Shown here in pieces: positions 1-64,000 of a DNA stretch of 64,000 nt. Origin of the DNA: Amia ocellicauda (Eukaryota > Chordata > Actinopteri > Amiiformes > Amiidae); assembly GCF_036373705.1 (NCBI RefSeq), contig NW_027102723.1, positions 62,001 to 126,000 on the forward strand, in the 5' to 3' direction. The notes under the pieces were generated by a model, which saw nothing but the letters and a program-made list of their open reading frames with translations, was not told the DNA's origin and made no database searches. Made by a program: the position numbers and the translations under genes. Every line of letters starts with the position of its first letter. The first letter of the stretch is position 1.

Positions 1-72
1 GGTAGAGCGGAGGACTGTAGGTTTCAGACAGCGGGCATCCTTAGGTCGCTGGTTCAATTCCGGCTCGAAGGA
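1..72 (+). tRNA. tRNA-Tyr (GTA), intron-containing, 5' end outside window
   Basis: From the D arm onward this matches vertebrate tRNA-Tyr: anticodon GTA, a 16-nt intron after position 37, a B box and an acceptor end CGAAGG plus discriminator A. The first 17 bases lie before the window start. No break is seen in the visible part. Confidence 0.9.
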
Positions 73-307
73 AGGCGTGATTATGGTTTGACATCGGTTT
101 TGGACGAGCTCCCAAATGTCAAGCCATTGGAATTGCATGAGGACAAGGAGAAAACACCGGAAATTCGGATTTGCTGTGGAGAACTCGCATTGCCCAAACA
201 TCTCATATGCATGTGACCCTTTTCACCCTGAGCCCTGTTTTTTAAACCGGCCAGAAAGCGGTCTGGAACAATCATGAAGCCAACACATTGTGAAGCACTT
301 CACTGAA

Positions 308-368
308 GCCCGGGTAGCTCAGCCGGTAGAGCATCAGACTTTTAATCTGAGGGTCCAGGGTTCGGGCG
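308..368 (+). pseudogene. tRNA-Lys (TTT) with T arm deletion, unit 1
   Basis: The acceptor, D and anticodon (TTT) arms match the copies in other units, but 12 bp spanning the T loop and 3' T stem are missing, so the gene is 61 nt instead of 73. The B box is cut, so neither transcription nor folding is expected. The deletion sits between short direct TTCG repeats, which suggests slippage. Confidence 0.88.
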
Positions 369-875
369 CCTTGTTGACCGAGAGCCATGATGGTGAAAAG
401 CCTGGATGGCCTTCCAGGTGACAATGAAATATGCAGTTGTGTCTAGGCAAGGTGTCTAGTCCTCTTTGCTTCTTTCGGCAAATATCCAGCCTGGGCAAGT
501 GTTGTCTTCCAGAGGCAAGTCAAGCCAGGAACTCTGAGAGATGTTTTTGCCGTTGACGACGTGTCACTTTAGAACAGCACAACATGCATCTCTACTTGAC
601 TTGGCACAATCTGTGAGGGTTGGGCCAACACAACGTGTCCACACATTTGCAGGCGTCTTGAAATACTTGGAATGACCTGTGGCCCCATGCCATGCAGAAG
701 TCCACAGCTATGCGTGTCAGCATGCTCTGCTCCTCATCCCCAATGTGCCACTTGTAAGAACTTTGTAAAAAGCGACAGAGAACATGATCAGCAAAGAAAC
801 ACAATTCTCCTGAGAACGACAATCATCGTGCCGATCGTAATCTCAGTGCATACCTGGATGCCCAACAAGCCAAGC

Positions 876-1890
876 CAGTGGTTCCCAAGCGTTGTAATGC
901 CACGGCACACTTTGCTGAGACCAAAAACCTTCGCGGCGCACCAACATGAAAAAAAAAAAAAAGGATTTACTAGGTATTGTCTCACCTGAATGGCAACAGG
1001 CTGCTAAAACTATTATCACACGCACATTGCATGTTAAAGTATGTCAGTAAGGGAGTAATTAAAAGGGCAAATGTGTGAAGTGCAAGGAGTGGCCCTTAGT
1101 GGTTAGGTAAAAAAGTACACAGACAAACTAAATAATCCCTTGATACAAATCATTTATTTAGTGCAGACAGACCAAGACCAGCCACAATAAACTATTCGCA
1201 GTAAATATAAATTCACAGCAAAATAGGTTCAGTTCACAATATCCTATAACAAGCTGCACAAAGGCAGCGCTAGCAGTGGAAAGAACGAAGAACTGCAGGA
1301 GAAACGCCGGGGCTATTTAGAGCCCGATTATTCAACACAGAGGGGGAAAACCAAGGCCAAATGAGACTTAGAGGAACAGGAGACATCCAACAACAGTATA
1401 AAGATGAAAAGGAATTCACCACATGTCCCTTTAATCAATTGCCTTGCAGTTCCACTGTGTAGCGTTATGTTGGGTGTATTTTGATAAGAGCATTTGGGCT
1501 CTGAGCTGAAGCACTGATCTAAAGAAGACCTCTCCACCCCCAAAGTTATCAGATTTCCTTTGCTCATCAGCTTGGAACTGGTTTGCATCAAAGTGACAGT
1601 TTTGGGGAGGATGGCACCGAGAAGAGGCCAAATAGGTTGAATCCTGCTATGAGATGTCTGGAGAAAGGGGCCTGTAGGTGATAAAAACTCTTTGAAGTGG
1701 ACGAGAGCCGAAATCCCGACATAGAGCTACGAACCCGGGCCAACCGGCATTTCCAAAAGATGGCATGGATTGACATCAGTCATAAATCAAGCCCCCCTCC
1801 ATTAGGACACTGGGGGCTGAAACCGAAATCCAATCTCAAGAACTCAAGAACCAATCACCTATTGATCTGACAGACTATAAGGAACAGTGC

Positions 1891-1936
<46 letters not shown>

Positions 1937-3562
1937 TTTCTCTCTCACCTGAACCAGTAACTCGCTGCCACAGCTCAACCTGTAGCTCTGTTGCCCGAAC
2001 CGGAACCAGAAACCAACCAAGTCTTTGCCGGCAACAGAAGAGTTAAACTGGGAGAAGGAGATTGAGCCGTACGAAGAATTCTTTTAAAGGACTTTATTAA
2101 ATAAAGAACTTTACAGACTGCGCATGCCCGCCTGTGCCCACCTGATCAGTGGAGTTTTACAGCTGGACAATTGAGTAAGTCGAATGTATATGAAAGTGTT
2201 CAGTCATTTAAATAGCTATTTGAGTCTTAAGAAACTTGACCCTTGGAACGAACAGGGCCCTGCTTTCCTCAAAGACTTTGTCTTCAAGTAACTACGGTGG
2301 AACCCTGCTTACAAAGAAGATTTTGTGCACAACCTTGGAGCCTTCAAACCAGTGGAAAATCTGTTTGGAAAAGACTCTAATTTCGCGAAACCCCAATTTC
2401 CAGGTGCATCGACTGAGTGGAAGTTCTTGGACAAAGCCGAACCGCACTGCCTTTGTTCCAAACCACACGGACCATGTGTCGTGTGCTGTGATCTGAGCCC
2501 GAAGACAGAGAGGCCTCTCTGCGACGAAGTTCAGATAAGTTTAACAGTTTGGAGTTCATGATTCATGACATTTGAGAAATCAATTAGAAATGTTATTCTG
2601 TGATTCAAAACTCTAGAATGTGTAATATCATTTAGTTTTCTTAAATATAAATGTGTGTTGCATTAAACTGTTTTGTTGATAATTTTAGAAATAAAATCTG
2701 TCAACCCCGAGAAATATCTTCTCATTCCTGTTTAACTGTTTAGTCTGAAATTGACACAAGTCAATAGACGTTAGATTATTGGTGGCCCTGCCTATCCTTG
2801 ATCATTGAATAATAATCAGTTAAGGGAAATTGTGGTAACAAGTAATGATAGGATCTTTCTCGGCACCTAAACGTAAATGAGACTGATATATATATAACGA
2901 GAAGTTACCTGACATAAATACTAACCTGCGTAGTTATTTAATGTCTGACTAACAATACTAACGAGAGACTCACCTTCGTCTTACTAACCGGTATTGTAGT
3001 TAATGTGTTTATAACCTTTTTTGTTTAACGATTTGTGTGTTATCATATGCGATCCCATGGTCTTTGATTTGGTCACGGAAGTGATTTGTCTTTGATTTGT
3101 TGATCTAGAGTTGAATTTTAATTAGCTTTTCCCTTTTGTATAATTAGTGTAGTGCTACATTTAGTCTTTGTTTTTGAATAAATTGAACAATTTATATCTT
3201 TGGAATTGGTGTCTGTGTCCAATTATCACAGAAATTGAGTTCTACAAGATTCCAGGATTCGTGATAAGGTGATACTATAAATTCACTTCTTAAATTGAAA
3301 TTTATAAGTGTACCTTACGATACAACTGATAGCACTGCAACTCAGTGTAGGTGTGCGTTCAGTCCGGCAAACACAACATTTCAGTTATGAAACGCTTTCT
3401 ACAGGTGATGTATAAATGTAATATTTTCACACATTTGAATAAGTTTGATTTGATACAAGATTTATGAAGTTGACCAAACAAAATGACATAATATTTTTCA
3501 GGGGATAAAAATCTCACGACACAATTGGGTAGTCCTCACGGCACACGGGTTGAAAACCACTG
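876..3562 (+). mobile_element. hAT-like non-autonomous element, unit 1 (reference copy)
   Basis: The ends are CAGTGGTTCCCAA and TTGAAAACCACTG, an imperfect terminal inverted repeat of hAT type. The 8-bp flank AGCCAAGC is repeated exactly at 868-875 and 3563-3570, the target duplication length of hAT transposases. ACGGCACAC occurs near both ends. Without the LTR inside it the element is about 0.8 kb and has no transposase, so it must have been mobilised in trans. A poly-A run lies near 950-961. Confidence 0.9.
1458..3324 (+). mobile_element. Solo LTR, family A, nested in the hAT of unit 1
   Basis: Fossil LTR of 1867 bp. The ends are TGTAGCGT and ACGATACA, nearly perfect inverted repeats of TG...CA type, and the 4-bp duplication ACTG lies on both sides. 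No internal coding part is present, so this is a solo LTR left by recombination. The family is a long-LTR retroelement, Gypsy or endogenous retrovirus; which one cannot be told from the LTR alone. Another copy of the family lies at 27344-29201 with a strip of internal sequence attached. Confidence 0.88.
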
Positions 3563-3632
3563 AGCCAAGCCACGGTGCCTCTTGGCTTTGCACGGCCACT
3601 GAGACTGCCAGGGGAAGACGGTGAGAAGCTTC

Positions 3633-3721
3633 CCTTCGATAGCTCAGTTGGTAGAGCGGAGGACTGTAGGTTTCAGACAGCGGGCATCCTTAGGTCGCTG
3701 GTTCAATTCCGGCTCGAAGGA
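3633..3721 (+). tRNA. tRNA-Tyr (GTA) with 16-nt intron, unit 2
   Basis: 89 bp. The acceptor stem CCTTCGA pairs with TCGAAGG, discriminator A. Anticodon GTA is at 3666-3668. The intron at 3670-3685 lies between positions 37 and 38, the conserved place for eukaryotic nuclear tRNA-Tyr introns. The A box (TAGCTCAGTTGG) and B box (GGTTCAATTCC) are both present. A T4 run at 3747-3750, 26 nt past the gene, is a plausible Pol III terminator. All stems pair, so the gene looks functional. Confidence 0.96.
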
Positions 3722-3956
3722 AGGAGTGATTATGGTTTGACATCGGTTTTGGACGAGCTCCCAAATGTCAAGCCATTGGAATTGCATGAGGACAAGGAGA
3801 AAACACCGGAAATTCGGATTTGCTGTGGAGAACTCGCATTGCCCAAACATCTCATATGCATGTGACCCTTTTCACCCTGAGCCCTGTTTTTTAAACCGGC
3901 CAGAAAGCGGTCTGGAACAATCATGAAGCCAACACATTGTGAAGCACTTCACTGAA

Positions 3957-4029
3957 GCCCGGGTAGCTCAGCCGGTAGAGCATCAGACTTTTAATCTGAG
4001 GGTCCAGGGTTCGAGTCCCTGTTCGGGTG
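3957..4029 (+). tRNA. tRNA-Lys (TTT), unit 2
   Basis: 73 bp matching vertebrate tRNA-Lys(TTT): D arm GCTCAGCCGGTAGAGC, anticodon loop CTTTTAA, B box GGTTCGAGTCC. The acceptor stem GCCCGGG faces TTCGGGT and pairs with three G.U wobbles, somewhat weaker than usual. No T4 run follows closely; the first T5 is at 4205-4209, so the trailer would be long. Confidence 0.94.
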
Positions 4030-4536
4030 CCTTGTTGACCGAGAGCCATGATGGTGAAAAGCCTGGATGGCCTTCCAGGTGACAATGAAATATGCAGTTG
4101 TGTCTAGGCAAGGTGTCTAGTCCTCTTTGCTTCTTTCGGCAAATATCCAGCCTGGGCAAGTGTTGTCTTCCAGAGGCAAGTCAAGCCAGGAACTCTGAGA
4201 GATGTTTTTGCCGTTGACGACGTGTCACTTTAGAACAGCACAACATGCATCTCTACTTGACTTGGCACAATCTGTGAGGGTTGGGCCAACACAACGTGTC
4301 CACACATTTGCAGGCGTCTTGAAATACTTGGAATGACCTGTGGCCCCATGCCATGCAGAAGTCCACAGCTATGCGTGTCAGCATGCTCTGCTCCTCATCC
4401 CCAATGTGCCACTTGTAAGAACTTTGTAAAAAGCGACAGAGAACATGATCAGCAAAGAAACACAATTCTCCTGAGAACGACAATCATCGTGCCGATCGTA
4501 ATCTCAGTGCATACCTGGATGCCCAACAAGCCAAGC

Positions 4537-5551
4537 CAGTGGTTCCCAAGCGTTGTAATGCCACGGCACACTTTGCTGAGACCAAAAACCTTCGCGGCGC
4601 ACCAACATGAAAAAAAAAAAAAAGGATTTACTAGGTATTGTCTCACCTGAATGGCAACAGGCTGCTAAAACTATTATCACACGCACATTGCATGTTAAAG
4701 TATGTCAGTAAGGGAGTAATTAAAAGGGCAAATGTGTGAAGTGCAAGGAGTGGCCCTTAGTGGTTAGGTAAAAAAGTACACAGACAAACTAAATAATCCC
4801 TTGATACAAATCATTTATTTAGTGCAGACAGACCAAGACCAACCACAATAAACTATTCGCAGTAAATATAAATTCACAGCAAAATAGGTTCAGTTCACAA
4901 TATCCTATAACAAGCTGCACAAAGGCAGCGCTAGCAGTGGAAAGAACGAAGAACTGCAGGAGAAACGCCGGGGCTATTTAGAGCCCGATTATTCAACACA
5001 GAGGGGGAAAACCAAGGCCAAATGAGACTTAGAGGAACAGGAGACATCCAACAACAGTATAAAGATGAAAAGGAATTCACCACATGTCCCTTTAATCAAT
5101 TGCCTTGCAGTTCCACTGTGTAGCGTTATGTTGGGTGTATTTTGATAAGAGCATTTGGGCTCTGAGCTGAAACACTGATCTAAAGAAGACCTCTCCACCC
5201 CCAAAGTTATCAGATTTCCTTTGCTCATCAGCTTGGAACTGGTTTGCATCAAAGTGACAGTTTTGGGGAGGATGGCACCGAGAAGAGGCCAAATAGGTTG
5301 AATCCTGCTATGAGATGTCTGGAGAAAGGGGCCTGTAGGTGATAAAAACTCTTTGAAGTGGACGAGAGCCGAAATCCCGACATAGAGCTACGAACCCGGG
5401 CCAACCGGCATTTCCAAAAGATGGCATGGATTGACATCAGTCATAAATCAAGCCCCCCTCCATTAGGACACTGGGGGCTGAAACCGAAATCCAATCTCAA
5501 GAACTCAAGAACCAATCACCTATTGATCTGACAGACTATAAGGAACAGTGC

Positions 5552-5597
<46 letters not shown>

Positions 5598-7223
5598 TTT
5601 CTCTCTCACCTGAACCAGTAACTCGCTGCCACAGCTCAACCTGTAGCTCTGTTGCCCGAACCGGAACCAGAAACCAACCAAGTCTTTGCCGGCAACAGAA
5701 GAGTTAAACTGGGAGAAGGAGATTGAGCCGTACGAAGAATTCTTTTAAAGGACTTTATTAAATAAAGAACTTTACAGACTGCGCATGCCCGCCTGTGCCC
5801 ACCTGATCAGTGGAGTTTTACAGCTGGACAATTGAGTAAGTCGAATGTATATGAAAGTGTTCAGTCATTTAAATAGCTATTTGAGTCTTAAGAAACTTGA
5901 CCCTTGGAACGAACAGGGCCCTGCTTTCCTCAAAGACTTTGTCTTCAAGTAACTACGGTGGAACCCTGCTTACAAAGAAGATTTTGTGCACAACCTTGGA
6001 GCCTTCAAACCAGTGGAAAATCTGTTAGGAAAAGACTCTAATTTCGCGAAACCCCAACTTCCAGGTGCTTCGACTGAGTGGAAGTTCTTGGACAAAGCCG
6101 AACCGCACTGCCTTTGTTCCAAACCACACGGACCATGTGCCGTGTGCTGTGATCTGAGCCCGAAGACAGAGAGGCCTCTCTGCGACGAAGTTCAGATAAG
6201 TTTAACAGTTTGGAGTTCATGATTCATGACATTTGAGAAATCAATTAGAAATGTTATTCTGTGATTCAAAACTCTAGAATGTGTAATATCATTTAGTTTT
6301 CTTAAATATAAATGTGTGTTGCATTAAACTGTTTTGTTGATAATTTTAGAAATAAAATCTGTCAACCCCGAGAAATATCTTCTCATTCCTGTTTAACTGT
6401 TTAGTCTGAAATTGACACAAGTCAATAGACGTTAGATTATTGGTGGCCCTGCCTATCCTTGATCATTGAATAATAATCAGTTAAGGGAAATTGTGGTAAC
6501 AAGTAACGATAGGATCTTTCTCGGCACCTAAACGTAAATGAGACTGATATATATATAACGAGAAGTTACCTGACATAAATACTAACCTGCGTAGTTATTT
6601 AATGTCTGACTAACAATACTAACGAGAGACTCACCTTCGTCTTACTAACCGGTATTGTAGTTAATGTGTTTATAACCTTTTTTGTTAAACGATTTGTGTG
6701 CTATCATATGCGATCCCATGGTCTTTGATTTGGTCACGGAAGTGATTTGTCTTTGATTTGTTGATCTAGAGTTGAATTTTAATTAGCTTTTCCCTTTTGT
6801 ATAATTAGTGTAGTGCTACATTTAGTCTTTGTTTTTGAATAAATTTAACAATTTATATCTTTGGAATTGGTGTCTGTGTCCAATTATTACAGAAATTGAG
6901 TTCTACAAGATTCCAGGATTCGTGATAAGGTGATACTATAAATTCACTTCTTAAATTGAAATTTATAAGTGTACCTTACGATACAACTGATAGCACTGCA
7001 ACTCAGTGTAGGTGTGCGTTCAGTCCGGCAAACACAACAATTCAGTTATGAAACGCTTTCTACAGGTGATGTATAAATGTAATATTTTCACACATTTGAA
7101 TAAGTTTGATTTGATACAAGATTTATGAAGTTGACCAAACAAAATGACATAATATTTTTCAGGGGATAAAAATCTCACGACACAATTGGGTAGTCCTCAC
7201 GGCACACGGGTTGAAAACCACTG
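4537..7223 (+). mobile_element. hAT-like element, unit 2
   Basis: Same ends and AGCCAAGC flanks (4529-4536 and 7224-7231) as in unit 1, with the LTR inside. The left arm of the hAT is about 0.58 kb and the right arm about 0.23 kb. Confidence 0.9.
5119..6985 (+). mobile_element. Solo LTR, family A, unit 2
   Basis: Fossil LTR of 1867 bp, same insertion point and ACTG duplication as in unit 1, and nearly identical to it. Confidence 0.88.
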
Positions 7224-7293
7224 AGCCAAGCCACGGTGCTTCTTGGCTTTGCACGGCCACTGAGACTGCCAGGGGAAGACGGTGAGAAGCTTC

Positions 7294-7382
7294 CCTTCGA
7301 TAGCTCAGTTGGTAGAGCGGAGGACTGTAGGTTTCAGGCAGCGGGCATCCTTAGGTCGCTGGTTCAATTCCGGCTCGAAGGA
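7294..7382 (+). tRNA. tRNA-Tyr (GTA) with intron, unit 3
   Basis: Same structure as the unit 2 copy; the intron differs by one base (GGCAG instead of GACAG). All stems pair. Confidence 0.95.
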
Positions 7383-7608
7383 AGGCGTGATTATGGTTTG
7401 ACATCGGTTTTGGACGAGCTCCCAAATGTCAAGCCATTGGAATTGCATGAGGACAAGGAGAAAACACCGGAAATTCGGATTTGCTGTGGAGAACTCGCAT
7501 TGCCCAAACATCTCATATGCATGTGACCCTGAGCCCAGTTTTCTAAACCGGCCAGAAAGCGGTCTGGAACAATCATGAAGCCAACACATTGTGAAGCACT
7601 TCACTGAA

Positions 7609-7681
7609 GCCGGGGTAGCTCAGCCGGTAGAGCATCAGACTTTTAATCTGAGGGTCCAGGGTTCGAGTCCCTGTTCGGGCG
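7609..7681 (+). tRNA. tRNA-Lys (TTT), unit 3
   Basis: 73 bp, intact anticodon and B box. The acceptor stem starts GCCGGGG instead of GCCCGGG, giving a G-G mismatch at pair 4, so stability is reduced. Confidence 0.9.
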
Positions 7682-8188
7682 TCTTGTTGACCGAGGGCCA
7701 TGATGGTGAAAAGCCTGGATGGCCTTCCAGGTGACAATGAAATATGCAGTTGCGTCTAGGCAAGGTGTCTAGTCCTCTTTGCTTCTTTCGGCAAATATCC
7801 AGCCTGGGCAAGTGTTGTCTTCCAGAGGCAAGTCAAGCCAGGAACTCTGAGAGATGTTTTTGCCGTTGACGACGTGTCACTTTAGAACAGCACAACATGC
7901 ATCTCTACTTGACTTGGCACAATCTGTGAGGGTTGGGCCAACACAACGTGTCCACACATTTGCAGGCGTCTTGAAATACTTGGAATGACCTGTGGCCCCA
8001 TGCCATGCAGAAGTCCACAGCTATGCGTGTCAGCATGCTCTGCTCTTCATCCCCAATGTGCCACTTGTAAGAACTGTGTAAAAAGCGACAGAGAACGTGA
8101 TCAGCAAAGAAACACAATTCTCCTGAGAACAACAATCATCGTGCCGATCGTAATCTCAGTGCATACCTGGATGCCCAACAAGCCAAGC

Positions 8189-10854
8189 CAGTGGTTCCCA
8201 AGCGTTGTAATGCCACGGCACACTTTGCTGAGATAAAAAAACCTTCGCGGCGCACCAACATGAAAAAAAAAAAAAAGGATTTACTAGGTATTGTCTCACC
8301 TGAATGGCAACAGGCTGCTAAAACTATTATCACACGCACATTGCATGTTAAAGTATGTCAGTAAGGGAGTAATTAAAAGGGCAAATGTGTGAAGTGCAAG
8401 GAGTGGCCCTTAGTGGTTAGGTAAAAAAGTACACAGACAAACTAAATAATCCCTTGATACAAATCATTTATTTAGTGCAGACAGACCAAGACCAGCCACA
8501 ATAAACTATTCGCAGTAAATATAAATTCACAGCAAAATAGGTTCAGTTCACAATATCCTATAACAAGCTGCACAAAGGCAGCGCTAGCAGTGGAAAGAAC
8601 GAAGAACTGCAGAAGAAACGCCGGGGCTATTTAGAGCCCGATTATTCAACACAGAGGGGGAAAACCAAGGCCAAATGAGACTTAGAGGAACAGGAGACAT
8701 CCAACAACAGTATAAAGATAAAAAGGAATTCACCACATGTCCCTTTAATCAATTGCCTTGCAGTTCCACTGTGTAGCGTTATGTTGGGTGTATTTTGATA
8801 AGAGCATTTGGGCTCTGAGCTGAAGCACTGATCTAAAGAAGACCTCTCCACCCCCAAAGTTATCAGATTTCCTTTGCTCATCAGCTTGGAACTGGTTTGC
8901 ATCAAAGTGACAGTTTTGGGGAGGATGGCACCGAGAAGAGGCCAAATAGGTTGAATCCTGCTATGAGATGTCTGGAGAAAGGGGCCTGTAGGTGATAAAA
9001 ACTCTTTGAAGTGGACGAGAGCCGAAATCCCGACATAGAGCTACGAACCCGGGCCAACCGGCATTTCCAAATGATGGCATGGATTGACATCAGTCATAAA
9101 TCAAGCCCCCCTCCATTAGGACACTGGGGGCTGAAACCGAAATCCAATCTCAAGAACTCAAGAACCAATCACCTACTGATCTGACAGACTATAAGGAACA
9201 GTGCACAGTCTCTCTCTCTCTCTCTCTCTTTCTCTCTCACCTGAACCAGTAACTCGCTGCCACAGCTCAACCTGTAGCTCTGTTGCCCGAACCAGAACCA
9301 GAAACCAACCAAGTCTTTGCCGGCAACAGAAGAGTTAAACTGGGAGAAGTAGATTGAGCCGTACGAAGAATTCTATTAAAGGACTATATTAAAGAAAGAA
9401 CTTTACAGACTGCGCATGCCCGCCTGTGCCCACCTGATCAGTGGAGTTTTACAGCTGGACAATTGAGAAAGTCGAATGTATATGAAAGTGTTCAGTCATT
9501 TAAATAGCTATTTGAGTCTTAAGAAACTTGACCCTTGGAACGAACAGGGCCCTGCTTTCCTCAAAGACTTTGTCTTCAAGTAACTACGGTGGAACCCTGC
9601 TTACAAAGAAGATTTTGTGCACAACCTTGGAGCCTTCAAACCAGTGGAAAATCTGTTTGGAAAAGACTCTAATTTCGCGAAACCCCAATTTCCAGGTGCA
9701 TCGACTGAGTGGAAGTTCTTGGACAAAGCCGAACCGCACTGCCTTTGTTCCAAACCACACGGACCATATGCCGTGTGCTGTGATCTGAGCCCGAAGACAG
9801 AGAGGCCTCTCTGCGACGAAGTTCAGATAAGTTTAACAGTTTGGAGTTCATGATTCATGACATTTGAGAAATCAATTAGAAATGTTATTCTGTGATTCAA
9901 AACTCTAGAATGTGTAATATCATTTAGTTTTCTTAAATATAAATGTGTGTTGCATTAAACTGTTTTGTTGATAATTTTAGAAATAAAATCTGTCAACCCC
10001 GAGAAATATCTTCTCATTCCTGTTTAACTGTTTAGTCTGAAATTGACACAAGTCAATAGACGTTAGATTATTGGTGGCCCTGCCTATCCTTGATCATTGA
10101 ATAATAATCAGTTAAGGGAAATTGTGGTAACAAGTAATGATAGGATCTTTCTCGGCACCTAAACGTAAATGAGACTGATATATATATAACGAGAAGTTAC
10201 CTGACATAAATACTAACCTGCGTAGTTATTTAATGTCTGACTAACAATACTAACGAGAGACTCACCTTCGTCTTACTAACCGGTATTGTAGTTAATGTGT
10301 TTATAACCTTTTTTGTTTAACGATTTGTGTGTTATCATATGCGATCCCATGGTCTTTGATTTGGTCACGGAAGTGATTTGTCTTTGATTTGTTGATCTAG
10401 AGTTGAATTTTAATTAGCTTTTCCCTTTTGTATAATTAGTGTAGTGCTACATTTAGTCTTTGTTTTTGAATAAATTTAACAATTTATATCTTTGGAATTG
10501 GTGTCTGTGTCCAATTATTACAGAAATTGAGTTCTACAAGATTCCAGGATTCGTGATAAGGTGATACTATAAATTCACTTCTTAAATTGAAATTTATAAG
10601 TGTACCTTACGATACAACTGATAGCACTGCAACTCAGTGTAGGTGTGCGTTCAGTCCGGCAAACACAACATTTCAGTTATGAAACGCTTTCTACAGGTGA
10701 TGTATAAATGTAATATTTTCACACATTTGAATAAGTTTGATTTGATACAAGATTTATGAAGTTGACCAAACAAAATGACATAATATTTTTCAGGGGATAA
10801 AAATCTCACGACACAATTGGGTAGTCCTCACGGCACACGGGTTGAAAACCACTG
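8189..10854 (+). mobile_element. hAT-like element, unit 3
   Basis: Bounded by CAGTGG and CCACTG, with AGCCAAGC on both sides (8181-8188 and 10855-10862). Confidence 0.9.
8772..10616 (+). mobile_element. Solo LTR, family A, unit 3
   Basis: Fossil LTR at the shared insertion point with ACTG flanks; the CT tract is shorter than in units 1-2. Confidence 0.87.
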
Positions 10855-10924
10855 AGCCAAGCCACGGTGCTTCTTGGCTTTGCACGGCCACTGAGACTGC
10901 CAGGGGAAGACGGTGAGAAGCTTC

Positions 10925-11013
10925 CCTTCGATAGCTCAGTTGGTAGAGCGGAGGACTGTAGGTTTCAGACAGCGGGCATCCTTAGGTCGCTGGTTCAATT
11001 CCGGCTCGAAGGA
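10925..11013 (+). tRNA. tRNA-Tyr (GTA) with intron, unit 4
   Basis: Identical in the mature part to the unit 2 copy; the intron is the GACAG form. Confidence 0.95.
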
Positions 11014-11248
11014 AGGCGTGATTATGGCTTGACATCGGTTTTGGACGAGCTCCCAAATGTCAAGCCATTGGAATTGCATGAGGACAAGGAGAAAACACCG
11101 GAAATTCGGATTTGCTGTGGAGAACTCGCATTGCCCAAACATCTCATATGCATGTGACCCTTTTCACCCTGAGCCCAGTTTTCTAAACCGGCCAGAAAGC
11201 GGTCTGGAACAATCATGAAGCCAACACATTGTGAAGCACTTCACTGAA

Positions 11249-11321
11249 GCCCGGGTAGCTCAGCCGGTAGAGCATCAGACTTTTAATCTGAGGATCCAGG
11301 GTTCGAGTCCCTGTTCGGGCG
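11249..11321 (+). tRNA. tRNA-Lys (TTT), unit 4
   Basis: 73 bp. One change in the variable region (AGGATCC for AGGGTCC). The acceptor 3' side TTCGGGC restores the G1-C72 pair that is wobble in unit 2. Confidence 0.93.
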
Positions 11322-11808
11322 CCTTGTTGACCGAGGGCCATGATGGTGAAAAGCCTGGATGGCCTTCCAGGTGACAATGAAATATGCAGTTGCGTCTATG
11401 CAAGGTGTCTAGTCCTCTTTGCTTCTTTCGGCAAATATCCAGCCTGGGCAAGTCAAGCCAGGAACTCTGAGAGATGTTTTTGCCGTTGACGACGTGTCAC
11501 TTTAGAACAGCACAACATGCATCTCTACTTGATTTGGCACAATCTGTGAGGGTTGGGCCAACACAACGTGTCCACACATTTGCAGGCGTCTTGAAATACT
11601 TGGAATGACCTGTGGCCCCATGCCATGCAGAAGTCCACAGCTATGCGTGTCAGCATGCTCTGCTCCTCATCCCCAATGTGCTACTTGTAAGAACTGTATA
11701 AAAAGCGACAGAGAACGTGATCAGCAAAGAAACACAATTCTCCTGAGAACGACAATCATCGTGCCGATCGTAATCTCAGTGCATACCTGGATGCCCAACA
11801 AGCCAAGC

Positions 11809-12827
11809 CAGTGGTTCCCAAGCGTTGTAATGCCACGGCACACTTTGCTGAGACCAAAAACCTTCGCGGCGCACCAACATGAAAAAAAAAAAAAAGGATT
11901 TACTAGGTATTGTCTCACCTGAATGGCAACAGGCTGCTAAAGCTATTATCACACGCACATTGCATGTTAAAGTATGTCAGTAAGGGAGTAATTAAAAGGG
12001 CAAATGTGTGAAGTGCAAGGAGTGGCCCTTAGTGGTTAAGTAAAAAAGTACACAGACAAACTAAATAATCCCTTGATACATATCATTTATTTAGTGCAGA
12101 CAGACCAAGACCAGCCACAATAAACTATTCGCAGTAAATATAAATTCACAGCAAAATAGGTTCAGTTCACAATATCCTATAACAAGCTGCACAAAGGCAG
12201 CGCTAGCAGTGGAAAGAACGAAGAACTGCAGGAGAAACGCCGGGGCTATTTAGAGCCCGATTATTCAACACAGAGGGGGAAAACCAAGGCCAAATGAGAC
12301 TTAGAGGAACAGGAGACATCCAACAACAGTATAAAGATAAAAAGGAATTCACCACATGTCCCTTTAATCAATTGCCTTGCAGTTCCACTGTGTAGCATTA
12401 TGTTGGGTGTATTTTGATAAGAGCATTTGGGCTCTGAGCTGAAGCACTGATCTAAAGAAGACCTCTCCACCCCCAAAGTTATCAGATTTCCTTTGCTCAT
12501 CAGCTTGGAACTGGTTTGCATCAAAGTGACAGTTTTGGGGAGGATGGCACCGAGAAGAGGCCAAATAGGTTGAATCCTGCTATGAGATGTCTGGAGAAAG
12601 GGGCCTGTAGGTGATAAAAACTCTTTGAAGTGGACGAGAGCCGAAATCCCGACATAGAGCTACGAACCCGGGCCAACCGGCATTTCCAAAAGATGGCATG
12701 GATTGACATCAGTCATAAATCAAGCCCCCCTCCATTAGGACACTGGGGGCTGAAACCGAAATCCAATCTCAAGAACTCAAGAACCAATCACCTATTGATC
12801 TGACAGACTATAAGGAACAGTGCACAG

Positions 12828-12868
<41 letters not shown>

Positions 12869-14493
12869 TTCTCTCTCACCTGAACCAGTAACTCGCTGCC
12901 ACAGTTCAACCAGTAGCTCTGTTGCCCGAACCGGAACCAGAAACCAACCAAGTCTTTGCCGGCAACAGAAGAGTTAAACTGGGAGAAGGAGATTGAGCCG
13001 TACGAAGAATTCTTTTAAAGGACTTTATTAAATAAAGAACTTTACAGACTGCGCATGCCCGCCTGTGCCCACCTGATCAGTGGAGTTTTACAGCTGGACA
13101 ATTGAGTAAGTCGAATGTATATGAAAGTGTTCAGTCATTTAAATAGCTATTTGAGTCTTAAGAAACTTGACCCTTGGAACGAACAGGGCCCTGCTTTCCT
13201 CAAAGACTTTGTCTTCAAGTAACTACGGTGGAACCCTGCTTACAAAGAAGATTTTGTGCACAACCTTGGAGCCTTCAAACCAGTGGAAAATCTGTTTGGA
13301 AAAGACTCTAATTTCGCGAAACCCCAACTTCCAGGTGCATCGACTGAGTGGAAGTTCTTGGACAAAGCCGAACCGCACTGCCTTTGTTCCAAACCACACG
13401 GACCATGTGCCGTGTGCTGTGATCTGAGCCCGAAGACAGAGAGGCCTCTCTGCGACGAAGTTCAGATAAGTTTAACAGTTTGGAGTTCATGATTCATGAC
13501 ATTTGAGAAATCAATTAGAAATGTTATTCTGTGATTCATAACTCTAGAATGTGTAATATCATTTAGTTTTCTTAAATATAAATGTGTGTTGCATTAAACT
13601 GTTTTGTTGATAATTTTAGAAATAAAATCTGTCAACCCCGAGAAATATCTTCTCATTCCTGTTTAACTGTTTAGTCTGAAATTGACACAAGTCAATAGAC
13701 GTTAGATAATTGGTGTCCCTGCCTATCCATGATCATTGAATAATAATCAGTTAAGGGAAATTGTGGTAACAAGTAACGATAGGATCTTTCTCGGCACCTA
13801 AACGTAAATGAGACTGATATATATATAACGAGAAGTTACCTGACATAAATACTAACCTGCGTAGTTATTTAATGTCTGACTAACAATACTAACGAGAGAC
13901 TCACCTTCGTCTTACTAACCGGTATTGTAGTTAATGTGTTTATAACCTTTTTTGTTTAACGATTTGTGTGTTATCATATGCGATCCCATGGTCTTTGATT
14001 TGGTCACGGAAGTGATTTGTCTTTGATTTGTTGATCTAGAGTTGAATTTTAATTAGCTTTTCCCTTTTGTATAATTAGTGTAGTGCTACATTTAGTCTTT
14101 GTTTTTGAATAAATTTAACAATTTATATCTTTGGAATTGGTGTCTGTGTCCAATTATCACAGAAATTGAGTTCTACAAGATTCCAGGATTCGTGATAAGG
14201 TGATACTATAAATTCACTTCTTAAATTGAAATTTATAAGTGTACCTTACGATACAACTGATAGCACTGCAACTCAGTGTAGGTGTGCGTTCAGTCCGGCA
14301 AACACAACATTTCAGTTATGAAACGCTTTCTACAGGTGATGTATAAATGTAATATTTTCACACATTTGAATAAGTTTGATTTGATACAAGATTTATGAAG
14401 TTGACCAAACAAAATGACATAATATTTTTCAGGGGATAAAAATCTCACGACACAATTGGGTAGTCCTCACGGCACACGGGTTGAAAACCACTG
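11809..14493 (+). mobile_element. hAT-like element, unit 4
   Basis: Same termini, with AGCCAAGC duplications at 11801-11808 and 14494-14501. Confidence 0.9.
12391..14255 (+). mobile_element. Solo LTR, family A, unit 4
   Basis: Fossil LTR at the shared insertion point with ACTG on both sides. Confidence 0.87.
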
Positions 14494-14563
14494 AGCCAAG
14501 CCACGGTGCTTCTTGGCTTTGCACGGCCACTGAGACTGCCAGGGGAAGACGTTGAGAAGTTTC

Positions 14564-14637
14564 CCTTCGATAGCTCAGTTGGTAGAGCGGAGGACTGTAG
14601 GTTTCAGGCAGCGGGCATCCTTAGGTCGCTCGAAGGA
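14564..14637 (+). pseudogene. tRNA-Tyr lacking the T arm, unit 5
   Basis: 74 bp. Acceptor, D arm, anticodon GTA and intron are kept, but 15 bp covering most of the T arm and the B box are missing between TAGGTCGCT and CGAAGGA. Without a B box TFIIIC should not bind; treated as dead. Confidence 0.9.
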
Positions 14638-14872
14638 AGGCGTGATTATGGTTTGACATCGGTTTTGGACGAGCTCCCAAATGTCAAGCCATTGGAATTG
14701 CATGAGGACAAGGAGAAAACACCGGAAATTCGGATTTGCAGTGGAAAACTCGCATTGCCCAAACATCTCATATGCATGTGACCCTTTTCACCCTGAGCCC
14801 AGTTTTCTAAACCGGCCAGAAAGCGGTCTGGAACAATCATGAAGCCAACACATTGTAAAGCACTTCACTGAA

Positions 14873-14945
14873 GCCCGGGTAGCTCAGCCGGTAGAGCATC
14901 AGACTTTTAATCTGAGGGTCCAGGGTTCGAGTCCCTGTTTGGGCG
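14873..14945 (+). tRNA. tRNA-Lys (TTT), unit 5
   Basis: 73 bp, intact. The acceptor 3' side reads TTTGGGC, which replaces one G-C pair with G.U. Confidence 0.92.
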
Positions 14946-15833
14946 CCTTGTTGACCGAGGGCCATAATGGTGAAAAGCCTGGATGGCCTTCCAGGTGACA
15001 ATGAAATATGCAGTTGCGTCTAGACAAGGTGTCTAGTCCTCTTTGCTTCTTTCGGCAAATATCCAGCCTGGGCAAGTGTTGTCTTCCAGAGGCAAGTCAA
15101 GCCAGGAACTCTGAGAGATGTTTTTGCCGTTGACGACGTGTCACTTTAGAACAGCACAACATGCATCTCTACTTGACTTGGCACAATCTGTGAGGGTTGG
15201 GCCAACACAACGTGTCCACACATTTGTAGGCGTCTTGAAATACTTGGAATGACCTGTGGCCCCATGCCATGCAGAAGTCCACAGCTATGCGTGTCAGCAT
15301 GCTCTGCTCCTCATCCCCAATGTGCCACTTGTAAGAACTGTGTAAAAAGCGACAGAGAACGTGATCAGCAAAGAAACACAATTCTCCTGAGAACGACAAT
15401 CATCGTGCCGATCGTAATCTCAGTGCATACCTGGATGCCCAACAAGCCAAGCCAGTGGTTCCCAAGCGTTGTAATGCCACGGCACACTTTGCTGAGACCA
15501 AAAACCTTCGCGGCGCACCAACATGAAAAAAAAAAAAAAGGCTTTACTAGGTATTGTCTCACCTGAATGGCAACAGGCTGCTAAAACTAATATCACACGC
15601 ACATTGCATGTTAAAGTATGTCAGTAAGGGAGTAATTAAAAGGGCAAATGTGTGAAGTGCAAGGAGTGGCCCTTAGTGGTTAGGTAAAAAATTACACAGA
15701 CAAACTAAATAATCCCTTGATACAAATCATTTATTTAGTGCAGACAGACCAAGACCAGCCACAATAAACTATTCGCAGTAAATATAAATTCACAGCAAAA
15801 TAGGTTCAGTTCACAATATCCTATAACAAGCTG

Positions 15834-16142
15834 TATGTTACGAAGTGGTTAAACGTTACAAAGGGCATTACAATTGTTGAAAAACAATAGCACACGGATC
15901 AAACATGCTATCCCCGCCGTTTTATTCGATTCGATTAGACGTTTCGCGACCGAAATGTTTTGTGTGCAGACGGAACGCACACCTGAGCCGAGCACGATCA
16001 CAATACATATCCACAGTTAATCTAAGCAGTATCATATTGTAACCGTTTCGGTCTGTTATCAACCCTTCCGGATCCAAAACCAGGAGTCAGACACCCTTTT
16101 CGGTGGACACGCTGTTGACTTCTCACAAGCACCATCTGCCTT
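15834..16142 (+). repeat. B block, 309 bp, unit 5
   Basis: Present in units 5-7 and absent from units 1-4, where CAAGCTG joins directly to CACAAAGGC. It begins with a hairpin (TGTTACG or TGTAACG, then CGTTACA after an 11-nt loop). There is no clean target duplication, so it may be original hAT sequence lost from type A rather than an insertion. No coding potential or known family seen. Confidence 0.8.
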
Positions 16143-16252
16143 CACAAAGGCAGCGCTAGCAGTGGAAAGAACGAAGAACTGCAGGAGAAACGCCGGGGCT
16201 ATTTAGAGCCCGATTATTCAACACAGAGGGGGGAAACCAAAGCCAAATGAGA

Positions 16253-16554
16253 CAAAGTGACAGTTTTGGGGAGGATGGCACCGAGAAGAGGCCAAATAGG
16301 TTGAATCCTGCTATGAGATGTCTGGAGAAAGGGGCCTGTAGGTGATAAAAACTCTTTGAAGTGGACGAGAGCCGAAATCCCGACATAGAGCTACGAACCC
16401 GGGCCAACCGGCATTTCCAAAAGATGGCATGGATTGACATCAGTCATAAATCAAGCCCCCCTCCATTAGGACACTGGGGGCTGAAACCGAAATCCAATCT
16501 CAAGAACTCAAGAACCAATCACCTATTGATCTGACAGACTATAAGGAACAGTGC

Positions 16555-16596
<42 letters not shown>

Positions 16597-17974
16597 ACCT
16601 GAACCAGTAACTTGCTGCCACAGCTCAACCTGTAGCTCTGTTGCCCAAACCGGAACCAGAAACCAACCAAGTCTTTGCCGGCAACAGAAGAGTTAAACTG
16701 GGAGAAGGAGATTGAGCCGTACGAAGAATTCTTTTAAAGGACTTTATTAAATAAAGAACTTTACAGACTGCGCATGCCCGCCTGTGCCCACCTGATCAGT
16801 GGAGTTTTACAGCTGGACAATTGAGTAAGTCGAATGTATATGAAAGTGTTCAGTCATTTAAATAGCTATTTGAGTCTTAAGAAACTTGACCCTTGGAACG
16901 AACAGGGCCCTGCTTTCCTCAAAGACTTTGTCTTCAAGTAACTACGGTGGAACCCTGCTTACAAAGAAGATTTTGTGCACAACCTTGGAGCCTTCAAACC
17001 AGTGGAAAATCTGTTTGGAAAAGACTCTAATTTCGCGAAACCCCAACTTCCAGGTGCATCGACTGAGTGGAAGTTCTCGGACAATGCCGAGCCGCACTGC
17101 CTTTGTTCCAAACCACACGGACCATGTGCCGTGTGCTGTGATCTGAGCCCGAAGACAGAGAGGCCTCTCTGCGACGAAGTTCAGATAAGTTTAACAGTTT
17201 GGAGTTCATGATTCATGACATTTGAGAAATCAGTTAGAAATGTTATTCTGTGATTCATAACTCTAGAATGTGTAATATCATTTAGTTTTCTTAAATATAA
17301 ATGTGTGTTGCATTAAACTGTTTTGTTGATAATTTTAGAAATAAAATCTGTCAACCCCGAGAAATATCTTCTCATTCCTGTTTAACTGTTTAGTCTGAAA
17401 TTGACACAAGTCAATAGACGTTAGATTATTGGTGGCCCTGCCTATCCTTGATCATTGAATAATAATCAGTTAAGGGAAATTGTGGTAACAAGTAATGATA
17501 GGATCTTTCTCGGCACCTAAACGTAAATGAGACTGATATATATATAACGAGAAGTTACCTGACATAAATACTAACCTGCGTAGTTATTTAATGTCTGACT
17601 AACAATACTAACGAGAGACTCACCTTCGTCTTACTAACCGGTATTGTAGTTAATGTGTTTATAACCTTTTTTGTTTAACGATTTGTGTGTTATCATATGC
17701 GATCCCATGGTCTTTGATTTGGTCACGGAAGTGATTTGTCTTTGATTTGTTGATCTAGAGTTGAATTTTAATTAGCTTTTCCCTTTTGTATAATTAGTGT
17801 AGTGCTACATTTAGTCTTTGGTTTTGAATAAATTTAACAATTTATATCTTTGGAATTGGTGTCTGTGTCCAATTATTACAGAAATTGAGTTCTACAAGAT
17901 TCCAGGATTCGTGATAAGGTGATACTATAAATTCACTTCTTAAATTGAAATTTATAAGTGTACCTTACGATACA
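16253..17974 (+). mobile_element. LTR, family A, short form, unit 5
   Basis: Fossil LTR at the same nested position. A shorter form shared with unit 6, so it arose once in the type B lineage before that unit was copied. The right-hand ACTG flank is present. Confidence 0.85.
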
Positions 17975-18282
17975 ACTGATAGCACTGCAACTCAGTGTAG
18001 GTGTGCGTTCAGTCCGGCAAACACAAAATTTCAGTTATGAAACGCTTTCTACAGGTGATGTATAAATGTAATATTTTCACACATTTGAATAAGTTTGATT
18101 TGATACAAGATTTATGAAGTTGACCAAACAAAATGACATAATATTTTTCAGGGGATAAAAATCTCACGACACAATTGGGTAGTCCTCACGGCACACGGGT
18201 TGAAAACCACTGAGCCAAGCCACGGTGCTTCTTGGCGTTGCACGGCCACTGAGACTGCCAGGGGAAGACAGTGAGAAGCTTC

Positions 18283-18371
18283 CCTTTGATAGCTCAGTTG
18301 GTAGAGTGGAGGACTGTAGGTTTCAGGCAGCGGGCATCCTTAGGTCGCTGGTTCAATTCCTGCTCGAAGGA
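18283..18371 (+). tRNA. tRNA-Tyr (GTA) with intron, unit 6, partly decayed
   Basis: 89 bp. Differs from unit 2 in the acceptor stem (CCTTTGA, giving a U.G pair), the D stem (GAGTGG) and the T stem (CCTGC, giving a mismatch). The anticodon and intron are kept. It probably folds less well. Confidence 0.82.
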
Positions 18372-19300
18372 AGGCGTGATTATGGTTTGACATCGGTTTT
18401 TTGACGAGCTCCCAAATGTCAAGCCATTGGAATTGCATGAGGACAAGGAGAAAACACCGGAAATTCGGATTTGCTGTGGAAAACTCGCATTGGCCAAACA
18501 TCTCATATGCATGTGACCCTTTTCAATATCCAGCCTGGGCAAGTGTTGTCTTCCAGAGGCAAGTCAAGCCAGGAACTCTTAGAGATGTTTTTGCCGTTGA
18601 CGACGTGTCACTTTAGAACAGCACAACATGCATCTCTACTTGACTTGGCACAATCTGTGAGGGTTGGGCCAACACAACGTGTCCACACATTTGCAGGCGT
18701 CTTGAAATACTTGGAATGACCTGTGGCCCCATGCCATGCAGAAGTCCACAGCTATGCGTGTCAGCATGCTCTGCTCCTCATCCCCAATGTGCCACTTGTA
18801 AGAACTGTGTAAAAAGCGACAGAGAACGTGATCAGCAAAGAAACACAATTCTCCTGAGAACGACAATCATCGTGCCGATCGTAATCTCAGTGCATACCTG
18901 GATGCCCAACAAGCCAAGCCAGTGGTTCCCAAGCATTGTAATGCCACGGCACACTTTGCTGAGACCAAAAACCTTCGCGGCGCACCAACATGAAAAAAAA
19001 AAAAAAGGATTTACTAGGTATTGTCTCACCTGAATGGCAACAGGCTGCTAAAACTATTATCACATGCACATTGCATGTTAAAGTATGTCAGTAAGGGAGT
19101 AATTAAAAGGGCAAATGTGTGAAGTGCAAGGAGTGGCCCTTAGTGGTTAGGTAAAATAGTACACAGACAAACTAAATAATCCCTTGATACAAATCATTTA
19201 TTTAGTGCAGACAGACCAAGACCAGCCACAATAAACTATTCGCAGTAAATATAAATTCACAGCAAAATAGGTTCAGTTCACAATATCCTATAACAAGCTG

Positions 19301-19609
19301 TATTTAACGAAGTGGTTAAACGTTACAAAGGGCATTACAATTGTTGAAAAACAATAGCACACGGATCAAACATGCTATCCCCGCCGTTTTATTCGATTTG
19401 ATTAGACGTTTCGCGACCGAAATGTTTTGTGTGCAGACTGAATGCACACCTGAGCCGAGCACGATCACAATACATATCCACAGTTAATCTAAGCAGTATC
19501 ATATTGTAACCGTTTCGGTCTGTTATCAACCCTTCCGGATCCAAAACCAGGAGTCAGACACCCTTTTCGGTGGACACGCTGTTGACTTCTCACAAGCACC
19601 ATCTGCCTT
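19301..19609 (+). repeat. B block, unit 6
   Basis: Same 309-bp block as at 15834-16142, with a few base differences (starts TATTTAACG). Confidence 0.8.
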
Positions 19610-19719
19610 CACAAAGGCAGCGCTAGCAGTGGAAAGAACGAAGAACTGCAGGAGAAACGCCGGGGCTATTTAGAGCCCGATTATTCAACACAGAGGGGGG
19701 AAACCAAAGCCAAATGAGA

Positions 19720-20021
19720 CAAAGTGACAGTTTTGGGGAGGATGGCACCGAGAAGAGGCCAAATAGGTTGAATCCTGCTATGAGATGTCTGGAGAAAGGG
19801 GCCTGTAGGTGATAAAAACTCTTTGAAGTGGACGAGAGCCGAAATCCCGACATAGAGCTACGAACCCGGGCCAACCGGCATTTCCAAAAGATGGCATGGA
19901 TTGACATCAGTCATAAATCAAGCCCCCCTCCATTAGGACACTGGGGGCTGAAACCGAAATCCAATCTCAAGAACTCAAGAACCAATCACCTATTGATCTG
20001 ACAGACTATAAGGAACAGTGC

Positions 20022-20067
<46 letters not shown>

Positions 20068-21445
20068 ACCTGAACCAGTAACTCGCTGCCACAGCTCAAC
20101 CTGTAGCTCTGTTGCCCGAACCGGAACCAGAAACCAACCAAGTCTTTGCCAGCAACAGAAGAGTTAAACTGGGAGAAGGAGATTGAGCCGTACGAAGAAT
20201 TCTTTTAAAGGACTTTATTAAATAAAGAACTTTACAGACTGCGCATGCCCGCCTGTGCCCACCTGATCAGTGGAGTTTTACAGCTGGACAATTGAGTAAG
20301 TCGAATGTATATGAAAGTGTTCAGTCATTTAAATAGCTATTTGAGTCTTAAGAAACTTGACCCTTGGAACGAACAGGGCCCTGCTTTCCTCAAAGACTTT
20401 GTCTTCAAGTAACTACGGTGGAACCCTGCTTACAAAGAAGATTTTGTGCACAACCTTGGAGCCTTCAAACCAGTGGAAAATCTGTTTGGAAAAGACTCTA
20501 ATTTCGCGAAACCCCAACTTCCAGGTGCATCGACTGAGTGGAAGTTCTTGGACAAAGCCGAACCGCACTGCCTTTGTTCCAAACCACACGGACCATGTGC
20601 CGTGTGCTGTGATCTGAGCCCGAAGACAGAGAGGCCTCTCTGCGACGAAGTTCAGATAAGTTTAACAGTTTGGAGTTCATGATTCATGACATTTGAGAAA
20701 TCAATTAGAAATGTTATTCTGTGATTCATAACTCTTGAATGTGTAATATCATTTAGTTTTCTTAAATATAAATGTGTGTTGCATTAAACTGTTTTGTTGA
20801 TAATTTTAGAAATAAAATCTGTCAACCCCGAGAAATATCTTCTCATTCCTGTTTAACTGTTTAGTCTGAAATTGACACAAGTCAATAGACGTTAGATTAT
20901 TGGTGGCCCTGCCTATCCTTGATCATTGAATAATAATCAGTTAAGGGAAATTGTGGTAACAAGTAATGATAGGATCTTTCTCGGCACCTAAACGTAAATG
21001 AGACTGATATATATATCACGAGAAGTTACCTGACATAAATACTAACCTGCGTAGTTATTTAATGTCTGACTAACAATACTAACGAGAGACTCACCTTCGT
21101 CTTACTAACCGGTATTGTAGTTAATGTGTTTATAACCTTTTTTGTTTAACGATTTGTGTGTTATCATATGCGATCCCATGGTCTTTGATTTGGTCACGGA
21201 AGTGATTTGTCTTTGATTTGTTGATCTAGAGTTGAATTTTAATTAGCTTTTCCCTTTTGTATAATTAGTGTAGTGCTACATTTAGTCTTTGGTTTTGAAT
21301 AAATTTAACAATTTATATCTTTGGAATTGGTGTCTGTGTCCAATTATTACAGAAATTGAGTTCTACAAGATTCCAGGATTCGTGATAAGGTGATACTATA
21401 AATTCACTTCTTAAATTGAAATTTATAAGTGTACCTTACGATACA
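19720..21445 (+). mobile_element. LTR, family A, short form, unit 6
   Basis: Fossil LTR sharing its left boundary with the unit 5 copy. Confidence 0.85.
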
Positions 21446-21753
21446 ACTGATAGCACTGCAACTCAGTGTAGGTGTGCGTTCAGTCCGGCAAACACAACAT
21501 TTCAGTTATGAAACGCTTTCTACAGGTGATGTATAAATGTAATATTTTCACACATTTGAATAAGTTTGATTTGATACAAGATTTATGAAGTTGACCAAAC
21601 AAAATGACATAATATTTTTCAGGGGATAAAAATCTCACGACACAATTGGGTAGTACTCACGGTACACGGGTTGAAAACCACTGAGCCAAGCCACGGTGCT
21701 TCTTGGCTTTGCACAGCCACAGAGACTTCCAGAGGAAGACGGTGAGAAGCTTC

Positions 21754-21842
21754 CCTTTGATAGCTCAGTTGGTAGAGTGGAGGACTGTAGGTTTCAGGCA
21801 GCGGGCTTCCTTAGGTCGCTGGTTCAATTCCGGCTCGAAGAA
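21754..21842 (+). tRNA. tRNA-Tyr (GTA), unit 7, decayed
   Basis: Changes in both sides of the acceptor stem (CCTTTGA and CGAAGA), in the D stem, and one base after the intron. The anticodon is intact. Probably not functional. Confidence 0.78.
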
Positions 21843-22077
21843 AGGCGTGATTATGGTTTGACATCGGTTTTGGACGAGCTCCCAAATGTCAAGCCATTGG
21901 AATTGCATGAGGACAAGGAAAAAACCCCGGAAATTCGGATTTGTTGTGGAGAACTCGCATTGCCCACACATCTCATATGCATGTGACCCTTTTCACCCTG
22001 AGCCCAGTTTTCTAAACCGTCCAGAAAGCGGTCTGGAAATATCATGAAGCCAACACATTGTGAAGCACCTCACTGAA

Positions 22078-22150
22078 GCCCGGGTAGTTCAGCCGGTAGA
22101 GCATCAGACTTTTAATCCGAGGGTCCAGGGTTCAAGTCCCTGTTTGGGTG
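22078..22150 (+). tRNA. tRNA-Lys (TTT), unit 7, decayed
   Basis: 73 bp. Changes in the D arm (GTTCAGCC), the anticodon stem (an A-C mismatch from TCCG), the T loop and the acceptor end. The anticodon TTT is kept. Probably a pseudogene. Confidence 0.78.
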
Positions 22151-22629
22151 CCTTGTTGACCGAGGGCCATGATGGTAAAATGACAATGAAATCTGCAGTT
22201 GCGTCTAGGCGAGGTGTCTAGTCCTCTTTGCTTCTTTCGGCAAATATCCAGCCTGTTGTCTTCCAGAGGCAAGTCAAGCCAGGAACTCTGAGAGGTGTTT
22301 TTGCCGTTGACGACGTGTCACTTTAGAACAGCACAACATGCATCTCTACTTGACTTGGCACAATCTGTGAGGGTTGGGCCAACACAACGTGTCCACACAT
22401 TTGCAGTCGTCTTGAAATACTTGGAATGACCTGTGGCCCCATGCCATGCAGAAGTCCACAGCTATGCGTGTCAGCATGCTCTGCTCCTCATCCCCAATGT
22501 GCCACTTGTAAGAACTGTGTAAAAAGCGACAGAGAACGTGATCAGCAAAGAAACACAATTCTCCTGAGAACGACAATCATCGTGCCGATCGTAATCTCAG
22601 TGCATACCTGGATGCCCAACAAGCCAAGC

Positions 22630-23350
22630 CAGTGGTTCCCAAGCGTTGTAATGCCACGGCACACTTTGCTGAGACCAAAAACCTTCGCGGCGCACCAACA
22701 TGAAAAAATAAATAAAAGGATTTACTAGTTATTGTCTCAGCTGAATGGCAACAGGCTGCTAAAACTATTATCACACGCACATTGCATGTTAATGTATGTC
22801 AGTAAGGGAGTAATTAAAAGGGCAAATGTGTGAAGTGCAAGGAGTGGCCTTTAGTGGTTAGGTAAAAAAGTACACAGACAAACTAAATAATCCCTTGATA
22901 CAAATCATTTATTTAGTGCAGACAGACCAAGACCAGCCACAATAAACTATTCGCAGTAAATATAAATTCACAGCAAAATAGGTTCAGTTCAAAATATCCT
23001 ATAACAAGCTGTATGTAACGAAGTGGTTAAACGTTACAAAGGGCATTACAATTGTTGAAAAACAATAGCACACGGATCAAACATGCTATCCCCGCCATTT
23101 TATTCGATTTGATTAGACGTTTCGCGACCGAAATGTTTTGTGTGCGGACTGAACGCACACCTGAGCCGAGCACGATCACAATACATATTCACAATTAATC
23201 TAAGCAGTATCATATTGTAACCGTTTCGGTCTGTTATCAACCCTTCCGGATCCAAAACCAGGAGTCAGACACCCTTTTCGGTGGACACGCTGTTGACTTC
23301 TCACAAGCACCATCCGCCTTCACAGAGGCAGCGCTAGCAGTGGAAAGAAC
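22630..23350 (+). mobile_element. hAT-like element, unit 7, left arm only
   Basis: Has the left end CAGTGGTTCCC and the B block but stops before the LTR insertion point. Confidence 0.85.
23012..23320 (+). repeat. B block, unit 7
   Basis: 309 bp with the perfect TGTAACG/CGTTACA hairpin at its start. Confidence 0.8.
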
Positions 23351-23547
23351 AAAAACGGAGGGAAAATTCGCTTGCGCCGAACGGGGTCGAGAGATCCGCT
23401 GTGACGCAGGAGTGCGAGAGGACTCGACACCACCGAGCACGGGCGCGAGAGGGAGAGATACCCACGGTGTGAGAAACCGCCCGCGACGCAAGCACCAGAT
23501 GCCCGCAAGGACAATGGGAACCGGCGCGCTACCGAGAAACTGACCAA
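23351..23547. other. GC-rich linker between array and U6, nothing recognised
   Basis: CpG-rich single-copy sequence. Short frames on both strands have no recognisable domain. Confidence 0.6.
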
Positions 23548-23651
23548 GATATGGAACGCTTCACGAATTTGCGTGTCATCCTTGCACAGGGGCCATGCAA
23601 ATCTTCTCTGTATCGTTCCAGTTTTATTATACGTATTGCCGTCGCGAACAC
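23548..23651 (-). ncRNA. U6 spliceosomal snRNA-like gene (variant or pseudogene)
   Basis: About 104 nt read on the minus strand. Bases 39 to the 3' end match vertebrate U6 almost exactly, including the ACAGAGA box and the 3' stretch ending CGTGAAGCGTTCCATAT. The 5' stem-loop is diverged, but a C-G pair has become U-A (positions 4 and 16), so pairing is kept. The catalytic AGC triad reads TGC (GATTTGCATGG for GATTAGCATGG). No run of four or more T follows, so normal Pol III termination is missing. The flanks suggest a genuine gene-type copy rather than a retroposed one, since a distal element sits about 220 bp upstream. Probably a decaying or divergent U6. Confidence 0.85.
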
Positions 23652-23675
23652 AAGGGCTGGGTTAGAGAGCACCCG

Positions 23676-23684
23676 CCTTTGTAC
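23676..23684 (-). promoter_or_regulatory. TATA-like element of the U6 gene
   Basis: TACAAAGG read on the minus strand, about 25-33 bp upstream of the U6 start, the position of the U6 TATA box. It is a weak match, and no clear PSE is seen at about -65 to -48. Confidence 0.4.
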
Positions 23685-23861
23685 CCAGGTGGGCCGGGGG
23701 AGCGAGGCGACTCGCTGTTTGGGGTCGGGAAGCCTGTCCCACTCCCTGCTCGTTGGCGGTGAGGCCGGGGGCCTTCCCTGGAGAGACTCTAGCGCCTCTC
23801 TTTCACCAAACGTCCGTACCACCATGGCAGACAGGGACACTTCACCCCATCCCCATGCCGG

Positions 23862-23890
23862 GCAGAGGCATGCTGGGGGAATGTGCAAAT
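23862..23890 (-). promoter_or_regulatory. Distal sequence element: octamer plus ZNF143/Staf-like site
   Basis: On the minus strand ATTTGCAC (one base from the octamer ATTTGCAT) is followed directly by ATTCCCCCAGCATGCC, close to the ZNF143/Staf consensus core CCCAGCATGC. It lies 211-239 bp upstream of the U6 start, where vertebrate snRNA genes carry this pair. Confidence 0.6.
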
Positions 23891-24261
23891 CCGGAGAGGT
23901 AATCAATCAACCGTAATCCCAAGTGTCATTGGAAAACGGAGCAGAAATCCACTACAATCCCCGATACGCCGAAGTAGTGGGCAGAGATGCTTCCCCCCTG
24001 CCAGCCGCCAGGCGGAGCGGCCGGGGCTGCGCTGGTGAGGTGAGGTGTATCGTATCGTATCGTATCGTATCGTATCTTGATGTTCCCTTACAGCCCCCCT
24101 CCCCTGAGCCATTAACGATGACTCCATACCTGGTCTGCAATGATTAGCTCACAATGTGGGCTGCAGGACGTGCGTGACCTGTAGATTTCTCCACTGCACC
24201 TGTGTAACGTCTTGAACACGTCATTGGTACTAAGCCTTGGTGGGTAATTTGATTCTGAATT
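23891..24261. other. Non-coding linker with a GTATC short tandem repeat
   Basis: Holds six copies of GTATC at 24047-24076. No gene or element is recognised elsewhere. Confidence 0.6.
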
Positions 24262-24332
24262 GCACCATTATAAAAATCTCTTGTGCCTTGGCAAGTCGCA
24301 CAGGAAGAGGGCGTCTGCTAAGAAAGAAGTAG
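24262..24332 (+). repeat. SINE/L2-type 3' tail fragment
   Basis: AAGTCGCACAGG followed by GAGGGCGTCTGCTAAGAAA resembles the tail shared by fish SINEs and L2-like LINEs (the GGATAAGGGCGTCTGCTAA module). Confidence 0.55.
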
Positions 24333-24354
24333 TGAGAAATGACAATCGGTCGCC

Positions 24355-24417
24355 TGCCCCGTTTAGCTTCCGAGATCTGACGAGATCGGGCGCGTTCAGG
24401 ATGGTGTGGCCAAAAGC
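24355..24417 (-). pseudogene. Half 5S rRNA gene at array edge
   Basis: Only the 5' half of a 5S gene (about 63 bp, read on minus) is present; the 3' half, with the C box, is replaced by unrelated sequence. It marks the left end of the 5S array. Confidence 0.85.
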
Positions 24418-24473
24418 AGAGAGGCCTGGCTGCATGATGTCGCTTAAAGGCTGGTGGGTATTGACGGAACTTC

Positions 24474-24504
<31 letters not shown>

Positions 24505-24637
24505 TGGAGGGAACAATATCAGTGCAGCAAAGGGTGTTGTAAGTAGCGGGATACGTGTAAAATTCTTCAATTATATCTCCTCCAGACAGAAAGAGAGTAT
24601 TAAGAGCTACGATGAAGTTACCCAAGTGACGTAAAAA

Positions 24638-24755
24638 GCTTGCAGCACCTGGTATTTCCAGGAGGTCTCCCATCCAAGTACTGACCAGGCCCTGACCCGT
24701 TTAAGTTCCGAGATCTGACGAGACGGGGTGCGTCCAGGACGGTGTAGCCGCAAGC
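24638..24755 (-). rRNA. 5S rRNA gene, copy 1
   Basis: 118 nt, terminator T5 at 24633-24637. The C box is conserved, but the A-box region is altered (GGAACTTAAACGGGTC) and the 5' third has several changes, so it is likely a weak gene or pseudogene. Confidence 0.88.
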
Positions 24756-24965
24756 CGAGAGGCCTGGCTGCATGATGTCTCTTTAAGGCAGACGGGTGTT
24801 GACGGAACTTCCAGCAAATAAAAAAAGAAAAATGGAGGGAAAAATATCAGTTCAGCAAAGGGTGTTGAAAGTAGCCGGGTACGTGTACATTTCTTCAATT
24901 ATATCTCCTCCAGACAGAAAGAGAGAATTAAGAGCTACAATGAAGTTACCCAGGAGACATAAAAA

Positions 24966-25083
24966 GCTTGCAGCACCTGGTATTTCCAGGAGGTCACCCA
25001 TCCAAGTACTGACCAGGCCCTGCCCCGTTTAGCTTCCGAGATCTGACAAGATCGGTAGCGTTCAGGACGGTGAGGCCGCAAGC
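24966..25083 (-). rRNA. 5S rRNA gene, copy 2
   Basis: A box matches the array consensus. Scattered changes near the 5' end (GCTACCGATCTTG) and one in the C-box region (GGGTGACC). Confidence 0.9.
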
Positions 25084-25302
25084 CGAGACGCCTGGCTGCA
25101 TGATGTCTCTTAAAGGCTGGCGGGTATTGACGGAACTTCCAGCAAAAAAAAAAAAAAAAAAAAGAAAAATGGATGGAAAAATATCAGTGCAGCAAAGGGT
25201 GTTGAAAGAAGCCGGGTACGTGTACAATTCTTCAATTATATCTCCTCCAGACAGAAAGAGAGAATTAAGAGCTACAATGAAGTTACCCAGGAGACGTAAA
25301 AA

Positions 25303-25420
25303 GCTTGCAGTACCTGGTATTTCCAGGAGGTCTCCCATGCAAGTACTGATCAGGCCCTGCCCCGTTTAGCTTCCGAGATCTGATGAGATCGGGCGTGTTC
25401 AGAACGGTGAGGCCGCAAGC
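25303..25420 (-). rRNA. 5S rRNA gene, copy 3
   Basis: A box intact. One change in the C box (CTTGCATGGGAG) and ACACGCCCGATCTC in helix III. Confidence 0.9.
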
Positions 25421-25636
25421 CAAGAGGCCAGGCTGCATGATGTCTCTTAATGGCTGGCGGGTATTGACGTAACTTCCAGCAAAAAAAAAAAAAAAATGAA
25501 AAATGGAGGGAAAAATATCAGTGCAGCAAAGGGTGTTGACAGTAGCCGGGTACGTGTACAATTCTTCAATTATATCTCCTCCTGACAGAAAGAGAGAATT
25601 AAGAACTACGATGAAGTAACCCAGGAGACGTAAAAA

Positions 25637-25754
25637 GTTTGCAGTACCTGGTATTTCCAGGAGGTCACCCATCCAAATACTGACCAGGCCCTGCCACGAT
25701 TTGCTTCCAAGATCTCACAAGATTGGGCGCGTTCAGGACAGTGTGGCCGCAAGC
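25637..25754 (-). rRNA. 5S rRNA gene, copy 4, most decayed
   Basis: Changes in both promoter boxes (GGAAGCAAATCGTGGC in the A box, AGTATTTGG in the C box) and in the terminal stem (GCAAAC). Probably a pseudogene. Confidence 0.85.
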
Positions 25755-25972
25755 AAAGAGGCCTGGCTGCATGATGTCTCTTAAAGGCTGGCGGGTATTG
25801 ACGGAACTTCCAGCAAAAAAAAATAAAAATAAAGAAAAATGGAGGGAAAAATATCAGTGCAGCAAAGGCTGTTGATAGTAGCCGGGTACGTGTACAATTC
25901 CTAAATTATAACACCTCCAGACAGAAAGAGAGTATTAAGAGCTACGATGAAGTTTCCCAGGAGACGTAAAAA

Positions 25973-26090
25973 GCTGGCAGCACCTGGTATTTCCAGGAGA
26001 TCACCCATCAAAGTACTGACCAGGCCCTGCCCCGTTTAGCTTCCGAGATCTGTCGAGATCGGGCGCGTTCAGGACGGTGTGGACGCAAGC
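25973..26090 (-). rRNA. 5S rRNA gene, copy 5
   Basis: A box matches consensus. The terminal stem is GCGTCC.../GCCAGC, so end pairing is weakened. Confidence 0.89.
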
Positions 26091-26301
26091 CAAGAGGGCT
26101 GGCTGCATGATATCTCTTAAAGGCTGGCGGGTATTGATGGAACTTCCAACAAAAAAAAAAAAAGAAAAATGAAGGGAAAAATACCAGTGCAGCAAAGGGT
26201 GTTGAAAGAAGCCGGGTATGTGAATAATACTTCAATTATATCTCCTTCAGACAGAAAGAGAGTATTAAGAGCTACGATGAAGTTACCCAGGAGACGTAAA
26301 A

Positions 26302-26419
26302 GCTTGCAGCACCAGGTATTTCCAGGAGGTCTCACATTCAAGTACTGACCAGGTCCTGCCCCGTTTAGCTTCCGAGATCTGACGAGATCGGTCGCGTTCA
26401 GGATGGTGTGGCCGCAAGC
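26302..26419 (-). rRNA. 5S rRNA gene, copy 6
   Basis: Consensus A box; the C box has two changes (GAATGTGAGACC). The T run after the gene is four bases, shorter than in other copies. Confidence 0.89.
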
Positions 26420-26629
26420 CAAGATGCCTGGCTGCATGATGTCTCTTAAAGGCTGGCGGGTATTGACGGAACTTCCAGCAAAAAAAAAAAGAAAAATAGA
26501 GGGAAAAATACCAGTGCAGCAAAGGGTGTTGAAAGTAGCCGGGTACGTGTACAATTCTTCAATTATATCTTCTCCAGACAGAAAGAGAGTATTAAGAGCT
26601 ACGATGAAGTTCCCCAGGAGACGTAAAAA

Positions 26630-26747
26630 GCTGGCAGCACCTGGTATTTCCTGGAGATCTCCCATCCAAGTACTGACCAGGTCCTGCCCCGTTTAGTTTC
26701 CGAGATCTGACGAGATTGGGCGCGTTCAGGACTGTGTGTCCGCAAGC
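26630..26747 (-). rRNA. 5S rRNA gene, copy 7
   Basis: C box intact (AGTACTTGGATGGGAG). One A-box change (GGAAACTAAACGGGGC), and CCAGC at the 3' stem. Confidence 0.89.
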
Positions 26748-26964
26748 CGAGAGGCCTGGTTGCATGATGTCTCTTAAAGGCTGGCGGATATTGACGGAAC
26801 TTCCAGAAAAAAGAAAAAAGAAAAAGAAAAATGGAGGAAAAAATATCAGTGCAGCAAAGGGTGTTGAAAGTAGCCGGGTACGTGTACATTTCATCAATTA
26901 TATCTCCTCCAGACAGAAAGAGAGTATTAAGATCTACGATGAAGTTACCCAGGAGACGTAAAAA

Positions 26965-27082
26965 GCTTGCAGTACCTGGTATTTCCAGGAGGTCTCCCAT
27001 CCAAGTACTGATCAGGCACTGCTCCATTTAGCTTCCGAGATCTGATGAAATCGGGCGCGTTCAGAACGGTGTGGCCGCAAGC
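26965..27082 (-). rRNA. 5S rRNA gene, copy 8
   Basis: C box intact. The A-box and IE region is changed (AAATGGAGCAGTGCC). First in transcription direction; about 90 bp upstream the array runs into LTR-element sequence. Confidence 0.88.
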
Positions 27083-27171
27083 CAAGAGGCCTGGCTGCAT
27101 GATGTCTCTTAAAGGCTGGAGGGTATTGACAGAACTTCCAGCAAAAAAAAAAAAAAAAAGAAAAATACACA

Positions 27172-27343
27172 TACCACGTGGGCAATTCTAGAGCGTCCCC
27201 TAGAGTACAAACAGTGTATCGTGCCTACAAAAGTTTTCTTGTTACTAACCTTTGGAATCTGGATTTCTGGACAAAGCTCTCCAATAACTATTACAGAACT
27301 TAGTTCTTTTCAGTCTAAGATTCCTCTCACGGGGCACCAATTA
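27172..27343 (-). mobile_element. Strip of internal sequence of the family A LTR element
   Basis: Lies next to the inner end of the LTR at 27344. It begins, on minus, with a TGG-led primer-binding-like site (TGGTGCCCCGTGAGAGG) a few bases inside the LTR, as expected for the 5' leader of a Gypsy- or ERV-type element. The rest of the element is absent, replaced by the 5S array. No coding part is seen. Confidence 0.7.
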
Positions 27344-27768
27344 TGTAGCGTAAGGTACACTTATAAATTTCAATTATAGAAGTGTATTTATAGTATCACC
27401 TTATCACGAATCCTGGAATCTTGTAGAACTCAATTTCTGTAATAATTTGACGCAGACACCATTTCCAAAGATATAAATTGTCAAATTTATTCAAAACAAA
27501 GACTAAATGTAGCACTACACTAATTATACAAAAGGGAAAAACTAATTAAAATTCAACTCTAGATCAACAAATCAAAGACAAATCACTTCCGTGACCAAAT
27601 CAAAGACCATGGGATCGCATATGATAACACACAAATCGTTAAACAAAAAAGGTTATAAACACATTGACTACAATACCGGTTAGTAAGACGAAGGTGAGTC
27701 TCTCGTTAGTATTATTAGTCACACATTAAATAACTACGCAGGTTAGTATTTATGTCAGGTAACTTCTC

Positions 27769-27804
<36 letters not shown>

Positions 27805-29201
27805 TCTCATTTACGTTTAGGTGCCAAGAAAGATCCTATCATTACTTGTTACCACAATTTTCCTTAACTGATTATTATTCAATGATTAAGGATAGGCAGG
27901 GCCACCACTAATCTAATGTCTATTAACTTGTGTCAATTTCAGAATAAACAGTAAAACAGGAATGAGAAGATATTTCTCGGCGTTGACAGATTTTATTTCT
28001 AAAATTATCAACAAAACAGTTTAATGCAACACACATTTATATTTAAGAAAACTAAATGATATTACACATTCTAGAGTTATGAATCACAGATTAACATTTC
28101 TAATTGATTTCTCAAATGTCATGAATCATGAACTCCAAACTGTTAAACTTATGTGAACTTCGTCGCAGATAGGCCTCTCTGGCTTCCGGCTCAGATAACA
28201 GCACACGGCACGAGTTCCGTGTGGTTGGAACAAAGGCAGTCCGGTTCGGCTTTGTCCAAGAACTTCCACTCAGTCGATGCACCTGGAAGTTGGGGTTTCG
28301 CGAAAGTAGAGTCGTTTCCAAACAGATTTTCCACTGGTTTGAAGGCTCCAAGGTTGTGCACAAAATCTTCTTTGTAAGCTGGGGTTCCACCGTAGTTACT
28401 TGAAGATGAAGTCTTTGAGGAAAGCAGGGCCCTGTTTGTTCCAAGGGTCAAGTTTCTTAAGACTCAATTAGCTATTTAAATGACTGACACTTTCGTATTC
28501 AGTCGACTTAGTCAATTGTCCAGCTGTAAAACTCCACTGATCAGGTGGGCACAGGCGGGCAGTGCAGTCTGTAAAGTTCTTTATTTAATAAAGTCCTTTA
28601 AAAGAATTCTTCGTACGGCTCAATCTCCTTCTCCCAGTTTAACTCTTCTGTTGCCGGCAAAGACTTGGTTGGTTTCTGGTTCCGGTTCTGGCAACAGAGC
28701 TACAGGTTATGCTGTGGCAGCGAGTTACTGGTTCAGGTGAGAGAGAGAGAGAAAGAAAGGCCGTGTTTGTCCTTTATAGTCTGTCAGATCAATAGGTGAT
28801 TGGTTCCTGAGTTCTTGAGATTGGATTTCGGTTTCAGCCCCCAGTGTCCTATTGGAGGGGGGCTTGATTTATGACTGATGTCAATCCATGCCATCTTTTG
28901 GAAATGCCGGTTGGCCTGGGTTCGTAGCTCTATGTCGGGATTTCAGCTCTCATCCACTTCAAAGAGTTTTTATCACCAACAGGCCCCTTTCTCCAGACAT
29001 CTCATAGCAGAATAACAAACTATTTGGCCTCTTCTCGGTGCCATCCTCCCCAAAACTGTCACTTTGATGCAAACCAGTTCCAAGCTGATGAGCTAAGGAA
29101 ATCTGATAACTTTGGGGGGGAGAGGTCTTCTTTAGATCCGTGCTTCAGCTCAGAGCCCAAATACTCTTATCCAAATACATCTTATCCAACATAACGCTAC
29201 A
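27344..29201 (-). mobile_element. LTR, family A, dispersed 5' LTR copy
   Basis: Fossil LTR of 1858 bp in reverse orientation, matching the LTR in array units along its length. Its ends are TGTAGCGT and ACGCTACA, a perfect 8-bp inverted repeat. One side carries leader sequence (27172-27343), so this is a 5' LTR, not a solo one. It differs more from the array copies than they do from each other and holds a long TA microsatellite, so it is an independent insertion. Its outer end abuts a Tc1 fragment. Confidence 0.88.
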
Positions 29202-29580
29202 CACCACATCCCAAAGATGCTCTATTGGGTTGAGATCTGGTGACTGTGGTTGCCAGTTTAGTACAGTGAACTCATTGTCATGTTCAAGAAACCAATTTGA
29301 AATGATTCGACCTTTGTGACATGGTGCATTATCCTGCTGGAAGTAGCCATCAGAGGACGGGTACATGGTGGTCATAAAGGGATGGACATGGTCAGAAACA
29401 ATGGGCCGTGGCATTTAAACGATGCCCGATTGGCACTAAGGGGCCTAAAGTGTGCCAAGAAAACATCCCCCACACCATTACACCACCACCACCAGCCTGC
29501 ACAGTGGTAACAAGGCATGATGGATCCATGTTCTCATTCTGTATACACCAAATTCTGACTCTGAAATCGAGACTCATCAG
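29202..29580 (-). pseudogene. Tc1/mariner transposase fragment
   Basis: On minus, two overlapping frames (29392-29631 and 29145-29414) give the Tc1 catalytic core: DESRF, then FQQDNAPCH (second catalytic Asp) and SPDLNPIEHLWDV (catalytic Glu). At least one frameshift separates the frames, and both ends are missing. The C-terminal side ends exactly where the family A LTR begins. Confidence 0.88.
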
Positions 29581-29660
29581 ACGTATGTATGTATGTATGC
29601 ATGTCCAATTGCTTTGACAATACAAATGCACTGAATTGAGAGAGAGAGAGAGAGAGAGGT
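29581..29660 (+). repeat. Microsatellite-flanked LINE tail core, copy 1
   Basis: A (GTAT)n tract, then a roughly 38-bp core starting TGTCCAATTGCTTTGAC and ending TGAATTGAGAG, then (GA)n. The same module recurs at 37845, 40290 and 41170. It resembles the 3' end of the LINE at 41281-47283. Confidence 0.7.
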
Positions 29661-30025
29661 AGTCCAGACCGCTGCAAAATTCCTGCTGAAGTGATCTGGA
29701 TCACCACACAATGGCCCAAGGACCACTGCAAACTTGGATTTCAATGTATTTGTGTAATGTGTGTTGCAATAGCACCTACCATGTTCCTTTGTGGTGATCT
29801 GGTTAATTCTGATCTGGGAAAACCACAATCCTGCAGGTTTAATAAGTCTCTCTACACATCAGTCCCTGAGTACCTTCAACCAATGGTCATTTTGACCAAT
29901 TAAGCCCAAGATTTGAGTCAATTAAGTTGTCAAGGACTACCCAGTGAAGACGTGAACTCACGACTAGGTCACACTGTGAGCTCACCAGAGCAGACATTAC
30001 ACTGAGCTCACTGTGAGCTCACTTA
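29661..30025. other. Non-coding, nothing recognised
   Basis: Contains clustered GAGCTCAC motifs near 29965-30020 but no gene. Confidence 0.5.
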
Positions 30026-30092
30026 GTGCTTTTCCAGCGACATGGTGATGGTGCTGGAGCCGGAGCCGCTGCCCTTACTCGGTGGCTAACCC
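30026..30092 (+). mobile_element. Probable hAT terminal fragment
   Basis: Begins AGTGCTTTTCCAGCGACATGG and continues GGTGCTGGAGCCGGAGCC, the look of a common fish hAT terminus. The other end is not found. Confidence 0.4.
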
Positions 30093-30889
30093 ACCTCTAT
30101 GTTACAAATGTTCCCTAAACACTTATTTTGCAAGATCAATAAAAATCCTTTAGGAAATTTAAACTTTTACTGACACACATAGTTAATAGCAATGTATTAT
30201 AACTTTACCAAAAATAATAATCTGTATATCTTTAATTGTTTAGACATTATTAAGATATAATGCATCTTTCACATAGGGAACATTTGTAACATGTTAGGAA
30301 AAACAAACAAATGATTTGAAAATATTCATAATTACAGCATACAATTTGTCAGGCTTCATAAGAATGGTATTTATAACATACTCTGTAAAAATCAAGCAAA
30401 TAGCATTTGTGGTTCACAAGAAAATATATATATATATATATATAATCAAAGCTATCAGACTATAGCAGCCGTTGTATGAAGACACATACGATTATACAGC
30501 ATTATTTGGCAGCTTCGCAAGACCTAATTTTAAACGTTGTTGGTAAGTTAGATAATTAGTGGGGACCCTCTATTTGCAGTTCTTCCCCTCCATAATTGCT
30601 AAAATAAAGTTTTACTGACATTTTATTGACCCTACCACTGCATAGGGCATATCTGTAACATGAACGCTACTGAATGGCACATACATTGAAAACTACAGAG
30701 AACTGAGACAAATCCACTTTACACTTCATAAATAATCTTAAAACGTTTCCAACCAAGGCAACACCCACTTGAAATACATTAATTCTCATTTTTGGTAAAC
30801 AAAAAGAGAGATTGTTACATATGTTCCCTATGATGCATCTACAGAGAGAGAGAGACAGACAGACACTAACACTCTCTCTCTCTCTCTCT
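30093..30889. repeat. AT-rich stretch with a repeated GTTACAAATGTTCCC-like motif
   Basis: The motif occurs at about 30108 (+), 30275 (-), 30640 (-, weaker) and 30817 (+), forming two loose inverted pairs. TA microsatellite at 30424-30445, GA/CT tracts at 30842-30895. No coding potential. Confidence 0.5.
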
Positions 30890-31495
30890 CTCAGCTGGGA
30901 GTGTGTGGGAGGGGTCTGCAGTGAGCGGGAGTGCTGCTGAGAGCTCTGTCCTTTGGCTGCGTTTTTTTGTTGCTTTACTTTTTTCAGTTTGTTTATTTTG
31001 TCTTCTGTTTTCAGTGCTTTTCTTATTGTGGGGGAACAGGGGAGGGGAGGGGGGAGTACCGGTAGTTCTTCCCGGGTCGGGGGGTCGGACCCCCTGAATG
31101 CGTCTTTGATAAGAAAAACTGACCCGACGCCATGGAGTCAAGATCGCTCCGGTGCAGTTCTGCCCCCTAGAGCAGTGTGTGTTAGCGGTTGGGGAGGTAG
31201 CAGGGTGTGAAAATATCAAGTCTGCTGCCATTGTTATCTTCTTAAAAACCACTGATCTGCTCAATCAGCTAGTGGCTAATGGCACAGTGTTAGACGACAC
31301 TTTCACCCCGGTGTTGCCGCTCGCTGCTCCTGCCCGGAAGGTAACGCTGTCTAACGTCCCTCTGTTCATCCGCACCGGCTCGGGCAGCTGATGTCCGGCA
31401 TTAAGAGGGTCCCGCTGGGCTGCAAAGCCCCGCAACTGAAACACGTCGTGTCCTTCCGAAGGCAGCTGTATATGATCCTCAATAACATCAATGAG
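30890..31495 (+). pseudogene. Tx1/L1-like LINE 5' end with ORF1 fragment
   Basis: GC-rich leader, then ORF1-like peptides in two frames: SAAIVIFLKTTDLLNQLV and KKVTLSNVPLFI-like text (31152-31391), then RVPLGCKAPQLKHVVSFRRQLYMILNN (31391-31490). These match the N-terminal half of fish Tx1-type ORF1, before its CCHC zinc fingers. A frameshift separates the two parts. Only the 5' end is present, unusual for LINEs, which normally lose it. Confidence 0.65.
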
Positions 31496-32761
31496 GATCT
31501 TAATGTCTCCGAAGTTGGATCTCTCTTTCTGCCACCACCACGAAGATTGCTCTTTAGTAATGTTGGAAAGTCAAAGACAGCAACCGTCAGGGTTCTTGCA
31601 TATGACGTATTCGTGCTGCACCTCTCTGCAAGGATCCAGGACAGTTTGTCAATGTAAACTCCAGTGCCTGGGAATATTTCCACCTAAAAGACAATGGTAA
31701 ATAAAAAACAAGTTTATCCCCAAACTATTCTTATATTATGTTAAGTGGAATACTCAGACATTATCAGTGAGGCTGTGATTTTGTTACAGAAATGTGTTAT
31801 TAAAGACCACAGTATGTCTCAATTCTAAGTTTATTAATTTACAGACATAATAAAGTCAGTGAATCTGTGACACCCATAATTCAATTACATTCTTATTATC
31901 AACTATAACTATGAATATACCTGATAATGTAGCATCATTAGATTGTTTACAACCAATATTTGTTTTCAATATATATATTTTTACCTTGTCTTTGTAATAT
32001 TGTAGACCAAGAGTGTTACACCTGTTTTGGTGATTCTTTGTCAGATTCAGAACAATTTGCTGTGGGGCTGTCAGAACCACTTGATGGTGACACACTTTTG
32101 TCTTCATTGCTGATAAATGTGGCTTTTGTTACAATTTTTTTCAGATTGTCCAAAATTGATTGATAATCATTTCTAGTAATATATTTAATACAAAGTGAAA
32201 ACAAAACCATCAATGCCTGCAATTATACTTGAGAGACTTGCTCTATGTTATTGGCAAACTGACCTTTTTGTGGGTCATTAACATTAGCTACGAAAAAAAT
32301 AAAAAAGATAAAATACAACAATTACCAGGTCTAATGTAATGCATATAGTCATTAATGTAGGATTATGAAGTTATGTTGAAAAACTTTATTTAATAATCAG
32401 TATTATTAAACTATTAGACAGTGCACATTACGAGTCTGTATTGTGGTTCTAGATTACTTCAGTATGATCAACTATAATACATTACTCTGGAATCTAAATT
32501 ACTTAAGAATAACATTTATCAAGGTAAGGAATTATTTGCTATAAATAAAAAAACTTACCATCAACCATACGGTTTCGAAGACATTGGTTTTCATTTTTAA
32601 GTCTTGTGTTTTCCTTTTCGAGCTGCTTAACTTTTTGCTGTAGCTCAACTTCACTGGACTCTTTAAATGTCTGTAGAATGTGATGGGATCTAATTCTTGA
32701 AGCTCCATCGGTTTTCTTTCTTATTTTGTGCTGTATTCAGAGAGAAAAAGAGTTTAAAATG

Positions 32762-32801
<40 letters not shown>

Positions 32802-33606
32802 ATGATTAAAAAAAAACAATCCTGCAATACATTTATTTAATATTTGCAGTAATTATCTCACCGGTAACTGTGGTTCATCAAGGTCACTATCATCTGAAAT
32901 TTGAAGTTTTTTGTTTGTTTTAGGTACTCTCTTCATTTTAGGAGAGGGCATTTTTGTTAGGTCATTAAGTTTTCTTCTTAGTTCACCTTCTTTTCCTAAA
33001 ATAAAAATAAAATAAATAAAACCCTGCATTATGTCCACAGATATTTGGGGATTATATTTATTTGTCATAAAAATACTGTGCTTTGACCATACAAATTAAG
33101 ATGAACAGCCAACACTGAATCAAAACTGAAGTTAAATTATATCTGGTTTAATTTATTTTGTGATTTGGGGGATTTTATTGTAAAGCACAACACACAATAA
33201 ATCGTTCTTACAAATGCCAGTCAAGTATGACGAGTTTTTAGTGCCCTCACCACCACCTACCATGTTATAAGAGTATGTTAGAAGTACAACACATTAATAA
33301 CTTAAACATTCATTTCAAATATACTGTGATTGTATATATCAAATAGCATGTAAAGACTTTAATGTTTTTTTTTTTTAAATAAACATTTTTACCAGTCATA
33401 ATGATCTGCGCTTCATGGACAGGCCATCCACCTTTTGGAGGTTTGTTCATGTCTCTCCACTCTGCTCTGAAGTTTCGAGTCGTCTCTTCGTCATCATCAG
33501 CAATGCTGAATAAATCAAAATTGCGAAAGCAAGCAGTGGGAATCACGCTGTAAGAGTCTTTGTCGACCCCGCTTTCCCACTTCACCAACGCGTGCATCAC
33601 CGCCAT
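31491..33606 (-). CDS. BEN-domain protein gene, multi-exon, 3' coding end cut by LINE
   Basis: Putative nuclear chromatin or DNA-binding protein. Exons on minus: 33393-33606 (start [20 protein letters not shown], and [11 protein letters not shown] near its end), 32862-32995 (basic and acidic), 32559-32730 (coiled coil, about residues 130-172), a possible small 32264-32287, 32022-32172 (Ser/Asp-rich), and 31491-31683 ([46 protein letters not shown]). All have GT and AG ends; exons 1-3 and the last two join in frame, while the join into 32022-32172 is unresolved. The last exon runs into a LINE fragment before the BEN domain ends, so the protein is truncated or the gene dead. The layout resembles BEND5-like proteins, but the paralogue is not certain. 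Confidence 0.75.
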
Positions 33607-33764
33607 ACTACCTTCACCTTCTCATCCGTTTTTTCTGCGCGTTTTTCCCCCGACAAGTCACGGCACAAAAAACAGTCCCGCTCTGCATTCTGGTACTTGG
33701 CGTTCTTAATAACACCAACAGGGTGTAATCGCATAGACCACTCGAGTATAAAGTCTGCTAAGGG
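33607..33764. other. Upstream flank of the BEN gene
   Basis: Probable 5' UTR and promoter of the minus-strand gene; GC content rises near 33620-33660. No TATA box seen. Confidence 0.4.
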
Positions 33765-34063
33765 GACAGGACAACTGCACCGCATCAAAGGGACGATGGA
33801 CGGGGCCATGTACCGTCAAATCATGGGTGAGAACCTCCTTCCCTAAGCCAGGGCATTGAAAATGGGTCAAATACTTATTTCCTTCATTAACATGCAAATC
33901 AATTTATAACTTTTTTGAAATGCATTTTTCTGGATTTTTTGGCTGTTATTCTGTCTCTCACTGTTAAAATACACCTACCATTAAAATTATAGACTGATCA
34001 TTTCTTTGTCAGTGGGCAAACGTACAAAATCAGCAGGGGATCAAATACTTTTTTCCCCCACTG
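33765..34063 (+). mobile_element. Tc1/mariner element, internally deleted
   Basis: Starts in transposase ([27 protein letters not shown], one stop, then ARALKMG), jumps to the 3' flank, and ends with the family's terminal repeat (GGGGATCAAATACTTTTTTCCCCCACTGTA read on +, in two parts around 34036-34063). The 5' end is missing. Confidence 0.85.
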
Positions 34064-34069
34064 TACATA

Positions 34070-34165
34070 CATATATATGGAAAAGAAACATTACAAGTAT
34101 AAATCACAATAAGATGTAATAAAGTACAGATAAACAAAATGTAATAAAATGTGATCTTTTTGAAA
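34070..34165 (-). repeat. LINE 3'-end fragment, inverted copy
   Basis: Its reverse complement matches the segment before the GTAT tracts at 41045-41110 and 47950-48035 (GATCACATTTTATTACATTTT and beyond). No duplication seen. Confidence 0.65.
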
Positions 34166-34275
34166 ATGCAGGGACGTCACTGGAAAAGATGAGGTCTGGA
34201 TGGCAGCATATGTTGCTCCAAAATGTGTACATCTCTTCTGCAAAAATGGTGCCCTCACAGATGTGCGAGTTATAT

Positions 34276-34279
<4 letters not shown>
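34166..34279 (-). pseudogene. Tc1-like transposase fragment (minus)
   Basis: Two minus frames read ICEGTIFAEEMY... and THFGATYAAIQTSSF, matching the transposase region just before the second catalytic Asp. Frameshifted. It ends at a GACA microsatellite. Confidence 0.65.
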
Positions 34280-34307
<28 letters not shown>

Positions 34308-34466
34308 CTCACACACACTGTCACACCCCCACACACACACACTTTCACAGAGAGACATACACACACACACACTCACTTTCACACAGAGACAGGCACACAC
34401 ACGTACAGACACACACACTAACTTTCACACAGAGACAGACACACACACACACACACATACATACAG
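34280..34466 (+). repeat. GACA/CA compound microsatellite
   Basis: (ACAG)n changing to (CA)n with interruptions. It separates two oppositely oriented Tc1 pieces. Open frames over it are low-complexity only. Confidence 0.9.
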
Positions 34467-34790
34467 GATAACGCCAAACCACATTCTGCCCAGATTTCAA
34501 GCGCATGGTTGCATAGGCAGAGAGTGCGGGTGCTAGCATGGCCTGCCTGCAGTCCTGACCTGTCTCCAAATTGAGAATGTGTGGCGCACTAGTGCAAATT
34601 AAGACAATGAAGGCCCTGTGCAGTTGCGCAGCTGAGGAAATGCATAATGGATGAATGGGGGAAAATCCCGCTTGCTAAACTTAACCAAGTGGTGTCTTCA
34701 GTGCCCAAGTGCTTAATAAGTGTTATTAAAAGAAAAGGTGATGTTACATAGTGGTAAACAGTCGACTGTCCCAACTTTCTTGGTTTCTTT
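34467..34790 (+). pseudogene. Tc1-like transposase C-terminal fragment (plus)
   Basis: Reads DNAKPHSAQISSAWL, RVRVLAWPACSPDLSP, then PLAKLNQVVSSVPKC-like and VIKRKGDVT text: the second half of the DDE domain and C-terminus. Several stops and frameshifts. Opposite in orientation to the piece at 34166-34279. Confidence 0.75.
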
Positions 34791-35033
34791 TCACTGCTAA
34801 TGAGATGCTGTAGAGTGAGTTAGTTATATTGCTTTCAGGAGCTCTAATCGTATTGATGAGTTCATGCAGCATTTTTAATTGAATTTCAAAAAGAAATCCT
34901 TGCTGTCTGGCCTGTGTGTATGAGATGTACTCTGTCAATCTTTGGCTAACAACTGAAACATTGGTAGAACAGAAATGGCAACATAAAAAAGAAAAGTACA
35001 TTTTAAAAGAGCACATTAAATAGGATGAATATA
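34791..35033. other. Non-coding, nothing recognised
   Basis: AT-rich sequence without domain-bearing frames. Confidence 0.5.
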
Positions 35034-35734
35034 CAGTTTTTTACAATCACTTTGTCACTAATTTCAGAACCTTGATGTCATTTTTCAAAACTCTAGACAC
35101 AAAACTCAAAACGGTCATCACTTGTAACACAGGCTGTCCAATGTTCAAGACATTGCATTGTGCATTCATATCTTTAAAGAAACCTTGCACTTGCAGACTT
35201 GTTGGTTCAAATAACTCATTTATCATGAAATACCATAGTAACATAGTAAAACAGAAGATACCGATAGTTTCACTGTGTAGTTGTTCGTACAATCATTAAA
35301 TATTGTAGTACAAAATATGTGATACATGTTTCATTATGGTACTACACATAAATACATCACTGTAAAAGGACTAGTAGAGAGAATACTACAGACACAGTGG
35401 AATCATTGAACAAAATCTGAAATACAATACAATACAATACAATCAAATCACACCATAGGTTTCTTTGAATCCATGCAACAATAATTAGCTACAAAAAAGA
35501 ACAAAACTACAGTAAAATGTCAACTGCAGTGTTCCTCACCTGGCTTAGTGTAAAAAGCAAAACAAAGGATTGATTACCGTACTTCTAAATTTCCATCAGC
35601 CCTGTGTTCAGGTTCAGGTTCTCACAACCATTTTTCACAAGAGGCATCTTGAAACTGAACATACCTGAACATATTCAGTCATCAGCTGCTTCACTCTGTC
35701 TGCATTTCTTTCAAAAGGCACACTATACTCTGTG

Positions 35735-36199
35735 CTACACATTGGTATGCAGTATACAGTCATTTGACAATTGAGAGTAGCCTAATGTTTTGTGCATGCT
35801 GAAGACTTGCCGCTTCTCAGTACGGAAATTTCTGATGATTGAGGCCACAGTTGATCCTGAGTTGATTCTGAGGTTTGATTGAATCATTGTAGCTGCCTCA
35901 GTCATGGTCATGCCATGATTTACAACATGCTCTACAACTATTTCTCGGATTTCACTGGACACTATTTGCTGTTGCTGCCGCTGTCTGGTCCGTGGCCTTG
36001 TCCTCTACCACGTTCCCCCAACACCTCTCAAATGAGGCCCATGGCTGCCTCTCTGGTGAGCCCTAAGCCCTCCTCTATGACGAGGCCCATGACCACCTCT
36101 CAGAAGGGGTGCATGTCCCCTTCCATTCCTTTGACCACCACGTCTTCCTCCTCCCACTGCTTTACCTCTATTGTGACCTGGATGACCTGCCGGCTCCAT
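35735..36199 (-). pseudogene. IS630-like transposase, N-terminal part
   Basis: One minus frame with a single TAG (near 36003): Gly/Arg-rich lead with RGGHGPRHRGG repeats, Gln run, then SSEIREIVVEHVVNHGMTMTEA and STVASIIRNFRTEKR, a helix-turn-helix of the kind at the start of fish IS630-type transposases. The catalytic DDE part is absent. Confidence 0.78.
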
Positions 36200-36342
36200 G
36201 TTATCACTGTGTTGCTGGGGTGGATAGCACTCATTTCACTCGATACTCGTACCACAATGTGAAATCAATCATCAATAACCAGTTGGCAGTATTGGAAAAG
36301 CAATTACAAGGGCCTGCATACATACAGTAATGTCAAATCTGA

Positions 36343-36770
36343 TGTGGAAGAACAATCATCTTCAACCAGGTTGGAGCGTTAGTTGCAATGCCTTTAATAC
36401 ACGCAGCGTGGAGAGGAACAGTGACTCAAGAAGATCCCAAAGTCACTCTGCCTTCATTTTAACAGTCAGAGCTTTTATACACAAAAATCAAAGAGCTGGT
36501 TATAATCAGAAAGTCATTACTATGTTATCTTAAAAGTTAGCTAAGCAGAATTTATATCATTATAGGACAGAGTTCATAGATCAACACATGGATTAGGGAG
36601 CAGGCACTTCAATCATACTGTTTGACATTGTCTCCAAGATTCTCATCGTAAATAAAAAACAGAAATCAAACTACCTTCTGGCCTGACCTTCTAGCTTGAC
36701 CTTATCTTTCTTAAGTATACAAGAAAGAAAAACAGGTATTAGAGAAAGAATTTCCAACTTTCCTTCCACA
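36343..36770 (-). mobile_element. Solo LTR, family B, inside the IS630-like element
   Basis: Fossil LTR of 428 bp. The ends are TGTGGAAG and CTTCCACA, a perfect 8-bp inverted repeat, with a 4-bp duplication CTGA on both sides (36339-36342, 36771-36774). A TATA-like TATAAAAGC and a polyadenylation-like ATTAAA lie in order on minus. Younger than the transposon it sits in. Two partial copies lie at 39959 and 48111. Confidence 0.88.
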
Positions 36771-37259
36771 CTGAAAACATGGTGTGGAAAAGTGCTACAT
36801 GATGATGAATGATGATGAAATATTACATCCATAGATAATGTAGTCCAACTGGTTCATGCTCCTCGGTTATTGGTGTCAATGGATCTCATTATCCTGAAAC
36901 TTTCATTATCGAAACATGGAATACTCTTCGTCAGTTTCCATAAAACTATGAATTAAGAGTAATGCAACAGTCACTTATCATTTTGAGCAGCTGTATCAAT
37001 TGATAGTTAGATCTTTGTAATGAAATGAATAGACAGTGATCTCAGATGTAATGTGTGAATTGCATTTTGAAATGGTAATTCTTTGATGTTAAGTTGTGTC
37101 ATTTTAGTTCAATGAACAAATGATCTGAGGTTGATGTGTATTGTATCCAAGCAATTGAAAAATGTGCATTTTGATCATTGGGTGTGAGTTTTGTGTCTAG
37201 AGTTTTGAAAAATGACATCAAGGTTCTGAAATGAGTGCCAAAGTGATTGTAAAAAAGTG

Positions 37260-37610
37260 TAATATCAGGGCACAGTGGCTATTACTGATCTGGCCTTCCA
37301 TGGCCTCTGTATTAATGTAACAGGTCACATTGTATGTGTACACTGATACTTGATAGTATAATATAGTACAAGTAAAAAACATACATAGGTATCATAGAAG
37401 TATTTTGCAGAAATGATTAAGGATACTTATCAAAATGGAGAGGAAATGCTAAATCCAGTCTCCCCAGGCTGAGCTTCTATTGCTACACCTGCTAAGTGGC
37501 TGCTGGCCCCACTATATGGATAGAGCCACACCAAGTACAAGAGTCTCCCCGTTGCTATTTATATCTCCCTATCCAGTCTTCTATACGTGTCAGGGTGGGG
37601 TGCCTATTCC
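37260..37610. other. Non-coding, nothing recognised
   Basis: No gene or element recognised. Confidence 0.5.
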
Positions 37611-37684
37611 CCTGTGTGTGTGTGAAAGTGTGTCTGTGTGTGTGTCTGTAAGTGTGTGTGTCTGTCTGTGATAGTGTGTGTGTG

Positions 37685-37715
<31 letters not shown>

Positions 37716-37845
37716 GAAAGTGTGTGTGTGTGTGTGTGTGTGTGAAAGTGTGTGTGAGTGTTTGTCTGTCTGTCTGTCATGTAACTTGCACATCTGTTAG
37801 GGCACCATTAATGCAGAGATGTACACATATTGTTTATTTTCCATA
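37611..37845 (-). repeat. GACA/CA microsatellite joined to a Tc1 fragment (mirror of 34200-34466)
   Basis: On minus, a short Tc1 piece (GGTGCCCTAACAGATGTGCAAG) runs into a GACA tract at the same transposon base as the piece at 34279. The orientation is opposite to that copy. Confidence 0.7.
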
Positions 37846-37905
37846 TATATGTATGTATGTATGTATGCATGTCCAATTGCTTTGACAATACAAATGCACT
37901 GAATT

Positions 37906-37959
<54 letters not shown>

Positions 37960-37975
37960 GAGAGGTGCTAAGGCA
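37846..37975 (+). repeat. Microsatellite-flanked LINE tail core, copy 2
   Basis: (GTAT)n, core at 37870-37908, then a (GA)n tract to about 37963. Confidence 0.7.
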
Positions 37976-38026
37976 CATTTGTAACATAAATTAGGGAACA
38001 TTTGAAACATGCTTAGGGAACATTCA
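37976..38026 (-). repeat. Two more GTTACAAATGTTCCC-like motifs
   Basis: Reads CATTTGTAACAT and AGGGAACATTTGAAACAT, the motif seen four times at 30108-30835, here in direct order just before the CR1 tail. Confidence 0.45.
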
Positions 38027-39918
38027 TAAGAACATAAGAACATAAGAACATAAGAAAGTTTACAAACGAGAGGAGGCCATTCGACCCATCATGCTCGTTT
38101 GGTGTCCATTAATATCTAAGTGATCCATGGATCCTATCCAGTCTATTTTTAAATGTTCCCAAACTTTCAGCTTCTACCACTTTCCATCTTGAATGCCTTG
38201 AAGCCCAATTTCCATTTGTGTCCCCTGGTGTGTGTGTCCCTGCTGATCTGGAAAAGCTCCTCTGGTTTGAGGAACCTTTCATGATTTTGAAGACTTGGAT
38301 CAAGTCCCCACGTAATCTCCTCTGTTCCAGGGTGAAAAGGTTCAGTTCCCTCAGTCTCTCCGAGTAGGACTTTCCCTTCAGACCTGGAATAAGTCTGGTT
38401 GCTCTCCTCTGAACTGCCTCTAAAGCAGCAATATCCTTCTTGAAGTGTGGTGCCCAGAACTGTACACAGTATTCCAGATGAGGTTTAACTAGCGCATTGT
38501 ACAGTCTTAACATTACTTCCCTTGTTTTAAATTCTACACTTTTGACGATATACCCTAGCATTCTGTATGCCTTTTGTATTGCTTCCCCACATTGTTTGGA
38601 TGGAGAAAGTGAATCCACATAGATTCCTAGGTCTTTCTCATGCATTACTTCATCTAGATCTGTACCTCCCATAGTGTAATTATAGTGGACATTTTTGTTT
38701 CCTGCATGTATTACCTTGCACTTGTCCACATTGAATTTCATTTGCGAGGTGTCAGCCCACAACTGAATTTATCTAAGTTCCTCTGAATAGCATGTGCTGC
38801 CAAGATTGTATCTGCTGAGCCACCTATTTTAGTATCATCTGCAAATTTGACAAGGTTGCTAAGTATCCCAGAGTCCAGATCATTAATATAGATTAGAAAA
38901 AGCAAAGGCCCTAGTACTGATCCCTGTGGAACTCCACTAACAACCTCACTCCAGTTAGAAGTGACTCCTCTAATCTGTTTCCTATACATCAACCAGTTCA
39001 TAATCCATCTACTTACATTACCCTGAATGCCTACAGCTTCCAATTTGAGGATCAGTCTTTGGTGTGGAACCTTATCAAAAGCTTTTTGGAAATCTAAGTA
39101 TATCATATCATATGCTTTCACGTGATCTACAGCTGCAGTTGCATGTTCAAAAAAATTTATTATGTAAGTAAGACATGATCTGCCTCGTCTAAACCCAAGT
39201 TGACTATCTCCAAGAATATGGTTTTCATTGAGATGCTCCTCTTATTTTCTGTCTAATCATTTTTTCCAACATTTTACAGGTGATGCAGGTGAGACTGATT
39301 GGTCTGTAATTTCCTGGCTCAGTTTTGTCCCCTTTCTTGTGGATTGGTATGAAATTTGCTGTCTTCCAGTCAGTGGGAACATCCCCTGTTCTAAGTGTCA
39401 TTTGGAATAATCGAGTTAGCAGCCTATACATAATTTCCCTCATTTCTTTAAGTACTGTTGGAAATATCCCATCTGGCCCAGGTGATTTGTTTGATTTTAA
39501 TTCTGCTAGTCCCTTTAGTACCTCCTCCTCATTTATCCTGATCTCTCTTAGGGTTTGACTGGATTGATTGTCAACCTGTGGCATGTCATCTGTTTCTTCT
39601 TTTCTAAAAACCTCTGTGAAATACTCATTTAGAATATTTGACACATCTTGTTCGTTTTCCAAGATACCTCCATTTTTGCTCTTTATCTGTTTCACCTCCT
39701 CCTTAATTGACCGCTTGCTGTTGTAATTTTGAAAAAAGCTCATTGCATTGGTTGTAGCTCCAAGAGCTATGTTTCTTTCTATTTCCCTCTTTGCTTTCCT
39801 GATCCCTTTCTTAAGATCTCTTTGCAGCTCAACATATTCTATGTATTTTGTTTCATCACCATCCCTTTTGTATGTGCTATACAACATTTTCTTCCTCTTT
39901 ATATTTTTTTGCATGCCT
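38027..39918 (-). mobile_element. CR1-type LINE, 5' truncated
   Basis: Minus strand, ending in an (CATAAGAA)n tail (seen from + at 38027-38058), typical of CR1. ORF2 is split over three frames (39914-39225, 39121-38738, 38762-38109): SNKSPGPDGIFPTVLKE, GNYRPISLTCITCKMLEK, YLDFQKAFDKVPHQRL, SGVPQGSVLGPLLF, KFADDTKIGG, then the C-terminal VQRRATRLIPGLKG. Two frameshifts are evident. 5' truncation at a GTAT microsatellite. Confidence 0.9.
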
Positions 39919-39924
39919 CTGGTT

Positions 39925-39958
39925 TGTATGTATGTATGTATGTATGTATGTATGTATG
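39925..39958 (+). repeat. (GTAT)n microsatellite
   Basis: Perfect tetranucleotide tract at the boundary between the truncated CR1 and the LTR B fragment. Confidence 0.9.
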
Positions 39959-40224
39959 TGTGGAAGGAAAGTTAGAATTTCTTTTCTCACAACTGTTTTT
40001 CTTTCTTGTATACTTAAGAAAGATAAGGTCAAGCTAGAAGGTCAGGAGGCCATAAGGTAGTTTGATTTCTCTTTGTTATTTACAATGAGAACCTTGGAGA
40101 CAATGTCAAACAGAATGACCTACGTGCCTGTTCCCTAATACCATGTGTAGACCTATGAACTCTGTTCTATAATGATATATGTTCTGCTTAGTTAGCCTTT
40201 AAGATAACATAGTAATGACTTTCT
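39959..40224 (+). mobile_element. LTR, family B, partial copy 1
   Basis: Fossil; matches the first part of the solo LTR at 36343-36770. Both partial copies (this and 48111-48375) stop at the same point and are followed by the same GTAT/TA tract, so they descend from one truncated source. Confidence 0.8.
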
Positions 40225-40238
40225 AGCATGTATGTATG

Positions 40239-40300
<62 letters not shown>

Positions 40301-40431
40301 AATGTATGTATGTCCAATTGCTTTGACAATACAAATGAATAGAATTGAGAGGGAGAGAGAGAGAGAGACAAACAGACAGACTGACAAACAGAAAAACAGA
40401 CAGACACAGACACACACACACACACACACAC
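40225..40431 (+). repeat. TA microsatellite, LINE tail core copy 3, GA/GACA/CA tract
   Basis: (TA)n at about 40240-40295, core at 40311-40349, then GAGA, GACA and CA tracts. Frames reading YIYIYI are the TA tract. Confidence 0.8.
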
Positions 40432-41117
40432 AGAGCCAGCCAGCCAGCCAGCTCAGCGATGACATCACGAGCCTCTCTCAGCTGACTTCTATGACATCAC
40501 AGAGCACGTACATTCCATTGCTTGCCGTCTGTCAACCACCCAGTCACTGCCAGCCAGACTGGCTGGCTGGCTGGATGGGGGGGCTGCTTGCTGCTTCTGC
40601 GTACCTTAGCAAGCTTATTTGCTTGACCGGCCTTCCTACTCCTCTGCCCACATGCCCACCTATGCCCGATCTGCTGTTCACCTGGATCACAGCTCCGCCC
40701 CAACAAGGCAGATCCTCCCAAAAATGGTACAAACTGATTCACGTTCCCCTCCACGGAAAACTTTAGCCCAAAATAAGGGACACATTCTGTAACAACATAA
40801 TGGATGCCCACCCAACCTGTGACAAAACTGAGAAAAAAGAAAAACGCTCAGTCCTCCTGGGGTAGGGACACACAGCCACCCTGGCTGCCCAATATGTCAG
40901 CGCCTACCACAGCCTGAGGGACACAGTGACACACGAGCACCGACTGTAAATATAATGTAAATACTCGTTTGTAATGCATGTCGTTGTATTTCAAAAAAGG
41001 AATCTGGAAATAGTAAACCTATTTTCTTTATTTGTATGTATTAAAGATCACATTTTATTACATTTTCTTTTTCTGTACTTGATTACGTGATTCATAATTC
41101 TATTATTCATTTTCCGT
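40432..41117 (+). repeat. 5'-truncated LINE 3' end, copy 1
   Basis: About 0.69 kb starting (CCAG)n. From about 40768 it reads the C-terminus of ORF2 of a LINE related to that at 41281-47283 (KIRDTFCNN..., SVLLG, LAAQYVSAYHSLRDTVTHEH), then a 3' UTR. The part at 40440-40760 has no recognised frame. Nearly identical to 47341-48038. Confidence 0.75.
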
Positions 41118-41139
41118 GTATATGTATATATGTATGTAT

Positions 41140-41185
<46 letters not shown>

Positions 41186-41234
41186 GTATGTATGTCCAAT
41201 TGCTTTGACAATACAAATGAATTGAATTGAGAGG

Positions 41235-41272
<38 letters not shown>

Positions 41273-41280
41273 AATATGAG
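41118..41280 (+). repeat. GTAT/TA tract, LINE tail core copy 4, GA tract
   Basis: Core at 41193-41233 keeps the fullest form (AATGAATTGAATTGAGAG). Confidence 0.75.
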
Positions 41281-41763
41281 CTCCTAAAAAACATTTGTTT
41301 TTATACATAAGCAGATTTAATTTGTCATTTACAAATGAATATATAGCACTATAAACATACACAGAAGACATGGAATAGAAATTCAGAAGAAAAAGTATTC
41401 AAAAAATAATAATTTTAATAAAAACACAAAAAGTAGAAAGCAGAGAGACAGTTCAGGAAGAAAAGTCAGAAAAGAAAAGCTGAAGACAAGAATTGGAGGT
41501 AAGACCTTTCACCTATAGACACAAATTATTAAACAAAACAATATATATAAATAAAATAAATAAGCATTCTCAGTAGTTGACTCAGCTAATGAAAATGCAG
41601 AGCTCACTTTGAATAGAGTGACAGTAGGAGAGAGCCCAACTGCCACTGAGACTGATACAAATCTATCGAACAGCAGTCTGACTGCAGAGCTGCCTTTTGA
41701 AATCCGATACCCTGAAGACATTCGCTCTACACAGGCTAAGAAGGACTACACAAACAAGCTGTG

Positions 41764-43470
41764 ATGAGAGCATCTCCTGAGACCCTCATCCTAGACTACA
41801 CCGGTAAAGGAGAAAACAGGGTCAAGAACAATCTACTGTTCTACACCGCCTTTCACAAAACCCTGTGCCAGACATACCCCAATAACAACAAGAGGGGCAT
41901 TAGCAGAGGCAGGCAGATCTCAGTGCTGGTAGAGAAAGACACAGACAGTGTGATGCTCACTTTTAATGTATACCACAATGGGACCATCATGGTGCAGGGC
42001 AGCGAGAGCAGCCTGGACCAATTATCTCTCGGCTTCCACACCTCAAAGCAGCAGACTGAGGTAGAGAAACAAGTGCCAGAGCCGGCCACCCTGCAGTCTG
42101 CCCCCAGCCACACGGAGCCAGACAGTGCCCAATCTCCCACAGACTGCCCTCCTGTCTACCCAAAACTCTCCAGCAACATTAAAACACTAAAGGAATGCCT
42201 ATCAGTGCTGGAGCTGGAGTTTGCGCAGCTCCGGGATGAGATGCACAGACTAAAGATGCAGCACAAGGCTGAGATCCATGAGCTGAGAGCAGCAGTGAGA
42301 GACCTGGAGGAGCAGAGTCAAACCCTGAGGACGGAGCTGTGCAGAGCGAGGGAAGAGCTGACCAGGACACCCCAGCACAGCCAGCTAAGGAGCCTGCAGA
42401 GCCAGCTGGAGGAGCTAAGAGAGGAGCTACACATCACTGGAGCACAGAGACTACACTGCACTGACCCCACAACACCTCCAACCCCTGACACCTCCAACAC
42501 TGACACACCCACTGATCCACCCACACTCCCCACCACTCCTGACACCCCCACTATCACCAGACCTGCCACTAATACACAAACCCCTGAAACGCCACTCCCC
42601 CAAAACACACCCGCTGCCCCCACCACTTCCGACGCAAACCCGGAGTGGCAGGTCAACACAGAGGTGGTCATTCTGAGCGACTCCAATGGGAAGTTCCTGG
42701 ATGAGAGGTGCCTCTTCCCTGGGTGAAAAGTGAAAAAGCTTTGGTGCCCGACAGCACAGAGAGCCCTGGAGCTGCTCTCCAAGAGGAGGCTGTGCCAGGT
42801 CAAACACATCCTCATCCACACCGGCACTAACGACCTGAGTGCCCGCATGGGCGATGTGGCCTCAGCCCTGAGACAGGTGGCAACGAAAGCCACAGAGGAA
42901 TTCCCAACTGCCAAAATCACCATCTCCACACTGCTGCCCCGCACAGACATGCCCCTGCACATCATCCAGGCCATCAACGCAGATGTGTCCCGAAGATGTG
43001 CCCTCCTCCCCAATGTACACCTGGCACACCACTGAGACATCCAGCCACATCACCTGTATGACCACGACCACCTCAACAAGACGGGTGTGAGGATCTTCGC
43101 AAAGGTCCTCAAGGACACAACCCTGTGCCGAAACCCCACACACCCCCACCTCGAGACCAGGAGCAAACCCCCCAGCCCCCGGCCACATCCCCAGCCACCG
43201 GCCCCACTCCAGCCCCAGCCCCTGAGACCCCGCGGCCCCACCCCCCATCCCCAGAGGGCCCGTCCAGCACAGCAGAGCGGACAGCCGAGGACCAGCACAG
43301 CCACACAGCCACGCAGCAGCGGCTTCCAGAGCCTGGAGGCCCAATGCCGCCCAGCTGGCCCAGATAAGGCAACTCCTCAGTGTCATCTGTACCACACTGC
43401 TGAGTTAACTGAGCCTCAACACACATATATATGGTTGTGGAGATGGAGAGTAAGAAAAAATGTAATTTAA
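41764..43470 (+). pseudogene. LINE ORF1 with coiled coil and SGNH-esterase-like domain
   Basis: One frame broken by TGA at about 42724 and 43033. In order: an N-terminal domain of about 95 residues (ASPETLILDYTGKG...); a Pro/Ser linker; a long coiled coil (about residues 145-235, rich in E/L/R); a Thr/Pro-rich linker; then an SGNH hydrolase-like part: VVILSDSNGKFLD (Ser block), ILIHTGTNDLSA (Gly/Asn block), DHDHLNKTGV (Asp/His block). A Pro-rich tail follows. Esterase domains occur in ORF1 of CR1/L2-type LINEs; with this N-terminal part and coiled coil I do not recognise a named family. ORF1 probably coats LINE RNA. Confidence 0.8.
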
Positions 43471-43651
43471 TTATTCTGATATTTTGATGCAAAGATTAAA
43501 TCTGTGAGTGATAACGCTACCAATAATAATAATAGAATTCTATACATTATGTATATCCATATATAATTATTAATAGTAATATAATATCAGTTGTAGACCA
43601 CAAATTAAACTTTCTTATGTAGAAGAGACAAGTATAATAAAATATATTAAC

Positions 43652-46600
43652 ATGTCCTTTAAAATAAGCAGTTGGAATATCCAGGGTTTACGCTCCTCAA
43701 CTTTTGGAATGAAGAGCACAGACCCTGAACTGATCAACACTGTAAATAGTTCAGATGTTTTCATTCTTGTAGAGACTTGGTGCTGTGCAGATATGTCTAC
43801 ATCCTGTCCCAATGTATACAGGGAGCTGATTGTGCCCTCCTATAAAAAACCCAAAGTCAGGTGTGGCAGGGCCTCGGGGGGGATTATCGTGTGGTACAGG
43901 GAGGAGCTCCGAGCAGCCCTATGCCCAGTACAGAGAGGAGACACACACCTGCGGTTGAAAATCAGAAAAGACACCCTACAAAATAACACAGATATATACC
44001 TATGTGCAATTTATATGCCACCCGCAGACTCCCCCTACTATAATGAGGAAGGCTTTCAAGAGATTCAAAAAGAAATCTGCCACTTCCAGACCCTGGGCTC
44101 TGTACTGCTGTGTGGCGATCTCAATGCCAGGACTGGCAGAGAGATGGACTACATCAATGCAGAGGGGAACACACACCTGTTCTGAGACTCCCCGCTGTGC
44201 CACACACACACCTCCACACTGAGACACAGCCAGGACAGCGTGGTAAACAAGAGCGGGAAGCAGGTAGTGCGCCTATGTAAAAGCCTGGGTCTATATATCA
44301 TCAATGGCAGGACCAGGGGGGACTCTCTGGGGAGATTCACATACTGCTCGGCTCTGGGCAGAAGTGTGGTGGACTACGCCATAAGTGACCTGGACCCACA
44401 AGCCATCAATGCGTTTATAGTCAGACAACAATCTCCACTATCAGACCACAGCCAAATAACACTTTACCTAAAAAGATCAGCGCAGCCACAAATCAGAGCC
44501 AAACTTCCCACAAAACTGGTCTCCCTGCCCCCCAGTTACAGATGGTCAGAGCCCAGCACAGAGAACTACACAAGAGCCCTGAATAGTGATGAGATTGAAA
44601 ACATGTTAGACAGATATCAATCCTCACACTATCAAATAAACCAAAACGGAATAAACTCAGCCACCAAAACATTGAATGAAATATTTGAAAGACTGGCTTT
44701 AAAATGAAACATTAAAACAATTAAAAACCAAAATATAAAATCGTCTAAAAGAAAAAAAGAACAGTGGTGTGACCAGGAGTGTGAAACTTCTAGGAAACAC
44801 CTGAGACATCTCTCCAACACTAAACACAGAGAGCCCGACAACCAGGCCAGCTACTGCCAGGCCCTGCGGCACTACAAGCAACTCTTCAGGAAGAAAAAAG
44901 ACCACTATATGGGCAGAATAAATACCCCAAAAACAAAAAATGAAATACCAATTCAAAATGGAGAAATCTGGAAAACACACTTTGAAAAACTTTACCAAAA
45001 TGTTGAAAACAATCCAAACCCAGAACAGGTTAAAATATTAAAAAACCTAAATAAATTGGAAGAAATCATTAAGAATAATCAAAATCCCTTAGATAACCCA
45101 ATTACAAAATACAGGACCTAAAACATCAACTCAAAATCCTCAAACCCAGGAAAGCCAGCGGCCCCGACAGCATCAGCCCTGAGATGCTGAAGCACAGCAG
45201 CCCGCAGCTGCAGGAGGTTCTGCTCAAACGCTTTAACCTGGTGCTGAGAGCCGGGTGTTTCCCTGAGGTCTGGAATCAAGGATTGATCACCCCGATTTTT
45301 AAAAGTGGAGACAAATTAGACCCCAATAACTACCGGGGCATCTGTGTGAGCAGTAACCTGGGGAAGGTGTTCTGCAGTATCATCAACGCCCGGATACTGG
45401 CCTTCCTTACCGAGCACAGTGTCCTGAATAAGAGTCAGATTGGCTTCCTACCAATACACCGCACAACCGATCATATTTACACTCTACACTCCCTCATAAA
45501 TAAATATACCCAAAACAATAAAGGAAAAATATTTGCCTGTTTTGTAGACTTTAGAAAGGCATTTGACTCAATCTGGCACAAAGGACTATTTTATAAACTT
45601 CTACAGAGTGGTGTAGGGGGTATAGTTTATGACATCATTAAATCAATGTATTCTGAAAACAAATGCGGAGTTCAAATTGGCAACTCAAGAACAGAGTTCT
45701 TCACTCAGAGGCGGGGAGTGAGACAGGGCTGCAGTCTGAGTCCAACACTGTTCAACATCTACATCATCGAGTTGGCCACAGTGTTGGAGCAGTCTGACGC
45801 CCCCGGCCTCACTCTCCACGACACAGAGATCAAGTTCCTGCTCTACGCAGACGACCTGGTGCTGCTGTCGCCCACAGAGCAGGGGCTTCAGCAGAACCTG
45901 GCTCTGCTAGAGCAGTACTGTCAGAAATGGGCCCTGGCAGTCAATCTGGACAAGACCAGAGTTATGGTTTTCCAGAAAAAAGCCCGATCTCAGGGAAACA
46001 GGTACTGCTTCACTCTGGGCAGCACTGTATTTGAGCACTGCACCAGATACAACTACCTTGGCCTGACCATCAGTGTGTCAGGGAGCTTCAGCCTGGATAT
46101 AAACGCATTAAAAGACAAGGCACGACGGGCATTTTATGCCATAAAGACACGATTTGGGAAAACAACAATACCAATAACTATTTGGATTAAAATATTCAAC
46201 TCCATCATCTAACCAATCCTGCTATATGGGAGCGAAGTGTGGGGTCCCCTCATGAACCTCAATAACAAAAATTGGGACAAAAGCCCCACGGAAATATTCC
46301 ACCTAGAATTTATTAAAAACATCTTACACGTACACAGAAACGCCCCCAACATCGCCTGCAGAGCCGAATTAGGACTCTTCACTCTGCACAAGAAAGAGCA
46401 GCCAAGTTCTGGCTGCACCTAAACACAGCAGAGACCCAGTCCTAACAATACAAGGCTCCACTGAGCAACCACCTCTCCCCAGACAAGGACCCCCTTGGCC
46501 GGCTGGCTCTGAGGCTCACAGAGCCCGAACACACAATGACCAAAACAACAACAATTGGGAAAATTGACATGTACCTGAAAAGCAAATACACAAAAGAATG

Positions 46601-47030
46601 GAGACACGAATTAGAATTACAAAACAAATTAGAATGCTACCGGGCCCAGAATAGAAACATTACATTGGCTGAATACTTAAAAATCCAAAATATAAAAGAG
46701 AGACAAAATCTAACTAAATACAGGCTCACTGACCACAGCCTCGCCATTGAAAAAGGCCGCAACAGAAAATTCTGGGTTGCCAGAGAAGAGCGGCTGTGCA
46801 GCCAGTGTGACCTAGGGGAGGTCGAAACAGAGGCGCATTTCCTGCTGTCCTGCCCTAAATACACAAAAATCAGGGAGACATACTTTAAAATATTCAAAAT
46901 GCAAATCCCTGAGTTCAACATGATCCCCGATTGCTGCAAACTCCCCGTCCTGCTGGGAGAGGAGGAGCGCACTGCCATCTTAGCAGCACAATATGTATCC
47001 ACCTGCCACAGCCTGCGAGATAGTGTGTAG
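43652..47030 (+). pseudogene. LINE ORF2: endonuclease, reverse transcriptase, C-terminal Cys/His motif
   Basis: APE-type endonuclease: [119 protein letters not shown] (YADD catalytic box). C-terminus: LCSQCDLGEVETEAHFLLSCPKY, a CX2C...H...C motif. Stops at 44183 (TGA), 44705 (TGA) and 46210 (TAA), a frameshift near 45110, and a further break near 46420, so the element is not active. Confidence 0.88.
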
Positions 47031-47283
47031 ACACCAGCCTGTGGGACTCCATTTGCAAAACAAAATAAAAACAGTGATTTTTCTGATGTCATGACACAAA
47101 TTTTGATACAAACAACAAATATGGTTTATATTCTACGTAATTTTATTTCAATGTGTATGATATTTGTTCCACTGAATCTTGTATTGCAATGTTTTGTCTT
47201 GTTTGATAGAACATTTGTATCTGCTTTGGCAATATTGTGATAGATCATGCCATTAAAGCACCTTTGAATTGAATTGAAATGAA

Positions 47284-47301
47284 TTGACAGACAGACAGAC
47301 A

Positions 47302-47339
<38 letters not shown>

Positions 47340-47340
47340 G
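47284..47340 (+). repeat. GACA/CA microsatellite at LINE 3' end
   Basis: (GACA)n then (CA)n directly after the LINE tail. Confidence 0.9.
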
Positions 47341-48038
47341 AGCCAGCCAGCCCGCCAGCCAGCCAGCTCAGCGATGACATCACGAGCCTCTCTCAGCTGA
47401 CTGCTATGACATCACAGAGCACGTACATTCCGTTGCTTGCCGTCTGTCAACCACTCAGTCACTGCCAGCCAGAGTGGCTGGCTGGCTGGATGGGGGGGCT
47501 GTTTGCTGCTTCTGCGTACCTTAGCAAGCTTATTTGGTTGACCGGCCTTCCTACTCCTCTGCCCACATGCCCACCTATGCCCGATCTGCTGTTCACCTGG
47601 ATCACAGCTCCGCCCCAACAAGGCAGATCCTCCCAAAAATGGTACAAACTGATTCACGTTCCCCTCCACGGAAAACTTTAGCCCAAAATAAGGGACACAT
47701 TCTGTAACAACATAATGGATGCCCACCCAACCTGTGACAAAACTGAGAAAAAAGAAAAACGCTCAGTCCTCCTGGGGGAGGGACACACAGCCACCCTGGC
47801 TGCCCAATATGTCAGCGCCTACCACAGCCTGAGGGACACAGTGACACATGAGCACCGGCTGTAATTATAATGTAAATACTCGTTTGTAATGCATGTCATT
47901 GTATTTCAAAAAAGGAATCTGGAAATAGTAAACCTATTTTCTTTATTTGTATGTATTAAAGATCACCTTTTATTACATTTTCTTTTTCTGTACTTCATTA
48001 CATCTTATTGTGATTCATAATTCTATTATTTATTTTCT
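47341..48038 (+). repeat. 5'-truncated LINE 3' end, copy 2
   Basis: Duplicate of 40432-41117 with few differences, again preceded by a CA tract and followed by a GTAT tract. The two copies bracket the near-complete LINE. Confidence 0.78.
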
Positions 48039-48110
48039 GTATGTATGTATGTTTGTATGTATGTATGTATGTATGTATGTATGTATGTATGTATGTATGT
48101 ATGTATATAT
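48039..48110 (+). repeat. (GTAT)n microsatellite
   Basis: Long perfect tetranucleotide tract between the LINE 3' end and LTR B fragment 2. Confidence 0.9.
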
Positions 48111-48375
48111 GGAAGGAAAGTTAGAAATTCTTTTCTCACACCTGTTTTTCTCTCTTGCATACTCCAGAAAGATAAGGTCAAGCTAGAAGGTCAGGAGGCC
48201 ATAAGGTAGTTTGATTTCACTTTGTTATTTTAACGATGAGAACCTTGGAGACAATGTCAAACGGTATGACCTACGTGCCTGTTCCCTAAAACCATGTGTA
48301 GACCTATGAACTCTGTTCTATAATGATATATGTTCTGCTTAGTTAGCCTTTAAGATAACATAGTAATGACTTTCT
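48111..48375 (+). mobile_element. LTR, family B, partial copy 2
   Basis: Fossil; same portion as 39959-40224 and same flanking tracts. Confidence 0.8.
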
Positions 48376-48422
48376 AGCATGTATGAATGTATGTATGTAT
48401 ATATAAATATATATATATATAC

Positions 48423-48489
<67 letters not shown>

Positions 48490-48499
48490 TACGTATATA

Positions 48500-48551
<52 letters not shown>
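48376..48551. repeat. Long TA microsatellite
   Basis: About 150 bp of mostly alternating TA with ACGTATATA and GTATATAC interruptions; near-palindromic, so it could extrude a cruciform. Confidence 0.9.
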
Positions 48552-48553
<2 letters not shown>

Positions 48554-49014
48554 CAAAACAATAAAGGAAAAATATTTGCCTGTTTTGTAGACTTTAGAAA
48601 GGCATTTGACTCAATCTGGCACAAAGGACTATTTTATAAACTTCTACAGAGTGGTGTAGGGGGTCAAGTTTATGACATCATTAAATCAATGTTTTCTGAA
48701 AACAAATGCAGAGTTCAAATTGGCAACTCAAGAACAGAGTTCTTCACTCAGGGGCGGGGAGTGAGACAGGGCTGCAACATCTACATCAATGAGTTGGCCA
48801 CAGTGTTGGAGCAGTCTGACGCCCACGGCCTAACTCTCCATGACACAGAGATCAAGTTCCTGCTCTACGCAGACGACCTGGTGCTGCTGTCGCCCACAGA
48901 GCAGGGGCTTTAGCAGAACCTGGCGCTACTAGAGCAGTACTGTCAGAAATGGGCCCTGGCAGTCAATCTGGACAAGACCAGAGTTATGGTTTTCCAGAAA
49001 AAAGCCCGATCTGT
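48552..49014 (+). pseudogene. Internal LINE RT fragment between TA tracts
   Basis: Matches 45508-45992 of the LINE ([19 protein letters not shown] to [11 protein letters not shown] and MVFQKKAR), with a small in-frame deletion after RQGC and one TAG at 48911. It starts and stops inside ORF2, with TATATA on both sides and no 3' tail, so it did not arise by normal target-primed insertion. Confidence 0.88.
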
Positions 49015-49030
49015 TATATATATATGTATG

Positions 49031-49590
49031 TGTAGAACCGTATGGGAAATAAGTGGAGAAGTCGTGGAGATAAAGCAAATAGAACTTTAATCGAGCCGCT
49101 CGGAAGCTCCACGTCAGAAATAATTCCTTCAGTGAGACTTAATGTTTACAAACATGAGTACAACTTTATAGGAAAATGACGTAACATCTTATGGCCGTTC
49201 ATCCAATCAGAAGATACATGTCCGGGTCCGTTTTATGATCTGTTCTCCCCTGAAGAGGTGATGGATCCAAAGCAGATGTCCGTCTTTGATGTGCACTAGG
49301 AAGATGCGATCCCACGGTCGTCATTTACCTAATGTCAATCGCTCGTTAACAGAAACAATTCCTGCCTATCTGGAGAAACGATTAAGTCATAAACAAATTC
49401 TCAGCAGACAGCTGTAGGCTATTTCGGCACTGTGTGATCTTTCATTACTGACAGGAGTTTCTAACAAATCGACCTTGTTGACCCTTTACTTGTCCTGCTA
49501 AATCGAATCTGCTCAGTCTGTATACAAAACTACTTCTAATGCTAGTATTAATATAAAACATTATATAATAATCACAACACACTTTCTTCA
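49031..49590 (-). mobile_element. LTR, family C, copy 1
   Basis: Fossil LTR of about 560 bp, TG...CA ends (TGAAGAA/TTCTACA), reverse orientation. Related to 51320-51903. No clear target duplication; it sits between a TA tract and an L1-like ORF1. Confidence 0.7.
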
Positions 49591-50040
49591 ACTTCCTATA
49601 CAGAGTCTTCAGTCGCTCAGAGATCTCTCTACCTCCTGCAGTCGGCTGCCATACGAATCGACGGTGCCCTGAAGAGTAGCAATAGACTCTCGCGTCTCAG
49701 ATTGAAACGATTTAATGGAGCTCTGTATTTTGCTCACCGCTGCGACAAGAAAGGCCAGGTCTCCGCCACTCTCTGGTGAGGGATTGCCACCCCCTGTCAG
49801 GCCTGAATCTAACTCGGGTTGAGTTGCCTCTGTCGCTGGCCCCTTCTTGCTCTTTTGTTTAGACATGTTTTTAAAACAATAATACACTTATAATATACTG
49901 CAGCTTATTGCTTAAAATAAATAAAAGAAAATAACCTGTTTGCTGGAAAAAAAAATCTAAATATCGCAGGAGCTCTCTTCACACGTCTACACCGAAACCA
50001 TGCTCAACAGCGCCCCATCTAGTCTAGTAATTTAAACGTC
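49591..50040 (-). pseudogene. L1-like LINE 5' end with ORF1 start
   Basis: Minus strand: a 5' UTR (about 49867-50040), then ATG at 49866 and MSKQKSKKGPATEATQP followed by a coiled-coil start (VAAVSKIQSSIKSF, VDSYGSRLQEVE). This resembles the N-terminus of fish L1-type ORF1. One stop/frameshift near 49609; the rest is lost at the LTR C boundary. Confidence 0.7.
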
Positions 50041-51314
50041 AGGAATGAGAAGTCCCATCTGTCCCATCATTTCTGGCAATGACATTCAGTGCTTCTATGT
50101 TTTTATATTTTGCAGGATTGGAACATCACCAAACAAAAATTCCAGCAAAGAGGTTTGGTGATTTGCGGAGGGCAGGTCGGTATCTTGATTCCAGACAGCT
50201 GCGATGTGTAAGACTGCTCTCTGTGCTTAAGGCAGATGTGCACAACAGAGCATGTTGGCCACTCTGGGCCTCTGGACGTCTGTGTGAGGTCCTGACTGTC
50301 CTGATTCTCTCCTCCTCATCTGCAGGAGCCAGGATCCCTTACTCTGGACATCCTAGTGGGGGACAAGCCAGCCTGAACACCTCCTTAGACATGGGTCAAT
50401 TCTGTCCTAAAATTACACTCTTCAAGTTGAGTGATACCAGGAAATCCATCCCAGGTGACCTTCGAAGTTACAGTGCTTTTCCTGTGAGGGAAAGCAAAAA
50501 CTCAGGATGAGTCTCTTTTTTTTAACATGTGTCATGCTGACAGATTCAGAGGAAACAGCTGTCACACAATCCTGGTCCTGGGAGGCTGTCTTGGGTTTCA
50601 TCCAGTCATTCTCAATCCCCTGGTAAGGGGCAGTGTTGTTTAGTTATGGGTTTTCGGATAGTTACACTAATAGTTAACGATTTTTGATCCTAGTTGTATT
50701 TAGTTATAGTTATTGGATTTAAGTTAGTTATCTCGTTCTTTCTTGGTTTCTTAATAATTTTTCCGTCTTCTCGTTTCTGACCACTTTTTTAAACGCGTCT
50801 CCTCCTTCAGTTTTTCAAACATCACGATAAACACTTTTTGTACAATATCTGAGAATGTATGCTATTGCTCCAGGTCCAGATCCTCTTGAGGCCCCCAAGG
50901 ACCCTAACATTTTTTACATCTAATAACTGCTGATAGCTTACTTTTAGCACCATACTTACAATTTAACACTAATAGTAAACCATAGATTATCTTTCTGAAT
51001 ATATATCTATCCTTTGACCCACTGAGAGCCAAGTACTGCATGCTGTTTATGTTAGAACTTGTTTTCAGATGTTGAACATCTCATTTCTCCTTCCAGCATG
51101 CATTTAAGAGTAATATGAATGGAACATAGATAGAAAAGTGTGTATGAAGCTTCCAAAAATGCTATCTAGCTTGCTATCGGAGCTAAGGATCATGGGATAC
51201 TGTAAAAAAAATTTTTTTGACATTTGACAGCCTATAACGCTTTACGGGTGGCAGATATAATGTTTGTCACTATAGAACACATATATGTAACCAGATGGGC
51301 TCTTTCCAAGCATG
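50041..51314. other. Unassigned region with one 143-codon open frame (50079-50510, +)
   Basis: The frame starts MTFSASMFLYFAGLEHHQT and has no domain I recognise. AG-preceded segments and a GGTGAC near its end could reflect exons, but nothing confirms coding. The remainder is AT-rich. Confidence 0.3.
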
Positions 51315-51319
51315 ACCTT

Positions 51320-51903
51320 TGAAGAACCCAGTCTGGATGCATAGATGGTACATTTATTTATTTAACATGCCAGGCCTGAAAGGGGCCCAGCATGGAAGCA
51401 CTCTACCTCAGCAGAGACTTATTGAACAGCACAAGTGGTCAGCCTTATATACATTGCAGGACATGTGGGTCTGTGGCCGGAGTCTGTCACTGGGGGTTTG
51501 CCAGAGTGTTATCTTGAGGTCAGATTTCTGACCCTTGTAATGTTCATGGTAGTCTTCCTTGGTAGAGGTGTGGGATTCAAAGAACAGATGTCTTCCTTTG
51601 ATATACTAGGAAAGGTCCGATCCCACGGATCTTATTTAACAACTGTCAATCGTTCATTAACAAAAACAGTTCCTGCCTATCTGGAGAAAAGATTAAGTCC
51701 ACAGACTTTTAACAAACATCTGTGGGCCCTCTCTCTCTGCAGTTTGATCTTTTCTATTATTGACAGGAATGTCTAGAGGGTATGCCCTGAACAACTTACA
51801 AAATGGTTGTTGCTACCATAATACATTTACTTTGCTTGTCTGCATATTATTATTAATATAAAACATAATACAGTTTATATAAAATATTAATAACGGCTCT
51901 TCA
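51320..51903 (-). mobile_element. Solo LTR, family C, copy 2
   Basis: Fossil LTR of 584 bp, reverse orientation, ends TGAAGAGCC and GGTTCTTCA (near-perfect inverted repeat), 5-bp duplication ACCTT at 51315-51319 and 51904-51908. TATATAAGG and AATAAA-type signals are in the expected order. Copies 1 and 2 are clearly diverged, so the family is older than family A. Confidence 0.88.
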
Positions 51904-51908
51904 ACCTT

Positions 51909-52870
51909 CAACTTCACCTCCGACCTTTCCTTTCAGGTCAAAGGTGATTTTTTGATTTTTGGCTTACAGCTTTCAAAAGTCATCACAGTCATCATACATG
52001 TCATAAAGTGCCAAATATGTTCTTCTGAATAAATGCTTGAACTTTGACCCTTCCTTTAGGCTGATGATTGCTACAGAACTCAGATAGTAACTCATATGAG
52101 GTCTGTTCACAAATGTCCTCCACTGTGACCATTGACCTCTACTTAAGATCAAAGTGAGAACTAACTCATAACTCCTTTCATAGTGCACTTAGGCTCATAC
52201 TTACAATGGAGCACATATAGGAACCCATGTATGTACCTGAAAATGCCCTTTCTGATGACCTTTGACCTTCCTGTCAGCTCAAATTCAAAGTCCTCTCATA
52301 AATCCTTCCAGAAAAAAGCTATAAAGCTGCTTTGAAGCTACAATTATTTAAAAGGCATTTAACATGCTGAACTGCTTACATTCATTAGATACTATTTGAA
52401 TTGGTCTTAAAACATCCTTTTTCTAATTTGTAGCAGTTCCTGTCCCCCTGTACATCTATTGAGCTTCTGCTCACAATTTCTTACCGGTGGCTTCACAAAC
52501 ACAGTTTAGTACTTGTCTCTGACTATCAGATTTTATATGAGGTAGAGAACTCCGAGACTAGTGCTAACCGAGGTCGGTGAAACTGAGTTTACATCTCTGG
52601 CCAGTGATCATCACACTATTTCTGCAAGTCCTGTAGTCTGAACTACATATGTAGCCTGCTTGTATCTGAAACGTTGTTGTACTTGAAATAACTCCACATT
52701 ATAACACATATTTCACTCCCCACGTACTTCTTTGTACCGAGATTATTTTAAACAGGATTGACCCACCAGCAGCTGGTGCTGTGAAGACAGTCCTCCCTCC
52801 ACACTCTGATCTACAGTGCACCACCATTATTATTATTCAATATAGTATAGATATAGATATCCATTTTCAT
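51909..52870. other. Non-coding flank 3' of the eIF4G-like gene
   Basis: No gene recognised. Repeated CTTTGACC-type phrases (near 51930, 52030, 52130, 52260) suggest an old, degenerate tandem or element remnant. Confidence 0.4.
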
Positions 52871-52876
52871 TTTATT
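52871..52876 (-). terminator. Polyadenylation signal of the eIF4G-like gene
   Basis: AATAAA on minus, about 130 bp past the stop codon at 53008. Confidence 0.6.
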
Positions 52877-53007
52877 TTGTAGATTAGACAGAGAAGGGAA
52901 AGAAATGTAATGATTGTATGTTGATGCTTTCATCTTCGCCAGAGAAGGACTGGTGCTTCTATTTCTAGTGCTTTCACAAAAGGCCCTCTCTTCCTGGCCT
53001 GCTCTGC

Positions 53008-55114
53008 TCAGGCCTGACCGACGCGTGACAGGACACTTTCGCTGGAGTTCGCTTCACGTCGGTTGTACATCTTGATCATGAGCTTCTGCTGCACCTTGAT
53101 CTGCTCACGGTGCACCTCCTGCTCTGCATCCTTGTGGACCTGGTCGATTGTCTTAGGACCCTGGTCACCCCTCCTGGGCACCCAGTTATCCTGAAGAAGA
53201 GGAGAAAGAGTCAGTGACCATGGTAGAGAGAGAGAACGAGAGGCAGACAGGGATTGGGGGGCTGGGAAGCTGAAAGCAAGGAAGGTTTCTATTCTCCCAA
53301 CACTCATGACTTACTCTTCTCAGGTCCAAGACGTCCTGCAGCATGAAGCGGATTCAAGAGGAGGTCTTCCTTTCTTTGATGATCTGCTCCATCTGGCTGA
53401 AGTACTGGTCCATGCGGGGCTGGTGAAAAGGTCGATTAGAAAACTGAGCAGACAGCAGGTACAAAAGTAACTTTATACCACCAAGTGAAGCAGCATTCCT
53501 TCAAGAAGGCGTCTGCAGATGCTCAGAAACACTTATTCAGACCACTGTCAATAGGCCTCATCACGTTGCTGGATGTTTAGCCAGGGCTCAGTCTGGCACG
53601 ACGGCCGGAACTGCCTTACCTTGGCGGTTTCCAAGTCCAGGTCTTTGCCGATAGTGGAGAGGAGTAGGCACAGGCACTCCAGGGACTCTTCGTGGTTCTT
53701 CAACAGCTTGACGATGCAATTGTGCATGGTGGTCTTTATCAGCATCTTCACCTTGAACAGCTCCCCAATGAACCTGATGTTGCCTAGTGAGCGCTGCTGG
53801 GCCTTGCACTTGGCCTCCTGCAGCTCGTCACGTAGACGCTGCCACTCCTCACCCTGCGCACACACGGCACTTAATTACATACTATCATAACAGAGGCATG
53901 ATTCTACAAGCATTTTCAAGCACTGGAAATCAGTTTTTTTTTTTCAGACTTTTTCCAGACATCCAGACTAGCGTACAAACCCTGTTTATATTTAAAATAA
54001 ATACTTGGGTTGTCAGTCGATTCAAATTACAATAAGTGTTACAGTCTTTAAGTGGTTGTGCCACACAGTTATACTTTAATAAATACTAGTCATTGATAAT
54101 ACAGTAGAACAATGCTGAATGGGAAAGGAGAAAAATATATAAATGAATATTAAATAAAAAACACTAAATCATTATAATTAACACTATACAAGCGCAGGGC
54201 TGCTCAGTTTGACTGATTTAATGTTAATTACTCTGGGTTCCTGAATACTCTGTGCAGACCCGTTCTTTACTTTTACTAAATATATGTATCAAATATGCCT
54301 AAGAAGCGTTTTAGCTGTCACGATCTCTACCTCACCTACAGTCTACAGTCTTTCATGTGCTTGAAAAACACACGCATTGTATAGCATTACAGGTGTAGTC
54401 AGATTGAGTGATTAAACACTTGTTTCTTTAGTTTTGATTGTGCTGTGGACGCCTTCAGAAAACAAAGTGCTTTGATCTTATTTATACCAATCATTTGAAT
54501 GTTTTATGTTCATATTTAAATGTAAATACTACTTATGCTAGTTTTATTTGATTGTTTGCCTTTCATTATACCACAGCATTTAAAGAGCTATCGGCTGTTG
54601 TAGGTGGTTCAAAAACTCTGTGATTCTACTGTTAACCGTATATCACTATTATGACATTTTTGTTTTTTAAATCAGCTCGATTAAATAGAAAAAATGTTGA
54701 TCGTCAATTCAATTAGTTGATTCATAGACCCGATTAATTGATTAATCGAGGCAGCCCTAAAAATACGTTCAAATGTTCCTACCACCAAGGATGCATCCAG
54801 CAACTTCTGCTTCTTCTCCAAGACCTCGTCTCCATCCTCCTCCGTCTCAAACTCCTTCTGGCAGCGGTTCAAAAGCAGAGAGCGGAAAGGCACCGTCTCT
54901 CCCGGCTTGTCAACGGCTGGGACTTTGAGCTACAGAAAGGGGAGCAGGAACAACATAAACCCTAAGCAAGATGGTGTGCTAGGCTGGCTTCCAGCTTTAA
55001 TAGGTATCGGAGTGAAAACTCTTGATATGCGCATCACAAGACAGGCATCTGCTAGTCCATTCAAAACTGAACTCCCACAAATTACAATTCCAGAGCTAAA
55101 CAAATCTGATCCAT

Positions 55115-55185
<71 letters not shown>

Positions 55186-56643
55186 TATTTCCTAGCAGAT
55201 GTCCTTGTCCAATATAAGAGCAATACAAAGTGCAATAATACAGAGCAGTTCAAGTCGTAATACATTTTACAAGTTCAAATTTACACAAATAGCATCTTCA
55301 CAATCCTCTACCATTCCCTCCCTCCCTCTTTCACTTCACTCTCCCCGTCACCCTCCTTCTCTCACCCTCAGAAGGCACTGGCACATATTGGCGTATGAGG
55401 CGGAGAAGTTGGGTTCGGAGACGGCCTTCTCGAAGATGAGCTCCATGACACCCTGGAGTCGCTGCTCCGTGTCGATGGTCAGCTCGTTCACTTGACGCAT
55501 CCACGGCTGGAACATCTGTGGGGTCAGCTTGTTCAGAATACCACTCACCCTGCGGAAGAGCTCCTGTTGAAGGGGAAAGGGGGGAGGAGGGAAGGAAGGA
55601 AAAAGAGTTAGTTCTGCAAACCTCGGCCAAGTCCGTGTTTTTATTTGTTCTGGAGAGGTGGGTGCATGTGAGCGTACTCAGCCCCTCAGTTCATCTTCTC
55701 CATCAGTAGAGGTCAGTGGCCCAGACACCAATGCACTACAAATAGATCATCAGTGGGGCTCCAATTTTACCCACAATCCCCTTTACTAGACTAGCAAATT
55801 ATTATTCCCACCCCCCCAAACATGAACCGTGTCCTCTGCTCCTACATACCTGGGTCTTAATGACCTCGGGGTCATCACCCACTGTGGGAGCCTTCTTAAT
55901 TGTAGGCAGGTAACACACATACAGTCATCTAAATAACAATCGCAATTAGACAGCAGTTGACAAAAAGTACAAATGAGACAAATGTCCAAGATCAGCATTA
56001 AACAGATCCATCAGAACAATGCAGGTAACCATCTCAATCAGAAGGATTTATATATAAAAACATGAAAATAAAACTCTAGGGTCTCCTAGACAAGCAGGGG
56101 GCTGCATACCTTAGCCAGGACCACATCGCTAATGCGGAGTTTCTGCAGCCTGTCACAGATGAACTCTAAGTCCAGCAGGAACTGACGCTCATTTTTCTCC
56201 TTCTCATCAGGGACATAATTACACCTGCAACATAATTTGAAAGCAACAACATTTCCACAGGAGTCTTGGTTGTGCCGAGGATTACGAAATAATGAAAGCA
56301 ATACATTTTAGACGTCGGCTCAAAATCCCTACCATTCGGCGTTGAAATGACCCAGGTTTATTTTGTATTTATACCATATCCAGTTCACCATATTCACATC
56401 CTCTCATACAGTAATCAATAAACGAGAATAATGGTTCAATTTGTAGCTACACACCTATGCTTAGGAGCAATTCACACGATCTTGTACTGGTGAAGAACAT
56501 TATTATTCACAATATGTCATTTAAAAAAATGTAGGCTATACATACCCTGCTGCAATGAAAAGAAAAAGATAGATTAATGAAACGGCCTACCTGAATCTTG
56601 CGGAGTCTTCAAGACAAAACTTGAAGTTTGCAATCGCTGCCAT
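53008..56643 (-). CDS. Short eIF4G-like gene (MIF4G domain only), eight exons, one in-frame stop
   Basis: Paralogue of translation initiation factor eIF4G. Exons on minus: 56591-56643, 56110-56224, 55850-55894, 55366-55563, 54786-54929, 53620-53853, 53315-53419, 53008-53190; all GT/AG, all phases agree, 358 codons. Residues 19-56 match the eIF4G eIF4E-binding region and ISDVVL segment, but the YXXXXLL motif reads NERQFLL, so the key Tyr is lost. Residues 72-298 are MIF4G ([24 protein letters not shown]-like [35 protein letters not shown]), which in eIF4G binds eIF4A and eIF3/RNA. Residues 299-358 ([16 protein letters not shown]) end in a private C-terminus. PABP-binding and MA3 regions are absent, as in a cut-down DAP5-type factor. 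Codon 285 (53354-53356) is TGA where eIF4G has Arg (CGA), so it is a recent pseudogene or a polymorphic null. Confidence 0.88.
54015..54757. mobile_element. Probable hAT remnant in intron 5 of the eIF4G-like gene
   Basis: The right end reads GATTAATCGAGGCAGCCCTAA, a common hAT terminus; the left end GGGTTGTCAGTCGATTC near 54015 is a fair complement. Flanks contain AAATAC on both sides, but the exact 8-bp duplication is unclear. Confidence 0.45.
55118..55230 (-). repeat. (ATT)n microsatellite and SINE/L2-type tail in intron 4
   Basis: About 65 bp of ATT repeat, then TTTCCTAGCAGATGTCCTTGTCC, the reverse of the fish SINE/L2 tail module. Read on minus, the ATT tract is the SINE's own tail. Confidence 0.7.
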
Positions 56644-56818
56644 GCTTTTGAATTCAATACAACCAAAAGGCTCTCGGGAACACTGAAATTACTCAGAGGT
56701 AAAATCAATCAACCGTACGACTCCGTCTCCAAACACACTATCAGCTCTAATTAGGCAATATCCACAGAGCAAACAGAATCGAATTCCAGCAACTGTTACG
56801 TATGCAACTGACAACAAC

Positions 56819-56826
56819 TGACGTCA
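56819..56826. promoter_or_regulatory. CRE site upstream of the eIF4G-like gene
   Basis: Palindromic TGACGTCA, 176 bp upstream of the ATG. CREB/ATF sites at this distance are common in CpG-type promoters; here activity is inferred only. Confidence 0.5.
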
Positions 56827-56841
56827 TACCCAACACATATC

Positions 56842-57078
56842 AGAACAACATAATACAGTTCAGAAACGAGAGGCCACTCGACCCATCAGCTCGTTTGGTG
56901 TCCATTAATAACTAAATGATCCAAGGATCACATCCAGTCTATTTCTGAATGTTCCCAAATTGTGGCTTCAACCACATCGCTGGGGAGTCTGTTCCAGATT
57001 GTAATAACTCTCTGTGTGAACAAGTGTCTCCTGTTTTCTGTCTTGAATGGCTTGAAGCCCAATTTCCATTTGTGTCCA
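56842..57078 (-). mobile_element. CR1-type LINE 3' fragment
   Basis: Matches the 3' part of the CR1 copies at 38027 and 58343 (AAACGAGAGGCCACTCGACCC region and onward), without ORF2 core. Lies about 200 bp upstream of the eIF4G-like gene start. Confidence 0.8.
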
Positions 57079-58342
57079 AACACACTGAATCGAGTCACTC
57101 AATCGGTTCGCATCGCCTCACAAAAGAATCAGTCCCTCAGCCAGGCTCACACTGCGCACTTTTACAACCCGACCCGAGTCTGAGAGGCGGGCAGCGTGGC
57201 TTTCCCTGGATGCTGTCTTTTGCTGGTGAAGAGTCGCACTACTGATCATTAAGGATCAACATTTGATCTGCATGGCTTATCACATCAGCGCCAACACAAC
57301 AAGCAACGAGCAGCACAAGTGTCCCTCAGTCCAAGTCCACAACACACACGAGTGGCCTGTAACTCCCGATCAACAGCAGAGCTAGTAGGCTGGCACCCCC
57401 TCCTGTAAAATGAGCGGAACAACCCTATTCATCAATACAAGGCTGTAAGTCTAGAGAGAGGGCCTACCTTACATGTGTTTTCCTCTGGATTTTCAGGAAG
57501 CCAAGTCTTTGATGATGTCACCAAAACCCAGGTGGTGCTTTAAGGGCTTCAGAGTGAGTGCTCAGTCTGTCAGCCCCACTGTAGAGGCGCCCTGTTCTGC
57601 ACAGGCCGGGTTACACACAGAGCGACCTGCACAGCCACGCAACTGGGAAAGTGACATATATGCGCAATGCAATGTCCACCTTCGGGCCACAGATTGCAGC
57701 TTCTTTCACGCAGTGACTGAAGCAAGGCGCTTGCAGTTTTGATATATCCCTTGAAATGAGACATTGCGTCTGTGAAATCCTCTTAGATCAGCGCAGTGTT
57801 TCCTCTGAAGCAACAGCACAGGATCGGGGTTCTTGAGATGAGAGCTGATGTCCGTCCTGTTTCCAAACTTCGCTATTACTTTCCCCCGCTTTGTCTTTAC
57901 AGTAATTGAACCCGTGAAAGGCTCTCTGGATTGTCAGTCTGCTTAGTCCCACCTTCAAGCAGAGAAACCAACTCTGATAGGACAGAACTGCGCCGGTAAT
58001 CCCATGCATTAAATAGGGCCTGATTGTAGCGCCGTCTCCTGGTCAAGGGTGGACAGTGGTCAGCAGGCACCAACACCAGCCTAGGCACCCACACCGGGCC
58101 GCAGACCTCTGCAGGGCCCCAGGGTCCAAAGCAGGGGCCCACACTTCCCCACATCACCCCCTCCACACTCTGTGATCTGGTATATCTACCGCACAGTGCA
58201 CAATTCATTGAATTGCTGGTAAATTAAATACATTGTGAGCATAAGCGACATATATGTGAACCTTTTCTTGTCCCAAGAGTAGCACTGTTATCATTTCCGT
58301 TGCACAGAGCACAAGCATTTCCAAATCTTTTTCAAATATTTA
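57079..58342. other. Unassigned single-copy region
   Basis: Moderately GC-rich, with several short frames on both strands but no domain recognised. Confidence 0.4.
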
Positions 58343-60876
58343 ACATAACAACATAAGAAAGTTTACAAACGAGAGGAGGTCATTTGCCACATCGTGCTCG
58401 TTTGGTGTCCATTAATAACTAAGTGATCCAAGGATCCTATCCAGTCTGATTTTAATTGTTCCCAAATTTTCAGCTTCAACCACATCACTGGGGAGTAGTG
58501 TTTCCAGCCCGGGGACCCGTGGTACCGAAAACCCGGGCAACCCGGACGATTTGTCAATCTCACAAGCCCGGGTTTGGCATGGGTATAAAACCGGGGCTGA
58601 GAAACAAACCAACAAAAATCATACTTGCGTGCACAGAGCCTCAGTGAGCTCTTGTGTTTTTTCATTCGGTGAGAAGATTGATGTTCATTCCGTAACCTAC
58701 AATATAATTGAGCACTGTTGCAAAATACGAGGAGTTCAAAAAAAATGTTCTGATCCAAGCTCGGTTTGGTTCTACTTCCTACAAATGCAAAAAGTATGCA
58801 AACAACGTATTGCAAACAGCTGGGGGCTCTACAAGGTCACTTCAGTTCATACAAATGATCAATACATAATAACTCTGTGAATGAACTGAGTTCGTGTTTA
58901 ATTTTAGCTTCACATAAAATACAGACACAAAAATGACATGTATTATTTTACTTATTTAGAATAACATTGATGATATGGCCAGGTTGTAGTTTAATGATTA
59001 AAATAAGGGGGAAAACTAAGATCCGAGGAGTTCAAGCATACGTTTGATGTGTCTAACAGTGTGTTTTTTATTTATTTAATTTTGTTTCCATTTTGATTAT
59101 TTATTCAATTTATATGCCTATGAGATAATCTGGCTTCAATCACAGATGCCCCGGGGACCCAGGGTTTATGAAATTTAAACTCCAAAAACCCTGGCCTGGA
59201 ATTTTCCCCCGATTTTGGAAACCCTACTGGGGAGTTTGTTCCAGATTGTGACAACTCTATGTGTGAAGAAGTGTCTCCTGTTTTCCGTCTTGAATGCTTT
59301 GAAGCCCAATTTCTTTTTGTGTCTCTGCTGATCTGGAAAAGCTCCTCTGGTTTGATGTGGTCGATGCCTTTCATGATTTTGAAGACTTGAATCAAGTCCC
59401 CATGTAGTCTCCTCTGTTCCAGGGTGAAAAGGTTCAGTTCCTCAGTCTCTCAGTAGGACATCTCAGTAGGACATCAGCTCTAACTAGTGCATCGTACAGT
59501 CTGAACATCACTGCCCTTGATTTAAAAGCAATGGCCCTAACACTGATCCCTGTGGATCTCCACTAACAACCTCACTCCAGATAGAAGCAACTCCTCTAAT
59601 CGACACCCTCTGTTTCCTCTACATCAACCAGTTCATAATCTACTACTTACATTACCCTGAATTCCTACAGCTTCCAATTTGAGGATCAGTCTTTGGTGTG
59701 GAACCTTATCAGAAGCTTTTTGAAAATGTACGTATATCATATCATGTGTTTTCACATGATCTACAGCTGCAGTTGCATGTTCAAAAAACTCTAATACATT
59801 TGTAAGACATGATCTGCCTCGTCTAAACCCATGTTGACTATCTCCAAGAATATGGTTTTCATTAAAATGCTCCTCTATTTCTGTCTAATCATTTTTTCCA
59901 ACATTTTACAAGTAATGCAGGTGAGACTGATTGGTCTGTAATTTCCTGGCTCAGTTTTGTCCCCTTTCTTGTGGATTGGTATGACATTTGCTATCTTCCA
60001 GTCAGTTGGCACATCCCCTGTTCTAAGTGTCTTTTGGAATATTTGAGTTAGCGGCCTGTTTGAGTTAGCGGCCTGTAAATAATTTCCCACATTTCTTTAA
60101 GTACTGTTGGAAATATACCATCTGGCCTAGGTGATTTGTTTGTTTTTAATTCTGCTAGTCCCTGTAGTACCTCCACCTCATTTTTCCTGATCTCTCTTAG
60201 GGTTTGACTGGACTGGTTATTATCCTGTGGCATGTTATCTGTTTTTTCTTTTGTAAAAACCTCTAAAATACTCATTTAGAACATTTACCATATCTTGTTC
60301 ATTTTCCAAAATACTTCAATTTTTGCCCTCTATCTGTTTCACTTCATCCTTTATTGACCTCTTGCTGTTGTAGTATTGAAAAAAGCTCTTTGCATTAGTT
60401 ATAGAGCTATGTTTCTTTCTATTTCCCTCTTTGCTTTCCTGATCCCTTTCTTAAGATCTATTTGCAGTTCAACATATTCTTTGTATTTTGTTTAGTCTCT
60501 ATCCCTTTTGTATGCGCTATACCACATTTTCTCTCTCTTCAAATTTTTTTGCATACTTCCATTAAACCATTTTGGCCAATGTTTTTTGGTCCTCAATTTG
60601 CTAAGTTTTGGTATAAATTTCTCCTGAGCCTCAAGTAGTATATTCTTAAATATACCCATCCATTTTCAACTGAATCTGATCCAGTGTGCTCCAGTCTACC
60701 TCTTCCAAGTGTCGCCAAAATTGTAGACCATTGCTTTAGACTTGGGCCTTGTTTCTAGAAAGAATGCCTCAAAGATGACCATATTGTGATCACAGTTTGC
60801 TATTGATTCTATAACTAATGTCCCTCTGACTCTATCAAACATCTCGGTTATTTGAAGGGAAATCTGTCAAGGTCAC
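58343..60876 (-). mobile_element. CR1-type LINE, interrupted by a hAT
   Basis: Minus-strand CR1 with 3' end at about 58343 and ORF2 pieces at 59105-60275: MIQVFKIMKG, NYRPISLTCITCKMLEK, LAELKTNKSPRPDGIF. Interrupted at 58496-59226 by a hAT. A 17-bp direct duplication (TTTGAGTTAGCGGCCTG) lies at about 60040-60075. Many frameshifts; more decayed than the copy at 38027. Ends at the LTR D insertion (60877). Confidence 0.87.
58496..59226 (+). mobile_element. hAT-like non-autonomous element inserted in CR1
   Basis: 731 bp with ends TAGTGTTTCCA and TGGAAACCCTA, flanked by an exact 8-bp duplication CTGGGGAG (58488-58495 and 59227-59234). CCCGGG-rich near both ends. No transposase frame; the 150-codon minus frame at 58363-58815 spans the boundary with CR1 and is not a gene. 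Confidence 0.9.
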
Positions 60877-61472
60877 TGTTAAGGTACAACGCTTCAGTTG
60901 AAGCAGCCCTTCGGATCCCAGTGAATCGGGCAGTCAGGTCAGTCAGCATTTCAGCTACAGGGGAGACTTTTCAGCAGGAGACGAGCGCTCGGGAAGAAAA
61001 ATGCACAGACACAGAAGTAGTCTGTTCGTTTATCTTCAGTTTATTGAAAGTTTCACACAGCCTTTATACAGTCTAACAAACATCTTCAGTGATAGTTACG
61101 GGGCAGTCCCGATATGTAGTTACACACCATAATAGTACTGATTTTGCAGTGTTCCCACAAGCAGGTGCACATGTCATGCCTCGTGGGAATGTTATTGTCC
61201 GAGGATGTGTGTAACCCATAATATATTTGTGTTTCGGGAAGGGGAAAATGTAGCACATACTGTACGAACAACATGTTTTGTGTCTGCCACAGCTGCTTGG
61301 ATTACAAGCAGTTCTGCAAGCTATTTCAGCAGTGTGCATAAGACATAGATAATAAGTAAAGTTATGAATAACTCACAGTTCCTAACTAGTAACTTACTGG
61401 AAAGTTTCCTATATTTTCTAACAGTTATACAGTGGGTATATACAATACATAGGAGGCAATTTTACCCCAACA
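60877..61472 (-). mobile_element. Solo LTR, family D
   Basis: Fossil LTR of 596 bp, reverse orientation, ends TGTTGGGG and CCTTAACA, 5-bp duplication GTCAC (60872-60876, 61473-61477). TATAAAGG and AATAAA are in order on minus. Looks whole as an LTR and is the only copy in this window. Confidence 0.88.
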
Positions 61473-61477
61473 GTCAC

Positions 61478-62320
61478 CGTTGACAATTGGAAACAGCTCC
61501 TCAGTGGAATATGCCAGTAATGAGGACATAAGTGTACAAACATAAAGAAAGTCCTGCTATTACAAACTGCCAGCAAATGCATGTAATGCATTACTCATCT
61601 ATTCAAAATACCTAGTTTACTGCATTACTATGATTATTATTATCCAATATAGAAATATATTAACACATTAGTCTCAGTAACGTGCATTTTTCACCTTTAA
61701 TTTTGTGTAATTTCCAGGAAAATAGTGTTGATACATTTTGAATAGTCAGTGAAACATATCAATTTTCAAAGACTTCATGTCCCTCTTAACAGCCCTAGCA
61801 AACAATGCATTTACAGCATATTAATAAATAAAGAATACTTTAAGGGGGATGGTGTAAAACATCCATAGGAACAGCAGAGAAACTGTAAGTTAAACATGAA
61901 CCTGAGATATTTCCACAATGTTTCTGGGTTCAAAAATAGGATCACCAAATAAATAAGCAAGTAAATCTTAAAGTACAGCTATAGATAATTCATTTTTGTA
62001 AGGATATTATACATTATTGACAATGTTTTCTGTATCAGTTGTTAAAACCCCTAAAAAGAGCACATTATAAATGGTCAATGTGATTTATTTCCAGCACACA
62101 ATCCCCAAAGAAATGACAGGAATTAAGGACTGTGTTGTGGAAATACCATTTTAACTTGTATAAAAGGAAAGCTTTAAAGTTAATCTCTACTTTCTTTGGG
62201 TCTCAAATATTTAATTCTTAATTCCCCTAACTGGTCTTGGTTTGTATCGTTGAAATGCAATTTGATCACAGAATTTATCTATTTAACATGTCAAACAGTA
62301 GGTGGCAGAGTTTACATTAC
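61478..62320. other. AT-rich non-coding stretch, nothing recognised
   Basis: No gene, RNA or element recognised. Confidence 0.5.
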
Positions 62321-62460
62321 ATTATTTGTCATTTAGCAGACGCTCTTATCCAGGGCGACTTACATTTGTACCCATTTATTATTATTATTATTATTATTAA
62401 TATTTTTATTTCTTGGCAGACGCCCTTATCCAGGGCGACTTACAACATAACTGCAAAAAT
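62321..62460 (-). repeat. Two SINE/L2-type tails back to back
   Basis: TTTAGCAGACGCTCTTATCC at about 62333 and TTGGCAGACGCCCTTATCC at about 62415, each followed by GGGCGACTTACA, separated by an ATT tract. Two insertions in the same orientation, the second probably into the tail of the first. Confidence 0.75.
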
Positions 62461-62467
62461 ACAGTGA

Positions 62468-64000
62468 AGTACAATCAATCAATCAATCAATCAATCAATT
62501 TTTATTTGTATAGCGCCCTTCGCAGGGTAGCCACAGAGTGCTTTACAGACTGGTAAACATACAACAAACGTACAGCAAAATAAAAAACATAAATACAATA
62601 AAATCAAATATAGACCTGTAAACATTTTACATGATCTAGAATAAAGTGAGTGAACATTTAAGTAAATAAAGCATTTAGGAACGGAGGAGAGAAAAACAAG
62701 AAAACTCCTAAGAATGGCATGTAGGAGAAAATGAATCTCTGGGGGTCCACGGCCTAGGGCCTAGGCCTAATGGTTGCCTCCCCTCCAGGCAGTATACTTA
62801 TTACAGCAGCAAGGAGATCAGAAAGTTCTTTATCGGTGCTGCTGGCTGTGGTCTTCCCTGTGGAGGAGGCCTCTCGCTGGCCATCGGGGGTGGAGGGTTT
62901 GGACCATCAACAGGCTTTGGGTTGCGATGGCTCATCAAACCTTGGGTGTGGATGCCCCGTTGACCCTCCATTGTGAGGTGCTTCTGGGATGGGTTGTGCC
63001 TCATCAGACAGGTAGGGAGGTGCCAGTCCCTTTAGTGCTTTACATGTTAATAAGAGCACTTTAAAGTCTATCCTGTAGTGCACGGGCAGCCAGTGAAGAG
63101 AAGCCAATACTGGAGTGATGTGTTCATGTTTTTATGTTTTTGTTAGGATTCTTGCAGCAGCATTTTGGACTGAAGTGCACAAATAGCTCTGTTTGTGCTG
63201 CCTGACAGAATGGCATTACAGTAGTCCAATCTAGATGTAACAAATGCGTGTATCAATTTCTCAGTGTCCTGTAACGAGAGGAATTGTCTTAGTCTAGCAA
63301 TGTTTCTAAGCTGGAGGAAGGAAGATCTCGACACATTCTGAATGTGTGATTCAAAAGATAGATTATGATCACAGATGACACCCAGGTTTCATGCCATCCC
63401 CTTAGGGGAGAAATTAAAGTTATCATTACTCAGTTTTGTTAGTGAATGATGAACAGTTCGATTTTTGTCTCCTAAAATTATGACTTCTGTTTTGTCAGAA
63501 TTAAGCATAAGAATTTTTTTTGTCATCCATGTTTTAATCTCAGACAGACAGCAGATTCATTTTTCTAGGTCTATGGTGTTGTTAGGATTTACTGACAGAT
63601 ATAATTGTGTGTCGTCTGCGTAACTGTGAAAGTTAATATTATGTCGTCGAATGATATCACCTAAAGGGAGCATGTACAATGAAAAAAGTACAGGTCCGAG
63701 GACTGAGCCCTGTGGGACTCCGTACTTAACCTCAGTTAAATTTGAGTGGTTCTCGTTAATCTGTGCATATTGGAGTCTGTTTGACAGATATGATTTAAAC
63801 CATGAAAGCACATTGCGAGATAGGCCAATACGGTTTTCTAAGCGGTGTATCAAGATTTTGTGGTCGATTGTGTCAAAAGCCGCACTTAAGTCTAATAAAA
63901 TAATAACACTGGTGTGCCCTACATTGGAGGACTGAAACACGTCATTCAATACTTTTAACAGGGCCGTTTCTGTACTCAGGCCGGAACGGAAGCCTGATTG
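62468..64000 (-). mobile_element. L2-type LINE, running off the window end
   Basis: The 3' end is an (ATCA)n tract (62473-62500 on +), then TTTGTATAGCGCCC. Minus frames: 63557-63949 LLDLSAAFDTIDHKIL, VPQGSVLGPVLFSLYM and HSYADDTQLYL (YADD catalytic box); 63143-63334 FVTSRLDYCNAILSG; 62907-63107 LHWLPVHYRIDFKVLLL. These are L2-clade landmarks. Frameshifts separate them, so it is dead in this part. Confidence 0.92.

Follow-up and report, generated by a model that had tools for sequence, protein, structure and literature searches.

A 64,000-nt stretch of the bowfin Amia ocellicauda genome (C88:62001-126000 of a 988-Mb assembly; hereafter, the window) carries on its minus strand, between positions 56643 and 53008, a set of blocks resembling the middle of the translation initiation factor eIF4G1. 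An earlier note, made from the sequence alone, had interpreted them as eight clean exons encoding a 358-codon minimal eIF4G that consists of little more than MIF4G and has lost the tyrosine of its eIF4E-binding motif. This raises the question of whether the locus encodes such a protein or is the remnant of a gene that once did. In our analysis, it is best explained, with a probability of about 80%, as a decayed and most likely non-working member of a multicopy bowfin family derived from the middle of eif4g1.

The surroundings of the gene are rich in small RNA genes. Seven tandem units of approximately 3.65 kb that contain genes for an 89-nt tRNA and for tRNA-Lys(TTT) occupy positions 308..22152 on the plus strand, and are followed on the minus strand by a U6 snRNA match (23545..23651) and by nine divergent 5S rRNA matches (24341..27082). 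Within the gene itself, the Rfam matches TUG1_3, DUF2693 and CrcZ were discarded, as they scored under their gathering scores.

Gene model and coding state of the window copy

Once the gene was rebuilt from the DNA, eight exon-like blocks with GT/AG at their internal borders were recovered, and the product matched eIF4G1 (E=2e-128) and eIF4GII (1hu3, E=2e-119) in the PDB. All of the features described below lie on the minus strand. Exon 1 (56591..56643) is the first exon common to the copies that we refer to as family A; it is probably real, since its DNA aligns to six other loci, five of which retain the ATG. Exon 2 (56110..56224) holds the region of the eIF4E-binding motif, which reads NERQFLL as opposed to YDREFLL in canonical bowfin eif4g1 and thus departs from the pattern YxxxxL(hydrophobic). 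The MIF4G domain starts in exon 4 (55366..55563), supported by PDB and Pfam matches, continues through exons 5 (54783..54929) and 6 (53620..53853), both covered by the PDB match, and has its final part in exon 7 (53315..53419).

It is in exon 7 where the reading frame breaks. An in-frame TGA at codon 286 (53356-53354) limits the open part to 285 amino acids, so the 358 codons claimed for this gene do not form a single frame. When the translation was cut at the first stop, the Pfam MIF4G profile scored 158.9 bits, and with read-through the score rose to 178.8 bits; the open frame covers profile positions 2-181 of 203 and the domain is complete only past the TGA. Further, the stop that had been taken as the natural end (53010-53008, exon 8) falls on an arginine position of the Amia relatives, and homology to them continues to 52933 within an exon located at 52930..53190. 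Compared to the predicted bowfin proteins P0121 and P0122, the window copy carries stops at two arginine positions. With the TGA 39 nt from the 3' border of exon 7, a transcript might not be subject to nonsense-mediated decay and could yield a 285-aa product. Exon 2 could also be spliced in frame to exon 4.

With five long eIF4G proteins as queries, neither an MA3 or W2 exon nor any exon for the 89 to 180 residues preceding the eIF4E motif was found in the 64-kb window; these queries reach up to 180 residues upstream of the motif, short of the distal N-terminal part that contains the PABP site. The introns sit at places homologous to those of canonical eif4g1 and of the family loci, which rules out a processed retrocopy and agrees with the proposal that the locus is a gene duplicate.

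A deletion in the linker and the sister copy on C20

The sister copy at C20:35008700-35014700, which was also read over all exons, aligned to the window over approximately 5.5 kb, in one block of 95.0% and a second of 96.5% identity. Between these blocks, 343 nt are present in C20 and absent from the window, where the junction lies at 55906..55907. In relatives, about 90 residues link the eIF4E motif to MIF4G; this linker is almost gone in the window copy, while the linker exon is retained in C20. What is left of it, as compared with C20 and relatives, is a remnant at 55850..55906 lacking its 5' part and its acceptor; the acceptor AG (ATTAAG) that had been assigned to exon 3 (55894-55850) is former coding sequence. 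As judged from this comparison, the short linker of the window copy is the result of the 343-nt deletion and not ancestral. The eight exon-like blocks with proper internal borders were correctly recognized, whereas the TGA in exon 7 and the loss in the linker show that they are not clean.

The C20 copy has defects of its own. Its exon 2 would open with a TGA if it were joined to exon 1 in the manner of the earlier model, and 4 nt have been lost at the donor of exon 7. The exon 8 stop is common to the window and C20, and is thus older. By contrast, the position of the exon 7 TGA (53354..53356) reads CGA (arginine) both in C20 and in another copy, C351, each of which matches the window piece at 98%. 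The nonsense codon, together with two changes in exon 6 (Arg to Trp and Arg to Leu) and one in exon 3 (Gln to Lys), looks derived in the window copy, the polarity of these changes being our reading.

Multiplication of the damaged copy

Copies of the locus were traced with a 461-nt piece containing exons 7 and 8, the one piece searched as DNA genome-wide. At least 40 matches were obtained (40 candidates scored; 109 at first look), among which 23, including the window, were nearly identical: 18 did not differ over the 461 nt, three had one mismatch, and two matched at 98%. They are distributed over contigs C38, C43, C82, C88, C90, C99, C109, C115, C142, C203, C249, C350, C377, C383 and C385. On the six contigs with more than one such copy (up to three), the copies share the same orientation and are spaced 94-152 kb apart.

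The exon 7 TGA was found in 23 of the 23 near-identical copies (the 18 identical ones and five others that were read individually), and in two of them a further loss of 7 nt where exon 7 begins adds a frameshift. Likewise, the 343-nt deletion was identical in all eight other near-identical copies read, with the same sequence across the junction. Given that both lesions recur in every copy examined for them, the window locus is probably a dead, pseudogene-like gene copy which decayed and was multiplied as a passenger. The repeated unit, traced through the pieces of the eIF4G copy, would be approximately 100 kb long and would include the tRNA, U6 and 5S genes of the window.

The bowfin family derived from eif4g1

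Genomes normally contain only a few copies of a core translation factor. The bowfin genome contains dozens of eIF4G1-derived copies: exon-by-exon searches for MIF4G gave matches at 170 or more places in the assembly, canonical eIF4G genes included (150 of 285 candidates scored), and eIF4G-type exons were present in 42 of 42 loci fetched through their match to the small nucleolar RNA SNORD66, a route that under-samples copies without this RNA. MIF4G matches at C4:54.58-54.59 Mb, C29:0.94 Mb and C5:36.73-36.74 Mb are without SNORD66 among the matches listed, and the same applies to a locus on C24, which looks like a canonical eIF4G. One of the 42 loci (L009), together with L052, lies on C7 and displays the YDREFLL motif, the canonical linker and exons far past MIF4G, to residue 704 of bird eIF4G1; from these features it is identified as bowfin eif4g1.

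The sampled family-A copies share an organization of own first exon, tyrosine-less eIF4E motif, linker and MIF4G. The loss of the tyrosine, correctly noticed in the window, was observed in all 12 family-A loci in which exon 2 was found, the window among them. The window copy has the family first exon and the SNORD66-bearing intron, with the linker exon mostly deleted. Disrupted frames also occur in several other copies, for example in the linker of L026 and L027 and in exon 4 of L018, so that the whole looks like a multigene family with birth and death of copies. Only the window and C20 copies were read over all exons, and no member is named here as fully intact.

A protein search with the window product returned 737 proteins at E<=0.001, and the relatives described here are the best 120 of these 737. 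The nearest include models annotated as Amia calva 'IF4G1 factor, partial' and Amia ocellicauda 'eIF4G1-like', with up to 87% identity. In each of two predicted bowfin proteins, P0121 and P0122, the only Pfam domain is MIF4G, present twice. A direct reading of P0121 shows a stretch following its first MIF4G that is similar to the beginning of MA3, with no Pfam match; not every family member, then, need be MIF4G-only. In a quick tree of 57 of 141 rows, picked for lineage and label, the bowfin copies formed one set (15 rows, support 85), and the window copy fell within an Amia-only set (10 rows, support 100), at 92% to P0007. Taken as a whole, the family looks like a real eIF4G variant made from the middle of eif4g1.

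SNORD66 in the introns of the family

The intron preceding exon 4 of the window copy contains a predicted SNORD66 C/D-box snoRNA (55682..55758; Rfam RF00572, 64.1 bits vs. a gathering score of 32), with its C, D', C' and D boxes and its guide present. In humans, SNORD66 is hosted by EIF4G1 and targets C1272 of the 18S rRNA, as listed in a table of PMC7072173; bowfin eif4g1 on C7 is a host too, with two copies 0.6 kb apart. Genome-wide, at least 58 matches were recorded (58 candidates scored), all of them full length and scoring 59.9-83.5 bits. The snoRNA precedes exon 4 in family A and lies between exons 4 and 5 in a second set of loci, family B.

These observations permit an explanation in which the window copy has been kept as a non-coding host of SNORD66: its exons decay, the snoRNA guides methylation of the 18S rRNA, and amplification raises its dose beside the tRNA, 5S and U6 genes. 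The known host and target would fit such a role, as would a snoRNA that is intact in the window and identical in the eight other near-identical copies read, next to a broken coding part. Further, between the family and canonical eif4g1, the snoRNA is less divergent (0.099) than the intron parts (0.194 and 0.219), which indicates that it was constrained before the family arose. Within family A, however, the snoRNA changes at the pace of its flanking intron (32 of 693 sites vs. 72 of 1661, p=0.74), and between the window and C20 it differs at 3 of 77 sites, while the flanking intron differs at 1 of 85 and 1 of 106. Moreover, only 7 of 20 family-A copies have an intact C box as well as an intact D box; in family B, this applies to 14 of 20 loci, which represent six distinct sequences. 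The D' box pattern occurs in 18 of 20 family-A and 0 of 20 family-B loci. Since the snoRNA evolves like its own intron within the family, we rejected its dosage as the main cause, and consider retention of the window copy as a snoRNA host unlikely.

Selection on a MIF4G exon

Selection was assessed in 18 family-A copies, arranged in nine disjoint sister pairs, by a simple Nei-Gojobori count; the set left out the canonical L009, L027 and L032 (exon 4 disrupted) and the divergent L049 and L050. The count for exon 4 was 36 nonsynonymous against 31 synonymous changes, a ratio of 0.32 (p=5e-6 against the site ratio), which is somewhat too low because transition bias was left uncorrected. Values for exon 5 (0.54, p=0.03) and the linker (0.66, p=0.08) were higher; since these two regions share the mutational bias of exon 4 but are less constrained, bias alone is unlikely to account for the signal in exon 4. 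The all-pairs ratios for exon 4, in which branches are reused, agreed (0.40 in family A and 0.30 in family B). A separate 21-row comparison that kept L009, L027 and L032 gave an inflated exon 4 mean. Exon 4, one of the MIF4G exons, shows purifying selection between sister copies, and the family has probably been kept for its protein.

This selection, together with good splice borders and a good remaining frame, might suggest that the window copy itself is a working minimal eIF4G paralogue whose product ends at codon 285 or continues by stop-codon readthrough. Such a reading is set against a stop inside MIF4G, an arginine codon at the TGA site in C20 and C351, the linker deletion and the extra frameshift in two of the copies. 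We rejected it for the window locus on the TGA and the linker deletion, and regard it as very improbable. An assembly or haplotype artefact, with the lesions being errors or the copies unresolved duplicates, is the least probable explanation of all, for even though the copies are spread over many short contigs and C351 looks like a second C20 haplotype (equal match score and similar differences from the window), the same lesions appear in separately placed copies, up to three per contig, with small differences among them.

The claim of a minimal eIF4G is consequently not upheld at the window locus, where a stop, a deletion and the same lesions in the near-identical copies tested speak against it, but it is supported in outline for the family, because its copies bear introns and have lost the tyrosine, P0121 and P0122 have MIF4G as their only Pfam domain, and exon 4 is under purifying selection.

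MIF4G proteins outside full-length eIF4G

The window copy resembles eIF4G1 and eIF4G3 in MIF4G sequence and exon order, but it differs from them in having no motif tyrosine and no MA3 or W2 exons, and in the stop inside MIF4G. It is far closer to both than to eIF4G2/DAP5, which gave a weaker match (4iul, E=5e-42). DAP5 has a MIF4G without eIF4E binding, and keeps MA3 and W2. PAIP1, another small MIF4G protein, was a distant match (6yxj, E=8e-10); it carries PABP-binding motifs.

MIF4G outside a full eIF4G, with several proteins per lineage, is also found in teleosts, as short eIF4G1-like database models and as proteins linked to TRIM. Six TRIM-like picks among eight proteins scanned combined MIF4G with a TRIM coiled coil, and five of these six also had a RING and/or a B-box. 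Further proteins carry the same precomputed Pfam labels. The TRIM-linked MIF4G sequences of salmonids, pike and smelt, and of carp, fell outside the Amia rows in the quick tree.

In a literature search by title and the start of the abstract, no description of the bowfin family or of TRIM-MIF4G fusions was found among the papers listed. This conforms to the earlier statement that no described gene has such a layout, although, as had been anticipated there, unnamed 'eIF4G1-like' models do exist in databases, both in Amia and in teleosts. Genome-wide TRIM papers on two carps contained no mention of MIF4G, and a term search of a trout TRIM paper gave none either; in the available part of a sea-lice paper on salmon (PMC12294397), the sole MIF4G protein named is nucleolar.

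Origin and possible roles of the family

The history of the family can be outlined as follows. Segments of eif4g1 with SNORD66-bearing introns are present in many copies, and the sampled family-A copies have their own first exon and an altered eIF4E motif. One member lost 343 nt and acquired a nonsense codon, and this damaged member was then multiplied, with its copies in direct orientation and spaced by 94-152 kb. The window copy most likely makes no useful protein. Intact members might produce a small MIF4G protein that holds eIF4A, and perhaps RNA, but neither eIF4E nor PABP, which would make it either a scaffold working independently of eIF4E or a competitor of eIF4G1.

In the part of PMC4703368 available, norovirus VPg is described as seizing eIF4G through MIF4G. 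A broader and rather speculative proposal, to which we give little credence, is that ray-finned fishes repeatedly excised MIF4G from eIF4G and amplified it, fusing it to TRIM ubiquitin ligases in several teleost lineages, the resulting proteins serving as baits for viruses that seize eIF4G via MIF4G. TRIM5-cyclophilin A fusions bait retroviruses, and it is to these that the bowfin and teleost MIF4G proteins are likened here; the bowfin family would represent the simplest form, and the window copy a dead member of it.

The window locus carries a caution, since a spliced model which looks intact when read by eye can be a pseudogene. If our reading of the family is true, dozens of MIF4G offspring without eIF4E contact, some of which are under selection, would constitute natural variants for studying the cap-independent function of MIF4G, and could help to show whether it acts as a regulator, as a dominant competitor or as a bait for viruses.

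Genomic arrangement and surroundings of the eIF4G-like copy

Near-identical eIF4G-like copies, recognized by their match to a 461-nt piece covering exons 7–8 of the window copy, were separated by 94–152 kb on bowfin (G000) contigs C38, C43, C90, C377, C383, C385 and others. This spacing suggests that they belong to a very large tandem array distributed across many short contigs.

In the window itself, tRNA genes were arranged in seven tandem units of approximately 3.65 kb each (308–22152), followed by a U6 match (23545–23651) and nine divergent 5S matches of 45–95 bits (24341–27082). Among the 47 5S copies scored in the bowfin genome, the top-scoring ones reached around 112–117 bits and were located on contig C8, mostly at 7.4–9.8 Mb, and on several small contigs. 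The interval separating these RNA genes from the eIF4G-like copy holds open frames at 38109–39971 and 43580–48913 that were classed as LINE-like on reading their translations, which contain sequence resembling reverse transcriptase.

MIF4G proteins in other fishes

Short or tandem MIF4G layouts were also observed in six eIF4G1-like database proteins from tarpon, Diretmus, Gouania, Sebastes and eel (P0001, P0012, P0013, P0020, P0123 and P0201), one of which, P0012, retains the motif YDRDFLL. In six further teleost proteins, from cod, two carps, salmon, blackfish and smelt (P0017, P0036, P0117, P0126, P0177 and P0215), MIF4G was fused to TRIM parts, namely a coiled coil, mostly together with RING and/or B-box, and a PRY piece in one; a Pfam scan bore out the fusion in all six candidates scanned.

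SNORD66 copies in the eif4g1-derived family

Canonical bowfin eif4g1 (L009) carries two SNORD66 copies in successive introns, around 0.6 kb apart (G000:C7:29096723 and 29097327). Among the eIF4G1-derived copies, exon 4 directly adjoins exon 5 at locus L010 (G000:C22:20942297–20945373), without the intron found there in other family copies. In family A, whose copies have SNORD66 before exon 4, the snoRNA of loci L027, L028, L040–L043 and L045–L047 shares a D-box change from CTGA to GTGA, which defines a subgroup of SNORD66 copies. Copies with the GTGA D-box may no longer give rise to a stable snoRNA.
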